Notes under the pieces: model-generated
Told to the model about the DNA's origin: nothing
What the model saw: the letters and a program-made list of their open reading frames with translations, nothing else
Database searches by the model: none
Shown here: one piece after another, positions 1 to 64,000 of the stretch
How positions within the stretch are numbered: position 1 is the stretch's first letter
Layout: the number at the start of each line of letters is the position of its first letter
Translations under genes and position numbers: made by a program
NCBI RefSeq assembly: GCF_028583725.1
Contig: NZ_CP110680.1
Coordinates: 2,790,001 to 2,854,000, forward strand
DNA from: Cellulomonas fimi
GTDB lineage: Bacteria > Actinomycetota > Actinomycetes > Actinomycetales > Cellulomonadaceae
Direction of reading: 5' to 3'
Length of the DNA stretch: 64,000 nt

Positions 1-658
1 CGGCCTGCGGACCCTCGGCCTCGACGACGATCTCTTGGCCCTGCACCGCCCCGAGCTTCATGAGCTGCAGGACGCTCGCCGCGTCCACGCCGTTGACCCG
101 CACGCGCGCGTCGTAGCCCGCGAGCATCCGCGCGACGATCGCCGCCGGCCGCGCGTGCAGCCCGAGCGGGTTGCGCAGCACCGCCGAACCCCGCGCGACG
201 TCGTCGCCCGCGGCCGTCGCGGCAGCCGGCTCGGTCGGGGGGACCGCCGCGAACGTCGTCCCCGCGTGCTCAGCCGCCGCGACGACGGCGTCGAGGTCCG
301 CTCCCCCGTGCGCCGCGACCGCAGCCGCGACGGCCCCCTCCACGAACGGCGCGTCCGCCAGCCGCACGCGCACCGCGACCTCGGGCTCCGCGAGGTCGAG
401 CACCGACTCCGCGGTGAGCACCGCCGACCCGAGGTCCGTCAGCACCACGGCCGACCGCTCGTCGGCGGTGGCCTCGCCCAGCGCCGCCTCGACCAGGTCG
501 AAGCTCGTGCCCAGGCCGCCGTCGGGTCCACCGCCCGCCGCGAGCAGCAGCACGCCCGGCGCCATCTGGCCCGCGAGCTCGACCGCACCCTCGGCGAGGC
601 CGCGCGAGTGCGACACGAGCACGAGCGCGACGCGGGCCGTCGCGCGTCCGGACGTCAC
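1..658 (-). CDS. dhaM: Dihydroxyacetone kinase phosphotransfer subunit DhaM (partial at left edge)
   Basis: PTS phosphoryl carrier that recharges ADP on DhaL for dihydroxyacetone phosphorylation in the cytoplasm. Residues 1-130 form an EIIA-mannose-like DhaM domain with the phospho-His in LVSHS (His17), followed by an alanine-rich linker and an HPr-like domain from about residue 158 with NPLGLHARP (His168). The gene is cut by the window edge after 219 codons, so most of HPr is visible but not the end, and any enzyme I fragment is unseen. The GTG start at 658 overlaps the dhaL stop as GTGA, so translation is coupled. Fusion of DhaM to HPr is common in this family. Assignment is firm; the true C-terminus is unknown. 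Confidence 0.93.
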   Translation of the reverse strand, partial: MTSGRATARVALVLVSHSRGLAEGAVELAGQMAPGVLLLAAGGGPDGGLGTSFDLVEAALGEATADERSAVVLTDLGSAVLTAESVLDLAEPEVAVRVRLADAPFVEGAVAAAVAAHGGADLDAVVAAAEHAGTTFAAVPPTEPAAATAAGDDVARGSAVLRNPLGLHARPAAIVARMLAGYDARVRVNGVDAASVLQLMKLGAVQGQEIVVEAEGPQA

Positions 659-1287
659 GCCGCGGCCTGCGCGGCAGCGGCGAGCAGCAGCTCCGTCGAA
701 CGCGCCCCGGGATCGAGGTGACCCGCCGAACGCTCGCCCAGGTAGCTGGCACGTCCCTTCGTGGCGACCAGCGGGATCGTCGCCTGCGCGCCGTCGGCCG
801 CGGCCTGCGCCGCCGCCGCGAGCACGGCCGCGGGCCCCGCGCCGGAGTCGGCCGCCGCGACGGCGGCCTCGGTCGCGGGCGTCCACGCGTCGACCATCGT
901 CTTCTCGCCCGTCGTCGCCTTGCCGCGCACGACGATCCCCTCCAGCGCGGCCTCGAGCAGCGCGACGACGCCGCCGCTGTCGAGCTCGCTCACGGCCGTG
1001 GCCCGGGCGGCCCGCAGGAACGCGGTGCCGTACAGCGGCCCGGCCGCTCCGCCGACGGTCGACATGAGGGTCGTCGCGACGAGCTTGAGGACGTCGCCGA
1101 TCTCGGCGGGCTGCTCGGGCAGCGCGTCCAGCTTGGCGACGACCGCCTTGAAGCCGCGGTTGAGGTTCTCGCCGTGGTCGCCGTCGCCGATCTGACGGTC
1201 GAGCTCGACCAGCTCGTCGCGGTGCTCGGCGACCGTCGCGGCGCTCGCGCGCACCCACGCCACCGCCCACGCCACGTCCAGCGTCAT
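655..1287 (-). CDS. dhaL: Dihydroxyacetone kinase ADP-binding subunit DhaL
   Basis: Nucleotide-binding subunit of PTS-dependent dihydroxyacetone kinase; it carries ADP/ATP and Mg ions and transfers the phosphate from DhaM to the DhaK-bound substrate. The 210-residue length is normal. The Mg-binding aspartates lie in the motif QIGDGDHGENLNRG near residues 31-44, and the nucleotide-site stretch STVGGAAGPLYGTAF follows near residue 75. ATG start at 1287, 34 bases after the dhaK stop; its own stop overlaps the dhaM start. The order dhaK-dhaL-dhaM on one strand indicates a single operon for dihydroxyacetone or glycerol use. Confidence 0.96.
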   Translation of the reverse strand: MTLDVAWAVAWVRASAATVAEHRDELVELDRQIGDGDHGENLNRGFKAVVAKLDALPEQPAEIGDVLKLVATTLMSTVGGAAGPLYGTAFLRAARATAVSELDSGGVVALLEAALEGIVVRGKATTGEKTMVDAWTPATEAAVAAADSGAGPAAVLAAAAQAAADGAQATIPLVATKGRASYLGERSAGHLDPGARSTELLLAAAAQAAA

Positions 1288-1321
1288 GCCCCGTCCCCTC
1301 GACCGCGGACGTCCCGGAGCG

Positions 1322-2317
<996 letters not shown>

Positions 2318-2434
2318 GCTGTCCGTCCTCCCGTCGACCTGGGCACGACCGCCCACGTCAGGTGCGTCGAGGCCTCGTCGTCCCGACCACCCCCACCTTC
2401 TCCGCGCCCCAAGGAACGGTCAAGGCGACGACGT

Positions 2435-2469
2435 GCGCCCCCGGTGCACGTTCGTGCAGCCGGGGGCGC
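2435..2469 (-). terminator. Hairpin terminator downstream of folC
   Basis: Perfect 10-bp outer stem (GCGCCCCCGG with CCGGGGGCGC), a one-base bulge, a 6-bp inner stem TGCACG/CGTGCA and a TT turn. It lies 43 bases past the folC stop in the otherwise empty 194-bp gap before dhaK. There is no U tract, as is common for actinobacterial terminators. Confidence 0.65.
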
Positions 2470-2511
2470 GGTGTCCCCCGGACGGGTGGCAGCGCAGGGT
2501 GCGACGAGCCG

Positions 2512-3888
2512 TCAGGGGCGGCCCAGGAGGATCCGGGCCTCCGCGACGAGCACGATCGAGCCGGTGACGAGCACCGCGGCCCCCCGCTCGACCTCGCTCT
2601 CCGCGAGCGACGCCGCCAGGTCGACGGCCTCGTCCAGCCGCTCGACGACGTGCACGCGGTCCTCGCCGAACACGTCGTACGCGACCTCGGCGAGGTCCTG
2701 CGGGTCGAGCGCGCGTGCTGTCGGAGCCCGCGTCACGACGACCTCCGCGAGCACCGGCTCGAGGACCGACAGGATCCCCTCGGGGTCCTTGTCCGCCATC
2801 ACGCCGACGACGCCCACGACACGCTGGAACGCGAACGCCTCCTCCAGCGACGCGACGAGCGCCTCGACTCCCGCAGGGTTGTGCGCGCCGTCGACGATGA
2901 CCGTCGGGCTCGACCGCACGACCTCGAGGCGGCCCGGCGACGTGACGTCGGCGAACGCGGCCCCGACGACGTCGCCGTCGAGCGCCGCACCACCGGTGAG
3001 AAACGCCTCCACGGCGACGAGCGCGAGCAGCGCGTTGTGCGCCTGGAACGCGCCGTGCAGCGGCAGGAACACCTCGGAGTAGACGCCGCCGAGCCCGCGC
3101 AGCGTGAGCATCTGCCCGCCGACCGCGACCTGCCGGTCGACGACCGCGATCTCGACGCCCTCGCGCACGACGCGCGCACCGTGCTCGGCCGCCGCGGCCA
3201 GCACCACGCCCTCGACGTCCTCGGTCTGCTCGGCGAGGACCAGCGTCGCGCCGTCCTTGACGATGCCCGACTTCTCGGACGCGATCTCGACGAGCGTGTC
3301 GCCGAGGTAGCGCTCGTGGTCCATCGCGATCGGCGTGATGACCGCGACCTCGCCGTCGACGACGTTCGTCGAGTCCCACCGGCCGCCCAGGCCCACCTCG
3401 ACGACGGCGACGTCGACGGGCGCGTCCGCGAAGGCCGCGAACGCCATGACCGTGAACACCTCGAAGAACGACAGGCGCGGCTCGCCCTTCTCCGCCGACC
3501 GCTGGTCGACCAGGTGCACGTACGGTGCGACGTCCTGCCACACCTCGACGAACCGCTCGTCGCTGATCGGCTCGCCGTCGATCGCGATGCGCTCGGTCAC
3601 GCGCGTGAGGTGCGGGCTCGTGAACCGCCCCGTGCGCAGGCCGTGCTCGCGCAGCAGCCGCTCGACCATGCGGCTCGTCGACGTCTTGCCGTTGGTGCCC
3701 GTGAGGTGGATGGTCCGGTACGCGCGCTGCGGGTCGCCCAGCAGCTCGCACACCGCGCGCACGCGGTCCAGCGTCGGGTCGATGTCGTGCTCGGGCGCGC
3801 GCGCGAGGATCGCACGGTAGACCTCGTCGGCGGCCTCGCGCGCGGCGCGCTCCTGCTCGGCGCGCAGGTGCTCGGATCCCTTGCTCAT
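2512..3888 (-). CDS. folC: Bifunctional dihydrofolate synthase / folylpolyglutamate synthase
   Basis: ATP-dependent ligase of the Mur-ligase superfamily that joins L-glutamate to dihydropteroate and then extends the polyglutamate tail of folates. The 458-residue protein has the P-loop TGTNGKTS at residues 63-70, the family segment [10 protein letters not shown] and the C-terminal-domain motif VDGAHNPAG. The ATG start at 3888 overlaps the ileS stop (ATGA), so folC is translationally coupled to ileS and probably shares its T-box-controlled transcript. In many actinobacteria folC follows valS; here it follows ileS. Length and motifs are normal. Confidence 0.96.
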
Positions 3889-6800
3889 GCCTCGTACCCG
3901 CCCGCCTCGACGGCCTCGACGTGGACCTCGACCGCGTCGCCTGCGGACGGGTTGACCGTGACGCTCACCGCGAGCGTCTCGTGCGCGATCGTGTCGCGGT
4001 GCGTCTCGACGTCGGCCACGTGGTCGCGCGGGACGTCGAGCGTCAGCAGGATGCGGTCGCCGACGTTGAGGCCGGCGGCCTTGCGGGCGTCCTGCACCTG
4101 CCGCACGACGTCGCGCGCGTACCCCTCGGCCAGGAGCTCGTCGTCGAGGGCCACGTCGAGCACGACGAACCCGTCGGTCGACAGCACCGCGGCGGCCAGG
4201 TCGGCCCCGTCCCGCTGCTCGACGACGGTCGACACCGTGTACTCGTGCTCCTGCAGGGCGACGTCGCCGTCGTCGGTGCGCACGACGACGCCGTCGGCCG
4301 TCTGCTCCCACGCACCCGCCTTGGCGGCCTTGATGACGGTCTGCACGGCGCGGCCCAGGCGCGGGCCGGCGGCGCGCGCGTTCACGGCGAGCTGGGCGCT
4401 CACGCCGAGGTCGGCGGCGTCGGCGTCGTGCAGGCCGAGGAGCTCGACCTCGCGGACGTTGACCTCCGACGCGATCAGCTCGACGAACGGGCCGAACCAC
4501 TCGGGGTGCGGCACGACGACGCGCAGGCCGCGCAGCGGCTGGCGCACGCGGATCTGCCGGGCCTTGCGCAGCGCGTGCGTCGTGGACACGACCTCGCGCA
4601 CGCGGTCCATGGCGGCGACGAGCTCGGCCTCCGTGTACTCCGAGGCCGCGTCGGTCACCGGGACGTCGGCGGCCGTCGGCCAGTCCGTGAGGTGCACGCT
4701 GCGCCCGCCCGTCAGGCCGCGCCAGATCTCCTCCGTGACGAGCGGCGCGAGCGGCGCCATGAGGCGCGTGAGCACCTCGAGCACCGTCCACAGCGTGTCG
4801 AACGCCGCCTGGTCCTCGTCCCAGAACCGGTCGCGCTGCGTGCGCACGTACCAGTTGGTCACGAGGTCGAGGTGGTCCCGGACCGCCTCGCACGCCTCCG
4901 CGATGTCGTACGCGTCGAGGTGGCGCGTGACGTCGTCGACGAGCCAGCGCGTGCGTGCGAGCACGTACCGGTCCATGGTCGCGAGGTCGGCGACGCTCTC
5001 CTCGTCGACCCGCCTCGCCGTGAGGCCCTCGCCGCCGCGCACCGCACCCGCGTACAGCGTGAAGAAGTAGTACGTGCTCCACAGCGGCAGCAGCACCTGG
5101 CGCACGCCGTCGCGGATGCCCTCCTCCGTGACGACGAGGTTCCCGCCGCGCAGGATCGGGCTCGACATGAGCGACCAGCGCACCGCGTCCGAGCCGTACT
5201 TGTCCCACATGACGACGGGGTCCGGGAAGTTGCGCAGCGACTTCGACGCCTTGCGGCCGTCGTCGCCGAGCACGATCCCGTGGCACATGACGTTCCGGAA
5301 CGCCGGGCGGTCGAAGATCGCCGTGGCCAGCACGTGCAGCGTGTAGAACCAGCCGCGCGTCTGCCCGATGTACTCGACGATGAAGTCGCCCGGGTAGTGG
5401 TGCTCGAACCAGTCCGCGTTCTCGAACGGGTAGTGCACCTGGGCGAACGGCATCGCGCCCGAGTCGAACCACACGTCGAGGACGTCGGGGATGCGGCGCA
5501 TGGTCGAACGGCCCGTCGGGTCGTCCGGGTTCGGGCGCGTGAGGTCGTCGATGAACGGCCGGTGCAGGTCGGGCTCGCCCGCCTCGTTCACGGGCAGGCG
5601 GCCGAAGTCCGCCTCGAGCTCGGCGAGCGAGCCGTAGACGTCGACACGCGGGTGCAGCGGGTCGTCGGACACCCACACGGGGATCGGCGTGCCCCAGTAG
5701 CGGTTGCGGCTGATCGACCAGTCGCGCGCGTTGCTCAGCCACTTGCCGAACTGGCCGTCCTTGATGTGCTCGGGCGTCCAGGTGATCTCCTGGTTGAGCT
5801 CGACCATGCGGTCGCGGAACTCGGTCACGCGCACGAACCACGAGGACACGGCCTTGTAGATCAGCGGGTTCCGGCAGCGCCAGCAGTGCGGGTAGGAGTG
5901 GTCGTAGGTCTCGTGGCGCACGACGACGGACCGCTGCGCGGCGTCGACGCGCGCGAGCGGACCCGAGCCCGCCTTGAGGTCGGCGATGATCGGCTTGTTC
6001 GCCTCGAACACCTGCTGGCCGGCGTAGTCGCCGACCTCGGCGGTGAACCGGCCGCGCGCGTCGACCGGCACGACGGGCGCGATGCCCGCCGCGTCGCACG
6101 CGACCATGTCGTCCTCGCCGAACGCGGGCGCGAGGTGCACGACGCCCGTGCCGTCCTCGGTCGTGACGAAGTCCGCGGCGAGCACCCGGTGCGCGTGCTC
6201 GTGGCCCGCGAAGTAGTCGAACGGCGGCGTGTAGGAGCGCCCGACGAGGTCGGCGCCCGTGAGCGTCGCGACCACGGTCGCCTCGCCCAGCTCGCGCTGG
6301 TACGCCGCGAGGCGCGCCGACGCCAGGACGACGCGCTCCCCCGGGTGGGCCTGCGCGAACGAGGAGTCCCCGGCCGGCTCGACGACGACGTACTCGACGT
6401 CGGCGCCCACGGCGACTGCGAGGTTGCTCGGCAGCGTCCACGGCGTCGTCGTCCAGACGAGCAGCAGCTCGCCGCCGTCCAGGCGGAGGCCGACGGTCAG
6501 CGCGGGGTCCTGGCGCGACGCGTACACGTCGTCGTCCATGCGCAGCTCGTGGTTCGACAGCGGCGTCTCGTCGACCCAGCAGTACGGCAGGACGCGGTAG
6601 CCCTCGTAGGCGAGGCCCTTGTCGTGGAGCTGCTTGAACGCCCAGATCACCGACTCCATGAAGGTGACGTCGAGCGTCTTGTAGTCGTGGTCGAAGTCCA
6701 CCCAGCGCGCCTGGCGCGTCACGTAGTCGCGCCACTCGCCCGTGTACTTGAGCACCGACTCGCGGCACGCGTGGTTGAACTTCGCGATGCCGAGCTCGTC

Positions 6801-7169
6801 GATCTGCGCCTTCTCGGTGATGCCGAGGAGCCGCTGCGCCTCGAGCTCCGCGGGCAGGCCGTGCGTGTCCCAGCCGAACCGGCGCTCGACGCGGCGGCCC
6901 TTCATGGTCTGGAAGCGCGGGACGACGTCCTTGGCGTAGCCCGTGAGGAGGTGGCCGTAGTGCGGCAGGCCGTTGGCGAACGGCGGGCCGTCGTAGAAGA
7001 CGAACTCGTTGCTGCCGTCCTGCCCCGCGTCGCGCTGGTCGATCGACGCCTGGAACGTCCCGTCGGCGTCCCAGTGCGCGAGGACGTCGCGCTCGAGCCC
7101 GGGCAGGTCCGGCGACGCGGGCACGGGCTGGTCGGGGCGGTGCAGCGGGTAGCGCGGTGCGGTGGTCAC
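3885..7169 (-). CDS. ileS: Isoleucyl-tRNA synthetase
   Basis: Charges tRNA-Ile with isoleucine in the cytoplasm. 1094 residues, the longer eukaryote-like class found in actinobacteria. Class I signatures: PHYGH (HIGH) at residues 69-73 inside DGPPFANG..., and KASKS at 640-644 in place of canonical KMSKS. The CP1 editing region ([15 protein letters not shown]) and the C-terminal anticodon-binding region are present. GTG start at 7169 with GGAG 8 bases upstream. The gene is preceded by an Ile T-box leader and its stop overlaps the folC start. The longer IleS class is often less sensitive to mupirocin; that is family knowledge, not shown here. Confidence 0.98.
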
Positions 7170-7182
7170 CGTCGGGTCTCCT

Positions 7183-7400
7183 GGTCGATCTCGCTCACGG
7201 CCGCGAGGACGACCACCCCCGGGTGCGGGGACGACCGCGGTACCACCTCGCTTGCCGGCTCCCCCTCGCGGGGTCGTCGACCTCTCTGCTGCGGCTGTGA
7301 CGGGCCTGCCCCGTCCGGTTCTACTGGGGCTCGTCCTCGCGGGCGGGTCGGAGCCTGTTCTTCCGGAGGCTCGCCGGTGATGGCCGGGTCGACGCCTGTG
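7183..7400 (-). promoter_or_regulatory. Isoleucine-specific T-box riboswitch leader of ileS
   Basis: Read on the minus strand, the leader holds the T-box core AGGTGGTACCGCGG at 7248-7235, 66 bases before the start codon. About 130 bases further upstream the stretch CCATCACCGGCGAGCC presents the Ile codon ATC (7381-7379) as a specifier, followed by the element AGTAGAACCGG (7325-7315) that I recognise from other actinobacterial ileS leaders. The TGGT bulge would pair with the uncharged acceptor end of tRNA-Ile. There is no U-rich terminator between core and gene, and the ribosome site GGAG (7181-7178) follows, so control at translation initiation is likely. Stem I is short, as in actinobacteria. 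Confidence 0.9.
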
Positions 7401-7406
7401 GGCGTG

Positions 7407-7412
7407 AGTCTA
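7407..7412 (-). promoter_or_regulatory. Probable -10 element of the ileS-folC transcript
   Basis: TAGACT on the minus strand, just upstream of the first recognisable leader bases. A transcript starting near 7400 would carry the whole T-box leader. No clear -35 is seen. Confidence 0.45.
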
Positions 7413-7509
7413 CCGACTCGTCCCGGGAGGTCCGCCACCGCGAATGCGTCCGCGCAGGCCACGGCCCGGCCGTCACGGGAGGGCGTGACGACCGGACCGC
7501 GGTCGGGGG

Positions 7510-9882
7510 TCAGCGCGTCGCGAGGGCGGCGACCTCCGTGGGGGTGAGCGCGGAGCTCCAGACGGACACCTCGTCGACGTCGCCCTGGAACGGCGTGTCC
7601 CACCAGTTGACGCCGAGCGCGAACGTGCCGGTCGTCGTCGTGAGCACGTCGGGGAAGCCCGTGCCCGTGTAGCGCGCCTCGCCGTCGACGTAGACGACCA
7701 CGTCGCCGCCGTCGACCGTCACCGCGACGTGGCTCCACTCGCCGACCGGGATCTGCGTGCCCGTGCCTGCGTCGTACCACTGCGCACCCGACCAGACCAT
7801 CGTCGAGCCGCCGACGCCGTCGTGGCCGCGCGGGACGACGCTCACCCAGCTGTTCGCGTCGCGTGCCGCGAAGAACGCGGTCGTGTACGGCGTGAGCACC
7901 TGCGGGCGCAGCCACATCGACGCGGACCACGTCGAGCCGGACACGAGGCCGTCGGGCAGCCGCACGCCCGACGTGCCGTCGAGGTGGGCGGCCTGGCCGC
8001 GCACGCCGTCGGCGACGTACGTGACCTGCCCGTCGGCCTGGTCGATCCGCGGGCCGGTCGTCGTGGCGGCCGCGTGCGTGCCGGTGCCGTCGGTGAGGTC
8101 GCCCTCGAAGGACCACGAGCCGACGACGCCACCGGCCACGCGCTGCAGGACCGTGACCTCGAACGTCGCCGTCTTCTGGACCGTGCCGTTGCGGACCGTC
8201 GCGGTGAGGTTGACGTGCGCGTCGCCCTCACCCGCCTCGGGGCGGGTCACGTCACCGGTCGTCGAGACGACGGCCGGGTCGGACGACGCCCACGTGATCG
8301 TCGTGCCGTGCGTGCCGGTGGTCGGCAGCGTGAGGTCCGCGACGACGCCCGAGGTGTCGCCGAGGTCGAGGTCGGCGACGACCGCGTCGACGGCCTGCTT
8401 CGCGGTGAGCGACGGGACCGCGCTGCCCCACAGCGTCACGCCGTCGCGGGACACGACACTGAACGTCACGACCCAGCGGGCCTGGTCCGGCTGCCACGAG
8501 CGCGTGAAGACGCCCTCGTACCGGGTGCCGCCCGCGTCGATCCGGGCCTGGTTCCTGCCCGTGAGGGACCACTTGCCCGTCAGCGAGCCGGTGACCTTGC
8601 CGTTGGACGTCAGCGTGATCGGCGTCGCGCGGCGCTGGTCGGCGGTGAGGGCCTTGTCGTGCGTGACGAGCGCGTACTCCCCCGCGACGTCCTTGCGCTC
8701 GACGCGCCGGTCGTCGCCGCCCGCGTACCGGCACGGGTCGAGGACGGGCCAGCCTTGCGCGTTCATCCACATCTGGTGCACGCGGACCTCGTGCTGCTCG
8801 CCCTGGCCCGGGAACCGGGAGTGGAACACGAGGAACGTCTCACCCGTCTCGGGGTCGCGGTACCAGCTGTTGTGGCCGGGCGACAGGTAGCCCGTGCCGG
8901 GTCCCTCGCCGGGGTCGCCGACCTCACGCGCGAACAGGTGGTTGCCGAGGATCTTGGTGCCGAACGGCTCGATCGACGCGTCGTCGAACAGCGGCTTGGT
9001 CGGGTCCGCCTTGACCTGCGCCATGTCGTTGCCGGCGGCGTCGAGGTACGGGCCGTCGGGGCTCTTCGAGCGCGCGACGCGCACGTTGTACGCGCCGTTC
9101 GCGTCGAGGCCGCCGAACGACAGGAAGAGGTAGTAGTACCGCGTCTTCGTGTCGTACATGACGCTCGGGCCCTCGATGCGGCTGTGGTTGCCGCCGACGA
9201 GGTGCTTCCCGTAGCCCTGGCCCGGGACCGGCTTCCCGGTGGACGGGTCGAGCTCGAGGATGAAGATGCCGCCGGAGTACGAGCCGTACACGAGCCACCA
9301 GTTGCCCTTGGCGTCGATGAACGCGTCCGGGTCGACCGTGTTGGGGTGCACGCGGGCGTCGTAGATCGCGCCGTCGACGGCGTCGGACGGCTGGTCCCAC
9401 ATCCCCGACTTCAGGAAGATCCCCTGGTCGACGTAGGGACCGTCGACGTCGTCGCTCACGGCGATCCCCATGGCCGAGCGCGGCGAGTCGCCCTTGCAGG
9501 CGTTGTAGTACATCGCGTACCGGCCGTCGGGCAGCTGGATGACGTCGGCCGCCCAGAGGGTGTCGGTCTGCGCCCACGCGAACGTCTCCGCGAGGTTGGC
9601 GCGGACGTCGTCGAAGAGCGGGTTGTCGGCGTTGGCGCCGTCGGCGACCTTCTCCCAGTGCAGGAGGTCGTCGGTCTTCGCCGCGGCGAGGTGGCTGCCG
9701 AACACCCAGATCTCGTCGTCCGCGGTGACGACCGACGGGTCGTGCACGGAGACGTCCTGGAACGTCGGCGGGGGCGGTTCGGCCGGGCGGCGGTGCGCCT
9801 CGGCGGCAGGGGCGCTCGTGACTCCGAGCGCGAGGGTGAGGGCGGCGGCCGTGAGGGCGGCGCGCACGGGGCGACGGGCCAT
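7510..9882 (-). CDS. Secreted GH43 glycoside hydrolase with Ig-like and LamG-type domains
   Basis: Predicted exported arabinan- or xylan-side-chain hydrolase (arabinanase/arabinofuranosidase-like). 790 residues: signal peptide about 1-29 with APAAEA cleavage region; five-blade GH43 propeller about 40-370 with the general base Asp in VHDPSVV (Asp48), the DPDAFID segment and the acid Glu in RIEGPSVM (Glu237); a GH43-associated C-terminal domain about 385-470; an atrophied Ig-type domain about 480-585 (ITWASSDPAVV); and a concanavalin-like LamG domain about 590-790. ATG start at 9882. The ileS T-box lies downstream. Tandem LacI-type operators upstream suggest sugar-induced expression. Exact substrate cannot be read from sequence. 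Confidence 0.9.
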   Translation of the reverse strand: MARRPVRAALTAAALTLALGVTSAPAAEAHRRPAEPPPPTFQDVSVHDPSVVTADDEIWVFGSHLAAAKTDDLLHWEKVADGANADNPLFDDVRANLAETFAWAQTDTLWAADVIQLPDGRYAMYYNACKGDSPRSAMGIAVSDDVDGPYVDQGIFLKSGMWDQPSDAVDGAIYDARVHPNTVDPDAFIDAKGNWWLVYGSYSGGIFILELDPSTGKPVPGQGYGKHLVGGNHSRIEGPSVMYDTKTRYYYLFLSFGGLDANGAYNVRVARSKSPDGPYLDAAGNDMAQVKADPTKPLFDDASIEPFGTKILGNHLFAREVGDPGEGPGTGYLSPGHNSWYRDPETGETFLVFHSRFPGQGEQHEVRVHQMWMNAQGWPVLDPCRYAGGDDRRVERKDVAGEYALVTHDKALTADQRRATPITLTSNGKVTGSLTGKWSLTGRNQARIDAGGTRYEGVFTRSWQPDQARWVVTFSVVSRDGVTLWGSAVPSLTAKQAVDAVVADLDLGDTSGVVADLTLPTTGTHGTTITWASSDPAVVSTTGDVTRPEAGEGDAHVNLTATVRNGTVQKTATFEVTVLQRVAGGVVGSWSFEGDLTDGTGTHAAATTTGPRIDQADGQVTYVADGVRGQAAHLDGTSGVRLPDGLVSGSTWSASMWLRPQVLTPYTTAFFAARDANSWVSVVPRGHDGVGGSTMVWSGAQWYDAGTGTQIPVGEWSHVAVTVDGGDVVVYVDGEARYTGTGFPDVLTTTTGTFALGVNWWDTPFQGDVDEVSVWSSALTPTEVAALATR

Positions 9883-9958
9883 CGGTACTCCTGGTACGAC
9901 GTCGGACGCAGGACAGGGCGCACGCGGCGATGCCGCGACGAGCGCCGGATCCGAAATC

Positions 9959-9991
9959 TACAACGTTGTGGGAAAGAAGTACATCGTTGTA
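9959..9991. promoter_or_regulatory. Tandem LacI-family operator-like palindromes upstream of the GH43 gene
   Basis: Two related palindromes: ACAACGTTGT (perfect, 9960-9969) and TACATCGTTGTA (near perfect, 9980-9991). Their centres are 21 bp apart, two helical turns, so both face the same side of the DNA. They lie 78-109 bases before the GH43 start and share the CG-centred half sites of LacI-family repressors of sugar genes. No lacI-type gene is in the window. Confidence 0.65.
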
Positions 9992-10042
9992 GGAGACGGG
10001 ATTCGTCCGTTGGCGGTCGCGTCGTGCGGCCTCGACGCCGAC

Positions 10043-11923
10043 TCAGCCCTCGGCGTCGACGCGCTCGCCGTCGGTCGCGGACGTCGCGGGCGACTCGGGC
10101 GTCGCGGGCGTGGCGGCCGCCGCGTCGGCAGCGACCTCCCGCGGACCGCGGCCGTCGCCCAGCCCCGCGAGGTACGACGCGACCCACGCCAGCGCCGAGT
10201 TCCAGTTGATCGTCATCTCGTTGACGCCGTACGCGTGCACGTCGTCGACGAAGCAGCGCTGCGCGGGACTGCCCGCGAGTTCCGCCGACACCGGGTCGGG
10301 GCAGTCGGAGTTGGGGCCGCCGGAGACGGTCCCGCGCGGCGGGTGCGGCAGGGCCGGGTCGAGCGCGTGCGCGTACCAGCGGCTGTGCTGGTTCCGCACG
10401 TCACGCGTCCCGAAGCCGGTGACGTACGAGACGCCCATCGCGTTGCGGCCCAGCACGTAGTCGACGCCGCCGAGGACCGCGTCGCGGTAGCGGTCGTCGC
10501 GCGTGATCTCGTGCGCCGCGGCCAGGATCGCGAGGTTGTTGAGGATCAGCCCGTTGCTGCCCCAGTCGTAGCGGCCGCTCGTCGGGACGTACGGGAGGCC
10601 GAACGGCTGGGTCGCCTGCTGCTCGACCAGCGCGTCGGCGGCGTCAACGACCGACGCGCGCACGAGCGACCGCTCCGGGAGCGCGCTCTCCACGGTCGCG
10701 AGCTGCAGACGCGCCCACGCGGCGACGTGGTTCCAGTCGAACCCCTCGGGTCGGAAGGCCGGCCTCTCGCCGCCGAGGCGGTAGGGGTTGGCGCGCAGGT
10801 CGGCGGCGTACCGGTCCTCGCCGGTCGTGAGGTAGAGCTCCGCGGCGGCCCAGAGACGGTCGTCGTCGACGTCGACGTCGTCGTACGGGCCCGAGCCCGC
10901 GTTCTCGAGCGTGTTGGTGTCGGGCGCGAGCAGCACCGGGTGCTCCGCGGCGGCGTCGTACGCGGCTCGGGCGGCGGCGAGCAGGCGCTCGGCGAGGTCC
11001 GCGTCGTGCGGCGCGAAGACGCGGGACCCCTGCGCCGCGACCGCCGCGAGGTTGAGCGTCGCCGCGGTCGACGGGCGGTGCAGGAAGCGCGGCTGCGGGT
11101 CGTCGGCGGGCAGCGTCGGCAGCGGCACCCAGCGCTCGTCGGACACCTTGTGGTGCGCGAGCCCCGCGTGCGGCTGCCCGTCGGGCACGACCATGCGGAG
11201 CATCCACTCGAGCTCCCAGCGCGCCTCGTCGAGCAGGTCGGGTACGCCGTTGCCGCGCTCGGGGATGCGCAGCGAGCCGTCGCCGAGCGCGTCGGCGCTG
11301 CCCGTGCGCAGCGCGCGCTCGTACAGGCCGAGCAGCTGGGCGACCGCGATGCCGCCGTTCACCACGTACTTGCCCTGGTCGCCCGCGTCGTACCAGCCGC
11401 CCGTGACGTCGAGCGTGTAGTCGCCCGTCCAGCCCTCGTAGAGGTCGACGCCGTCCGCCGTCGTCGCGTGCCCGGCCGGCAGGCACGGCACCGCGCCGTC
11501 GCCGCGGTTCGGCTCGACGTCGACGTGCCCGGCGGCCCGCCCGTACCCGTCGCCGAGCAGGTCCTCCTCGATCGCGATGCCGCTGCGCTGGCCGTAGAAC
11601 ACGACGAGCGACTCGACGCGCAGGTCGTCGTAGAGGTCGGCGCCGATCGCGAACGGGTCGCTCGTCGCGTCGTCGGCGTTCAGCACGTATCCGGTGCCCG
11701 GCGCGGTGACCTCGTCGAACGCGATGACGTGCACGTCCAGGCCGGCCGACGCGTCGTGCCCGCGCGGCGCCGACTCCCCCGTCGCGGCGACCGCGCCGTC
11801 GGCGTCGAGCAGGCGCCAGGCGACGGGCTCGGTCGCGTCCGTGACGAGCGTCGCGGCCTTCGGCCCGTGCGTGAGGTAGCCGACCTGGTTCACGCGCACG
11901 CGGGGTGCGTCCTGGCTGGTCAT
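10043..11923 (-). CDS. GH9 glycoside hydrolase without signal peptide
   Basis: Endoglucanase-family (GH9) beta-glycosidase, probably acting on cello-oligosaccharides or a related oligosaccharide in the cytoplasm. 626 residues: N-terminal Ig-like CelD_N domain about 6-95 (RVNQVGYLTHGPK), then the (alpha/alpha)6 barrel. Catalytic features are intact: GGWYDAGDQGKY with Asp179 and Asp182, the RNQHSRWYAH histidine motif, and the acid Glu569 in NEMTINWNSALAW. The first residues MTSQDAPRVR carry no signal peptide or lipobox. ATG at 11923 with a GAAGGG ribosome site. The C-terminus is an Ala/Thr-rich tail of about 30 residues. Lies behind the GH43 gene but 160 bp away with its own promoter region (TAGGGT at 11964-11959). 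Confidence 0.92.
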   Translation of the reverse strand: MTSQDAPRVRVNQVGYLTHGPKAATLVTDATEPVAWRLLDADGAVAATGESAPRGHDASAGLDVHVIAFDEVTAPGTGYVLNADDATSDPFAIGADLYDDLRVESLVVFYGQRSGIAIEEDLLGDGYGRAAGHVDVEPNRGDGAVPCLPAGHATTADGVDLYEGWTGDYTLDVTGGWYDAGDQGKYVVNGGIAVAQLLGLYERALRTGSADALGDGSLRIPERGNGVPDLLDEARWELEWMLRMVVPDGQPHAGLAHHKVSDERWVPLPTLPADDPQPRFLHRPSTAATLNLAAVAAQGSRVFAPHDADLAERLLAAARAAYDAAAEHPVLLAPDTNTLENAGSGPYDDVDVDDDRLWAAAELYLTTGEDRYAADLRANPYRLGGERPAFRPEGFDWNHVAAWARLQLATVESALPERSLVRASVVDAADALVEQQATQPFGLPYVPTSGRYDWGSNGLILNNLAILAAAHEITRDDRYRDAVLGGVDYVLGRNAMGVSYVTGFGTRDVRNQHSRWYAHALDPALPHPPRGTVSGGPNSDCPDPVSAELAGSPAQRCFVDDVHAYGVNEMTINWNSALAWVASYLAGLGDGRGPREVAADAAAATPATPESPATSATDGERVDAEG

Positions 11924-12019
11924 GTCCGTCCCTTCGTCGCGGCAGGCCGACGGCCGCCACCCTACGGCCCGGGACGGACGGCCCGGCGGCGTTCCGTCGC
12001 GCGGGAGAGGATCGGACCC

Positions 12020-12703
12020 ATGCCCCTCGTCCTCCTCGACCTCGACGGCACCCTGCTCGACTCGGCCCCCGGCATCACCGCGTCGGTCCGGGCCGCCTAC
12101 CGCACGGTCGATCTGCCCGTCCCGCCCGACGACGTGCTGCGCTCGTTCGTCGGCCCGCCCATCTGGGACAGCCTGCGCGCGCACGGCGTGCCCGCGGATC
12201 GCGTCGACGAGGTCGTGCACGCCTACCGGACCTCCTTCGCGGACGTCGGCATGTACGACGCGACCGTGTTCGACGGCATCGTCGACGTGCTCCGGGACCT
12301 GCGCACCGCCGGGTTGACGCTCGTCGTCGCGACGGCCAAGCCCGAGGTGTTCGCGCGACCGATCTGCGACCGGCTCGGGCTCGCCGACCTCGTCGACGGG
12401 GTGTTCGGTGCGCCGCTCGACGAGTCCGCGACGAAGGCCGACGTCATCGCCCGCGCGCTCGCGTCGCTCGCCGACCGGCCCGAGGCGGCGATGACGCTCA
12501 TGGTGGGCGACCGCGAGCACGACGTGCACGGCGCGGCCGAGCACGGCGTCGCGTGCGTCGGCGTGACGTGGGGTTACGCGGCGCCGGGCGAGCTCGAGGC
12601 CGCCGGGGCGGTCGCGGTCGTCGGAACCCCGGGCGCGCTGCGCGACGAGGTGCTCGCGCGCCTGGCGCCGGCCCGTCGCGACGAGGTCGCCCCGCGCGCT
12701 TGA
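12020..12703 (+). CDS. HAD-superfamily phosphatase (phosphoglycolate phosphatase-like)
   Basis: Cytoplasmic haloacid-dehalogenase-type phosphohydrolase. The 227-residue protein begins LVLLDLDGTLLDS with nucleophile Asp7 and acid Asp9, then a helical cap region, the Thr of VVATAKPEVF (motif II/III region) and MVGDREHDVHGA (metal-binding motif IV). This resembles Gph/PpaX phosphatases, but the substrate cannot be told. ATG at 12020 after GGGAGAGG. It diverges from the GH9 gene across 96 bp. Its stop codon overlaps the -35 element of the downstream MerR-type promoter. Confidence 0.9.
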   Translation: MPLVLLDLDGTLLDSAPGITASVRAAYRTVDLPVPPDDVLRSFVGPPIWDSLRAHGVPADRVDEVVHAYRTSFADVGMYDATVFDGIVDVLRDLRTAGLTLVVATAKPEVFARPICDRLGLADLVDGVFGAPLDESATKADVIARALASLADRPEAAMTLMVGDREHDVHGAAEHGVACVGVTWGYAAPGELEAAGAVAVVGTPGALRDEVLARLAPARRDEVAPRA

Positions 12704-12730
12704 CCTTGACGCTGCGTCAACTCCTACCGT
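12700..12730 (+). promoter_or_regulatory. MerR-type promoter with palindromic operator in a 19-bp spacer
   Basis: -35 TTGACC (12700-12705) and -10 TACCGT (12725-12730) are separated by 19 bp, the over-long spacing typical of MerR-controlled promoters. The spacer contains the perfect inverted repeat TTGACGC-T-GCGTCAA (12706-12720). The downstream gene encodes a MerR/TipA regulator, so autoregulation by DNA untwisting is likely. Confidence 0.85.
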
Positions 12731-12768
12731 GGATCAGGACCACACAGGGAACGCCACGGGAGGACGCG

Positions 12769-13524
12769 GTGGAGGCCTCGATCCAGGAGGTCGCCCGGCT
12801 GACGGGCACCACGAGCCGCACGCTGCGGCACTACGACCGGATCGGGCTGCTCGAGCCCAGCCGGGTCGGCGAGAACGGGTACCGCTGGTACGACGAGGAC
12901 GCCCTCGTCCGGCTCCAGCGGATCCTGCTCCTGCGCGACCTCGGGCTCGGGCTCGCCGACATCGGCCGGGTGCTGGACCGCGAGCAGGACGAGACCGTCG
13001 CGCTGCGACGACACCTCGCCTGGCTCCGCGACGAGCAGCGGCGGCTCGCCCGGCAGGCCGCGTCCGTCGAGCGGACCCTGACCGCACGACAAGGAGGAGG
13101 ACCGATCATGGCCGACGAGATGTTCGACGGCTTCGACCACACGCAGTACAAGGACGAGGTCGAGGAGCGCTGGGGCAAGGACGCGTACGCGCGGAGCGAC
13201 GCCTGGTGGCGTGGCCTGTCCGACCAGCAGAAGCGCGCGTTCCAGGAGGAGGCCGCGCAGCTCGGCCGCGACTGGGGCGCCGCCGCCGAGGCCGGCGTCG
13301 ACCCGGTGTCCGACGAGGCGCAGGAGCTCGCGCGGCGGCACGTCGCGTGGCTCGGCGGCATCCCCGGCACCCCCGGGCACGGCACCGCGCCCGTCCGGGA
13401 GTACGTCGTCGGGCTCGCCGACATGTACGTCGCCGACCCGCGGTTCGCGAAGAACTACGGCGGCGAGCAGGGCGCGACGTTCGTCCGCGACGCGCTGCAC
13501 GAGTACGCGGCCCGTCACCTCTGA
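12769..13524 (+). CDS. MerR-family transcriptional regulator with TipAS effector domain
   Basis: Ligand-responsive transcription activator. 251 residues: N-terminal MerR winged helix-turn-helix about 4-72 (EVARLTGTTSRTLRHYDRIG), a dimerisation coiled coil about 75-115, and a C-terminal TipAS-type domain about 130-251 (MFDGFDHTQYKDEVEERWG; KNYGGEQGATFVRDAL), the fold that binds thiopeptides or other lipophilic drugs in TipA and Mta relatives. GTG start at 12769 with GGGAGG 5-6 bases upstream; the helix-turn-helix begins right after. The operator-containing promoter directly upstream supports autoregulation. The target besides itself is unknown; the following membrane protein gene is a candidate. 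Confidence 0.92.
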   Translation: MEASIQEVARLTGTTSRTLRHYDRIGLLEPSRVGENGYRWYDEDALVRLQRILLLRDLGLGLADIGRVLDREQDETVALRRHLAWLRDEQRRLARQAASVERTLTARQGGGPIMADEMFDGFDHTQYKDEVEERWGKDAYARSDAWWRGLSDQQKRAFQEEAAQLGRDWGAAAEAGVDPVSDEAQELARRHVAWLGGIPGTPGHGTAPVREYVVGLADMYVADPRFAKNYGGEQGATFVRDALHEYAARHL

Positions 13525-13541
13525 CGGGTCCCGGGCGACGT

Positions 13542-13578
13542 GCCCGGGCACTCGGGCTCCCCGCCCTGGTGCCCGGGC
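13542..13578 (+). terminator. Possible hairpin after the MerR-type gene
   Basis: GCCCGGGCAC (13542-13551) can pair with GTGCCCGGGC (13569-13578) across a 17-base loop; both arms are also nearly self-complementary. It lies 18 bases past the stop. No U tract. Confidence 0.35.
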
Positions 13579-13646
13579 GCACCGCCCGTCGAGCCTCCTC
13601 GTCAGACGCCGGCACGCCTCGCCGGCCGAGACGAAGGAGCACCCGC

Positions 13647-14330
13647 ATGACCAGCACCACCGCCGAGCCGACCGCCACCCCGACGCGCCGCACCGGGTCG
13701 GCGACCAGCCGCGCGTGGGCGTGGACCGGCGTCGCCGCAGGCGTCCTCGCGATCGGCGCGATCCAGGCGTCGATGGCGGCGGGCGTCGACTGGGAGAAGA
13801 CCGCCGGCGACCCGCTCGCGATGATCGAGGACGCCGCGACCAAGCAGTCGACGTTCCTCGTGTTCCACGTGCTCGCGGCCCTGACCGTCGTGCTGCTGCC
13901 GATCTTCGGCGCGGGGCTGCGGCGCCGCCTCGACCAGCAGGCGCCCGCCGGGTCGCTGCACGGCGGGATCGCCGCCGCCGGGCTCCTGCTCACCGCGGCC
14001 GCGATGCTGCTGGGCAGCGGTCTCGACACGCAGTTCACGTTCGCGTTCCAGGACACGTCGATGGTCGTGCCCGAGTCCGGTGCGTTCTACACCGACTGGG
14101 TCGCCACGATCCCGTGGCTGTGGCTCGGTGCCGGCCTCTCCGCGCTCGCGCTGGGCATGGCGTCGCTCCGGCACGCGGCCGCCCCGAGGTGGATCGGGTG
14201 GGTGTCCGTCGTGCTCGGCGCGCTCACCGTCCTCACCGGCATCTCGCCGCTGCAGTACCTCGCCGGGTTCGTCGGGCCGATCTGGCTGCTCGTCGTCGCG
14301 CTGGGCTTCGCGCTCGGCGACCGGCGCTGA
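13647..14330 (+). CDS. Four- to six-helix membrane protein of unknown function
   Basis: I do not recognise a specific function. 227 residues with a Thr-rich N-terminal tail of about 24 residues, then hydrophobic segments near 27-48, 72-92 (VFHVLAALTVVLLPIFGAG), 110-128, 150-172 and 183-222 (two passes). A charged loop (RRRLDQQAPAG) separates segments 2 and 3. ATG at 13647 with GAAGGAGC 5-6 bases before. It lies after the TipAS-type regulator and before the two-component system, with 120-bp gaps on both sides, so it may be a target of the regulator; that is inference from position only. The helix arrangement resembles DUF4386-type proteins, but I cannot confirm it. Confidence 0.8.
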   Translation: MTSTTAEPTATPTRRTGSATSRAWAWTGVAAGVLAIGAIQASMAAGVDWEKTAGDPLAMIEDAATKQSTFLVFHVLAALTVVLLPIFGAGLRRRLDQQAPAGSLHGGIAAAGLLLTAAAMLLGSGLDTQFTFAFQDTSMVVPESGAFYTDWVATIPWLWLGAGLSALALGMASLRHAAAPRWIGWVSVVLGALTVLTGISPLQYLAGFVGPIWLLVVALGFALGDRR

Positions 14331-14437
14331 GCGGCCGCGTCCCCGCCACGGACGCGCACGTGCCCGCACAGCTCGTCGCGTACGGCCCCGTCCGGTTCAC
14401 CCGGGCGGGGTCGTACCCGTCCCCCGGGGGCAGCCCC

Positions 14438-14443
14438 TACGGT
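14438..14443 (+). promoter_or_regulatory. -10 element of a leaderless promoter for the sensor kinase
   Basis: TACGGT ends exactly 6 bases before the ATG at 14450, and no ribosome site is present. This is the arrangement of leaderless actinobacterial transcripts. Confidence 0.5.
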
Positions 14444-14449
14444 GACGCC

Positions 14450-16444
14450 ATGACGACGGCCGTGGTCGCGCGTCGCGGCGGCCGGCCCCGCACCGCCGTC
14501 GCGCTCGCGCTGGTGACCTACCTGCTCACGCTCACGGGCGTGCTGCTGCTCGTCGCCGCGCGCGAGCCCGCGACGCCCGAGCTGCTGTTCACCGCGGTCG
14601 ACGTCATGGTCGGGCTCGTCTACGGGACGGTCGGCGCGGTGATCGTGGCGCGCCGCTCGCACGTCGTCGGCTGGCTCGTCGTCGGCACGGGCGTCGGCGG
14701 CGCGCTCGCGACGCTCGGCAGCGGCTGGGGTGCGTACCACGCGGCGCACCCGTCGCTGCCGCCGCTGCCGCTCGTCGCGTCGTTCGTCAGCTGGGCGTGG
14801 GTGCCCGGCACGCTCGGACTGTTCCTCGTCGTGCCGTGGCTCGTCCGGGAGACGCGTCCGTCGTGGTGGGCCCGCGCGGGCCTGGCGCTCGGCGTCGCGA
14901 CCACCGCGGTGTTCACGCTGCAACGGCTGCTGCTGCCCGGCACGGACAACACGGGCACGGTCGTGGCGACCGTCGTGGTCGGCGCCGTCACCGCGGCGGC
15001 GACGGGGTGGCGGCGCGTGCGCGGGCCGGTCGCCGAGCGGCCCGGCCTCGGTCTCCTCGCGGCGGGCGTCGCGCTCATGGCCCTGTCGTTCCTGCCGCTC
15101 GCGTTCGCCGACACGCCGTTCGAGATCGTGCTCGCGGTGCCGCTGCTGCACCTCGCGTGCCAGGCGCTGTTCCCCGTCGCGCTGCTCACCACGGTGCTCC
15201 GCAACCGGTTGTGGGGCATCGACCTCGCCGTGAGCCGTGCCGCCGTCGCGGCGCTCCTGACCGTGGGACTCGCCGTCGTCTACGCGGTCGTGCTCATGGG
15301 CGTCGGCGCGCTCGTCGACAGCAGCCCGGTCGCGCAGGTCCTCGCCGCGGCGGGCGTCGCGGCGGCGGTGCAGCCGGTGCACGGCTGGCTCGGCCGGCGC
15401 GTGCGCGTCCTCGTCTACGGCGAGGCGGCCACCCCGGGCCGCGCCGCGCTGCGCGTCGGCCGGCAGCTGTCCGTCGCGTCGGACGCCGACGACCTGCTGC
15501 GCGGGCTGGCCGGCGCGCTCGGCGAGGCGCTGCGGCTCGAGTCCGTGACGGTCCGCGGCACCCGACCCGACGCGGAGGCGACGTGGGGAGTCGCGACGTC
15601 CGCACCGGTCGAGCGGCCGCTGGAGCACGGGGGGCGCCGGGTCGGGTCGCTCGCGCTCACCGCCAGGCCGGGTGAGCGTCTCGACGCGCGCTCGACCGAC
15701 GCGCTCGACCACCTCGCGCCCGTCGTCGCCGCCGGGGTCGCGCTCGCGCAGGGCACCGCCGACCTCGTGCGCGCCCGCGACGCCGCGACGCGCGCGCGGC
15801 TCGCCGAGCGCACGCTCATCCGGCGCGAGCTGCACGACGGGATCGGCCCGTGGCTCACCGGGCTGCGGCTCGGGCTGCAGGGCGCGCGGAACACGCTCGA
15901 CCGGGACCCGGCCGCGGCCGCCGCGGTCCTCGACGCGCTCCAGGCCGAGGTCACGCAGCGCGTCGAGGACGTGCGGCTCCTGTCACGCAGCCTGCTGCCG
16001 CCCGTGCTCGACGAGCAAGGGCTCGCCGCGGCGCTCGACGACCTCGCCCGACGGACGGCCGCGAACGGCTTCACCGTGACGCTCGACGTCGACGCGGACG
16101 CGCTCGACGGGCTCGACCCGCGGGTCGCCGCCGCGGCGTACGGCATCGTGAGCGAGGCCGTCACGAATGCGTCCCGGCACAGCGGCGCGGCGACGTGCAC
16201 GGTGACGGCCGCGGTGCACGGTGCGACGGTCGTGGTGACGTGCGACGACGACGGGCACGGCATGCCGCCCGACCGGACGTCCGGCGTCGGGACGCGGTCC
16301 ATGCGCGAGCGGGCCACGGAGCTCGGGGGGTCCGTCGCGTGGGTCGACCGCGACGGCGGCGGCGTGCGCGTGCGGGCCGTCCTGCCGCTCGTGCCCGACG
16401 CGTCCGACGCGTCCGACGTCGGCGCCGAGGGGGTGCTCGCGTGA
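14450..16444 (+). CDS. Membrane sensor histidine kinase (NarL-system type)
   Basis: Sensor of a two-component system. 664 residues: an N-terminal membrane domain of about eight helices (residues 17-310), a GAF-like linker domain about 325-430, a HisKA_3 dimerisation region with the phospho-acceptor in IRRELHDGIGPWL (His462), and a HATPase_c domain with the N box (IVSEAVTNASRHS) and G box (DDDGHGMPPDRTSGVG). The ATG at 14450 is probably leaderless. Its stop overlaps the GTG of the response regulator. The signal is unknown; the large membrane part without an extracellular domain suggests membrane or intramembrane sensing. Confidence 0.93.
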   Translation: MTTAVVARRGGRPRTAVALALVTYLLTLTGVLLLVAAREPATPELLFTAVDVMVGLVYGTVGAVIVARRSHVVGWLVVGTGVGGALATLGSGWGAYHAAHPSLPPLPLVASFVSWAWVPGTLGLFLVVPWLVRETRPSWWARAGLALGVATTAVFTLQRLLLPGTDNTGTVVATVVVGAVTAAATGWRRVRGPVAERPGLGLLAAGVALMALSFLPLAFADTPFEIVLAVPLLHLACQALFPVALLTTVLRNRLWGIDLAVSRAAVAALLTVGLAVVYAVVLMGVGALVDSSPVAQVLAAAGVAAAVQPVHGWLGRRVRVLVYGEAATPGRAALRVGRQLSVASDADDLLRGLAGALGEALRLESVTVRGTRPDAEATWGVATSAPVERPLEHGGRRVGSLALTARPGERLDARSTDALDHLAPVVAAGVALAQGTADLVRARDAATRARLAERTLIRRELHDGIGPWLTGLRLGLQGARNTLDRDPAAAAAVLDALQAEVTQRVEDVRLLSRSLLPPVLDEQGLAAALDDLARRTAANGFTVTLDVDADALDGLDPRVAAAAYGIVSEAVTNASRHSGAATCTVTAAVHGATVVVTCDDDGHGMPPDRTSGVGTRSMRERATELGGSVAWVDRDGGGVRVRAVLPLVPDASDASDVGAEGVLA

Positions 16445-17088
16445 CCGTCCGCGTCGTCCTCGTCGACGACCACCCCGTCTTCCGGATCGGCATGGCCGCG
16501 CTGCTCGACTCGCTGCCCGGCATCCGCATCGCCGGCCAGGTCGCGTCCGCCGCGGAGGCGCGCACGCTGTTCGCCGGCCCCGTCGAGGTGGACGTCGTGC
16601 TGATGGACCTCGACCTCGGCGACGGGTCCGGCGTCGACCTCACGCGCGACCTGCTGCGCGCGCGACCCGGGCTGGCCGTGCTGGTCGTCACGATGCACGA
16701 GGACGACGACGCGGTCGTCGCGTCCGTCCGCGCCGGCGCCCGCGGCTACCTCGTGAAGTCGGCGCCGCCCGACGCCGTCGAACGCGCGGTCCGCGCGGTC
16801 GCCGCCGGGGAGATGATCCTGTCCCCCGCCGTCGCGCAGCGGGCCATGGCGTACGTGCTGGGCGGGCGGACCGCGACGCGCGTGCCGTTCCCGCAGCTCA
16901 CCGACCGCGAGCGCGAGGTGCTCGACCTCGTCGCCGCGGGGCTGGACAACGCGGTCATCTCGAAGCGGCTGTCCCTGAGCCCGAAGACGGTCCGGAACCA
17001 CGTGGCGAACGTGCTGACCAAGCTCGCCGTGCCGGACCGGTCCGCGGCGATCGTGAAGGCGCGCGAGGAAGGTCTCGGCGGAGCGTGA
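16441..17088 (+). CDS. NarL/FixJ-family response regulator
   Basis: DNA-binding partner of the preceding kinase. 215 residues: receiver domain 1-120 with acidic pocket Asp9-Asp10, phospho-acceptor Asp56 (VVLMDLDLG), the Thr of VVTMHEDDD and the Lys of YLVKSAPP; LuxR-type helix-turn-helix about 148-210 (LTDREREVLDLVAAG and LSPKTVRNHVANVLTKL). GTG start at 16441 overlaps the kinase stop as GTGA. Converges with the phosphoribosyltransferase gene, 33 bases away. No target can be inferred. Confidence 0.95.
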   Translation: MTVRVVLVDDHPVFRIGMAALLDSLPGIRIAGQVASAAEARTLFAGPVEVDVVLMDLDLGDGSGVDLTRDLLRARPGLAVLVVTMHEDDDAVVASVRAGARGYLVKSAPPDAVERAVRAVAAGEMILSPAVAQRAMAYVLGGRTATRVPFPQLTDREREVLDLVAAGLDNAVISKRLSLSPKTVRNHVANVLTKLAVPDRSAAIVKAREEGLGGA

Positions 17089-17121
17089 CGTCCGGCATAC
17101 GCCGCAGGCCGTTCGCGCGGG

Positions 17122-17637
17122 TCACGCCGAGGCGGCCCGGACCGGCGGCTCGGCCGACCACGGGAACGTGATCCAGCGGTCGGTGCGCCGCCACACGTAG
17201 TCCGGGTCGACGATCGACCGGGACTTCGCGTACAGCACCGCGGTGCGCGCCTCGGCGCAGTGCCCGGCGACGAGCCGCTGGACGAGGGCGAGGGTCTCCC
17301 CCGTGTCGGCGACGTCGTCCACGACGAGCGCCGTCAGGCCGTGCAGCGCGGCGGTGTCGAGCAGCGGCGGCAGGAGCTGCGGCTCGTCGAGCCGCTCGTC
17401 GACGCCCGTGTAGAACTCGACGTTGAGCGTGCCGACCGACTTGGTGCCGAGCGCGTAGGCGATCGCACCGCCCGGCGGGAGCCCGCCGCGCGCGACGGCG
17501 ACGACGAGGTCCGGCGTGAAGCCCGAGTCGACGACGGCCTGCGCGAGCTCGCGCACCGCGACGCCGAAGAGCGCCCAGTCGAGCACCTCCCGGTCCGCGG
17601 GGAGGTCCTGGCCGGGTGCTGCCTCGGTGGTCGCCAT
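17122..17637 (-). CDS. Phosphoribosyltransferase (hypoxanthine/xanthine type)
   Basis: Type I PRTase-fold enzyme likely salvaging a purine base with PRPP in the cytoplasm. 171 residues; the PRPP-binding loop is ALVVDDVADTGETL at residues 103-116 and the pyrophosphate-loop region is VAVARGGLPPGG near 47-56. The tail YVWRRTDRWITFPWSAEPP matches proteins annotated as xanthine-guanine or Hpt2-like transferases. ATG at 17637 is chosen because TACCCT ends 6 bases before it (leaderless promoter); an upstream ATG at 17775 would add 46 poorly conserved residues that overlap the neighbouring ABC gene. Which base it uses is not certain. Confidence 0.85.
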   Translation of the reverse strand: MATTEAAPGQDLPADREVLDWALFGVAVRELAQAVVDSGFTPDLVVAVARGGLPPGGAIAYALGTKSVGTLNVEFYTGVDERLDEPQLLPPLLDTAALHGLTALVVDDVADTGETLALVQRLVAGHCAEARTAVLYAKSRSIVDPDYVWRRTDRWITFPWSAEPPVRAASA

Positions 17638-17643
17638 GCCGTC

Positions 17644-17649
17644 AGGGTA
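17644..17649 (-). promoter_or_regulatory. -10 element of a leaderless promoter for the phosphoribosyltransferase
   Basis: TACCCT on the minus strand, 6 bases before the ATG at 17637, with no Shine-Dalgarno sequence. Confidence 0.45.
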
Positions 17650-17771
17650 GGTCGGTCGCGTTGCCGGGAGGTTGCCCGCAGGTCCCGGGTGACGGGCGCG
17701 TACGTGCGCGTGCCTCTCCGCGCCGTCCGGCGGCACCACGAGCAGCGTCCGGCGTCCCGCGAGCGGCGGGC

Positions 17772-19580
17772 TCACGCGCGGTCGAGCGACCGCTGCCAGT
17801 CGGCGTGCAGCGCGGCGAACCGGCCCCCGGCGGCGACCAGGTCCCCGGGCGAGCCGTCCTCCACGACGCGCCCGTCCTCGACGACGAGCACCCGGTCCGC
17901 GCCCATGACGGTCGACAGCCGGTGCGCGATGACGACGGCCGTCCGGTCGGCGAGCAGCGTGCCGAGCCCTTCCTGCACGAGCAGCTCGCCGGGCACGTCG
18001 AGCGAGCTCGTCGCCTCGTCGAGCACGAGCAGCGCGGGGTCCGCGAGGAACGCGCGCGCGAACGACACGAGCTGACGCTGGCCCGCCGACAGCCGCACGC
18101 CGCGCTTGTCGACCTCGGTGTCGTACCCGTCGGGCAGCGAGGCGACGAGGTCGTGCACGCCGACCGCGCGCGCGGCGGCCTCGACCTCGCCACGGGTGGC
18201 GCCGGGGCGGCCGAGGGCGATGTTCGCGGCGACCGACCCGGAGAACAGGTACGCCTCCTGCGTCACCATGACGACGGCCCGCCGCAGGTCCACGGGGTCG
18301 ATCTGCCGCACGTCGACGCCGTCGATCGTCACCGCGCCGGTCCGCACGTCGTAGAACCGCGTGAGCAGCTTCGCGACCGTCGACTTGCCCGCGCCCGTCG
18401 CGCCGACGAGCGCGACCGTCTGGCCCGGCGGGACGTGCAGGTCGAGCCGGTGCAGGACCGTCGGGCCGTCGCCGTACCCGAACGTCACGCCGTCGAACCG
18501 CACGTCACCGCGCGCGTGCGGCAGGCGGACCGGGTGCGTCGGGTCCGGGACCGACGGCTCCTCGGCGAGCAGGTCGGCGACCTTCTCGAGCGCCGCCGTC
18601 GCCGACTGGAACGAGTTGTAGAACATCGCCATCTGCTGCAGCGGGCTGAAGAACCGGCGCGCGTACAGCACGGCCGCCGCGAGCACGCCGACCGCGAGGT
18701 CGCCGTCGAGCGCGCGCAGGCCGCCGACCAGCAGCACCGTCGCGACGGTGACGTTGCCGATGAGGACGAGGCCCGAGTCGAACCAGCCGTTGAGGCGGAT
18801 CGACCCGGCGCTCGACTCGCGGTACTGCTCGGACAGCTCGTCGTACGCGGCCTGCACGTGCGGCTCCCGGCGGAACGCCTGCACCGCGCGGATGCCCGTC
18901 ATGGTCTCGACGAACCGCACGATGACGCGTGCGGCCGCGGTGCGGTTGCGTCGGTACTGCGCCTGCGAGCGGCGCTGGAACCAGCGGCTCAGCAGCACTC
19001 CCGGCACGACCGCGACGAGCAGGACGAGCCCGGAGCGGGGGTCGAGGATCGCGAGCGAGACCGCGGTGAGGACCATCGACAGGACGCCCGCGGCGAGCGT
19101 CGTGACGCCCCCGTCGAGCAGCTCGCGCACCGCGTCGAGGTCGGACGTCTGCCGGCTGATGATGCGGCCCGACGTGTACCGCTCGTGGAACTCCAGGCTG
19201 AGGCGCTGCGTGTGCCGGAAGACGCGGCGCCGCAGGTCGAGCAGGATCGCCTGCGACACGCGGGCCGACGCGCGCACGGTCGCCGCGACCAGCACCCCAC
19301 CGAGGACCGCGATGACCAGGTACGTCGCGGCGACCGCGAGCACCGGCGCGCTGTTCCCCTCGACCAGCGCGGGCAGCGCGTGGTCGATCCCGTACGCGAC
19401 GAGCGCCGGCCCCGACACCGCCGCGACCTGCGACCCGACGACGAGCGCCACGGTCAGCCACACCGGCCGCCGCACGGGGTGCAGCAGGGACCGCAGCAGG
19501 ACGAGCGACCGGCGCCGCGCCTCGCGGGATCGCGTGCGGGCGTCGTCGACGGTCGGGTGGTCGAGCGTGGTCGCGCTCAT
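17772..19580 (-). CDS. ABC exporter half-transporter with canonical ATP site residues
   Basis: Type IV (exporter-fold) ABC subunit: six membrane helices about 40-330 followed by a nucleotide-binding domain about 360-602. Walker A GATGAGKST, Q loop VTQEAYLF, signature LSAGQRQ (Ser-Ala instead of Ser-Gly), Walker B LLVLDEATSSLD with the catalytic Glu, and the switch His in IAHRLST. 602 residues, normal length. The ATG at 19580 overlaps the stop of the upstream half-transporter (ATGA), so the two form a heterodimer. It likely exports a lipid, peptide or drug; the substrate is not visible. Confidence 0.93.
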   Translation of the reverse strand: MSATTLDHPTVDDARTRSREARRRSLVLLRSLLHPVRRPVWLTVALVVGSQVAAVSGPALVAYGIDHALPALVEGNSAPVLAVAATYLVIAVLGGVLVAATVRASARVSQAILLDLRRRVFRHTQRLSLEFHERYTSGRIISRQTSDLDAVRELLDGGVTTLAAGVLSMVLTAVSLAILDPRSGLVLLVAVVPGVLLSRWFQRRSQAQYRRNRTAAARVIVRFVETMTGIRAVQAFRREPHVQAAYDELSEQYRESSAGSIRLNGWFDSGLVLIGNVTVATVLLVGGLRALDGDLAVGVLAAAVLYARRFFSPLQQMAMFYNSFQSATAALEKVADLLAEEPSVPDPTHPVRLPHARGDVRFDGVTFGYGDGPTVLHRLDLHVPPGQTVALVGATGAGKSTVAKLLTRFYDVRTGAVTIDGVDVRQIDPVDLRRAVVMVTQEAYLFSGSVAANIALGRPGATRGEVEAAARAVGVHDLVASLPDGYDTEVDKRGVRLSAGQRQLVSFARAFLADPALLVLDEATSSLDVPGELLVQEGLGTLLADRTAVVIAHRLSTVMGADRVLVVEDGRVVEDGSPGDLVAAGGRFAALHADWQRSLDRA

Positions 19581-21391
19581 CGGGCCGCCTCCACCTCGTC
19601 GTCGGCCGGTTCGTGCTCGGTCGCCGCGAGCGCGGTCAGCACGAACCGGTAGTGCGGGTGGTGCGCGAGCAGGTCGCGGTGGGTGCCGACGCCGGTGATC
19701 CGGCCGTCCTCCAGCACCGCGACCCGGTCGGCGAGCGCGACGGTCGACGGGCGGTGCGCGACGACGAGCGTCGTCGTGCCGGTGAGCTCGGCGCGCAGGC
19801 GCTGCGTCACCTCCGCCTCGGTCGTGACGTCGAGCGCGGACAGCGGGTCGTCGAGCAGCAGGACGCGTGGCCGGACGGCGATCGCGCGCGCGAGCGAGAC
19901 CCGCTGCCGCTGCCCGCCCGACAGGCTCAGGCCCTCCTCGCCGATGACGGTCTCGACGCCGTCGGGCAGGTCGTGCACGAACTCGGCGCGCGCGACGTCG
20001 AGCGCGCGCGTGAGCCGGTCGTCGGTCGCGCCGGCGGGGTCGACGCCGAGCAGGACGTTCTCGCGGACCGTCGTGGAGAACAGGATCGGGTCCTCGAACG
20101 CGACGGCCACCGCGGACCTCAGCTCGGCGCGCGTGAGGTCGCGGACGTCCACGCCGTCGACGGTGACGCGGCCTGCGGTCACGTCGAACAGGCGCGGCAC
20201 GAGCTGGAGCAGCGTCGTCTTGCCGCTGCCCGTGAGGCCGACGAGCGCGACGGTCTCCCCCGGCTCCACGACCAGGTCGACGCCCGCGAGCACGTCGGGC
20301 CCGTCGCCGTGGCCGAACCGCACGCCGTCCAGCACCAACCGCGCGCCGTGCGGACCCGCCGGCGGCAGGTGGGACGGCCGCGCCGGGTCGGTGACCGTCG
20401 ACGGGGTGTCGATCACCTGGAGGTAGCGGTCGGTCGCGGCGCGCGCGTCGAGCGTCATCGCCAGCAGCGCTCCGAGGCGCTCGACGGGCTGGTTGACGAC
20501 GGCCGCCGTCGCGAAGAACGCGACGAGCGCGCCGACGGTGATCTCGCCGCGCGCGGTCAGCGTCACGCCCACCGCGAGCGACACCGCGAGCACGGCCTCG
20601 GGGATCGCACCGAGCGCGAACGACACGCGCGACAGCGTGCGGGCCTTGTGGATCTCCGTCTCGCGCAGCTCGTCGGCCTGGCGCACGAAGTCGTCGAGCG
20701 CGTCGTCGCCGCGGCCGAACGCCTTGAGCACGCGGATGCCGTGCACCGACTCCTCGACGGTCGTCGCGAGGTCGCCCGCCTGGTCGCGGGCCCGCCGCGC
20801 CACGTCGCGGTAGCCGGTACGGAACCGGAAGCTCAGCCACACCATCGGGATCGCGCCCGCCACGTACACGAGCCCGAGCTGCCAGCTCGTCGCGACCATG
20901 AGCACCACGCCGACCACGAGCGTCGTCGCGCTCACGATCAGCATGACCAGCCCGAACACCATCCAGCGGCGGATCGTGCCGAGGTCCGACATCGCCCGGG
21001 ACAGCAGCTGCCCGCCGGACCACCGGTCGTGGAACGCCACCGGCAGGTCGAGCAGGTGCCGGAACAGCGACGTGCGCATCTCGCGCTCGACCGTCGTCCC
21101 GGGCGTGAGGATCAGCGCGCGCCGGCTCCACACGAGCACCGCCTCGAGCACCCCGAGCCCCAGCACCAGCAGCGCGCCGAGCACCACGCCCCGCCGCGAC
21201 GAGTCGGTCAGCAGCGGCCCGTTGACGATCGCGCGCAGCACCTGCGGGACGGCCAGCGCGAGCATGCTCGCGCCGAGCGCCGTGCAGCCGCCGAGCAGCA
21301 CCCGCGGCACCGCCGGGCGCGCCCAGGTGAGCAGTCGCAGCATCGCGCGGGGGGTGGCCCGACCGGCGGTGGTCGGCGGGGACGGTGGCAC
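19577..21391 (-). CDS. ABC exporter half-transporter with degenerate catalytic site
   Basis: Partner of the overlapping gene. 604 residues with six membrane helices about 25-320 and an ATP-binding domain about 355-590: Walker A GLTGSGKTT, Q loop VAFEDPILF (Glu instead of Gln), signature LSLSGGQRQR, Walker B VLLLDDPLSALD in which Asp replaces the catalytic Glu, and switch VAHRPST. One degenerate and one consensus ATP site is the hallmark of asymmetric heterodimeric exporters such as TM287/288 and BmrCD. GTG start at 21391; TAGGGT ends 6 bases upstream, so the transcript is probably leaderless. Confidence 0.92.
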   Translation of the reverse strand: MPPSPPTTAGRATPRAMLRLLTWARPAVPRVLLGGCTALGASMLALAVPQVLRAIVNGPLLTDSSRRGVVLGALLVLGLGVLEAVLVWSRRALILTPGTTVEREMRTSLFRHLLDLPVAFHDRWSGGQLLSRAMSDLGTIRRWMVFGLVMLIVSATTLVVGVVLMVATSWQLGLVYVAGAIPMVWLSFRFRTGYRDVARRARDQAGDLATTVEESVHGIRVLKAFGRGDDALDDFVRQADELRETEIHKARTLSRVSFALGAIPEAVLAVSLAVGVTLTARGEITVGALVAFFATAAVVNQPVERLGALLAMTLDARAATDRYLQVIDTPSTVTDPARPSHLPPAGPHGARLVLDGVRFGHGDGPDVLAGVDLVVEPGETVALVGLTGSGKTTLLQLVPRLFDVTAGRVTVDGVDVRDLTRAELRSAVAVAFEDPILFSTTVRENVLLGVDPAGATDDRLTRALDVARAEFVHDLPDGVETVIGEEGLSLSGGQRQRVSLARAIAVRPRVLLLDDPLSALDVTTEAEVTQRLRAELTGTTTLVVAHRPSTVALADRVAVLEDGRITGVGTHRDLLAHHPHYRFVLTALAATEHEPADDEVEAAR

Positions 21392-21397
21392 CCGTCC

Positions 21398-21403
21398 ACC
21401 CTA
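21398..21403 (-). promoter_or_regulatory. -10 element of a leaderless promoter for the ABC exporter pair
   Basis: TAGGGT on the minus strand, 6 bases before the GTG at 21391; no ribosome site. Confidence 0.45.
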
Positions 21404-21477
21404 CGAACCGCTCCCCGACGCCGCCCGGGGCGCCCCACGCGTCCTGCATCCCGAGACGCGCGAGAACGCGCGGCGGG

Positions 21478-22242
21478 TCAGACGCCCGTGCGGGCCGTCT
21501 TGGTGTTGTGCGCCTGCGCGCGCGGGCGGACGACGAGGAGGTCGACGTTGACGTGCGGCGGGCGGGTCAGCGCCCACGTGATCGTGTCGGCGATGTCGTC
21601 GGCGACGAGCGGCTGATACCCCTCGTAGACCGCGGCGGCGCGGGCCTCGTCGCCGTCGAACCGGACGAGCGAGAACTCCTCGGTCGCGACCGCGCCGGGC
21701 GCGATCTCGATGACGCGGATCGGCTCGCCGACGATCTCCCAGCGCAGGGTCGTCGCGAGCATGCGCTCGGCGTGCTTCGCGCCGGTGTACCCGGCACCGC
21801 CCTCGTACGCGCCGTGCGCGGCGGTCGACGTGACCACCACGACGTCACCCGAACCCCGCTCGCGGAGCAGCGGCAGGAACGCCTTCGTGGCGCGGAGCGT
21901 GCCGAGGACGTTGAGGTCGTACATCGTGCGCCACTGCTCGAGGTCGGCGGTCTCGACGGGGTCGAGACCGAGCGCGCCGCCGGCGTTGTTGACGAGCGCG
22001 TCGAGCCCGCCGGTCTCGGCGACGTGCGCGGCGAGCCGGGCGACGTCGTCGTCGGACGTGACGTCGGCGACGAACGCGTCGGCGCCGGTCTCGGCCGCGA
22101 GCGCCTCCAGGCGGTCGGCCCGGCGTGCGGTGGCGACGACGTCCCAGCCCTCGGCGCGGAGGCGGCGCACGGTCGCGGCGCCGATCCCGGACGAGGCCCC
22201 CGTGACGACGGCGCGGCGCGGGCGGACGGGGGCGGTGCTCAT
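21478..22242 (-). CDS. Short-chain dehydrogenase, YdfG-like (malonic semialdehyde / 3-hydroxy acid type)
   Basis: NAD(P)H-dependent cytoplasmic oxidoreductase, last gene of the pyrimidine/hydantoin operon. 254 residues; Rossmann motif TGASSGIG at 14-21, NNAG at 85-88, catalytic Ser139, Tyr152 and Lys156 (YTGAK). The C-terminal part VRFDGDEARAAAVYEG and PPHVNVDLLVVRP closely follows Escherichia coli YdfG, which reduces malonic semialdehyde to 3-hydroxypropionate. After a beta-alanine aminotransferase this activity would clear the toxic aldehyde. ATG at 22242 with a GGGAG site. The match to YdfG is from memory; the specific activity is inference supported by the operon. Confidence 0.9.
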   Translation of the reverse strand: MSTAPVRPRRAVVTGASSGIGAATVRRLRAEGWDVVATARRADRLEALAAETGADAFVADVTSDDDVARLAAHVAETGGLDALVNNAGGALGLDPVETADLEQWRTMYDLNVLGTLRATKAFLPLLRERGSGDVVVVTSTAAHGAYEGGAGYTGAKHAERMLATTLRWEIVGEPIRVIEIAPGAVATEEFSLVRFDGDEARAAAVYEGYQPLVADDIADTITWALTRPPHVNVDLLVVRPRAQAHNTKTARTGV

Positions 22243-22300
22243 GGGGTCTCCCTGGGGGTGCTCGCGGTGGCGCGGGTGGCGGTGGGGCTGCCGTCGCGCA

Positions 22301-23638
22301 TCACAGCACGTCGGCGGCGACGGCGTCGAGCACGTCGCCGAGGATCTCGAGGCCGTGCGCGGCCTCGGCGGGCGTGACGACGCACGGGGGCACGACGTGC
22401 ACGCGGTTGTCGGCGGTGAACGGCAGCAGGCCTCGTTCCAGCGCACCCGTGCGCACCCGGCCGATCACGGACGCGTCGACAGGTTCGCGGGTCGCGCGGT
22501 CGCGCACGAGCTCGACAGCCCAGAAGACGCCGAGGCCGCGGACCTCCCCCACGAGCGGGTTGCGGTCGGTGAGCGCGGCCAGGCCGGGACCGATGACGTC
22601 CCGCCCGACGGCGGCGGCGTTGTCGACGATCCCCTCGTCGGCCATCGCGTCGAGCGTCGCGACGATCGCCGCCATCGCGAGCGGGTGACCCGAGTACGTG
22701 AGGCCGCCGGGGAAGACGCGCACGTCGAATGTCCGGGCGATCGCGTCGGAGATCATGACGCCGCCCGCGGGCACGTAGCCGGAGTTGACGCCCTTCGCGA
22801 AGGTGATGAGGTCGGGCACGACGTCGAACCCGTCGAGCGCGAGCCAGCGTCCGGTGCGGCCGAACCCGGCCATGACCTCGTCGAGGATCAGCACGATCCC
22901 GTAGCGGTCGGCGATCTCGCGGACACCGCGCAGGTAGCCGGGCGGTGGCACGAGCACGCCCGCGGTACCGGGGATCGTCTCCAGCAGGATCGCGGCGACC
23001 GACGTCGGGCCCTCGGACTGGATCACGCGCTCCAGGTGGTGCAGCGCGCGCTCGGCCTCCTGCGCGGGGGTCGTCGACCAGAACTCCGACCGGTACGGGT
23101 ACGGGCCGAACACGTGCACGTGGCCGCGCGCGTACTCGTTCGGCACGCGCCGCCAGTCGCCCGTCGCGACGACGGCCGCGCCGGTGTTGCCGTGGTACGA
23201 GCGGTAGTGCGACACGACCTTGTCGCGGCCCGTGTGCAGGCGCGCCATGCGGATCGCGTTCTCGTTCGCGTCGGCGCCGCCGTTGGTGAAGAAGACCTTC
23301 GAGAAGCCGGCGGGCGCGCGCGCCAGGATCCGTTCCGCCGCCTCGCCCCGGACGAGCGCCGCGGTGGACGGCGCGATCGTCGTGAGCGTCGACGCCTGCG
23401 CGCGGATCGCCTCGACGACGCGCGGATGCTGGTGGCCGATGTTCGTGTTGACGAGCTGGCTCGAGAAGTCGAGGTAGCGGCGCCCGGACGCGTCCCACAC
23501 GTGCGAGCCCGAGCCGCCGGCCAGGACGAGCGGGTCGAGGGCCGCCTGCGCGGACCACGAGTGGAAGACGTGCTCGCGGTCCAGCCGGGCGGCGGCCGCG
23601 TCGTCGGGATGGATGGTCGTGCTGGTCGGGACGCTCAC
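22301..23638 (-). CDS. Class III aminotransferase (probable beta-alanine / omega-amino acid transaminase)
   Basis: PLP-dependent fold-type I enzyme, 445 residues. Motifs: substrate/PLP region FTNGGADANENAIRMAR, the aspartate that pairs with the pyridine nitrogen in LILDEVMAGFGRTG, and the Schiff-base Lys282 in LITFAKGVNSGY, followed by GLTYSGHPLAMAA. Class III members move terminal amino groups, for example beta-alanine to pyruvate. Downstream of dihydropyrimidinase and a carbamoyl-beta-alanine-type amidase, conversion of beta-alanine to malonic semialdehyde is the most economical role. GTG at 23638 with GGGGGAG upstream. 58 bases separate it from the YdfG-like gene. Confidence 0.92.
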   Translation of the reverse strand: MSVPTSTTIHPDDAAAARLDREHVFHSWSAQAALDPLVLAGGSGSHVWDASGRRYLDFSSQLVNTNIGHQHPRVVEAIRAQASTLTTIAPSTAALVRGEAAERILARAPAGFSKVFFTNGGADANENAIRMARLHTGRDKVVSHYRSYHGNTGAAVVATGDWRRVPNEYARGHVHVFGPYPYRSEFWSTTPAQEAERALHHLERVIQSEGPTSVAAILLETIPGTAGVLVPPPGYLRGVREIADRYGIVLILDEVMAGFGRTGRWLALDGFDVVPDLITFAKGVNSGYVPAGGVMISDAIARTFDVRVFPGGLTYSGHPLAMAAIVATLDAMADEGIVDNAAAVGRDVIGPGLAALTDRNPLVGEVRGLGVFWAVELVRDRATREPVDASVIGRVRTGALERGLLPFTADNRVHVVPPCVVTPAEAAHGLEILGDVLDAVAADVL

Positions 23639-23712
23639 GTCTCCCCCTCGTGCTTCGGTGCCGGGCCGGGACCGTGCGGCGCGGACGGGTGCGCCCGCGC
23701 CGCACGGGGATG

Positions 23713-24870
23713 TCAGTTGCCGCCCGGCTCGAGCGTGACCTCGGCCGCCTGGAAGTCGGCGCCGTCGACGTCGACGCCCTCGGCACGCAGCTCCCCGAGC
23801 GCCTTGTCGACGTACTCGTTGGTGTACGCGTCGGCGCTCGGCTCGGCCGTGATGACCGTCGCCCCCTGGTCGTTCTTGGTGTTCAGGGCGATGTCGACGG
23901 TCCGCTCCCAGGCCGACTCGTCGATGATCCCGATGCCGCCCGGCGACGGCCAGACGAGCTTGTTGACCTCGTTGACCTGCCACAGCTGGTGGCTGGCACC
24001 GAGCTGTGAGCCCGCGGCCACGACGAGGTCGCGCGCCTCCTCCGGGTTGTCGCGGACCCAGATCCAGCCCTTCAGGCTCGCCTTGAGGAACTTGACCGTC
24101 GTCTCCTCGTACTCCTCGTCCGACGCGAGGCGCTCCGAGTTGGCCCAGATCGCGTCCTGGAGCATCGCGGTGCCCTCGTCGTTCCAGTCGACGACCGTGA
24201 AGTCCTCGGGCTGGTAGAGCTCGCCGGTCGCGGGGTTCACGGCCTCGAGGACCTGCGCGTACTCGTTGTACGTCATGGCCTGGGCGGCGTCGATCTCGCC
24301 CGACAGCAGCGCGTTCATGTCGAACTGCTGCTGCACGAGCGTGACGTCGGTCGCCGGGTCGAGGCCGGCCTTCGTCATGCCCGCGAACAGCTCGAACTCG
24401 TTGCCGAAGCCCCAGTTGCCGACCTTCTTGCCCTTGAGGTCCGCCGCGGACGAGATGCCCGAGTCGGCGAACGCGACCTGGAGCGTGCCCGACCGCTGGA
24501 AGATCTGCGCGACGTCGGTGATGCCCGCGCCCTGCTCGCGCGACGCGAGGGCCTTGGGCACCCACGCGATCGCGTAGTCGACGGACCCGTCGGCCAGCAC
24601 CGACTGCGGGACGATGTCGACACCGCCCTCGACGATCTCGACGTCGAGGCCCTCGTCCTCGTAGAAGCCCTGCTCGGCGGCCGCGATGTAGCCGGCGAAC
24701 TGGGCCTGCGTGAACCACTGCAGCTGGAGCGTGACGGGGGTCAGCCCGTCGGGGCCGCCGGACGCGTCGGGCTCGGGGTCGCCGGAGCCGCTGCTGCACG
24801 CCGACAGCACGAGCGCGGTGGCGACGCCGACAGCCGTCGCGGTCCACGCGGAACGCCTGGTGGGGGTCAT
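23713..24870 (-). CDS. ABC solute-binding lipoprotein, NMT1/THI5-like (pyrimidine or related substrate)
   Basis: Extracytoplasmic receptor of the importer encoded upstream in the operon. 385 residues with a lipoprotein signal whose lipobox LSAC places the modified Cys at 25, then a two-lobed NMT1/SsuA-like fold. The segments TLQLQWFTQAQFAGYIAAA and VGNWGFGNEFELFAG are typical of pyrimidine-precursor and pyrimidine-binding members. ATG at 24870 with AGGAAGG upstream. Position after the permease and ATPase genes, and before the aminotransferase, makes it the specificity component for the operon substrate, probably a pyrimidine or its reduced/ureido derivative. Confidence 0.92.
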   Translation of the reverse strand: MTPTRRSAWTATAVGVATALVLSACSSGSGDPEPDASGGPDGLTPVTLQLQWFTQAQFAGYIAAAEQGFYEDEGLDVEIVEGGVDIVPQSVLADGSVDYAIAWVPKALASREQGAGITDVAQIFQRSGTLQVAFADSGISSAADLKGKKVGNWGFGNEFELFAGMTKAGLDPATDVTLVQQQFDMNALLSGEIDAAQAMTYNEYAQVLEAVNPATGELYQPEDFTVVDWNDEGTAMLQDAIWANSERLASDEEYEETTVKFLKASLKGWIWVRDNPEEARDLVVAAGSQLGASHQLWQVNEVNKLVWPSPGGIGIIDESAWERTVDIALNTKNDQGATVITAEPSADAYTNEYVDKALGELRAEGVDVDGADFQAAEVTLEPGGN

Positions 24871-24977
24871 CTCGGGTCCTTCCTGGGGGGCGGCACTGGC
24901 GGGGCGCGCTCGCCGGAGGGGGCGAGTCGCGGTCGGCCGCACCTGGCGTCGTCGGCAGGCGGGACGGGTGGGTGGCG

Positions 24978-25754
24978 TCAGGTCCCGTCAGGGACCGCGC
25001 CGTTGCGGCGGGCGACGGCGCGTTCGAGCGCCGCCGTCGCGAGGTAGAGCACGAGGCCGAGCAGGATCGCGCCGAGCACGAACGCCCACGCGCGCGCGTA
25101 CGCGCTGTTCGCGGCGGCGGCGGTGATGCGTGAGCCGAGCCCGTTCTGCAGCCCGCCGAAGTACTCGGCGACGACGGCCGCGATGACGCCCGTCGACGAC
25201 GCGATCCGCAGCCCGGTGAACAGGTACGGCAGCGCGCCCGGCACGGTGACCGTGCGCGTGACCTGCCACGACGACGCCGCGTACGCCCGCATGAGGTCGC
25301 GGTGCACGGGCTGCACCTGCCGCAGGCCGCGCAGCGTGTTGACGAACACCGGCGCGAACACCACGACCGCGACGACGAGCCGGCGCGGGGTCGTCGACGT
25401 CGTGCCGAACAGCGTGTTGAGCGCCGGGGCGAGCGCGACGATCGGCATGACCGACAGCGCGGCGGCCGTGGGCGACATGAGCCCGTCGACGATGCGGCTG
25501 CGTGCCGCGACGATCGCCGCGAGCACCGCTGTCACCGCACCGACCAGCAGCCCGACCAGCACGTTCGCGCCGGTCGCCAGCGCCGCCGACCACACGAGCG
25601 GCACGACCTGGCGCAGCTGCTCGACGATCGCCGTCGGGCTGGGCAGCAGGTACGGCGGCAGGTCCGCGGCGACGACGACGACCTGCCACGTGACGAGCGC
25701 GAGCACGCCGACCAGGACGGGTGCGACCCACCGGCCGACCCGGGCGGCGGTCAC
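24978..25754 (-). CDS. ABC importer permease (SsuC/ThiX type) A
   Basis: Inner-membrane subunit of a nitrate/sulfonate/pyrimidine-type importer. 258 residues, about six helices, with the EAA-type coupling loop near AYAASSWQVTRTVTVPGALPYLFTGLRIA. GTG at 25754 overlaps the ATPase stop as GTGA. Together with the second permease (26635-27513) it forms a heterodimeric membrane domain. Confidence 0.9.
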   Translation of the reverse strand: MTAARVGRWVAPVLVGVLALVTWQVVVVAADLPPYLLPSPTAIVEQLRQVVPLVWSAALATGANVLVGLLVGAVTAVLAAIVAARSRIVDGLMSPTAAALSVMPIVALAPALNTLFGTTSTTPRRLVVAVVVFAPVFVNTLRGLRQVQPVHRDLMRAYAASSWQVTRTVTVPGALPYLFTGLRIASSTGVIAAVVAEYFGGLQNGLGSRITAAAANSAYARAWAFVLGAILLGLVLYLATAALERAVARRNGAVPDGT

Positions 25755-26638
25755 CGGACGTCCACGCCGCGCGTCGGGACGCCGGACCCGTGGCCGCCGT
25801 GCAGCGCCTCGCGGACCGCGGTGACCGCCGCGAAGAACGCGGCGTCCTCGCGCAGGTCGTCGGTGCGCTCGTCGGCCCGCGCGAGGTCCACGGGCACGAC
25901 CTGCGCGATCCGGCCCGGCCGCGGCGACATGACGACGACCCGCTGGGACAGGAACACGGCCTCGGGGATCGAGTGCGTGACGAACACGACGGCCGCCCCC
26001 GACTCGGCGCACAGCCGCACGAGCTCGGTCTGCATGCGTTCGCGCGTCATCTCGTCGAGCGCGCCGAACGGCTCGTCCATGAGGAGCAGGCTCGGGCTCT
26101 CGGCGAGCGACCGGGCGATCGCGACGCGCTGCTGCATGCCGCCCGAGAGCTGGTGCGGGAAGTGCCCCGCGAACTCGGTGAGCCCGACGAGTGCGAGCAG
26201 CTCGGCGGCCCGCGCGGCGCGCTCGCGGCGGCCGACGCCGTGCAGCTCGAGCGGCAGCTCGACGTTGGCGGTGACGCTCCGCCATGGCAGGAGCCCGGCC
26301 TGCTGGAACGCGATCCCGTAGTCCTGGGCCTCCCGAGCGACGCGAGGTGAACGGCCGAACACCGCGATCTCGCCCGACGTCGGCTGGTCCAGGTCCGCGA
26401 CGAGGCGCAGCAGCGTCGACTTGCCGCACCCGGACGGGCCGATGAGGGACACGAACTCCCCCGCGGCGACGGTCAGGTGGATGTCGTCGAGCGCGGTGAC
26501 GGTGCCGGCCTTCGTGCCGAACACCTTGGACACCCCGCGCACGTCGACGGCGGTGGCGGGTCCGGCAGGCGTCGGCCCGGCCGACACGGCGGACGGCGAC
26601 GCGCCGGTCGCATCGGGGGCGGTGGTGACGTCGCTCAT
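25751..26638 (-). CDS. ABC importer ATPase (SsuB/TauB type)
   Basis: Energising subunit of the importer. 295 residues. Walker A GPSGCGKST, Q loop GIAFQQAGLLPW, signature LSGGMQQR, Walker B LLLMDEPFGALD and switch VTHSIPEA are all intact. A 30-residue Ala/Pro-rich N-terminal extension precedes the ATPase fold. ATG at 26638 overlaps the stop of the upstream permease, and its own stop overlaps the next permease start, so the three genes are translated as a block. Confidence 0.94.
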   Translation of the reverse strand: MSDVTTAPDATGASPSAVSAGPTPAGPATAVDVRGVSKVFGTKAGTVTALDDIHLTVAAGEFVSLIGPSGCGKSTLLRLVADLDQPTSGEIAVFGRSPRVAREAQDYGIAFQQAGLLPWRSVTANVELPLELHGVGRRERAARAAELLALVGLTEFAGHFPHQLSGGMQQRVAIARSLAESPSLLLMDEPFGALDEMTRERMQTELVRLCAESGAAVVFVTHSIPEAVFLSQRVVVMSPRPGRIAQVVPVDLARADERTDDLREDAAFFAAVTAVREALHGGHGSGVPTRGVDVR

Positions 26639-27513
26639 GAGACCTCCGCGTGGCGGTAGCGGCCCAGGCCGAGCCCGAGCAGGGTGACGAGTCCGGCGGC
26701 GACGAGTCCGAGCACCGCGGCGGCGAGGATGGCCGCCCACGGCTTGGCGGGGTCACCGCTCGCCGCCTGGGCGTACGCGATGACGAGCCGCCCGATGCCG
26801 CCCTTGGTGCCGGTGGACACCTCGGCGACGATGGCGCCGACAACGGCCGTGGCTGCCGCGAGCCGCAGCGCGGGCAGCAGGTACGGGACGGACGCGGGCA
26901 GCCGCAGCGAGACGAGCGTGCGCCCCCACGAGGCGGCCTGCGCCCGGAACAGCTCGACCTGCGCCGTGGTCGGCGACTGCAGGCCGCGCAGCATCCCGAC
27001 CGCGACGGGGAAGAACGCGAGGTAGGACGCGATGAGGGCGACCGACATCCACTTCTGCCACTCGAGCGCGCCGAGGTGGATGCGCCCGCCCCACCCGACG
27101 ACGAGCGGCGCGAGCGCGACGAGCGGCACGGTCTGCGACAGCACGACCCACGGCAGCAGCGCGGACTCGACGAGCCGCGAGCGCTGCATGACCACCGCGA
27201 CCACGACCCCGCCGACGACGCCCAGCACCCACCCGGCGGCGGCGACGCGCAGCGTGAACCAGCACGCCTGGAGCATTGCTTCGAGCACGGTCGGCGCGCC
27301 GGTCGCGGACGTCTCGGGCTCGCCGATGCGGGCGACGACGTCCCACACGTGCGGCATCGCGACGTCGTCGGTGCGCGGCAGGACGCTCGCCTCGCCGACG
27401 TGCCACCCGGTGTCGGGCACGACGGCCTTGACGACCTCCCACAGCACGACGAGGAGCACGAGCGCCGCGGCGCCCCAGAGCGCCGACCGGGCGGCGCGCG
27501 GGCCCGTCGTCAT
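26635..27513 (-). CDS. ABC importer permease (SsuC/ThiX type) B
   Basis: Second membrane subunit of the importer, 292 residues. It has one N-terminal helix (residues 12-30), an insert of about 50 residues with DTGWHVGEASVLPRTDD, then five or six helices with the coupling loop AQAASWGRTLVSLRLPASVPYLLPALRLA. ATG at 27513 overlaps the stop of the F420-type oxidoreductase gene (ATGA). Confidence 0.9.
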   Translation of the reverse strand: MTTGPRAARSALWGAAALVLLVVLWEVVKAVVPDTGWHVGEASVLPRTDDVAMPHVWDVVARIGEPETSATGAPTVLEAMLQACWFTLRVAAAGWVLGVVGGVVVAVVMQRSRLVESALLPWVVLSQTVPLVALAPLVVGWGGRIHLGALEWQKWMSVALIASYLAFFPVAVGMLRGLQSPTTAQVELFRAQAASWGRTLVSLRLPASVPYLLPALRLAAATAVVGAIVAEVSTGTKGGIGRLVIAYAQAASGDPAKPWAAILAAAVLGLVAAGLVTLLGLGLGRYRHAEVS

Positions 27514-28541
27514 GCGGTCGCCACGACGGTGTCCGCGAGCGCGGGGATGACGCGCTCGCCGTAGAGCCGCATGGTCTCCTCCTTGTTGTCGTGCTGGAGG
27601 TAGGCGGCGAACTGGGTGACGCCGAGGTCGCGCAGAGCCTCGAGCTTCTCGACGTGCTCGCGCGGGCTGCCGAGCAGGCAGAACCGTTCGACGATCTCGT
27701 CGGGCACGAACGACGTGTGCGAGTTCCCGGCACGGCCGTGCTCGTTGTAGTCGTAGCCCTCGCGCGCCTTGATGTAGTCGGTGAGGGCCTTCGGGACGGT
27801 GCTGTCGCTGCCGTAGCGGGCGACGATGTCGGCGACGTGGTTGCCGACCATGCCGCCGAACCAGCGGCACTGCTCGCGCATGTGCGCGCGGGCGGCGGGC
27901 GAGTCGCCGTCGCCGACGTACGCGGGTGCGGCGACGCAGAACTGGATCGCGTCGGGGTCGCGCCCGGCGGCCTCGGCGGCGTCCCGGACGACCTTGATCG
28001 TCCACGCGGCGATGTCGGGGTCGGCGAGCTGGAGGATGAACCCGTCGCCGACCTCGCCGGTGAGCTGGAGCGCGAGCGGCCCGTACGCGGCGACCCACAC
28101 GTCGAGCGCGGAGCCCTTGGCCCACGGGAACCGGACGGTGCGGCCGTTGACCTCGACGGCCCGGTCGTTCGCGAGCTCGCGGATCACGTGGATCGACTCG
28201 CGCAGCGTCGCGAGGTTCGACGGTCGGCCGTTGAGCGTGCGGACCGCGGAGTCGCCGCGGCCGATGCCGCACACGGTCCGGTTGCCGAACATCTCGTTGA
28301 GCGTCGCGAACAGCGAGGCCGTGACGGTCCAGTCCCGCGTCGCGGGGTTGGTGACCATCGGCCCGACGACCACCTTGCGCGTCGCGGCGAGGATCGCGGA
28401 GTACACGACGAACGGCTCCTGCCACAGCAGGTGCGAGTCGAACGTCCACACGTAGTCGAAGCCGTGCGTCTCGGCCTGGCGGGCGAGCTCGACGGTGCGC
28501 CAGGCGGGCGGGTTGGTCTGCAGGACGACACCGAAGTCCAC
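27510..28541 (-). CDS. LLM-class, probably F420-dependent oxidoreductase of the hydantoinase operon
   Basis: Luciferase-like (TIM-barrel) oxidoreductase of the F420-using type, 343 residues. Visible family features: N-terminal DFGVVLQTNPPAWRTVELAR, the barrel strand GFDYVWTFDSHLLWQEP, and GIGRGDSAVRTLNGR, the cofactor-loop region where F420 enzymes bind the deazaflavin phosphate. It sits between dihydropyrimidinase and the importer genes with a 34-base gap upstream and an overlap downstream. GTG at 28541 has a strong GGAAGGAGG site. No other enzyme in the operon could do the first ring reduction of a pyrimidine, so this is the candidate; equally it could act on another substrate. Reaction is inference. 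Confidence 0.88.
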   Translation of the reverse strand: MDFGVVLQTNPPAWRTVELARQAETHGFDYVWTFDSHLLWQEPFVVYSAILAATRKVVVGPMVTNPATRDWTVTASLFATLNEMFGNRTVCGIGRGDSAVRTLNGRPSNLATLRESIHVIRELANDRAVEVNGRTVRFPWAKGSALDVWVAAYGPLALQLTGEVGDGFILQLADPDIAAWTIKVVRDAAEAAGRDPDAIQFCVAAPAYVGDGDSPAARAHMREQCRWFGGMVGNHVADIVARYGSDSTVPKALTDYIKAREGYDYNEHGRAGNSHTSFVPDEIVERFCLLGSPREHVEKLEALRDLGVTQFAAYLQHDNKEETMRLYGERVIPALADTVVATA

Positions 28542-28575
28542 GGGCGGTCCTCCTTCCGGGGCGTGGGGACGCGGG

Positions 28576-30000
28576 TCAGACGAGGTACTGCGAGAGGTCG
28601 CGCTTGAGGTAGCGCCCGTGGCCGGCCCGGCCGTGGTACCCGTCGGCGTCGACGACCACCGACCCGCGGGACAGGACGACGTCGACGTGCCCGTCGACCT
28701 CGAAGCCCTCCCACGCGGAGTGGTCCATGTGCATGTGGTGCGTCTTGCCCTCGCCGACCCCGATGGACGTGTGCCCGGCCGGGTCGTACACGACGACGTC
28801 CGCGTCGGCGCCGGGCGCGATGACGCCCTTGCGGCCGTACAGCCCGAACATGCGCGCGGGCGTCGTCGAGGTGAGCTCGACCCAGCGCTCGAGCGTGATC
28901 TGGCCCGTCACGACGCCCTGGTACATGAGGTCCATGCGGTGCTCGACGGACCCGATGCCGTTGGGGATCGCGCGGAAGTCGGACAGCCCGAGCTCCTTCT
29001 GGCCCTTCATGCAGAACGGGCAGTGGTCGGTCGACACCATCTGCAGGTCGTTGGTGCGCAGCGCCTGCCACATGTGGTCCTGGTGCCCCTCGGCCCGCGA
29101 GCGCAGCGGCGTCGAGCAGACCCACTTCGCCCCCTCGAAGCCCGGCGCGCCGAGCTGCTCCTCGAGCGACAGGTAGAGGTACTGCGGGCAGGTCTCGCCG
29201 AACACGTTCTTGCCGTTGTCGCGCGCCCAGGCGAGCTGCTGGACGGCCTGCTTGGCGCTCACGTGCACGACGTAGAGCGGCGCGTTCGTGAGGTCGGCGA
29301 GCATGATCGCGCGGTGCGTGGCCTCCTCCTCGAGCTGCCAGGCGCGGGCGATCCCGTGGAAGTAGGGGTCGGTCTTGCCCTGCTCGACGAGCTGCGCCGC
29401 GAGGACGTCGATCGCCGGACCGTTCTCGGCGTGCATCATCGTGAGCAAGCCGAGGTCGGCGGCCTTCTGCATGGCCCGGACGATCTGCGCGTCGTCGGCG
29501 TAGAAGACGCCGGGGTACGCCATGAAGAGCTTGTAGCTCGTGACGCCCTCCGCGACGAGGCCCTCCATCGCCTTGAGGCTGTCGTCGTCGACGCCGCCGA
29601 CGATCTGGTGGAACGCGTAGTCGACCGCGCACTTCCCGGCCGCCTTGTCGTGCCAGGCGGCCAGCCCGTCCATGACCCGCTCCCCCGCCCGCTGGACCGC
29701 GAAGTCGACGATCGTCGTCGTGCCGCCCCACGCCGCGGCGCGGGTGCCGGTCTCGAACGTGTCCGACGCGGCCGTGCCGCCGAACGGCAGCTCCATGTGG
29801 GTGTGCGCGTCGACGCCGCCCGGGATCACGTACTTGCCGGTCGCGTCGATCACGCGGTCGACGTGCGCGGCCAGGTCGAAGCCGAGCAGCGTCGAGCCGG
29901 GTGCGAGCACCGCGGCGATCGTCTCGCCGTCGACGAGCACGTCGGCCGGGGTGCGGCCCGTCGCGCTGACGACGGTCCCGCCGATGATGAGGGTCTTCAC
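28576..30000 (-). CDS. Dihydropyrimidinase / D-hydantoinase
   Basis: Zinc amidohydrolase that opens the ring of dihydropyrimidines or 5-substituted hydantoins to N-carbamoyl amino acids. 474 residues; metal ligands His66 and His68 (DAHTHMEL), bridging carbamylated Lys157 (TSYKLFMAYPG), His190 (MMHAENG), His246 (VVHVSAK) and Asp325 (STDHCPF) are all present. GTG at 30000 after GGAGAGG. It is followed 26 bases upstream by the amidase that would take its product. Family members overlap in specificity between dihydrouracil, hydantoin and allantoin; the beta-alanine-type downstream enzymes favour dihydropyrimidine here. Confidence 0.95.
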   Translation of the reverse strand: MKTLIIGGTVVSATGRTPADVLVDGETIAAVLAPGSTLLGFDLAAHVDRVIDATGKYVIPGGVDAHTHMELPFGGTAASDTFETGTRAAAWGGTTTIVDFAVQRAGERVMDGLAAWHDKAAGKCAVDYAFHQIVGGVDDDSLKAMEGLVAEGVTSYKLFMAYPGVFYADDAQIVRAMQKAADLGLLTMMHAENGPAIDVLAAQLVEQGKTDPYFHGIARAWQLEEEATHRAIMLADLTNAPLYVVHVSAKQAVQQLAWARDNGKNVFGETCPQYLYLSLEEQLGAPGFEGAKWVCSTPLRSRAEGHQDHMWQALRTNDLQMVSTDHCPFCMKGQKELGLSDFRAIPNGIGSVEHRMDLMYQGVVTGQITLERWVELTSTTPARMFGLYGRKGVIAPGADADVVVYDPAGHTSIGVGEGKTHHMHMDHSAWEGFEVDGHVDVVLSRGSVVVDADGYHGRAGHGRYLKRDLSQYLV

Positions 30001-30026
30001 TCGTGGTCCTCTCCGCTGCGTCCGGG

Positions 30027-30875
30027 TCAGGGGGCGACGATCGCGCCGTAGGCGTCGGGCCGGCGGTCGCGGAAGAACTGCCAGCGCTCGCGGACCTGCC
30101 GGATCTGGTCGAGGTCGAGGTCGCGGATCAGGAGCTGGTCCTCGGTCGAGGAGCCGACCTCGCCCACGTAGTTGCCGTCCGGACCGACGGCGTACGACGA
30201 GCCGTAGAACGCGACCGCCTCGTCGCCGTACTCGTTGTCCTCGCGGCCCACGCGGTTGTTCGCGACGACGAAGTACCCGTTCGCGACGGCTGCCGCGGGC
30301 TGCTCGATCTCCCACAGCTTGTTGGAGATGCCGGGCGCGGTGGCGTTGGGGTTGAAGACGATCTCGGCGCCGTTCAGCGCGAGCACGCGCCAGCCCTCGG
30401 GGAAGTGCCGGTCGTAGCAGATGTTGACGCCGATCTTCCCGACGGCCGTCTCGAACACCGGGTACCCGAGGTTGCCGGGCCGGAAGTAGAACTTCTCCCA
30501 GAACTTCGGCAGGTGCGGGATGTGGTGCTTGCGGTACTTGCCGAGGTAGGTGCCGTCCGCGTCGATCACCGCGGCCGTGTTGTAGAGGACGCCCGGCTGG
30601 TCCTCCTCGTAGACCGGCAGCACGATCACGATGCCGAGCTCGGCGGCGAGCGACGCGAACCGCTCGGTCGTCGGGCCCGGGACGGACTCCGCGTAGTCGT
30701 AGTAGGCGGTGTCCTGCGTGATGCCGAAGTACGGCCCGTAGAACAGCTCCTGGAAGCAGATCACCTGCGCGCCGGCCGACGCGGCCTCGCGCGTCCAGGC
30801 CTCGTGGAGCGCGATCATCGACTCCTTGTCGCCGGTCCAGGTGGCCTGGGTGAAGGCGACGCGTACGACGGTCAT
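30027..30875 (-). CDS. Carbon-nitrogen hydrolase, N-carbamoyl-beta-alanine amidohydrolase-like
   Basis: Nitrilase-superfamily amidase, 282 residues, first gene of the operon. The catalytic triad is Glu43 (CFQELFYGPYF), Lys116 (KYRKHHIPHL) and Cys153 (NICYDRHFPE). The stretch FWEKFYFRPGNLGYPVF is characteristic of beta-ureidopropionases and N-carbamoylputrescine-type members. It would release CO2 and ammonia from N-carbamoyl-beta-alanine made by the neighbouring hydantoinase. ATG at 30875 with CGGAGGAA upstream. Length matches the bacterial family. Confidence 0.93.
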   Translation of the reverse strand: MTVVRVAFTQATWTGDKESMIALHEAWTREAASAGAQVICFQELFYGPYFGITQDTAYYDYAESVPGPTTERFASLAAELGIVIVLPVYEEDQPGVLYNTAAVIDADGTYLGKYRKHHIPHLPKFWEKFYFRPGNLGYPVFETAVGKIGVNICYDRHFPEGWRVLALNGAEIVFNPNATAPGISNKLWEIEQPAAAVANGYFVVANNRVGREDNEYGDEAVAFYGSSYAVGPDGNYVGEVGSSTEDQLLIRDLDLDQIRQVRERWQFFRDRRPDAYGAIVAP

Positions 30876-31004
30876 GGGGTTCCTCCGGTCCTCGGTCGGC
30901 CGGCGGCGGGAACCCGGCCGCGGTGCCGCGGTCCCACGTCGTGCGACGGGTCCTGCCTGCCGGGCCGGGCCCCGTCGCCTGGAATGTGACTGTCGGCGTT
31001 GAAC

Positions 31005-31030
31005 ATTTCTGCGGGGTTACCCCTCGTTTC
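31005..31030 (-). promoter_or_regulatory. GlnR-box-like element in the divergent promoter region
   Basis: On the minus strand: GAAAC (31030-31026), 5 bases, GTAAC (31020-31016), 6 bases, GAAAT (31009-31005). GTnAC-n6-GAAAC is the actinobacterial GlnR half pair; here one base differs and the outer spacing is 5 instead of 6. The centre also forms a GGGGT-T-ACCCC palindrome (31013-31023) that could instead serve the MocR regulator. It lies 130 bases before the operon start in the 259-bp divergent gap, where nothing else stands out. Confidence 0.35.
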
Positions 31031-31134
31031 CGCCGCGCGAACAACGACGGGCCGCGTGTAAACACCTGCGACCGGCGCCCGGTTCGTCCGGTGCTTCGTC
31101 CGGTCAGCGTCGTCGCCCCGGGCATGCTGCGGCC

Positions 31135-32472
31135 ATGGACCTGGCCACCCACGTCGACGACCGGTCGCCGCGCGGCATCGCGGCCGCGGTGGCGCGGCTG
31201 GTCCACGGCGGCGAGCTCGTCCCCGGCGACCGCCTGCCGACCGTGCGCGCGCTCGCCGTCGACCTCGGCGTGAGCCCCGCGACGGTGAGCGGCGCGTTCC
31301 AGGCGCTCGCGACCGTCGGGCTCGTCGCGTCGCGCGGGCGCGCAGGCACGTTCGTGCTGCCGCCGCCCGCCGCGTGGCTCCCCCCGCGCTACCGCGACCT
31401 CGCCGGGGGCGCACCCGCCCGGCTCGACCTGTCGACGGGCACGCCCGACCCCGACCTGCTGCCGCCGCTCGGCCCGGCGCTCGCGCGCGTCGCGGCCCGG
31501 ACGCCCGCCGCCGAGGCCGGCACCTACCTGTCGACGCCGCTCGTGCCCGAGCTCGAGTCGCTGCTGCGCGAGTCGTGGCCGTTCGTGCCGCAGCGGCTCA
31601 CGGTCGTCGACGGTGCGGTCGACGCGATCAGCCGCACGCTCGAGCAGGTCGCGTCGTTCGGCGACCGCGTCGCCGTCGAGGACCCCGGCTTCCCGCCGCT
31701 GTTCGACCTCCTCGACCAGCTCGGCCTCCAGCGCGTGCCCGTCGCGCTCGACCGCAACGGCATGCGCCCCGACTCGCTCGCGCGCGCCCTGGCCGCCGGC
31801 GCGAGCGTGGTCGTGCTGCAGCCCCGCGCCCAGAACCCGACGGGCGTCTCGCTGACCCCGACCCGGGCCCGTGAGCTCGCGGCCGTCGTCCGGCGCGTCC
31901 CCGCCGCGACCGCCGTGACCGTCGTCGAGGACGACCACTGCGGGCAGATCTCCTCCGCGCGCGACGTCTCGCTCGGCACCTGGCTGCCCGACGCGACCGT
32001 GCACGTCCGGTCGTACTCGAAGTCGCACGGTCCCGACCTGCGGCTCGCGGCCGTCGGCGGGCCCGCCCGCGTGCTCGACGCGCTCGTCGCGCGCCGCATG
32101 CTCGGCCCCGGCTGGACGAGCCGCCTGCTGCAGCACGTGCTCGTCGACCTGCTGACCGACCCCGCCGCGATCGACGCCGTCGAGCACGCGCGCCGCGTGT
32201 ACTTCGCGCGCCGCCGGGCGCTCACGACCGCGCTCGCGATGCTCGACGTGCACGTCGACGGCGGCGACGGCATCAACCTGTGGCTGCCCGTGCACGACGA
32301 GCGCACGGCGCTCCTGCGACTCGAGGCCGCCGGGATCCGCGCCGCGCCGGGTACGCCGTTCGTCGCCAACGGCGCGGAGGACGGGACCGCGCACCTGCGC
32401 GTCACCGTCGGCCTGCTGTCCGCCGACGTCGCCGAGGTCGCCCAGGCCCTCGCCCTCGCCGCCCGCCCCTGA
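31135..32472 (+). CDS. MocR-type regulator (GntR helix-turn-helix fused to PLP aminotransferase fold)
   Basis: Transcription regulator of the MocR/GabR class, 445 residues. N-terminal winged helix about 10-75 (LPTVRALAVDLGVSPATV), linker, then an aminotransferase-like domain about 95-445 with QPRAQNPTG, VEDDHCGQ and the PLP lysine in RSYSKSHGPDLR (Lys296). Such proteins sense amino compounds, often beta-alanine, GABA or taurine, through PLP. It is transcribed away from the pyrimidine/hydantoin operon across 259 bp, the usual place for its regulator. ATG at 31135. Confidence 0.93.
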   Translation: MDLATHVDDRSPRGIAAAVARLVHGGELVPGDRLPTVRALAVDLGVSPATVSGAFQALATVGLVASRGRAGTFVLPPPAAWLPPRYRDLAGGAPARLDLSTGTPDPDLLPPLGPALARVAARTPAAEAGTYLSTPLVPELESLLRESWPFVPQRLTVVDGAVDAISRTLEQVASFGDRVAVEDPGFPPLFDLLDQLGLQRVPVALDRNGMRPDSLARALAAGASVVVLQPRAQNPTGVSLTPTRARELAAVVRRVPAATAVTVVEDDHCGQISSARDVSLGTWLPDATVHVRSYSKSHGPDLRLAAVGGPARVLDALVARRMLGPGWTSRLLQHVLVDLLTDPAAIDAVEHARRVYFARRRALTTALAMLDVHVDGGDGINLWLPVHDERTALLRLEAAGIRAAPGTPFVANGAEDGTAHLRVTVGLLSADVAEVAQALALAARP

Positions 32473-32492
32473 CTCCTCACGGACGTCACCGT

Positions 32493-32630
32493 CGACCCGG
32501 GTCTGGTGACCGGAGACTCCTTCTGGGCGGCAACCAGACCCGGGTCGTGCGCACACGGCCGGCCGTTGCGCGCGTCGACCCGGGGCTCGTGACCGGAAGG
32601 GACGGTTGAGCGGTACCGAGACCCGGGTCG
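32493..32630. repeat. Two 55-bp hairpin repeat units (REP-like)
   Basis: Unit 1 (32493-32547) has perfect 15-base arms CGACCCGGGTCTGGT and ACCAGACCCGGGTCG around a 25-base loop. Unit 2 (32576-32630) is also 55 bp, shares both ends (CGACCCGGG...GACCCGGGTCG) and the inner GTGACCGGA, but its arms are imperfect. The units are 28 bp apart and lie 20 bases after the mocR stop. They could act as a terminator pair or be a mobile palindromic repeat; the loop bases differ, so structure appears more conserved than sequence. Confidence 0.75.
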
Positions 32631-32725
32631 TCGGGTGACGGGTCGTCCGAGGGGCGGGTCGCGTGCAGCGGCGTCCCGTCAGGTCGCAGGGTGGCGGGTG
32701 TGCAGGTCGGCGCGTGGACGCCGGG

Positions 32726-32756
32726 TTGCGGAACCGGTGCGGGAGCGGCCTAGGGT
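32726..32756 (+). promoter_or_regulatory. Probable promoter of the importer-cofD-cofC operon
   Basis: TTGCGG (32726-32731) and TAGGGT (32751-32756) with a 19-bp spacer. A start near 32763 would give a GC-rich 5-prime leader of about 145 bases with potential hairpins, for example GGGTGC-GACGT-GCACCC near 32818-32834. I recognise no known riboswitch in it. Confidence 0.45.
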
Positions 32757-32906
32757 GGGATCCGGAACCTGGTCGTGCTGACCGGGTCGAGCCGCCCGGC
32801 ACTCGGCGGCCCTCCGGGGTGCGACGTGCACCCGTCCCGTCGTGCGCACCGCCGCGCACCCCCGCCCGCGCAGGGGTCGCCGCCTGCGCCCAGCCCCGGA
32901 GTGTCG

Positions 32907-33920
32907 ATGCCCCGCACCACCCGTCGTCCCCTCGTGCCCCTCGTCGCCGTCGCCGCGCTCGCCCTCGGGCTGTCGGCCTGCGCGTCCGACGCGTCCGGCA
33001 GCGCGTCCTCGCCGACCGCCGCCGCGTCGCAGCCCGGCGGGTTCGCGCCCGTCGAGCTCGACAACTGCGGCACGCCCGTGACCGTCGACGCCCCGCCGGA
33101 GCGTGTCGTGACCGTCAAGTCGACGTCGACCGAGATGCTGCTCGCCCTCGGCCTGGAGGACAGGCTCGTCGGCACCGCGTTCGCCGACGGTCCCGTCCCG
33201 GAGCAGTGGGCCGACGCGTACGACGCCGTCCCCGTGGTGTCGGACAAGGTCCCCGGCCAGGAGGCGCTGCTCGCGCTCGAGCCGGACTTCGTCTACGCCG
33301 GGTGGGAGTCGAACTTCTCCGCCGACGGCGCCGGCGACCGGTCCGGTCTCGCGGCGCTCGGCATCGCCACGTACGTCTCGCCCGCGGCGTGCAAGGAGGA
33401 GGGCTACCAGCCCGACCCGCTGACGTTCGACGTCGTCGAGGACGAGATCCGCGAGGTTGCGTCGCTGTTCGGCGTGCAGGACCGCGCCGAGGAGCTGATC
33501 GCCGCGCAGCGCGACACGCTCGCGGAGGTCGAGCAGCCCGCCGAGGCGACGACCGCGCTCTGGTACTCGTCGGGCACGGACAGCCCGTACGTCGGCGCCG
33601 GGATCGGCGCGCCGCAGATGATCATGGACGCCGCCGGGCTGACGAACCTGTTCGCCGACGTGCACGACACCTGGACGTCGGTCGGCTGGGAGCAGGTCGT
33701 CGCCGCCGACCCCGACGTCATCGTCCTGGTGGACGCGTCGTGGAACACTGCGGACAGCAAGATCGCGCTGCTCGAGTCCAACCCCGCGACGTCGCAGCTC
33801 ACCGCGGTGCGCGACGGCCGGTACGTGACCGTGCCGTTCGCCGCGACCGAGGCGGGCGTGCGCAACGCCGAGGCCGTCGCGTCGATCGCCGAGCAGGTCG
33901 CCGCGCTGGACGAGGGGTGA
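32907..33920 (+). CDS. Metal-chelate/F420-0-type ABC solute-binding lipoprotein
   Basis: Class III (BtuF/FhuD-fold) binding protein, 337 residues. Lipobox LSAC puts the lipidated Cys at 25; two Rossmann-like lobes follow, with PERVVTVKSTSTEMLLALG and VSPAACKEEGYQPDPLTFD. The latter region and the gene order match the actinobacterial cassette named putative F420-0 ABC transporter in protein family collections (from memory). ATG at 32907 with GGAG 6 bases upstream. It starts a tightly overlapped operon with cofD and cofC, so the ligand is probably a deazaflavin precursor (Fo or F420-0) rather than cobalamin or siderophore; this is inference. Confidence 0.87.
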   Translation: MPRTTRRPLVPLVAVAALALGLSACASDASGSASSPTAAASQPGGFAPVELDNCGTPVTVDAPPERVVTVKSTSTEMLLALGLEDRLVGTAFADGPVPEQWADAYDAVPVVSDKVPGQEALLALEPDFVYAGWESNFSADGAGDRSGLAALGIATYVSPAACKEEGYQPDPLTFDVVEDEIREVASLFGVQDRAEELIAAQRDTLAEVEQPAEATTALWYSSGTDSPYVGAGIGAPQMIMDAAGLTNLFADVHDTWTSVGWEQVVAADPDVIVLVDASWNTADSKIALLESNPATSQLTAVRDGRYVTVPFAATEAGVRNAEAVASIAEQVAALDEG

Positions 33921-34986
33921 CGACGACGACCGCCACCGTCCCCCGCACCGCCCCGTCCGCCGCGCCACCCGCGGCGGCCCCGGCGCGCACCCGGCTCGCG
34001 CTGCTCGTCGCCGTGGGCGTGGCGGCGCTCGTCGGCACGGTGCTCGTGACCGTGACGATCGGACCGGCCGACCTGGGAGTCGGCGAGGTCGCGCGCAGCA
34101 TCGCCGCGCACCTCGGGTTCGACGTCGCGCCCGTCGCGCCGCTGCACGACGCGATCGTCTGGGAGCTGCGACTCCCCCGCGTGCTGACGGCTGCCGCGGT
34201 CGGCGCGGGTCTCGCGCTCGCCGGGGCGGTCATGCAGAGCCTCACGCGCAACCCGCTCGCCGACCCGTACCTGCTCGGGCTGTCGTCGGGCGCGTCGCTC
34301 GGGGCGGTCGCGGTGCTCGTCGTCGGCGTCGCGGTGCTGCTGCCGGTCGCCGCGTTCGTCGGGGCGATGGCCGCGCTCGTCGCGACGCTCGCGCTCGCCC
34401 GCTCGGGCGGCACGCTCACGCCCGGCCGCACGGTGCTCGCCGGCCTCGCCGTGTCGCAGCTGGCCGCGGCGGGCACGTCGTTCGTCATCTTCTGGACCGC
34501 GACCGGCGACTCGTACCGGGAGATCCTGTCGTGGCTGCTCGGGTCGCTCGCGGGCGCGACGTGGACGTCGGTCGCGATCGCCGGGGGTGCGGTGCTCGTC
34601 GTCGGGACGCTCGTCGTGCTCGCCGGCGTCCGGCTCGACGCGTTCGCGTTCGGCGACACGGCCGCGGCGGCGCTCGGCGTCGGTGTCGACCGGACGCGGT
34701 GGACCCTCATGACGCTCGTCGCGCTGCTCACGGGCGCGATGGTCGCGGTCAGCGGCGCGATCGGGTTCGTCGGGCTGGTCCTGCCGCACGCGGTCGGGTC
34801 GCTCACGGGTCCCGCGCACCGCCGCCTGCTGCCCGTCGCGGCGCTGGCCGGCGCGGTGTTCCTCGTGTGGGCCGACACCCTCGCCCGCACGCTGTTCGAC
34901 CCACGCGAGCTGCCCGTCGGCATCGTCACGGCCCTCATCGGCGTGCCGGTCTTCGCGGTGCTCCTGCGCCGGGGACGGGGGTCGGC

Positions 34987-34996
<10 letters not shown>
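33917..34996 (+). CDS. FecCD/BtuC-type ABC permease of the F420-precursor importer
   Basis: Inner-membrane subunit, 359 residues, about ten helices after a 25-residue Thr/Pro/Ala-rich N-terminus. Family motifs RLPRVLTAAAVGAGLALAGA, QSLTRNPLADPYLLGLSSG and the coupling region IGFVGLVLPHAV are clear. GTG at 33917 overlaps the binding-protein stop (GTGA). The stop lies inside the ATPase gene (10-base overlap). Confidence 0.92.
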
Positions 34997-35795
<799 letters not shown>

Positions 35796-35799
<4 letters not shown>

Positions 35800-36782
35800 G
35801 GATCACCGTCCTGTCCGGTGGCGTCGGCGGCGCGCGCTTCACGCGCGGGCTGCTCGCGCTGCTGCGCGACCGGCTCCCCGACGGCTCCGGCGGCACGACC
35901 GCGCAGGTCACCGTCGTGGCGAACACCGGCGACGACCTGTGGCTGCACGGCGTGCGCGTCTGCCCGGACCTCGACACCCTCATGTACACCCTGGGCGGCG
36001 CGGTGCACGAGGAGCAGGGCTGGGGCCGCCGCGACGAGAGCCGCCGCGTGTCCGACGACCTTGCCGCCTACGGGCTCGGCTGGGAGTGGTTCACGCTCGG
36101 CGACCTCGACCTCGCGACGCACCTGGCCCGCACCGAGCTGCTGCTGTCGGGCGTCCCGCTGTCGACCGTCACGGCCCGCCTTGCGGAGCGGTGGAAGCCC
36201 GGCGTGACGCTGCTCCCGATGACGGACAGCGAGGTCGAGACCTCCGTCGAGACCGTCGACGGGCGCACCATGCACTTCGAGGAGTGGTGGGTGCTGCACC
36301 GCGCCGGGATCCCCGCACGTGCGTTCCACCAGGCCGATGTCACCGTCGCCGAGCCGGCGCCCGGCGTGCTCGACGCGCTCGCCGACGCCGACGTCGTCGT
36401 CGTGCCGCCGTCGAACCCTGTGGTGTCCGTCGGCACGATCCTCGGCGTGCCCGGCATCCGCGACGCTCTGCGCGTCACGCCCGCGCCGGTCGTCGGGGTC
36501 AGCCCGGTGATCGGCGGCGCGCCCGTGCGCGGCATGGCCGACGCGTGCCTCACGGCGATCGGCGTCGAGACCGCCGCGGACGCGGTCGCCCGCCACTACG
36601 GCCGCCGGGCCGACGGCGGGGTGCTCGACGCGTGGCTCGTCGACGACGCCGACGCCGCGGTCGTCGAGCCGCTGCGCGCCGAGGGCTGGCGCGTCGAGTC
36701 CGCGCCGACGCTCATGACCGACGTCCCCGCGACGGCCGCGATCGCCGCCCGCGCGCTCGCCCTCGTGGACCGGGCGCCGTGA
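35796..36782 (+). CDS. cofD: 2-phospho-L-lactate transferase (F420-0 synthase step)
   Basis: CofD/FbiA: transfers the phospholactyl or phosphoenolpyruvyl group from the GDP-activated donor made by CofC to the deazaflavin Fo, giving (dehydro-)F420-0. 328 residues; N-terminal SGGVGGARFTRGL at 7-19, Fo/GDP-site segments VVANTGDDLWLHG and VVVPPSNPVVSVG, and SPVIGGAPVRGMAD are as in the family. ATG at 35796 overlaps the ATPase stop (ATGA); its own stop overlaps cofC. Direct coupling to an importer cassette is the notable context. Confidence 0.95.
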
Positions 36783-37408
36783 CCGGCTGGTGGGTCGTCG
36801 TGCCCGTCAAGGACGCCGACCGCGGCAAGTCCCGGCTCGCCGACGTGCTCGGGCCCGGCGAACGCGGTCGGTTCGTGCGCTCGATGGCCCTCGACACGCT
36901 CGCCGCGGCGTCGGCGGCGGACGCGGTCGCGGGGGTGGTCCTCGTGACGCCCGACCGCGTCCTCGCGTCGTGGGCGCAGCGCGGCGGCGCTCTCGTGGTC
37001 GACGAACCCGCCGGCGGCGGTCTCGACGCGGCGGTCGTCGCGGGCGAGGCGTTCGTGCGCACCCGCACACCCGACGCACCGGTCGCCGCGCTGCTCGGCG
37101 ACCTGCCCGGCCTGCTGCCCGCCGACCTCGACGCGGCCCTCCGGCTCGCCTCGGCGCACCCCCGCGCGCACGTCCCCGACGTCGCCGGCACGGGGACGAC
37201 GCTGCTCACCGCGGTCGCCGGGTCGACGCTGCGACCTGCCTTCGGGGCGGGGTCGTCCGCGCGGCACGCCGCAGCCGGGCACCTCGCCCTCGACGTGCCG
37301 CCCGACTCCTCGCTGCGGCACGACGTGGACGAGCCCGCCGACCTCGACACGCTGCTCGACACCCCGGGTGCCCGCGCACCCGGTGCGCACGCCAGGATGG
37401 GGGCATGA
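36779..37408 (+). CDS. cofC: Phospholactate / phosphoenolpyruvate guanylyltransferase
   Basis: CofC/FbiD nucleotidyltransferase, 209 residues, makes the GDP-activated three-carbon acid used by CofD. N-terminal VVPVKDADRGKSRLADVLG is the GTP-binding motif; ALLGDLPGLLP holds the metal-binding Asp, and TTLLTA.......PAFGAGSSARHAAAG the substrate region. GTG at 36779 overlaps the cofD stop; the stop overlaps the HhH-GPD gene ATG. The last 20 residues are low complexity. Confidence 0.93.
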   Translation: MTGWWVVVPVKDADRGKSRLADVLGPGERGRFVRSMALDTLAAASAADAVAGVVLVTPDRVLASWAQRGGALVVDEPAGGGLDAAVVAGEAFVRTRTPDAPVAALLGDLPGLLPADLDAALRLASAHPRAHVPDVAGTGTTLLTAVAGSTLRPAFGAGSSARHAAAGHLALDVPPDSSLRHDVDEPADLDTLLDTPGARAPGAHARMGA

Positions 37409-37980
37409 CGCTCTGGCTGACCGGCGACGACGCCGCCGACCGACTGCTCTCCGAGGACCCGTTCGCGCTCCTGATCGGCATGCTGCTCGACCAGCAGGTG
37501 ACGATGGAGAGCGCGTTCGCGGGTCCCGCGAAGATCGCCGAGCGGATGGGCGGTCTCGACGTCCACGAGGTCGCGGACGCCGACCCCGAGCAGTTCGCCG
37601 CGCTCTGCGCGACCCCGCCCGCGGTGCACCGCTACCCGGGCTCGATGGCGGGCCGCATCCAGGCGGTCGCGCGCGAGGTCGTCGAGACGTACCACGGCGA
37701 CGTCGCTCGCATCTGGACGACCGGCGACCCGGACGGCGCGACCGTCCTCCAGCGCCTCAAGGCGCTGCCCGGGTTCGGCGACCAGAAGGCGCGCATCTTC
37801 CTCGCGCTGCTGGGGAAGCAGTACGGCGTCGAGCCCGCGGGCTGGCGCGAGGCGGCCGGCGCGTACGGCGACGTCGACGCGCGCCGGTCGATCGCCGACG
37901 TCACGGACCCGACGTCGCTCGCCGAGGTCCGGGCCACGAAGCAGGCGGCCAAGGCCGCCGCGAAGGCCGCGAAGGCCTGA
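37405..37980 (+). CDS. HhH-GPD-fold protein, DNA glycosylase-like, unknown activity
   Basis: 191-residue protein with a helix-hairpin-helix GPD-type fold: DPFALLIGMLLDQQVTMESAF resembles the start of AlkA/MutY-type glycosylases, and the hairpin LKALPGFGDQKARIFLALLG is near residues 118-137. The segment after it, GKQYGVEPAGW, lacks the catalytic Asp found at this place in active glycosylases. It matches an uncharacterised actinobacterial HhH-GPD family (from memory). ATG at 37405 overlaps the cofC stop, so it is translationally coupled to F420 genes. A Lys/Ala-rich tail ends the protein. Binding to DNA is plausible; activity is not predicted. Confidence 0.85.
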   Translation: MTLWLTGDDAADRLLSEDPFALLIGMLLDQQVTMESAFAGPAKIAERMGGLDVHEVADADPEQFAALCATPPAVHRYPGSMAGRIQAVAREVVETYHGDVARIWTTGDPDGATVLQRLKALPGFGDQKARIFLALLGKQYGVEPAGWREAAGAYGDVDARRSIADVTDPTSLAEVRATKQAAKAAAKAAKA

Positions 37981-38097
37981 GCGCCGGCGCGGGCACGTCA
38001 CCTCGGACGCGCGCGTGGTCGGGCGCCGGCCCGCGTGGGCCTGACGGCGCTCGGCACGTCGTCCGCCCGGGACCTCCGCGCAGGGCCGTCCCGCGAG

Positions 38098-38131
38098 CGC
38101 GCGGCCCGCCCGAGCGAGGGCGGGCCGCGCG
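38098..38131. terminator. Bidirectional hairpin terminator
   Basis: Perfect 14-bp GC stem (38098-38111 with 38118-38131) and loop GAGCGA between the convergent HhH-GPD and alpha-amylase genes. Confidence 0.7.
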
Positions 38132-38138
38132 TCGTGCG

Positions 38139-40241
38139 TCAGCGCCAGGTGTCGTTCAGCGTGAGCGTCCCCGACGACGGCACGGTGACCGTGCGGTTCG
38201 CCCCGCTCTCCCACGTCACGACGCCCGCGGCGTCCTTGCGGACGTACTTGTACTGGACCGTCGAGCCGGCAGGCAGCGTGACCGACGCCCGCCACACGGG
38301 GTAGGCCGCCGACGAGAGCGGCACGGCACGCGCCGGGTCCCAGCCGCCGAGCACGGCCGCGTCGCCGACGACGAACACGTTCTGGCCCCAGGCCGTCGTG
38401 GCCTGCACGCCGAACGACACGGCGGCCGTCGACGACGTCGGCGTGGACGTCGGTGTGGGCGTCGGCGTCGGGGTGGTGCCGCACGGGCTGCCCGGCGTGA
38501 CCACGCCACCCGCGACCCGGACGGCCGCACCGGTGAGCGTGTAGTCCCGCCCGCCGTTGTTGTCCCACGTCCCGGTGCCGTCGGTGAACGCGGCCGTCAG
38601 GGCGGCGCCGCCCGTCGACACCTCGCGCGACACCCACCCGCCGCACGCGGGGGTCATCTCGACCCCGGGCACCGCGGTCCAGGCGCCGGAGCCGACGCGG
38701 TAGTGGATCCGGTACGCCGACCAGCCGGGCGTCGTGGCGTAGTAGACGGTCGTGGTCGCGGTGGGCTGCCCGCCCGGCCGTCCGACGTGGATCGCGAGCG
38801 CGCCGTGCGCCGGCACGGTCGCGGTGAACGTCCCCGACGACGAGACGGTGACGGTCGACGCGCACGTCGCGGACGCGACGACGTCGCAGTACGTGCCCGC
38901 GGGCATCGACGTCTGGAACGTGCGGGTGACCGGCTGGTCGTGGTCGTTGAGCGCGACGTACCCGCGGTCGCCGCGGCCGAACCCGACCAGCTGCGAGCCG
39001 TCGTCGGTCCACTGCACGAGCGGTGCGCTGCCGACGCTGTTGTGGAAGCCGACCATGCCCTGCACCTCGGTCCACCGCTGCGTGCAGACCCAGCGGCTGT
39101 CCGCGCACGACGCGTCGGGCACGCTCGTGGCGCTCGCGCCGGGTGCACCGGCGTCCTTGTCGTCCCACGTGTAGCCGCTGTACACGGACGGCGCGCCGTA
39201 CGGGTGCGCGAGGAGGAACACGTTCGCGAGCCGGTACTCGGCGCCGCGCTTGTAGCTGAGCGTCTCGCCGTTGCGCTCGGTGTCGTGGTTGTCGACGAAC
39301 GTCCCGGCGGACGCGGAGGGCAGCAGCCCGTCGGCGATCGTGCGCAGGTTCGCGAGGTTCCCGTCGAACGCGGCCTTGAGCCGTCGGCCGTAGAAGAACT
39401 CGTGCGAGTCGCCGCTGCCGAGGTACTCGGACGGCTGGACGGGCTCGCCGCTCGCGCCGATGACCTCGTGCACCCAGAAGACGTCGGGGTTCGTGAGCCG
39501 GCTCTTGATCGCGGCGAGGTCGGCGGCGGGGATGTGCTTGGCGGCGTCGATGCGGAAGCCCGCGACGCCGAGGCTGAGCAGGTCGTTCAGGTAGGCCGCG
39601 AGCCGGTCCCGCACGTACGCGGAGCCGGTGCGCAGGTCCTGCAGCGAGACCAGGCGGCAGTTCTGCACCTGGTAGCGGTCGCCGTAGTTCGAGATGTTCG
39701 ACCGGCAGTCGTTGAAGTCCGCCGCGCCGTAGATCCCGGGGAACGAGTCGACGCCGAACGACGACCCGGCGACGCCCGTGCCGCTCGCCCGGTCCGCCCC
39801 GGTCGTGTGGTTGAGCACGGCGTCGGCGACGACGCCCACGCCCGCCGCGCGGCAGGTCGCGACCATCGCGCGGAACTCGTCACGTGTGCCGAGCTTCGAC
39901 TCGATGCGGTAGCTGACGGGCTGGTACGACGTCCACCACTGCGCGCCGGTGACGTGCTCCTGCGGCGGCGACACCTGCACGTACCCGAACCCGGCAGGCC
40001 CGATCGTCGAGGTGCACTCGCGCGCGACGGCGTCCCAGGTCCACTGGAAGAGGTTGAGGATGACGTCGCCGCGCCCGTTCGCGGACGGGACGACGGGCTG
40101 CGGGACGGGCGGTGCCGCGCCGGTGGGTCCGGCGGCGACGGCCATGCCGGCACCCGCGACGAGGAGCGCGGCGAGGGCGGCGACGGTGCGGCGCAGGCGT
40201 GGTCGGACGGCACGCGCGGGCGTGCGGGGGGTGGCGGTCAC
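38139..40241 (-). CDS. Secreted alpha-amylase (GH13) with CBM25 and CBM20
   Basis: Extracellular endo-alpha-1,4-glucanase on starch, 700 residues. Signal peptide about 1-43 (twin-arginine-free, hydrophobic core AALAALLVAGAGMAVAA). Catalytic barrel about 55-410 with nucleophile Asp232 (GFRIDAAKH), acid Glu259 (WVHEVIG) and Asp320 (VDNHDTER); C domain to about 505; starch-binding CBM25 about 508-590 (VYYATTPGWSAYRIHYR); Thr-Pro linker; CBM20 about 612-700 (VFVVGDAAVLGGWDPARAVPLS). GTG at 40241 with GGAGCCCC upstream; a farther upstream ATG would spoil the signal peptide. Operator-like repeats lie 130-170 bases upstream. Confidence 0.95.
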   Translation of the reverse strand: MTATPRTPARAVRPRLRRTVAALAALLVAGAGMAVAAGPTGAAPPVPQPVVPSANGRGDVILNLFQWTWDAVARECTSTIGPAGFGYVQVSPPQEHVTGAQWWTSYQPVSYRIESKLGTRDEFRAMVATCRAAGVGVVADAVLNHTTGADRASGTGVAGSSFGVDSFPGIYGAADFNDCRSNISNYGDRYQVQNCRLVSLQDLRTGSAYVRDRLAAYLNDLLSLGVAGFRIDAAKHIPAADLAAIKSRLTNPDVFWVHEVIGASGEPVQPSEYLGSGDSHEFFYGRRLKAAFDGNLANLRTIADGLLPSASAGTFVDNHDTERNGETLSYKRGAEYRLANVFLLAHPYGAPSVYSGYTWDDKDAGAPGASATSVPDASCADSRWVCTQRWTEVQGMVGFHNSVGSAPLVQWTDDGSQLVGFGRGDRGYVALNDHDQPVTRTFQTSMPAGTYCDVVASATCASTVTVSSSGTFTATVPAHGALAIHVGRPGGQPTATTTVYYATTPGWSAYRIHYRVGSGAWTAVPGVEMTPACGGWVSREVSTGGAALTAAFTDGTGTWDNNGGRDYTLTGAAVRVAGGVVTPGSPCGTTPTPTPTPTSTPTSSTAAVSFGVQATTAWGQNVFVVGDAAVLGGWDPARAVPLSSAAYPVWRASVTLPAGSTVQYKYVRKDAAGVVTWESGANRTVTVPSSGTLTLNDTWR

Positions 40242-40371
40242 GGAGGGGCTCCGATCGGGCTCGGCGCACGTCGTCGTGCGCGGTCGTGGCGTGGGCGGGC
40301 GGTCCGGACGTCGAGCTGCGCTGCTCGCCGGGTGGGCGTGGCGTCGGACCGGTTCCGGGTCGCGGAACGGC

Positions 40372-40406
40372 AGCAAACTCTTGCTGCAACTTGCAACAAC
40401 GCGTTG
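40372..40406 (-). promoter_or_regulatory. Operator-like repeats upstream of the alpha-amylase gene
   Basis: An AT-richer block with repeated TTGC/GCAA steps: CTTGCTGCAACTTGCAAC and the perfect palindrome CAACGCGTTG at 40397-40406. Similar repeats lie in front of amylase and chitinase genes of other actinobacteria and LacI-family (MalR-like) repressors recognise CG-centred palindromes. No regulator gene is close. The rest of the 260-bp gap to the YbjQ gene shows nothing clear. Confidence 0.45.
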
Positions 40407-40501
40407 CGAGCGAACGTACCACCGGGTCAGCGCCGCGGACAGGGGATGAATCCGGGCCGTGGTCCTGCCGCACCGCGGCGCTCGCGTGGCACGATGCGCG
40501 C

Positions 40502-40888
40502 GTGATCGTGGTGACGACGAACGAGATCCCCGGCTACCGCGTGCAGGCCGTCCTCGGCGAGGTCATGGGCCTGACGGTCCGCTCGACGAACATCGGCGGC
40601 AGCTTCACCGCGAGCCTGCGCTCGATCGGCGGCGGCGAGATCCCCGAGTACACCAAGATCATGTACGAGAGCCGGCACGAGGTGATGCGCCGCATGGTCG
40701 ACGAGGCCGCGCAGCGTGGCGCGAACGCGATCGTCGCGATGCGGTTCGACACCGGCTCGGTCGGGCAGTTCAGCGAGGTCTGCGTCTACGGCACGGCCGT
40801 GGTCGCCGAGCCGATCCCGGCGGGCGAGGCGGGCGCCACCGCCCAGTCCGCGCACGTCGCCGCCGGTCAGGCGTCCCCGACCGCCTGA
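40502..40888 (+). CDS. YbjQ / UPF0145-family protein
   Basis: 128-residue member of the YbjQ family (heavy-metal-binding-like fold, pentameric ring in known structures); biological role unknown. Conserved segments VTTNEIPGYRVQAVLGEVMG, IGGGEIPEYTKIMYESRHEV and GANAIVAMRFDT are all present. GTG at 40502; CACGAT ends 6 bases upstream without a ribosome site, so the message may be leaderless. Convergent with the GH3 gene, only 12 bases apart. The C-terminal 25 residues are a low-complexity Ala/Gly tail. Confidence 0.88.
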   Translation: MIVVTTNEIPGYRVQAVLGEVMGLTVRSTNIGGSFTASLRSIGGGEIPEYTKIMYESRHEVMRRMVDEAAQRGANAIVAMRFDTGSVGQFSEVCVYGTAVVAEPIPAGEAGATAQSAHVAAGQASPTA

Positions 40889-40900
40889 CGTGCACGCGGC

Positions 40901-42127
40901 TCACGACGCCGGCGGCCACGCCCCCTTGGCCCGCAGCACCCGCTCCGCGGACGCCCGCACCTGCGCGGCGAACACGTCGTCGTCACGCGCCCGCTCGACG
41001 ACCGCCTCCACCATCTCGTGCGCGACGTCCGGCACCTTCGACACCAGGACGAGGTCGACGCCCGCCTCGATCGCGCGGACGGCACGCTCCCCGGGCTCGA
41101 CGTCCGCCACCTGCTCCGCACCCGACAGGTCGTCCGTGACGACGACCCCGTCGAAGCCCAGGTCACCACGCAGCAGGTCGGTGACGACGGTCGACGAGAA
41201 CGCGGCCGGCACGTCGGGGTCGATCCGCTCGTAGACCGCGGTCGAGACCATGACGTACCGCGCACCGGCCTCGATGCCGTCGCGGAACACCCCGACCGCG
41301 GCGTCGTCGCGCGTCGTCACGGTGTCGGTCACGTCGGCGGTCGTGTCGGGGTTGGCGTCGACGCGCCCGAGCCCCGGGAAGTGCTTGATCGCCGTCTCGA
41401 CACCCGCGTCGCGCATCCCCGCGGAGAACGCCTCGGCGTGGCTCGTGACGCTCTGCGGCGTGAAGCCGTACGCACGGTCCAGCGCACCGACCGGTGGGTT
41501 GTCCGCGGGGTCGCCGTCGACGAGGTCCATGACGGGCGCGAGGTCGAGGTCGACCCCGACCGCGGCGAGCTCGGCACCCCACGTCGCGGCCTGCACGCGG
41601 AGGTTCGCCGGGTCGGTCGACGCCTGGTCGAGCGCCGACGGGATCGCCGAGAATCCCGGACCCTGCAGGACCTGGACCCGGCCGCCCTCCTGGTCCGTGG
41701 CGACCAGCAGCGGCGCCCGTCCCGCGCGCGCGGTGAACGAGTCGACGAGCGCGCGCACGGGTGCGGCACCGTCACGCGTCCGCCCGTGCAGGAACAGGTT
41801 GCCGACATGGTCGTCGACGACGGCGTCGGTGCTGACCTGCGCCGGCGACGTCACGTCGACGCCGACCATGAACACCTGCCCCACCTGCTCCTCGAGCGTC
41901 CACCCGGCCCACGGGTCGGCGGACGCCGAGGGTGTCGGCGACGACGACGGCGTCCGGGTGCCCGTCGCGACCGGCGACGCGTCGCCCGAGCCCTCGACCG
42001 GACTGCGCAGCGCCGCCCACAGCGCGACACCACCCCCGGCCAGCAGCACGACGGCGATCCCCGCGACCCAGGGCGCCACCCGACGGGGTCCCGGGCGGGC
42101 GTGCTCGGGCGTCACCCGACGTGTCAC
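40901..42127 (-). CDS. GH3 family beta-N-acetylhexosaminidase-like protein (NagZ type), membrane-anchored
   Basis: Probable cell-wall N-acetylglucosaminidase outside the membrane. 408 residues: basic N-terminus and one hydrophobic helix about 19-41 (signal anchor), Ser/Thr/Pro-rich linker 48-72, then a GH3 barrel with [17 protein letters not shown] (NagZ signature including the catalytic loop His region) and the nucleophile Asp332 in VVTDDLSG. Normal for single-domain NagZ. GTG at 42127 overlaps the cofE stop (GTGA). Why a cell-wall enzyme is coupled to F420 genes is not clear. Confidence 0.9.
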
Positions 42128-43002
42128 TGCGCGCTGCCGCCCGGCGCGCCCGGGACGTCACCGCCACGGACGCCCGGGACGTCGTCGTCGCCACGCTCGC
42201 CCGGGACGTCGTCGCCGAGCGCGTCCTTCCAGCCCTGCGCGTACGCCTCGGCGCTGCCGAGCCGGAACATGTCGTCGTCACCCACGCGCACGAGCACCCG
42301 TGCACCGGGCCCGTCGTCGGTCGTCACGGAGTGCGCGAGCCCCCGCACGACGGCGAGCGGCCGGCCGCTCGCCTTGCCCTTGACGAGCTCCGCCGCCGCG
42401 GCGATCTCGTCGGCGACCGCCGTCACGGTCATGGTCAAGGACCGTCCGAACGAGTCGACCTGACCGCGCAGGTCCTCGAGCACCGCGACGCCCGCCGCGC
42501 CGATCGCAAGGTCCGCGACGCCCTGCCGCCACGGCCGCCCGGCGGTGTCCGACACGACCACCCCGACCGTCACCCCGAACGCGCCCGTGACGGCCGCGCG
42601 CACCGCCCGCGCCGACGCGTCCGGGTCGACCGGCAGCAGCAGCACCGTGCCCTCGGGGGTGTTGCTCGCGTCGACCCCCGCGGCCGCCATCACCAGGCCG
42701 AGCCGGTTCTCGACGATCCGCGTGACCCCCGCCGCGTGCTCGCGCGTCGCGACGACGCGCACCGTCTCGTCGGTGATCGCCTGCTCGCGGTCGGTCGCGG
42801 CGACGACGCGCCCCTCGGCCTTCGACACGACCTTGCTGGTGAGCACGAGCACGTCCCCGTCGGCGACCGCACGGTCCGGGCGGGCCGCGGCGTCCGCACG
42901 CAGCAGGTCGACGAGCAGCGCCGGCAGGTCGTCGCCCGGCCGCACCTCGCCGAGCCCGTCGGGCGCCCAGACCCGCAGCTCGTCCGTCGGCCCCGTCGGC
43001 AT
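42124..43002 (-). CDS. cofE: Coenzyme F420:L-glutamate ligase (stand-alone CofE)
   Basis: GTP-dependent ligase adding glutamates to F420-0. 292 residues, N-terminal CofE domain only; it lacks the C-terminal nitroreductase-like domain of mycobacterial FbiB, so dehydro-F420-0 reduction would have to be elsewhere or not needed. Motifs: [43 protein letters not shown]. The last 35 residues carry three imperfect DDVPG-type repeats. ATG at 43002 shares one base with the stop of the upstream oxidoreductase gene. It lies 5 kb from cofD-cofC, on the other strand. Confidence 0.93.
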
Positions 43003-44018
43003 CAGCGCACCAGCTTCGGCAGCACGTCGGCCCCGAAGACCTCGATCCACTCGCGCTGGTTGCGGCCCACGTTGTGCAGGTAGACCCGGTCGAAGCCGAG
43101 GTCGACGTACTTCTGGATCTCGGCGCGGTGCACGTCGGGGTCGGACGAGATGACCATGCGGCCCTCGAAGTCCTCGGGGCGCACGAGCCGGGCCATCTGC
43201 TCGAAGTCGAACGGCGACCGGATGTCGGCCTTGGGGAACTTCATGCCGCCGTTGGGCCACTCGCGCATCGCGTTGGCCAGGGCCTCCTCGTCGGTGGGCG
43301 CCCAGGACATGTGCAGCTGCAGCACCTTGGGCATCGCGTCGGCGTCCCGCCCGGCCTCCCGCGCACCCTCCTCGAACTTGCCGAACAGGCCGCTGATCTT
43401 CTCCAGCGGCGCACCGACGGTGATGAGGCCGTCGGCGTGCTTGCCGGCGCGCTTGGCGGTGACGGGACCGGCCGTGGCGACGAGGATCTCGGGCGCCTCC
43501 TCCGGCATGGTCCACAGGCGCGTCGACTCGAGCTTGTAGAACTGCCCCGCGTGCTTGACGTCGCGGCCCGCGAGCGACGCGGTGAAGAGCTTCTTGATGA
43601 TGTCGATGGCCTCGAACATACGGTTGATCCGCTCAGGCGCCTCGGGCCAGTACTCGGCGATGATGTGCTCGTTGAGCGCCTCGCCGGACCCGAGACCCAG
43701 CCAGTGCCGGCCCGGGTACATCGCCGCGAGCGTCGCCGACGCCTGCGCGACCATCGCCGGGTGCCACCGGAACGTCGGCGCCGTCACGCCGGGCCCGAAG
43801 TCGCCGCGCGTGCGCTCGCCGACCGCCGTCAGCACGTTCCACACGAACGAGGACTGCCCCTGCGCGGGCACCCACGGCTGGAAGTGGTCGGCCGCCATCA
43901 CCCCGGAGAAGCCGTGCTCCTCCGCGTACGCCGAGAGCGCCACCGCCTCCGTGGGGTGGAACTGCTCCAGCATCGCCGCGTAGCCGACCGTCAGACCGTT
44001 CGCCGTCACACCGCTCAC
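43002..44018 (-). CDS. F420-dependent oxidoreductase of the G6PDH (FGD) family
   Basis: LLM-class TIM-barrel enzyme of the family that includes F420-dependent glucose-6-phosphate dehydrogenase, 338 residues. Diagnostic features: [20 protein letters not shown] (substrate/F420 His-Phe region), [19 protein letters not shown], and [10 protein letters not shown]. It may recycle F420 to F420H2 or act on another alcohol. First gene of an operon with cofE and the GH3 gene. GTG at 44018, with GGGAGAG about 10 bases upstream; another GTG 9 bases inside is possible. Divergent from valS. Whether glucose-6-phosphate is the substrate is open. Confidence 0.9.
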
Positions 44019-44181
44019 CCGCGTCGCTCTCCCTCGTCGTGCCGGGCGGCCCGCCTCGTGCGGGTGGCCCTCCGGCGACACTAACCCCGCCATGTGTCGC
44101 GCGTGTTCCCCCGCGCACAGGCGGGCCGGGCTGTGGAAACCCGCACGGGACGCGGTCGCGGATCTGGGAGGATGTGTGCCC

Positions 44182-46851
44182 ATGAGCGACCTGAACCCGA
44201 CCGCCCCCTCGACGACCCCTGGCACCACGGGCACGCGGGCGGTACCGGACAAGGTCTCGCTCGACGGGCTGGAGGACCGCTGGGACGCCGCGTGGACGGC
44301 CCAGGGCCTCTACGCGTTCGACCGCTCGCGGACGCGCGAGGAGATCTACTCGATCGACACCCCGCCCCCGACGGTCTCCGGCTCGCTGCACGTGGGCCAC
44401 GTGTTCTCGTACACGCACACCGACGTCGTCGCGCGCTTCCGCCGCATGCGCGGGCGCGAGGTGTTCTACCCGATGGGCTGGGACGACAACGGCCTGCCGA
44501 CCGAGCGCCGCGTGCAGAACTACTTCGGCGTGCGCTGCGACCCGTCGCTCCCCTACGTCGAGGGCTTCGTGCCGCCGCACGAGGGGACCGACGGCAAGCC
44601 CGTCAAGCCCGCGGACCAGGTGCCCGTGAGCCGCCGCAACTTCGTCGAGCTGTGCGAGCGCCTGACGGCCGACGACGAGCGCCAGTTCGAGGCGCTCTGG
44701 CGTCACCTGGGCCTCTCGGTCGACTGGTCGATGACCTACCAGACGGTGTCCGCGGAGGCCCGCGCGGTCGCGCAGCAGGCGTTCCTGCGCAACCTCGCGC
44801 GCGGCGAGGCGTACCAGGCCGAGGCCCCGGGCCTGTGGGACGTGACGTTCCAGACGGCGGTCGCGCAGGCCGAGCTCGAGGCCCGCGACTACCCGGGCGC
44901 GTTCCACCGCGTGGCCTTCCACCGTGCTGGTGCGGCTGACGCCGCCGAGCCCGTCTACATCGAGACCACGCGCCCGGAGCTGCTGCCCGCGTGCGTCGCG
45001 CTCATCGCGCACCCCGACGACGAGCGCTACCAGCACCTGTTCGGCACGACGGTGACGTCGCCGCTCTTCGGCGTCGAGCTGCCCGTCCTCGCGCACCCCG
45101 CCGCCGAGCCCGACAAGGGCGCGGGCATCGCGATGTGCTGCACGTTCGGCGACCTGACCGACGTGCAGTGGTGGCGCGAGCTCCAGCTCCCCACGCGCTC
45201 CGTCGTGGGCCGCGACGGCCGGATCGTCCGGGAGACACCGGAGTGGCTGACGACCGCCGAGGGCCGCGCCGCGTTCGACGAGCTCGCGGGCAAGACGACG
45301 TTCTCCGCGCGGGAGGCCGTCGTCAACGGGCTGCGCGCGTCGGGCGACCTCGACGGCGAGCCGCAGGCGACGCAGCGCAAGGCGAACTTCTACGAGAAGG
45401 GCGACAAGCCCCTCGAGATCGTCACGAGCCGCCAGTGGTACATCCGCAACGGCGGCCGCGACGCCGACCTGCGCGAGGGCCTCCTCGCGCGCGGTGCCGA
45501 GCTCGACTTCCACCCGGACTTCATGCGCGTGCGCTACGAGAACTGGGTCGGCGGCCTCAACGGCGACTGGCTCATCTCGCGGCAGCGGTTCTTCGGCGTC
45601 CCGTTCCCGGTCTGGTACCGGCTCGACGAGAACGGCGATCCCGACTACGACGCGCCGCTGCTGCCGTCCGAGGACCAGCTCCCGATCGACCCGTCGTCCG
45701 ACGTGCCCGCGGGCTACACGGCCGACCAGCGCGGCGTGCCGGGCGGCTTCGTCGGCGACCCGGACGTGATGGACACCTGGGCCACGAGCTCGCTGACCCC
45801 GCAGATCGTCGGCGGCTGGCGCACCGACCCCGACCTGTTCGCGCGCGTCTTCCCGATGGACCTGCGCCCGCAGGGCCAGGACATCATCCGGACCTGGCTG
45901 TTCTCGACGGTGGTCCGCTCGCACCTGGAGCACGGCACGCTGCCGTGGACGGACGCGGCGATCAGCGGCTGGATCCTGGACCCCGACCGCAAGAAGATGT
46001 CGAAGTCCAAGGGCAACGTCGTGACGCCCATGGGCCTGCTGGAGGAGCACGGCTCCGACGCCGTCCGGTACTGGGCGGCGTCCGCGCGGCTCGGCACCGA
46101 CGCGGCGTTCGAGGTGGGCCAGATGAAGATCGGGCGCCGGCTCGCCATCAAGATCCTCAACGCGTCGAAGTTCGCGCTGTCGTTCGGCACCGCGGAGCTC
46201 GACCCGGCGCTGGTGACCGTGACGCTCGACCGCGCGATGCTGGCCGGCCTGGCGGACGTCGTCGAGAAGGCGACGGAGGCGCTCGAGTCGTACGACCACA
46301 CGCGCGCGCTGGAGCTCTCGGAGACGTTCTTCTGGACGTTCTGCGACGACTACCTCGAGCTCGTGAAGGACCGCGCGTACGGCGCGGGCGCCGAGCAGGT
46401 GTCGGCCGAGACCGCGTCCGCCCGGGCGGCGCTCGGCATCGCGCTCGACACGATGCTGCGCCTGTTCGCACCGGTCCTGCCGTTCGCGACCGAGGAGGTC
46501 TGGTCGTGGTGGCGCGAGGGCTCCGTGCACCGCGCGCCGTGGCCGGACGCCGCGCCGCTGCGCTCGGCCGCGGGCGACGCCGACCCGGGCGTGGTCGCCG
46601 CCGCCGGCGCCGCGCTCGCCGCGCTGCGCAAGGTGAAGTCCGAGGCCAAGGTGTCGATGCGCACCGAGATCACCGCGGTCACGCTCGCGGTCCCGGCGGC
46701 GCTCCGCGCCGGCGTCGACGTCGCGTTGGACGACGTGCGGGCCGCGGGCCGTGCGGTCGGCGCGCTCGACGTCGTCGAGCAGGACGGTGAGCAGGTCGTC
46801 GCGCGCGACGCCGTGCTCGCCGACCCCCAGCCCAAGGCCGCGCAGGTCTGA
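44182..46851 (+). CDS. valS: Valyl-tRNA synthetase
   Basis: Charges tRNA-Val. 889 residues, class I: LHVGH at 69-73 (HIGH), KMSKS at 605-609, editing-domain segment YIETTRPELLPACVALIAHPDD, and C-terminal anticodon and coiled-coil regions. ATG at 44182 with GGGAGG 10 bases upstream; an in-frame GTG at 44176 is too close to the ribosome site. A Thr/Pro-rich N-terminal stretch of about 20 residues precedes the catalytic domain. The acyl-CoA ligase gene follows after 48 bases. No T-box is visible upstream, in contrast to ileS. Confidence 0.98.
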   Translation: MSDLNPTAPSTTPGTTGTRAVPDKVSLDGLEDRWDAAWTAQGLYAFDRSRTREEIYSIDTPPPTVSGSLHVGHVFSYTHTDVVARFRRMRGREVFYPMGWDDNGLPTERRVQNYFGVRCDPSLPYVEGFVPPHEGTDGKPVKPADQVPVSRRNFVELCERLTADDERQFEALWRHLGLSVDWSMTYQTVSAEARAVAQQAFLRNLARGEAYQAEAPGLWDVTFQTAVAQAELEARDYPGAFHRVAFHRAGAADAAEPVYIETTRPELLPACVALIAHPDDERYQHLFGTTVTSPLFGVELPVLAHPAAEPDKGAGIAMCCTFGDLTDVQWWRELQLPTRSVVGRDGRIVRETPEWLTTAEGRAAFDELAGKTTFSAREAVVNGLRASGDLDGEPQATQRKANFYEKGDKPLEIVTSRQWYIRNGGRDADLREGLLARGAELDFHPDFMRVRYENWVGGLNGDWLISRQRFFGVPFPVWYRLDENGDPDYDAPLLPSEDQLPIDPSSDVPAGYTADQRGVPGGFVGDPDVMDTWATSSLTPQIVGGWRTDPDLFARVFPMDLRPQGQDIIRTWLFSTVVRSHLEHGTLPWTDAAISGWILDPDRKKMSKSKGNVVTPMGLLEEHGSDAVRYWAASARLGTDAAFEVGQMKIGRRLAIKILNASKFALSFGTAELDPALVTVTLDRAMLAGLADVVEKATEALESYDHTRALELSETFFWTFCDDYLELVKDRAYGAGAEQVSAETASARAALGIALDTMLRLFAPVLPFATEEVWSWWREGSVHRAPWPDAAPLRSAAGDADPGVVAAAGAALAALRKVKSEAKVSMRTEITAVTLAVPAALRAGVDVALDDVRAAGRAVGALDVVEQDGEQVVARDAVLADPQPKAAQV

Positions 46852-46899
46852 CCCGCTCGACCACCACCGCGACCAGCGACCACCGACAGGAGCGCCGAC

Positions 46900-48717
46900 G
46901 TGCGCGAGTTCTCCTCCCCCAGCCCGGTCGACCTCGACCCGCGCGCCAACATCCCGGGCCTGCTCGCGCAGCGGCTCGCCCGGGACCCGGACGGCGTGCT
47001 CATCGAGCGGTCCACGGGCCTGGGCGGCACATGGGCGCCCGTGACGGTCCGGGCGTTCGCGGCCGAGGTGCGGGCCGTCGCCAAGGGTCTCGTCGCGCGC
47101 GGGCTCGAGCCCGGCGACCGCGTCGCGCTCATGTCACGGACCCGCTACGAGTGGACGCTGCTCGACTTCGCGATCTGGGCCGCGGGCGGCGTCGGCGTCC
47201 CCGTCTACGAGACGTCGTCACCCGAGCAGGTGCGGTGGATCGCCGCCGACACCGGCGCGCGCATCGCGCTCGTCGAGACCGCGGCGCACGCGAGCGTCGT
47301 GGGGCAGGTCCGCGACGACCTGCCGGGGCTCGCGCACGTGCTCGTCATCGACGAGGGCGCGGTCGACGGGCTCGTCGCCGAGGGCGCCGACGTGCCGGAC
47401 GCGGAGATCGAGCGCCGCTCCACGCTGGCCGGTGCGGACGACCTCGCCACGGTCATCTACACGTCGGGCACGACCGGCCGCCCCAAGGGCGTCGAGCTGA
47501 CGCACGGCAACTTCGTCGCCCACACGCTCAACGGCGCATCGGGGCTCGCCGAGGTCTGCGCGCAGCCGCACTCCCGCACGCTGCTGTTCATGCCGCTCGC
47601 GCACGTCTTCGCGCGGTACATCGAGGTGCTGTGCATCCCGTCGGGCGCGGTGCTCGGCCACACGCCCGACACGCGCAACCTGCTGCCCGACCTCGCCGCG
47701 TTCCAGCCGACGTTCGTGCTGGCCGTGCCCCGCGTGTTCGAGAAGGTCTACAACTCGGCGGAGCAGAAGGCCGGCGGCGGCACGAAGCTCCGCCTGTTCC
47801 GCTGGGCCGCGAAGGTCGCGATCACGTACTCGCGCGCGCTCGACACCCCGGCCGGGCCGTCCGCGGCCCTGAAGGCCCAGCACCGCCTCGCGGGCTCCCT
47901 GGTGCACACCAAGCTGCGCGCCGCGCTCGGCGGCAGGGCGGAGTGGGCGATCTCCGGGGGCGCGCCCCTCGGCGAGCGGCTCGGGCACTTCTACCGCGGG
48001 ATCGGCGTGCGCGTGCTCGAGGGCTACGGGCTGACGGAGACGACCGCGCCGACCACCGTGAACCGCCCGGGACTGACGAAGGTCGGCTCGGTCGGGCCCG
48101 CGTTCCCCGGCACGTCGGTGCGCGTCGACGACGAGGGCGGCATCTGGATCTCCGGCCCGCACGTATTCCGCGGCTATCGGCACAACGCCGATGCCACCGC
48201 GGAGGCGCTGGTCGACGGCTGGTTCCGCACCGGTGACCTGGGCACGCTCGACGACGACGGCTACCTGCGCATCACGGGCCGCACCAAGGAGATCATCGTG
48301 ACCGCGGGCGGCAAGAACGTCGCCCCCGCCGTCCTCGAGGACCGGCTGCGCGGCCACCCGATCGTCAGCCAGGTCGTCGTCGTCGGCGACCAGCGCCCGT
48401 TCATCGGCGCGCTCGTGACGCTCGACCCCGAGATGCTGCCGGGCTGGCTCTCGAACCACGGCCTGCCGCCCATGGACACCGTCACCGCCGGCTCGGACCC
48501 CCGCGTGCTCGAGGCGCTGGACCGGGCCGTCGAGCGCGCCAACGAGGCCGTGTCGCGCGCGGAGTCGATCCGCAAGATCCGCGTCCTGCCGACGGACCTG
48601 ACCGAGGCGAACGGCTACCTGACGCCGTCGCTCAAGGTGAAGCGCGCGCTCGTGCTCAAGGACTTCGCCGCGGACATCGACGCGCTGTACGTCGACACGC
48701 GCGAGCACGGCGCCTGA
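46900..48717 (+). CDS. Long-chain fatty acid-CoA ligase (FadD15-like AMP-binding enzyme)
   Basis: ANL-superfamily adenylating enzyme activating fatty acids to acyl-CoA, 605 residues. P-loop-like motif YTSGTTGRPKG at 187-197, AISGGAPLG, GYGLTETT, GWFRTGDLG, and the A10 lysine region near PSLKVKR. GTG at 46900 with GACAGGAG upstream, 48 bases after valS, likely co-transcribed. The sequence type matches eukaryote-like long-chain synthetases common in actinobacteria. Confidence 0.94.
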   Translation: MREFSSPSPVDLDPRANIPGLLAQRLARDPDGVLIERSTGLGGTWAPVTVRAFAAEVRAVAKGLVARGLEPGDRVALMSRTRYEWTLLDFAIWAAGGVGVPVYETSSPEQVRWIAADTGARIALVETAAHASVVGQVRDDLPGLAHVLVIDEGAVDGLVAEGADVPDAEIERRSTLAGADDLATVIYTSGTTGRPKGVELTHGNFVAHTLNGASGLAEVCAQPHSRTLLFMPLAHVFARYIEVLCIPSGAVLGHTPDTRNLLPDLAAFQPTFVLAVPRVFEKVYNSAEQKAGGGTKLRLFRWAAKVAITYSRALDTPAGPSAALKAQHRLAGSLVHTKLRAALGGRAEWAISGGAPLGERLGHFYRGIGVRVLEGYGLTETTAPTTVNRPGLTKVGSVGPAFPGTSVRVDDEGGIWISGPHVFRGYRHNADATAEALVDGWFRTGDLGTLDDDGYLRITGRTKEIIVTAGGKNVAPAVLEDRLRGHPIVSQVVVVGDQRPFIGALVTLDPEMLPGWLSNHGLPPMDTVTAGSDPRVLEALDRAVERANEAVSRAESIRKIRVLPTDLTEANGYLTPSLKVKRALVLKDFAADIDALYVDTREHGA

Positions 48718-48732
48718 GAGCCTCGACCGCCG

Positions 48733-48753
48733 CGACGCGACGGCGTCGCGTCG
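48733..48753. terminator. Short hairpin between convergent genes
   Basis: Perfect 9-bp stem CGACGCGAC/GTCGCGTCG with a 3-base loop, in the 36-bp gap between the acyl-CoA ligase gene and the baeRF-type gene; likely stops both. Confidence 0.55.
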
Positions 48754-49953
48754 TCAGACCACGTTGCGGAGCCTGCGCTGGTCCGCCGACTGCGTGGGCA
48801 CGGACTCGCTCGGCGTCGACCCGTCCGACCACCGGAGCACCGCACCGATCCCGTCGACGAGCTCCGCGCTGCCGTCCTCCGCGAACGTGACGCCCGCGTC
48901 CTGACCGAGCGCGGCCCGCAGGAGCGCGACGCCGGCGGGGAGCTTGCGACGTGCGTCCGCGGCCACCCCGAGCGCGTCGAGGTCGCCGCTGCTCGTGCCG
49001 AGCTGCAGCGGCTCGGGGCCGACCCACAGCTCCTTGTCGGCGAGCCCGCCGGACAGCGTCGACTCGTGCAGGACGAGCTCGTCCACCTGCCCACGACGCA
49101 GCACCTCGATGACGTCGACCAGCGCGGTCACGGCCCCGCCGCCCCGACCCTGTCCCTCGCGGAACCGCGACAGCACGGCCTCGCGACGCCGGTTGCGGAA
49201 CGAGTCGAGCGCGTCCGCGACCTTCGCCGCGAAGGCGTCGCGCTTCACGCCCTCACCGCGCGCCCCGCCGGGCACCTCGACGAGCACCGACCGCACGTGC
49301 TGGTCCACCTCGTCCCGCACGAGCGCCACGGCGCGCACGTCGCCCGTGAGGACGACGAGGTCGGGCGACCGCTCCGCCACGCGCCGCGCGAGCACCGCCG
49401 CGACCGCCTCCGCGTTGCGCTCCCAGGAGTCCTCGGCACGCGTCTGCGTCCGTCGCGACAGCGCACCGTCCTTCACCTTGTGCACGTCGTCGTGCCCGCC
49501 CTCGACGTGCTCGACCTCGTCGGCGTCACCGGTGCGGGCGCTCTCGCCGGTGTGCCAGGTGAGGTCCGCGCCGTTGCGGTCGACCTCGACGAGCACGTGA
49601 TGCACGACCTCTTCGGCCGCCCGGACGGCGGGGAGCAGGGCGGGGGCCGGGCCGAACACGGCGCTGGCCTGAGCCGGAGGCTCGGAGAGCACGCGGTCGA
49701 CGCGCACGCCCTCCGCGTCGGCGACGATGACACGCCCGTGCGGGCCCTTCACGCCGGTCGGCACGGCGAACCGCTCGCCGATCTCGTCCAGCACGGCCGC
49801 GGGAGCACCCTCGCGCTCGAGCGTCCGGCGGACGGCCTTCCAGCGGTCGGCCGCCTCGGCCTCCCCCGCGACGTCGGCGCGCGTCACGTCCAGGTAGACG
49901 GTCGTGAACGGCTCCGGGCGCCCGAGGAGGGGCTTCAGCCAGTGCAGGTCCAT
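48754..49953 (-). CDS. Rv2629-like baeRF-domain protein (release-factor fold)
   Basis: 399 residues, related to Mycobacterium tuberculosis Rv2629 and to bacterial eRF1-like (baeRF/Vms1-type) proteins. N-terminal MDLHWLKPLLGRPEPFTTVYLDV is the family start; the middle holds a SerH/L7Ae-like region LVVLTGDVRAVALVRDEVDQHV and a C-terminal segment VTALVDVIEVLRRGQVDELVLHE typical of the eRF1 domain 3. Members may act on stalled ribosomes or peptidyl-tRNA; the bacterial role is not settled. ATG at 49953. The 138-bp gap to the chorismate mutase gene is unremarkable. Confidence 0.82.
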   Translation of the reverse strand: MDLHWLKPLLGRPEPFTTVYLDVTRADVAGEAEAADRWKAVRRTLEREGAPAAVLDEIGERFAVPTGVKGPHGRVIVADAEGVRVDRVLSEPPAQASAVFGPAPALLPAVRAAEEVVHHVLVEVDRNGADLTWHTGESARTGDADEVEHVEGGHDDVHKVKDGALSRRTQTRAEDSWERNAEAVAAVLARRVAERSPDLVVLTGDVRAVALVRDEVDQHVRSVLVEVPGGARGEGVKRDAFAAKVADALDSFRNRRREAVLSRFREGQGRGGGAVTALVDVIEVLRRGQVDELVLHESTLSGGLADKELWVGPEPLQLGTSSGDLDALGVAADARRKLPAGVALLRAALGQDAGVTFAEDGSAELVDGIGAVLRWSDGSTPSESVPTQSADQRRLRNVV

Positions 49954-50091
49954 GCAGCACCTCGTGAGTGGGTCGGCGGTCCCCGGCGACCGCGGGCGCA
50001 GCGGACCCGCGCGTCGTGCCGGGGCTGACGTTCCTACCCTCGTCCGGATGCGCGCGCAGCGCCACCCCGGACGACCCGCGGGCGGCGCGCG

Positions 50092-50418
50092 TCAGGCCTG
50101 CTGCGCGCGCTCGGCGGCGTGGTCCTGGGCGATCGCCTCGTGGTGGCGGATGACCTCCTCGACGATGAACGCGAGGAACTTCTCGGCGAACACCGGGTCG
50201 AGGTCGGCCTGGTGCGCGAGGTCCCGCAGGCGGGCGACCTGCTGCTCCTCGCGGCCCGGGTCCGACGGCGGCAGCCCGCGCTCGGCCTTGAGCACCCCGA
50301 CCTGCTGCGTCGCCTTGAACCGCTCGGCGAGCAGGTAGACGAGCGCCGCGTCGATGTTGTCGATGCTGTGGCGCAGCCGCGCCAGCTCGGTCGGGATCGG
50401 TGCCGGCAGGTCGCTCAC
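50092..50418 (-). CDS. AroQ-class chorismate mutase
   Basis: Converts chorismate to prephenate for Phe/Tyr synthesis. 108 residues, all-helical AroQ fold: first helix LARLRHSIDNIDAALVYLLAERF with the conserved Arg and Asp, KATQQVGVLKAE with active-site Lys, and a C-terminal helix FLAFIVEEVIRHHEAIAQ. Small monofunctional form, as in actinobacteria where it may pair with DAHP synthase. GTG at 50418; TAGGAT ends 7 bases upstream and no ribosome site is seen, so the transcript is probably leaderless. Confidence 0.93.
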   Translation of the reverse strand: MSDLPAPIPTELARLRHSIDNIDAALVYLLAERFKATQQVGVLKAERGLPPSDPGREEQQVARLRDLAHQADLDPVFAEKFLAFIVEEVIRHHEAIAQDHAAERAQQA

Positions 50419-50425
50419 GGTCGCG

Positions 50426-50431
50426 ATCCTA
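50426..50431 (-). promoter_or_regulatory. -10 element of a leaderless promoter for chorismate mutase
   Basis: TAGGAT on the minus strand, 7 bases before the GTG at 50418. Confidence 0.4.
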
Positions 50432-50487
50432 GGCGCACGGTCCCGGTCGGCGCCGGGCGGTCCGCGGTGACCAGCACCTGGGACGAC

Positions 50488-50518
50488 TTGCGGCTTTCGT
50501 CCGTTTCGCCGCTACCGT
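50488..50518 (+). promoter_or_regulatory. Probable promoter before the orphan binding-protein gene
   Basis: TTGCGG (50488-50493) and TACCGT (50513-50518), 19 bp apart. It opens a leader of about 270 bases (to 50792) that has no convincing gene. The leader contains a direct repeat of GACGTCAC (50662-50669 and 50671-50678) and is Cys/Arg-codon rich in one frame from ATG 50543, but I see no known riboswitch. Confidence 0.4.
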
Positions 50519-50792
50519 CGCGCGACCGACCGGTGCAGGGGGATGCGATGGGTGGGGCGGCGATGCCGCGCGCGCGAGCGGTGCTCGTGGTGCGCGGAGC
50601 AGTGGTCGGAGCGGGCGCTGGGCGCGCCGCTCCGGCGACGCCCCGCCGACCCGTCGCGGGCGACGTCACGGACGTCACAGCCGGCACGGCACTCCCCCGC
50701 CCGGCGCGGTCGACCCGTCGCCCGCCGCCGTGGCGCTCCTGCGCGCGGCCCCGCCGCCGGCCCGTCCGGCCCACCGCACGAAGGAGCACGTC

Positions 50793-51800
50793 GTGAGCCG
50801 ACGTCGACCCGTCCTCGCCGCCACCGCCCTCGCCGCCGCCACCCTGCTGGCCGCGTGCGCCGCCGACGACGGCGCAGCGGCCGGCGCCGCGGGCTCCGCG
50901 GCCGACACCTCAGCGGCCGTCCGCGTCGCCGACGTGTCGAGCGCGAACCACCTCACGCTCGGCCGCACGTCCGGGCTCGTCGACGACGCGCTCGACGAGG
51001 CAGGCCTGGCGGCGGAGTGGTTCGGCCCGTACACCGTCCCGACCGTCGCCTACGACGCGCTGCTGACCGACCGGGCCGACGTGACGACGACCGACGCGTC
51101 GCAGCTGCTGTCGTGGGCGGCCGAGGACCGTGACGTCGTCGCGTTCGCGCTGGAGACGACGTCGGGTGACGACCAAGGCGTGGTCGTCGGCGCGAACGTC
51201 CCGGTCTCCGGCGTGGCGGACCTGCGCGGCCTGACGGTCGCGGTCGGGCCGACGCCCGGGGGCGTCGGCGACTACGTGCTCGCGAAGGCGCTCGCGACCG
51301 TCGGTCTGACGAGCGACGACGTGCAGCGGGTCTACCTGAGCGAGTCGGACGCGACGGCCGAGTTCGTCGCCGGCACGGTCGACGCGTGGGCGACGGAGGA
51401 CCAGTACTTCGCGACCGCGCAGAGCCTGCCCGGCGCGGTCGTCGTGGCGCGCGGCGACCAGGTCGGGTCGAACGACGCGACGGTGCACGTCGTCTCGCGC
51501 GCCTTCGCGCACGAGCACCCGGAGGTCGTCCGGGCCCTGTACGACGGCCTGGTCGCGCAGGCGGCCGCGGTGCACGAGAAGCCGTCCGCCGTGACCGACC
51601 TGTACTCGCGCGCCGGGGCACCCGGGGACGCGATCAAGGTGATCGGCACCTTCGACGTGCCGGACGTCGCTCCGCTGGACGACGCCGGCGTCGAGCGGCT
51701 GCGGGCGTTCGCGGACGACCTGGTCCGGCTCGGGTTCCTCGGTGTGGAGCCGCACATGGCGCACGTGGCGTACGACGTGACGGCGGGGTCGGGCTCGTGA
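50793..51800 (+). CDS. Orphan ABC solute-binding lipoprotein (nitrate/sulfonate/taurine type)
   Basis: 335 residues; lipobox LLAAC gives a lipidated Cys near residue 22. Mature protein has the NMT1/SsuA-like two-lobe fold: VRVADVSSANHLTLGR at the start, VPTVAYDALLTDRADVTT, and LRGLTVAVGPTPGGVGDYVLAKAL. No permease or ATPase gene is adjacent, so it must work with a transporter elsewhere. GTG at 50793 with AAGGAG 6 bases upstream; an in-frame ATG at 50730 would spoil the lipoprotein signal. The ligand is unknown. Confidence 0.88.
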   Translation: MSRRRPVLAATALAAATLLAACAADDGAAAGAAGSAADTSAAVRVADVSSANHLTLGRTSGLVDDALDEAGLAAEWFGPYTVPTVAYDALLTDRADVTTTDASQLLSWAAEDRDVVAFALETTSGDDQGVVVGANVPVSGVADLRGLTVAVGPTPGGVGDYVLAKALATVGLTSDDVQRVYLSESDATAEFVAGTVDAWATEDQYFATAQSLPGAVVVARGDQVGSNDATVHVVSRAFAHEHPEVVRALYDGLVAQAAAVHEKPSAVTDLYSRAGAPGDAIKVIGTFDVPDVAPLDDAGVERLRAFADDLVRLGFLGVEPHMAHVAYDVTAGSGS

Positions 51801-51879
51801 TCCGGCGGCGCTGACCTGCGCCCGGGCGGAGGTTCGTGCCACGATGCGAAGCACCGGCCACCACGCCTGAGGTGAGGAC

Positions 51880-54597
<2,718 letters not shown>

Positions 54598-54636
54598 CAG
54601 GCCACCGCCCCGGGCCCGTCGTGCGCCCGTGCACGA

Positions 54637-54671
54637 CCGAGCCCCCGGCGGGACGACCGCCGGGGGCTCGG
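54637..54671. terminator. Bidirectional terminator between the P-type ATPase and clpX
   Basis: Perfect 15-bp stem (54637-54651 with 54657-54671) and 5-base loop GACGA, midway between convergent genes. Confidence 0.85.
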
Positions 54672-54693
54672 GTGGACCGTGTCGGGTCGGTGC

Positions 54694-55971
54694 TCAGGCG
54701 CTCTTCTCGCGGGGCGTCCGCTTGTCGCGCGGCTCCTCGCGCGGCACGAGCGTCGGGTTGACGTTCTCCAGCACGACGTCCTGCGTGATGACGACCCGGG
54801 CGACGTCGTCGCGGCTCGGCACCTCGAACATCACCTGCTGGAGGACCTCCTCCATGATGGCCCGCAGGCCGCGCGCACCGGTGCCGCGCATGAGCGCCTG
54901 GTCGGCGATCGCGGCGACCGCGTCGTCCTCGAACTCGAGCTCGACGCCGTCGATCTCGAACATCCGCTGGTACTGCTTGACGAGCGCGTTGCGCGGCTCG
55001 GACAGGATTCGCACGAGCGCGCTCTGGTCGAGCCGCGAGACGGCCGCGACGACCGGGAGACGCCCGATGAACTCGGGGATCAGCCCGTACTTCTGCAGGT
55101 CCTCGGGACGGACCTCGGCGAACAGGTCGCCCTCGTCGTGCGACTCGAGCAGCGGGGCGCCGAAGCCGACGACACGCTTGCGGGCGCGCGCGGCGATGAT
55201 GTCGTCCAGGCCGGAGAACGCGCCCGCCACGATGAACAGGACGTTCGTCGTGTCGATCTGGATGAACTCCTGGTGCGGGTGCTTGCGGCCGCCCTGCGGC
55301 GGGACCGAGGCCGTCGTGCCCTCGATGATCTTCAGCAGCGCCTGCTGCACGCCCTCGCCGGAGACGTCGCGCGTGATCGACGGGTTCTCGCTCTTGCGGG
55401 CGATCTTGTCGATCTCGTCGATGTAGATGATCCCCTGCTCGGCCTTCTTGACGTCGTAGTCGGCGGCCTGGATGAGCTTGAGGAGGATGTTCTCGACGTC
55501 CTCGCCGACGTACCCGGCCTCGGTCAGCGCCGTGGCGTCCGCGATCGCGAACGGCACGTTGAGCATGCGGGCCAGCGTCTGCGCGAGGTACGTCTTGCCG
55601 GTGCCCGTCGGGCCGACCAGCAGGATGTTCGACTTGGCGATCTCGACGTGGTCGTCCGAGCTGCGCCCGAGCTCACCGGCCTGGACGCGCTTGTAGTGGT
55701 TGTACACGGAGACCGACAGCGCCCGCTTCGCGGACTCCTGGCCGATGATGTACTGCTCGAGGAAGTCGAAGATCTCCTTCGGCTTCGGCAGCTCGACCAT
55801 GCCGACCTCGGTGGCCTCGGCGAGCTCTTCCTCGATGATCTCGTTGCACAGCTCGATGCACTCGTCGCAGATGTACACGCCGGGGCCCGCGATGAGCTTC
55901 TTGACCTGCTTCTGGGACTTCCCGCAGAACGAGCACTTGAGGAGATCGGCTCCGTCCCCGATTCGAGCCAC
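54694..55971 (-). CDS. clpX: ATP-dependent Clp protease ATP-binding subunit ClpX
   Basis: AAA+ unfoldase feeding substrates to ClpP. 425 residues: N-terminal zinc domain with Cys13, Cys16, Cys35 and Cys38, Walker A GPTGTGKT near 122-129, Walker [11 protein letters not shown], pore loop GYVG, and C-terminal sensor-2 region GARGLR. GTG at 55971 gives VARIGDG, the family start; GGAGGAAGG is 10 bases upstream, and an upstream ATG would add residues without homology. Separated from clpP2 by 236 bp, which contains a hairpin and presumably its own promoter. Confidence 0.98.
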
Positions 55972-56163
55972 GCGTGTCCCCTTCCTCCGTGTCCGCCCTC
56001 CGCCCGTCGGGCGGTGCGTCGTCCCCGTCGCACCCGCGGGTGCGACGTCCTCCCATTGCACACCACCGGGGGCCCGATGTCAGCCGAACCCCGCCGTGGC
56101 GCGCGGCGTGTCCCTCGGACGGTCGTCCGGAATGTCGGACCGTCGGGACCTGCGTCCCGCGCC

Positions 56164-56200
56164 CGGACGCCGCCGGACCGGGTGGTCGCGGCGGCGTCCG
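56164..56200 (-). terminator. Hairpin downstream of clpP2
   Basis: Perfect 10-bp stem CGGACGCCGC (56164-56173) with GCGGCGTCCG (56191-56200), 17-base loop, starting 8 bases after the clpP2 stop. Likely terminator or attenuator between clpP1P2 and clpX. Confidence 0.6.
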
Positions 56201-56207
56201 TGAGGCG

Positions 56208-56915
56208 TCAGGTCGTCGTCGGCTGCACCACCGTGGGGTGCGCGCCCTTGCGGCTCGCGAGCACCTGGTCGACGATCCCGTACTCCAGCGCCTGCTGCGC
56301 GGTGAGGATCTTGTCGCGCTCGATGTCCTTGCGGACGAGCTCGATGTCGCGGCCGGTGTGGTGCGCGATCGTCTCCTCGAGCCACTCGCGCATGCGGATG
56401 AGCTCGTTGGCGTGGATCTCGATGTCGGACGCCTGCGCGTAGCCGCCACCCTCCATCGCGGGCTGGTGGATCAGCACGCGCGCGTTCGGCAGCGCGAGTC
56501 GCTTGCCGGGCGAGCCCGCCGCGAGCAGCACGGCCGCCGCCGACGCCGCCTGCCCGAGGCAGACCGTCACGAGCTGCGGCTTGATGTACTGCATCGTGTC
56601 GTAGATCGCCGTGAGGGCCGTGAACGAGCCGCCGGGCGAGTTGATGTACAGCGTGATGTCGCGGTCCGGGTCCGTGCTCTCGAGCACGAGCAGCTGGGCC
56701 ATGACGTCGTCGGCGGACGCGTCGTCCACCTGCACACCGAGGAAGATGATCCGGTCCTCGAACAGCTTGGTGTAGGGGTCCTGGCGCTTGAACCCGTAGG
56801 CCGTGCGCTCCTCGAACTGCGGCAGCACGTAGCGGCCGACGGGCCCCTGCGGGGCCTGGCCGCCCGGACCGGCGAGCCGGCCCGCACGGGCGATGAACTG
56901 GGACTCGATGCTCAC
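56208..56915 (-). CDS. clpP2: ClpP2 protease subunit
   Basis: Serine protease subunit of the mixed ClpP1P2 tetradecamer, 235 residues. Catalytic Ser125 ([12 protein letters not shown]), His150 ([10 protein letters not shown]) and the conserved Asp in the DIERD segment near 197-201. The Ser-flanking AA replaces the usual MG. Longer N-terminus than ClpP1, with a possible pro-region (about 30 residues). GTG at 56915 with GAGGAG upstream, 49 bases after the clpP1 stop, same operon. Confidence 0.97.
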
Positions 56916-56964
56916 GAGGGTCTCCTCAGAAGGTCGCGGAAGGGTCGTCGGGTCGGGGCGCCGC

Positions 56965-57582
56965 TCAGGCGGTGCCGCCGCCGCCCGTGACGGACCCGGC
57001 CGTCTCGACGACGTGGTCGATGAAGCCGTACTCGAGGGCCTCGGGCGCCGTGAACCAGCGGTCGCGGTCCGCGTCGGAGTTGATCTGCTCCACGGTCTTG
57101 CCGGTCTGCTCGGCCGTCAGCTCGGCGAGCACCGTCTTCATGTGGAGGATCAGCTGCGCGTTGATCCGCACGTCCGTCGCGGTGCCGCCGATGCCGCCCG
57201 AGGGCTGGTGCATCATGACGCGCGCGTGCGGCGTGGCGTAGCGCTTGCCCTTCGCGCCCGACGAGAGCAGGAACTGCCCCATCGACGCGGCCATGCCCAT
57301 CGCGATCGTCGCGACGTCGGGCTGGATGTACTGCATGGTGTCGTAGATCGCCATGCCCGCCGTGATCGAGCCACCCGGCGAGTTGATGTACAGCCAGATG
57401 TCCTTCTCGGGGTCCTCGGCGGCCAGGAGCATCATCTGCGCGCAGATCGCGTTCGCGTTCTCGTCGCGGACCTCGGAGCCCAGCCAGATGATGCGCTCGC
57501 GGAGCAGTCGGTTGTAGATGGAGTCGTTGAGGCCGAGACCCGGGGAGTCTGCCCGGGCCATCGCCGGCACCTGCACGTTCAC
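56965..57582 (-). CDS. clpP1: ClpP1 protease subunit
   Basis: Second ClpP paralogue, 205 residues; Ser100 in [11 protein letters not shown] and His125 in [10 protein letters not shown], conserved Asp in DRDRWF. Actinobacterial ClpP1 and ClpP2 form a hetero-ring needed for ClpX/ClpC1 proteolysis. GTG at 57582 (GAAGGAG upstream); a Met 7 codons inside is an alternative start. First gene of the clpP1P2 operon, with a promoter at 57685-57712. Confidence 0.97.
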
Positions 57583-57684
57583 GAAGGCTCCTTCGTCTGG
57601 CGTTCGCGTCCTTCGACGCACTGTCCTGCGGGTGGTGCTGCACCGGGCCGTCGGGACGTCCCCTCCCGGCCGTGCGCTGCTGCG

Positions 57685-57712
57685 ACCCTAACGCGCACGA
57701 GGCGCCGGTCAG
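57685..57712 (-). promoter_or_regulatory. Probable clpP1P2 promoter
   Basis: On the minus strand CTGACC (57712-57707) and TAGGGT (57690-57685), spaced 16 bp, about 100 bases before the clpP1 start. ClgR usually activates this operon in actinobacteria; I saw no clear ClgR site. Confidence 0.5.
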
Positions 57713-57755
57713 GGCCCCCCGGCCGGGGGTTTCGCTGTCGGCGCAGCCCTGACGC

Positions 57756-57792
57756 CGAGGGCCCCGCACCGACCTGCGGTGCGGGGCCCTCG
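57756..57792 (-). terminator. Terminator of tig
   Basis: Perfect 15-bp stem (57756-57770 with 57778-57792) and 7-base loop, 30 bases past the tig stop and just ahead of the clpP1 promoter; separates the two transcripts. Confidence 0.85.
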
Positions 57793-57822
57793 ACGGGTGC
57801 GTCCGGTCGCCCGGACGGCGGA

Positions 57823-59223
57823 TCAGGCCTTGGCGTCCTCGACCTCGACGGGCGCGTCCGCGAGCCCCGAGATGTCGGTCGCGGCGTCGGTCGTCGCACC
57901 GGTCGCGACCTGCTCGGCGGCGTCGGCCGCGGCGTCCTCCTCGTCCGTGCCGATGAACTCCGACAGGTCGACGGCCGTGCCGGCGTTGTCGGTGACCGCC
58001 ACGCGGCGCAGCGCGACCGCGAGGGCCTTCGAGCGCGCGACCTCGGCGACCATGGCCGGGATCTGACCCTGCTGGTCGACGGTCTGGATGAACGTGTTCG
58101 GGTCCATGCCGTACTGGCGCGACGCGCTCACGAGGTAGTCGAGCAGCTCCTGCTGGCTGATCTTGATCTCGAGCTGCTCGGCGAGCGTGTCGAGGAGGAT
58201 CTGGTTGCGCAGCGCGGTCGTCGCCTGCTCGCCGACCTCGGCACGGTGCTCGTCGTCCTCCAGGCGGCCCTCGCCCTCGAGGTGACGGTGCACCTCGGCG
58301 TCGACGACGCCCTGCGGGACGGGGATCTCGGTGCCCTCGAGGAGCTTCTCGAGCAGCAGGTCGCGCGCCTGGACGGCCTGGTTCGACGCCTTGATGCGCG
58401 ACGCCTGCTCGCGCAGGTCGGCCGTGAGCTCGTCGAGCGTGTCGAACTCGGAGGCGAGCTGCGCGAAGTCGTCGTCCGCGTCGGGGAGCTGGCGCTCCTT
58501 GACGTTCGTCGCGGTGACGGAGACCTGCGCCTCCTCGCCCGCGTGCTCGCCGCCCGCGAGCGACGTGACGAACGTCGTCGTCTCGCCCGCCGACAGGCCG
58601 GTGAGCGCCTCGTCGAGACCCTCGAGCATGTTGCCCGAGCCGATCTGGTAGCTCACGCCGGAGACCGAGTCGACCTCGTCGCCGTTGATCGTGGCGGTGA
58701 GGTCGAGCACGACGAAGTCGCCCTCGGCGGCCGGGCGGTCGACGCCGACCAGCGTGCCGAAGCGCTCGCGCAGCGCGTCGAGGCGGCCCTGCACGTCCTC
58801 GTCGGAGACCTCGACGTCGTCGACCGTGAGCGTCAGGCCGTCGAGCGCCGGGACCGTGATCTCGGGGCGGACCTCGACCTCGGCGGTGAAGTGCAGCTCG
58901 CCCTCGTCCTCGCCGGCGACGAGGCCCGGGACCTTGGTGACCTCGACCTCGGGCTGACCGAGCGGGCGCAGCTTGTTCTCGCGGACGGCCTCGGCGTAGA
59001 AGCCGGACAGGCCCTCGTTGACGGCGTGCTCGATGACGGCCGGACGGCCGACGCGCTGGTCGATGATGCGCGGGGGCACCTTGCCCTTGCGGAAGCCCGG
59101 CACGTTGACCTGCTCGGCGATGTGCTTGTACGCGTGCTCGATGCTCGGCTTGAGCTCGTCGTACGTCACCTCGACGGTCAGCTTGACCTTGGTGGGCTCC
59201 AGGGTCTCGACGGCGCTCTTCAC
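57823..59223 (-). CDS. tig: Trigger factor
   Basis: Ribosome-associated chaperone with peptidyl-prolyl isomerase activity, 466 residues. N-terminal ribosome-binding loop with GFRKGK at 43-48, FKBP-type PPIase domain about 155-245 (GDFVVLDLTATINGDEV), C-terminal helical arms about 260-430, then an acidic Asp/Ala/Thr tail. GTG at 59223 is set by TTGGAG 8 bases upstream and the standard VKSAVETLEPTKVKL start. A TACCAT -10 candidate lies at 59324-59319. Placed before clpP1P2-clpX as in most bacteria. Confidence 0.97.
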   Translation of the reverse strand: MKSAVETLEPTKVKLTVEVTYDELKPSIEHAYKHIAEQVNVPGFRKGKVPPRIIDQRVGRPAVIEHAVNEGLSGFYAEAVRENKLRPLGQPEVEVTKVPGLVAGEDEGELHFTAEVEVRPEITVPALDGLTLTVDDVEVSDEDVQGRLDALRERFGTLVGVDRPAAEGDFVVLDLTATINGDEVDSVSGVSYQIGSGNMLEGLDEALTGLSAGETTTFVTSLAGGEHAGEEAQVSVTATNVKERQLPDADDDFAQLASEFDTLDELTADLREQASRIKASNQAVQARDLLLEKLLEGTEIPVPQGVVDAEVHRHLEGEGRLEDDEHRAEVGEQATTALRNQILLDTLAEQLEIKISQQELLDYLVSASRQYGMDPNTFIQTVDQQGQIPAMVAEVARSKALAVALRRVAVTDNAGTAVDLSEFIGTDEEDAAADAAEQVATGATTDAATDISGLADAPVEVEDAKA

Positions 59224-59398
59224 TTCGATGGTCTCCAACTGATTCGGGTGGGTACCGGCGAGTGCGGCGCCGGACGGTTCGGGCGGCGCTGCCTGACGGC
59301 ACGCGCACGCGACCCTCGATGGTACGCCACCGCGACGAGCCGCCGCCAAAGCCGCCCGCCGTCACCGGCCCGCCACGGGCCGCCGCGGCGGGCTGTGC

Positions 59399-60739
59399 TC
59401 AGGCCGCCGCCGGCGCCCCCGTCGCCGTCGCGCGCTCCCCCGCCAGACCCTCGACGACCTCGACGACGCGCCCGACGGCGTCGTACCGCGCGTACTCCGC
59501 GGCGAGCTCCCGCGCACGCTCCGCGAACGACCCGTCGGCGAGCACGCGCCGCACGCCGTCGGCGACCGCCCGTGACGTCGTCACGTCGGTCGTCGGGTCG
59601 GTCGGCAGCGCGACCCCCACCCCGGCCCACGTGACGCGCGCCGCGACCTCCGCCTTGTCCTCGGTGCGACCGGCGACGACGAGCGGGACGCCGGCCGCGA
59701 GCGCCTGCTGCACGCCGCCGAACCCGCCGTTGGTCACCATGACGTCGACGAGCGGGAGCAGGTGCTCGAACGGCACGAACCGCGCGGCGCGCACGTTCGG
59801 CGGCAGGTGACGGGGCAGCACCTCGTCGGGCTCCGCGGTGCCGGTGGTGAGGACGACGAGCGCGCGCGTGCCCGTGAGCGCCTCGAGCGCCGGGTAGAGC
59901 AACCGCTCCGGGTCGGTCGCGACGGTGCCCTGCGTGACGAGCACGACGGGCCGCCCGGCGGCCTTGGCGGCGAGGACGTCGCCCCACCACGCCGGCGGCT
60001 CGAACAGGTCGACGCCCCGCGGCAGCACCGCCCCGACCGTCTCGACGTTCCCGGGGAGGTCGCTGCGGGGGTACTCCAGCGACGGCACGGACAGGTGCAG
60101 GACGCGGGTCGCGAACGTCGGCATCCAGTTGAGGAAGAACCCGTCGGGGCGCTCGACGCCCGCGTCGTCGACGAGCGCGAGCGCCGCCCGCTGCGCGTCC
60201 TTGAACACGACTCTCGTGATGAACGTGCCGAGCAGGCGGTACCGCAGCGCCTGCAGGCCGGTGCGCGGCGGCTGCAGGCCGGTGCCGAAAGGCGCGGTGT
60301 CGCGGCTCGACACGGGCAGCGGCGTGACGGTGAGCTGCACGGACGGGATGCCGTGGCGCCGGGCGAGCAGCGCGCCCGCGATGCCGGTCGTGTCGGTCAC
60401 GACGACGTCCGGACGCCATCCCGCGACGACAGCCTCCAGGTCCGCGAGGTCGCCCGGCACCGGGCCGAGGAAGTGGTGCAGCACGTCCCACTGCAGCCGC
60501 CTCACGCCGGGCTCCGGGGCGCCGTGCGCGACCGACCACGCGTCGAGCTCGGCGTCGTCCAGGTCCCGCCCGTGCACGACCGGTGCGACCCGCGCCCCCG
60601 TCGCCGCGACCGCGCGCGCGTACTTCGTGCCCGTGTGGACGACGACGTCGTGGCCCGCGTCGACGAGCGCGCGCACGACCGGCAGCGCCGGACGGACGTG
60701 GCCGGTGATCGGCGTGAGGGAGAACAGGATCCTGCTCAT
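59399..60739 (-). CDS. GT-B glycosyltransferase (macrolide/UGT-like, GT1)
   Basis: 446 residues, GT-B fold. N-terminal RILFSLTPITGHVRPALPVV contains the acceptor-side His13-like catalytic base in the glycine loop; C-terminal donor site has VTQGTVATDPERLLYPALEAL and the signature FVPFEHLLPLVDVMVTNGGFGGVQQALAAGVPLV. It transfers a sugar from a nucleotide donor to a lipid, macrolide or small molecule; no adjacent biosynthetic genes identify the acceptor. ATG at 60739. The upstream membrane-protein gene ends 94 bases away with a small hairpin (60789-60814) between. Confidence 0.9.
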   Translation of the reverse strand: MSRILFSLTPITGHVRPALPVVRALVDAGHDVVVHTGTKYARAVAATGARVAPVVHGRDLDDAELDAWSVAHGAPEPGVRRLQWDVLHHFLGPVPGDLADLEAVVAGWRPDVVVTDTTGIAGALLARRHGIPSVQLTVTPLPVSSRDTAPFGTGLQPPRTGLQALRYRLLGTFITRVVFKDAQRAALALVDDAGVERPDGFFLNWMPTFATRVLHLSVPSLEYPRSDLPGNVETVGAVLPRGVDLFEPPAWWGDVLAAKAAGRPVVLVTQGTVATDPERLLYPALEALTGTRALVVLTTGTAEPDEVLPRHLPPNVRAARFVPFEHLLPLVDVMVTNGGFGGVQQALAAGVPLVVAGRTEDKAEVAARVTWAGVGVALPTDPTTDVTTSRAVADGVRRVLADGSFAERARELAAEYARYDAVGRVVEVVEGLAGERATATGAPAAA

Positions 60740-60832
60740 GCGAGCGCTCCGGGGGTGCGGCGTCGGCCGGGATCTCCGGCCTGCCGACTCAGGGGCCGCC
60801 CGGCGCTCCCCTGATACCCACGCGCCCGCCGC

Positions 60833-61717
60833 TCAGCCGCCGCCCTCGCACTCGCCGCTGCCGCTGTAGCAGGGCTCGAACGCCGGTCGGGGCCGCTCGG
60901 CAGGAGGACCCGGGTCCGTCCAGCGGCCCTCCGGGACGGCGAAGACCGCCGCCGCCACGACGGCCACGACGAGCACGACGATCGCCACGTTGAGCACGCC
61001 TCGGTGGTGCGCGACCGCGGCAGCGACCAGGCCGGCCAGCACGAGCGCGAGGCACGTCCCGGCCGTCACCAGGTAGCGGACGCCGTCCGCCGCCGTCGGC
61101 TCGGGCACCTCCCCGAAGAACGTGAGGTAGACCTGCAGGTACTGCAAGAACAGGGCACCGACCAGCACGACGCCCAGCCCCAGACCCAGCACCTCGACGA
61201 CGCGCGCGACGTACGAGCGGTCCCGTGGCTCCCCGACCCGCCACCGCTCGACGAAGCCGACGACCAGCGCGGCCGCGGCGAGCACGACGACGAGCGTCGG
61301 CAGCACGCTCAGCACGGGCGAGGCGACGAGCAGCGGGTGCCACGGCCGGCCTCCGGACGCGCGGACCACCGCCTCGACCAGGTGCGCGAGGACCTGCGGG
61401 ACCAGCGCCGCGAGCACGTACCGGCCGATCCGCCGGCGAGGCGACTCCCGGCGCGACCACCACGCGACCGGGACGAGCAGCACGAGCGACAGGACCAGGC
61501 TGTTCGGACCGACCCGGCCGAGCAGCGCGAGCGGCACCGTCAGCACGCCGGCGCCGGACCCGGTGGACGCCGCCAGCGCGCCGAACGCCACGACCGCCAG
61601 CAGGATCGTCGCGACGGTCACCGCGACACCCTCGGCTAGCCACGGCACGTCCCGCCGCGCCACCGTCGTCCCGCCCGCGGGCCGCCCGTCGCCCCCGTCG
61701 GTCGTCACGTCCGTCAT
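60833..61717 (-). CDS. Multi-helix membrane protein of unknown function
   Basis: I do not recognise the family. 294 residues with about seven hydrophobic segments (near 29-52, 66-82, 96-112, 131-155, 176-196, 212-236, 240-262) and an extracytoplasmic-looking C-terminal tail of 30 residues, CYSGSGECEGGG, with two Cys that may form a disulfide. The N-terminal 24 residues are Asp/Gly-rich. ATG at 61717 with GAGGGGG upstream. It precedes the glycosyltransferase on the same strand, but a 7-bp-stem hairpin lies between. Confidence 0.8.
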   Translation of the reverse strand: MTDVTTDGGDGRPAGGTTVARRDVPWLAEGVAVTVATILLAVVAFGALAASTGSGAGVLTVPLALLGRVGPNSLVLSLVLLVPVAWWSRRESPRRRIGRYVLAALVPQVLAHLVEAVVRASGGRPWHPLLVASPVLSVLPTLVVVLAAAALVVGFVERWRVGEPRDRSYVARVVEVLGLGLGVVLVGALFLQYLQVYLTFFGEVPEPTAADGVRYLVTAGTCLALVLAGLVAAAVAHHRGVLNVAIVVLVVAVVAAAVFAVPEGRWTDPGPPAERPRPAFEPCYSGSGECEGGG

Positions 61718-61830
61718 CGCGCCCCCTCGCGTCGTCGAGGGACCGAGAGTGCCACGCCGCAGGTGCCGCGCGGGCCGGTTCGGCGGATCGACGTCACGGC
61801 CGGGGGCCGTGGCTGCCGGGTGGATCAGGG

Positions 61831-61904
61831 TCGGGATGGCGGGATTCGAACCCACGACCTTCCGCTCCCAAAGCGGACGCGCTACCAACCTGCGCCACAT
61901 CCCG
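61831..61904 (-). tRNA. tRNA-Pro (anticodon TGG)
   Basis: 74 bases. Acceptor CGGGATG/CATCCCG pairs perfectly, D arm GCGC-AGGTTGGTA-GCGC, anticodon loop TTTGGGA with TGG at 61870-61868, T loop TTCGAAT, discriminator A. The 3-prime CCA is not encoded (CCC follows). It reads CCN proline codons. Confidence 0.97.
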
Positions 61905-62001
61905 TGCGCACCCCGGTACGGCCGGGTGGCCGGGAGGGGTGCACGATCCGCTGCTGCGCACCCGGTACCCTGGGTGCCGCGGTCCGGCCTGCCGGACCTG
62001 T

Positions 62002-62072
62002 GCGGACGTAGCTCAATGGTAGAGCCCCAGTCTTCCAAACTGGCTACGCGGGTTCGATTCCCGTCGTCCGCT
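62002..62072 (+). tRNA. tRNA-Gly (anticodon TCC)
   Basis: 71 bases. Acceptor GCGGACG/CGTCCGC, D arm GCTC...GAGC, anticodon loop CTTCCAA with TCC at 62034-62036, T arm CGGG-TTCGATT-CCCG, discriminator T. CCA is not encoded. Transcribed away from tRNA-Pro across 97 bp. Confidence 0.97.
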
Positions 62073-62166
62073 CCGACACCCGCCCCGGCGGCCCCCACGA
62101 CGCGCACACGTTCCGGGCGCTGGTTTGAGATGATCGGTCCAGACACCGAGTGCTCGAGGAGGGCAC

Positions 62167-62991
62167 ATGTCGGACCCGCGCACCCTCGCCATGGACGAGT
62201 CACGAGGCTCGTCGGCGCTCGCGGTGCGGTCGTCGTCACCGGTGACGGGTCGACGACCGGAGGACGTCGGGGGCCTGGCGCTGGTCGACGAGGAGGTGGA
62301 GCAGCGGCTCGCGGTGACGGCGCGGTCTCTTCTCGACGACCTGCTCGACGTACCGCTGCACGGCCCAGAGCTCCGGACGAGGCTGACCGGGCTCATCCGG
62401 CTGGGCGACGCGCCGATGCACGAGGTCGGCGACTCGGTCGCCCGGGTGCTCCGCCGACCGACGGGGGCACTCTCCGGCGGCGAGGACCCCGTCGCACGCA
62501 CGGGCGCGGTCCTGGCGGAGGTCCGCCAGCTCGTCGTCGAGCGGGACCTGGCCCGGCACGTCCCGGCGCCGCCGGCAGGTGTCGAGCAGCTCGACGCCCT
62601 CACGCGGGACCTCCTGCGAGGCCAGGACGCGCTGCGGCACGACAACGCGGCCCTGCAGACCGAGCGCGACGCCCTCTGGCAGTCGCTGGGCCGGCTCGCG
62701 GACACCGCGGTCCTCGTCCGCCTCCTGGGCGACGGCCTCGAGCGGCGGGTCGCCGCGCTGCGCGCCCAGGGCAGGAGCGACGACGCCACGACGCTCGAGT
62801 CGGACGCCCTGCTCGCCGTGCGCCGGAACCATCAGGACCTGCTGACCCAGCTCGCGGTCGGGGTCCAGGGCTACCTGGCGCTCGACGTCGTGCGGAGGAC
62901 CAACGTCGAGCTCGTCGAGAGCGTGGACCGCGCCCTCGACACGGTGGCCGCGCTGCGCGTCGCCGCCATGGTGGATCTCGGGAGGAGCTGA
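62167..62991 (+). CDS. TelA-family protein, C-terminally short
   Basis: Member of the toxic-anion-resistance TelA/KlaA family; role in stress or membrane remodelling is poorly known. 274 residues against about 380-400 usual. The family core is clear: DNAALQTERDALWQSLGRL, LLTQLAVGVQGYLALDVVRR and VDRALDTVAALRVAAMV. The protein stops right after this, so the usual C-terminal helical part (about 110 residues) is missing; no frameshift is evident, because the next gene starts 3 bases later. ATG at 62167 with GAGGAGGG upstream. Downstream XpaC-like gene has its ribosome site inside the end of this gene. Confidence 0.85.
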   Translation: MSDPRTLAMDESRGSSALAVRSSSPVTGRRPEDVGGLALVDEEVEQRLAVTARSLLDDLLDVPLHGPELRTRLTGLIRLGDAPMHEVGDSVARVLRRPTGALSGGEDPVARTGAVLAEVRQLVVERDLARHVPAPPAGVEQLDALTRDLLRGQDALRHDNAALQTERDALWQSLGRLADTAVLVRLLGDGLERRVAALRAQGRSDDATTLESDALLAVRRNHQDLLTQLAVGVQGYLALDVVRRTNVELVESVDRALDTVAALRVAAMVDLGRS

Positions 62992-62993
62992 CC

Positions 62994-63782
62994 GTGTCGC
63001 GACTCACGCTCGGCAACGTCGTCAAGGTGACGGCCGCCGTCGTCTTCTGGCCGCTGCTCGCCTACCTGGTGCTCGTCGTCGGCGCGGTCCGCAAGGACGT
63101 CCGGACGGTGCTCGAGGGCCTGGTCTACGCCGGGGCCTTCTCGGTGGCGGTGTTCGTCCTCGACGGCTTCTGGGGGCTGCCCGCCCTGCTCGCGCTGACG
63201 GCCATGGGCGCCTCGGGCGTGCGCGCCTGGCACCTGCGGGACCTGTGGCTGCCGGCTCGACGCCGGTGGTGGAAGCGGGACCCCGTGGTGACGGCCACGG
63301 TCGTCGAGGGGGCCCGCGCGCCGTACGCCGTGGCCGTCGAGGGGGCGCAGGACCTGTCCTCGACGGTCGCCCGGGTCCGCACGGTCGCGGACCTGAACAG
63401 GCGCCGGCTGCCGGGCGACACCCACCGGACGGTCCAGCGCATCTGCCAGGTGCTGGACGACGTCATCGCGGCCGAGCGGCGCGAGCCGACCGGCGACCCG
63501 CGGTTCGAGTACGAGCTGGACGCCATGGCGCGGCGCTACCTGCCTGCCGTCCTCACGCACTACCTGGCGATCGCGCCGAGCAGGGTGCAGGAGCGCCAGC
63601 CCGACGGGCGCACACCGGTCGAGGAGCTCACCGAGCAGCTGCGCATCCTCGCGGTCCAGGCCGACGCCCTCGACGCGAGCCGGCACCGTCGACTGACGGC
63701 GGAGCTGAGCACCACCGGCAACTTCCTCCGGGAGAAGTACGGGCACCACCAGCCCGAGGTCGTCGAGCACCGCGGCCCCTGA
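62994..63782 (+). CDS. XpaC-like membrane-associated protein
   Basis: 262 residues. Two N-terminal hydrophobic segments (about 14-32 and 45-72), then a soluble helical region (WHLRDLWLPARRRWW onward) ending in a coiled-coil-like part LRILAVQADALDASRHRRL and FLREKYG. XpaC-type proteins are regular partners of TelA; similarity here is by arrangement and short motifs, so only moderately sure. GTG at 62994 with GGAGGAG 7 bases upstream, 2 bases after the telA stop. Likely co-translated with the TelA protein. Confidence 0.7.
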   Translation: MSRLTLGNVVKVTAAVVFWPLLAYLVLVVGAVRKDVRTVLEGLVYAGAFSVAVFVLDGFWGLPALLALTAMGASGVRAWHLRDLWLPARRRWWKRDPVVTATVVEGARAPYAVAVEGAQDLSSTVARVRTVADLNRRRLPGDTHRTVQRICQVLDDVIAAERREPTGDPRFEYELDAMARRYLPAVLTHYLAIAPSRVQERQPDGRTPVEELTEQLRILAVQADALDASRHRRLTAELSTTGNFLREKYGHHQPEVVEHRGP

Positions 63783-63926
63783 CCGCGGGCCGTGACCGTG
63801 GGCCCCGGTCGCGCGTCTCGAGATGCGTCGATGGCGGCCGTGACCGACCGTAGGACCGCGGTGCAGACCCTGCCGCGCCCCCGGGCGTGGCACGCATCCG
63901 GGTCGTCCACCGACGAGGAGGAACCC

Positions 63927-64000
63927 ATGACTCGCACGGTCTCCGACCACATGACGGCGCACCCGACGGTCGTCGAGGTCACCGACACGCTGCAGGCCGT
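63927..64000 (+). CDS. CBS-domain protein (start only)
   Basis: Only the first 24 codons are in the window: MTRTVSDHMTAHPTVVEVTD, the usual opening of small CBS-pair proteins, which bind adenosyl ligands. ATG at 63927 with GAGGAGGAA upstream. The rest lies beyond the right edge. Confidence 0.7.
   Translation, partial: MTRTVSDHMTAHPTVVEVTDTLQA

Follow-up and report, generated by a model that had tools for sequence, protein, structure and literature searches.

Nine minus-strand genes (positions 21478 to 30875) in the 64,000-nucleotide stretch of the Cellulomonas fimi genome that we analyzed (here, the window) probably encode a reductive pyrimidine degradation (Pyd) pathway, in which the first enzyme is predicted to be an F420H2-dependent reductase of the TIGR03842 family. 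Read this way, the operon is a new variant of a pathway already known. With the Pyd pathway based on PydA or PreTA, it shares a dihydropyrimidinase and an aminotransferase, together with enzymes that resemble a ureidopropionase and a semialdehyde reductase, and it has the NMT1-type importer in common with PreA clusters. The difference lies in the first reductase, an FMN/Fe-S enzyme in PydA/PreTA and a luciferase-fold TIGR03842 protein in the operon, and in the electron donor, for which we propose F420H2 rather than the NADPH, NADH, or ferredoxin given for uracil reductases in passages of PMC7332683. If this is true, F420H2 would be the fourth donor of these enzymes.

All nine genes were intact open frames in one direction, and profile searches (NCBIfam and Pfam) bore out the families assigned by a previous sequence-only reading, except that its claim that most junctions were 4-base overlaps was wrong (three of eight, the other five being gaps of 26 to 107 bases). 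The first gene encodes a CN_hydrolase amidase (30027 to 30875; PF00795), a probable beta-ureidopropionase (N-carbamoyl-beta-alanine amidohydrolase), and the second a dihydropyrimidinase (hydA or pydB; 28576 to 30000; TIGR02033, 537 bits with a cut-off of 393). They are followed by the luciferase-like oxidoreductase (LLM; 27510 to 28541), the proposed uracil/thymine reductase, and by an ABC importer consisting of a permease (26635 to 27513; PF00528) with a 4-base overlap with the LLM gene, an ATPase (25751 to 26638; PF00005) whose best NCBIfam model, a taurine ATPase, was below its cut-off, a second permease (24978 to 25754; PF00528), and an NMT1-type substrate-binding protein (23713 to 24870; PF09084), the probable ligand of which is a pyrimidine. 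The last two genes encode a class III aminotransferase (22301 to 23638; NF004718, 737 bits with a cut-off of 472), probably acting on beta-alanine, and a short-chain dehydrogenase (SDR; 21478 to 22242), possibly a malonic semialdehyde/3-hydroxypropionate reductase. The description of this SDR as YdfG-like held only in that YdfG was the best model, with 182 of the 411 bits of the cut-off. A MocR-type regulator with GntR and aminotransferase I/II domains is encoded divergently (31135 to 32472, plus strand) and may control the operon. Among the 80 loci kept as closest relatives, the regulator was present in 63 and the SDR in 28; these stretches were unequal in length, and importer counts depend on it.

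Structure comparison placed the dihydropyrimidinase nearest to D-hydantoinases and dihydropyrimidinases. For the amidase, the best NCBIfam model was N-carbamoylputrescine amidase (257 bits of a cut-off of 410), while the top structure was 2vhh (CG3027-PA), which we take to be the fly beta-alanine synthase, followed by N-carbamoylputrescine amidohydrolases and the beta-ureidopropionases 8pt4 and 6ftq, the two classes having nearly equal scores. The same amidase was 52% identical to that of a Thalassospira PreA cluster, and the NMT1 protein had 37 to 40% identity to those of three PreA pyrimidine clusters. The nearest structure to the aminotransferase was taurine:2-oxoglutarate aminotransferase, and NF004718 is an unnamed subfamily.

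The sequence-only reading had described the route as lacking dihydropyrimidine dehydrogenase, and the genome-wide homologue search that it had asked for agreed. In the 4.49-Mb, one-contig genome, we found neither PreA (best match of 29 bits, with a cut-off of 335) nor PreT; of the three matches to its N-terminal domain, two were GltD and the third was a GltD-like protein that fell below every cut-off listed for it. The DHO_dh match of the genome was a quinone-type PyrD. Thus, the usual dihydropyrimidine dehydrogenase appears to be missing. Family and domain matches provided no second ring-reductase candidate among the operon genes.

LLM scored 599.4 bits against TIGR03842 (CPS_4043-type LLM), about which our literature search found no paper, well above the curated whole-protein cut-off of 295.45. 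This is a luciferase-fold family with no assigned reaction, so that the proposed role, if true, would give one to a large family annotated merely as "F420-dependent." In an alignment of 37 members from Actinomycetota and Pseudomonadota, with 43 to 47% identity between the two phyla, the GRGDS, VTNP, MVGNH, and YDY blocks were conserved. The nearest solved structures were those of Mer, the F420-dependent methylene-H4MPT reductase, and the best 14 VIA-align rows were all F420 enzymes. LLM was nevertheless rejected as a Mer (140 bits of a cut-off of 349); the proton-donating Glu6 of Mer is Val6 in LLM, and none of the 37 aligned members had Glu at this position. RutA shares the luciferase fold and acts on uracil, by an FMN- and O2-dependent ring opening with RutB to RutD as companions. 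LLM might then be an FMN-dependent enzyme, such as a RutA-like monooxygenase, merely located in the operon, which we consider very improbable. The RutA model was not among the NCBIfam matches of LLM listed (best 25 of 26 families), so that LLM is unlikely to be a RutA, and in the structural ranking RutA structures appeared at rank 35 and lower.

Across genomes, TIGR03842 was found in 62 of 296 Actinomycetota. Co-occurrence with F420 producers, a check named beforehand, was supported by CofE, present in 60 of the 62 carriers versus 111 of the 234 other genomes, which is a further argument against an FMN enzyme. Similarly, hydA was present in 61 carriers versus 28 of the other 234 genomes, and LLM was located within 10 kb of hydA in 49 of the 62. 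PreA was above its cut-off in only two of the 296 genomes, both without TIGR03842. Given that hydA was near LLM in 79 of the 80 closest related loci (in the remaining one, L082, LLM was at the contig end), the linkage exceeds chance. The presence of hydA as such was discarded as proof of pyrimidine use, with 28 of 89 hydA genomes lacking LLM and the hydA of Sulfitobacter adjoining an N-carbamoyl-D-amino-acid hydrolase and a racemase.

A plasmid island of Leisingera (2 of 10 records read) combined an NCS1-type nucleobase symporter, hydA, a carbamoylase, an AptA-type aminotransferase, a transhydrogenase, cofG-H-D-C-E, an NADPH:F420 reductase, LLM, and, adjoining LLM, a RutR-like regulator. LLM and cofGHDCE formed one cluster in Paracoccus as well, which again speaks against an FMN-dependent activity. 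All 11 Pseudomonadota plasmid records with LLM contained cofD, a gene that just 39 of 72,556 records had at the threshold used. Why Proteobacteria make F420 is stated to be an open question in part of a review; the proposed reaction, if true, would answer it for one group and suggest a reason for some marine bacteria. Among 12 other plasmid records with a hydA 60 to 80% identical to that of Leisingera, nine had PreA and none had LLM, and none of the 13 plasmid records with LLM was among the 50 with PreA. In Qingshengfaniella, Roseinatronobacter, and Thalassospira, PreA and a partner oxidoreductase were found together with similar versions of hydA, the carbamoylase, the amidase, or the NMT1 importer, and the PreA of these clusters is annotated for uracil and thymine. 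The idea of an F420H2-dependent reductase replacing dihydropyrimidine dehydrogenase thus stood at the genomic level (no PreTA, CofE and hydA co-occurrence, the Leisingera island, and PreA in the same setting in relatives), while its substrate and cofactor use are what we infer.

These clusters also bear on two other roles for LLM. It might reduce another heterocycle with F420 and feed it to the dihydropyrimidinase and carbamoylase, the operon then not serving uracil or thymine; examples of such a substrate would be hydantoins (5-substituted or ylidene), modified pyrimidines, and products of the purine ring. Hydantoinases do belong to the dihydropyrimidinase family, the Leisingera carbamoylase had as its best model, and above the cut-off, one named allantoate amidohydrolase, and allantoin permease ranked second among the models of the symporter, although below its cut-off. 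Moreover, passages of PMC12507026 predict an F420-dependent, luciferase-family yanthine reductase in uric acid clusters of Chloroflexota. Like LLM here, this enzyme is predicted to stand in for a ring reductase (PydA-like or YgfK), but its substrate would be purine-derived, and its pathway and phylum are different. We regard such a substrate as unlikely, considering the RutR-like regulator next to the Leisingera LLM, the Leisingera aminotransferase above the cut-off of the omega-aminotransferase AptA, and the similar downstream enzymes that accompany the PreA of relatives. Alternatively, LLM could reduce or oxidize F420 on behalf of other enzymes, with malonic semialdehyde or another intermediate of the operon as its substrate, an unrecognized enzyme reducing the pyrimidine; according to part of the review, some luciferase-fold F420 enzymes (Fgd) reduce F420 with their own substrate. 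This appears extremely unlikely, as the operon has no other candidate ring reductase, LLM and PreA exclude each other on plasmids, and in Leisingera NpdG is already there to reduce F420.

In the uracil/thymine pathway that we favor, the NMT1-type ABC system would import the pyrimidine base, and the TIGR03842 enzyme would use F420H2 to reduce uracil or thymine, with hydride transfer to C6 and addition of a proton at C5, producing the dihydropyrimidine. The dihydropyrimidinase would open its ring, and the amidase, with release of ammonia and CO2, would produce beta-alanine (or beta-aminoisobutyrate), which the aminotransferase and the SDR would convert to the semialdehyde and then to the hydroxy acid. 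Our literature search found no paper joining F420, dihydropyrimidinase, and luciferase-like enzymes.

The nearby cof genes had been taken as evidence that the cofactor is made, a claim that we had to abandon. CofD (2-phospho-L-lactate transferase; 35796 to 36782, plus strand; TIGR01819, 337 bits with a cut-off of 257) and CofE (F420-0:glutamate ligase; 42124 to 43002, minus strand; TIGR01916, 220 bits with a cut-off of 181) are encoded in the window, but no CofG, CofH, or FbiC was found genome-wide, and hence the two genes do not show that F420 is made from scratch. The genome had no TIGR03551 match at an E value of ≤1e-5 (both candidates scored) and no match to the FbiC profile at ≤1e-3 (best 17 of 28 candidates scored), in runs that detected FbiC-bearing control genomes and in which at most the 17 best candidates per genome were scored with this profile. 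Within the window, the Leisingera CofC query had no match. Fo synthase was likewise undetected in 42 of the 50 named relatives searched. CofH was listed at ≤1e-60 for 52 of the 62 TIGR03842 carriers; among the other ten, the FbiC-profile search (at most the 17 best candidates per genome) found FbiC pieces in two (G194 and G115) and none in eight.

Upstream of cofD, in the same direction, lie the genes for a substrate-binding protein (32907 to 33920; TIGR03868, 468.5 bits with a cut-off of 392.4), a permease (33917 to 34996; TIGR03869, 518.5 bits with a cut-off of 437.35), and an ATPase (34987 to 35799; TIGR03873, 388.6 bits with a cut-off of 372.4), the last overlapping with cofD. All three proteins were above the curated cut-offs of the putative F420-0 ABC transporter. 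This transporter was already predicted by the model makers; new here is its link to a missing Fo synthase and a pyrimidine operon. Taken together, the lack of a detectable Fo synthase and this importer, perhaps for Fo, beside cofD suggest that the deazaflavin is probably scavenged in this genome, the core Fo being imported and then completed by CofD and CofE. More tentatively, and with slightly less than even confidence, we propose a widespread second class of uracil/thymine reductases that use F420H2. In Cellulomonas, as in most named relatives that we searched, this housekeeping route to nitrogen would then depend on a scavenged, vitamin-like cofactor (Fo synthase lost, cofD-linked ABC import of Fo), making pyrimidine use dependent on Fo-releasing neighbors. 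The missing Fo synthase, if true, would mean that F420 is traded among the members of soil communities; our literature search found no paper on F420 and FbiC in Cellulomonas. The F420H2 itself may come from an FGD-family F420 oxidoreductase encoded beside cofE (43002 to 44252, minus strand, start codon uncertain), which scored 279 bits against TIGR03557 (cut-off of 210) and 307 of the 399 bits of the cut-off of the FMN-dependent family TIGR03885.

The nine genes at 21478-30875 of the window are co-directional and all intact, with a 4-base overlap at three of the eight junctions and a gap at the other five, and the host genome (4.49 Mb) forms a single contig. A family scan placed the dihydropyrimidinase (HydA) above the cut-off of its model and the luciferase-like oxidoreductase (LLM; 27510-28541, minus strand) in family TIGR03842, with 599 bits against a cut-off of 295. 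The other families recognized were a CN_hydrolase amidase, an ABC importer whose binding protein is of the NMT1 type, and a class III aminotransferase, while YdfG was the nearest model for the SDR, which scored below its cut-off. The same scan identified a MocR-type regulator divergent from the operon (31135-32472). LLMs of Cellulomonas fimi, C. septica, and C. algicola were 99% identical to that of the window.

The sequence-only reading had taken this for a pyrimidine degradation operon with an F420-type enzyme as candidate first reductase, a reading that the usual dihydropyrimidine dehydrogenase (PreTA) encoded elsewhere under the same control would refute. No PreTA was found: across the whole one-contig genome, the best score against the PreA model was 29 bits (cut-off, 335). 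Of the proteins with the three PreT-type N-terminal domains, two were GltD and the third was GltD-like, and the dihydroorotate dehydrogenase-like match was a quinone-type PyrD. Together with the comparisons below, gene content gives good genomic support to the proposal that the operon represents a new form of the reductive pyrimidine pathway.

Among 296 genomes of the phylum Actinomycetota, including that of the window, TIGR03842 exceeded its cut-off in 62, HydA in 89, and PreA in 2, and CofE (PF01996) was present in 171. HydA was found in 61 of the 62 TIGR03842 genomes versus 28 of the remaining 234, and CofE in 60 versus 111; the two TIGR03842 genomes lacking CofE were fragmented assemblies that carried pieces of CofH or FbiC. 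Fisher tests of these co-occurrences gave extreme values, taken as descriptive only because the genomes share ancestry. HydA and LLM lay on one contig in 54 of the 62 genomes. In 49 of these, no more than 10 kb separated them, and in the remaining five, the distances were 13 kb, 14 kb, 17 kb, 51 kb, and 3.36 Mb. Among the 28 genomes with HydA and no LLM, PreA was found in 1 and CofE in 15. One of the two genomes with PreA (G196, locus L126) had HydA 1.3 kb away and no TIGR03842 match that reached the cut-off. Genome G230 had no matches to CofE, CofH, TIGR03842, or HydA, whereas G265 and G280, of the same genus, had all four, a pattern that looks like joint loss or gain.

The gene neighborhood was also conserved. 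In the best 80 of at least 514 related stretches, all from Actinomycetota by record title, we found HydA in 79 and the amidase in 77, whereas NMT1 was present in 67, the aminotransferase was present in 64, and only 28 had the SDR; for the 56 loci with full flanks, the numbers were 56, 56, 48, 47, and 20, respectively. Given its presence in just 28/80 and 20/56 loci, the SDR is optional.

Plasmids provided a test in Pseudomonadota. Only 39 of 72,556 plasmid records carried cofD (E ≤ 1e-20), and this scarcity makes its linkage to LLM there telling. TIGR03842-like proteins (E ≤ 1e-40) appeared on 13 records, namely, 10 from Leisingera (two species) and 1 each from Paracoccus, Streptomyces, and Rhodococcus (the last with 33% identity). 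All 11 Pseudomonadota records with LLM had cofD, and 28 of the 39 cofD records had no LLM. In the two Leisingera records read (of 10), one strand of an island encodes an NCS1 symporter, HydA, a carbamoylase, an aminotransferase above the AptA cut-off, PntB, and PntA, and the opposite strand encodes CofG, CofH, CofD, CofC, CofE, NpdG (above the cut-off of the NADPH-dependent F420 reductase model), LLM, and a TetR regulator. For this regulator, the sole models at E ≤ 1e-15 were of RutR, with scores below their cut-offs, and RutR proteins were the only close structures. In Paracoccus alcaliphilus, an NMT1 importer comes after cofGHDCE-npdG-LLM, and hydA was not found within 12 kb.

On these plasmids, LLM and PreA behaved as alternatives. 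Leisingera HydA retrieved 22 records at ≥60% identity: 10 were Leisingera, each with LLM, and of the 12 others, 9 had PreA on the same record and 3 had neither. PreA and LLM occurred together in none of the 22, nor did the 50 PreA records (E ≤ 1e-100) overlap with the 13 LLM records. Qingshengfaniella and Roseinatronobacter carry an oxidoreductase-PreA pair with a RutR-like regulator, an NMT1 importer, and a carbamoylase and HydA 69 to 74% and 72 to 74% identical, respectively, to those of Leisingera. Thalassospira has the same pair plus an amidase 52% identical to that of the window, and the window NMT1 protein was 37 to 40% identical to those of all three PreA clusters.

Known electron donors of uracil reductases are NADPH, NADH, and ferredoxin, according to PMC7332683. 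The nearest published idea that we found is the luciferase-family F420 reductase predicted for yanthine in Chloroflexota (PMC12507026). A 2021 F420 review (PMC8498797) contains neither "uracil" nor "dihydropyrimidin" in the passages covered and poses the reason why Proteobacteria make F420 as an unanswered question. Titles and abstract openings among the matches listed contained no proposal of F420-dependent uracil reduction, and no paper was found for "TIGR03842," in searches with subscription journals mostly outside their coverage.

As for the cofactor, CofD and CofE of the window both exceeded curated cut-offs, while the genome had no match to the CofH model (E ≤ 1e-5) or, with 17 of 28 candidates scored, to a profile of ten FbiC proteins (E ≤ 1e-3); the same searches detected FbiC-bearing genomes. 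Among the 50 named TIGR03842 genomes in the best 80 loci, CofE was present in 49, and CofH/FbiC scored at least 256 bits in 8, gave weak partial matches in 2, and was not found in 40. In the 42 without CofH/FbiC, the FbiC profile yielded just five 59-residue matches (E, 5.7e-4 to 7.0e-4). A divergent FbiC group (L133, L134, and L144-L149; Microbacterium, Oerskovia, Sanguibacter, Agreia, and others) scored about 250 to 340 bits, below the CofH cut-off of 374.

The genes of an ABC importer (32907-36782 with cofD) directly precede cofD and overlap it, and each of the three encoded proteins scored above the cut-off of a "putative F420-0 ABC transporter" model. CofD acts on Fo, and for this reason we infer that Fo fits better than F420-0 as the cargo. 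All three importer genes (≥45% identity) were present in 31 of 42 relatives without FbiC versus 1 of 8 with it, in stretches of unequal length that included several short contigs. The pathway thus probably depends on scavenged deazaflavin, which was unexpected. The lone relative with both FbiC and the importer, Cellulomonas sp. RIT-PI-Y (L035), may have acquired Fo synthase recently or represent an intermediate state, and Actinotalea sp. Marseille-Q4924 showed neither in the two 20-kb stretches covered. F420H2 may be supplied by the FGD-family F420 oxidoreductase adjoining cofE (43002-44252), which scored higher against FMN-dependent TIGR03885 ("flavin_revert"), yet below its cut-off. Between cofD and cofE lies an alpha-amylase (38139-40376) whose starch-binding domains are CBM25 and CBM20.
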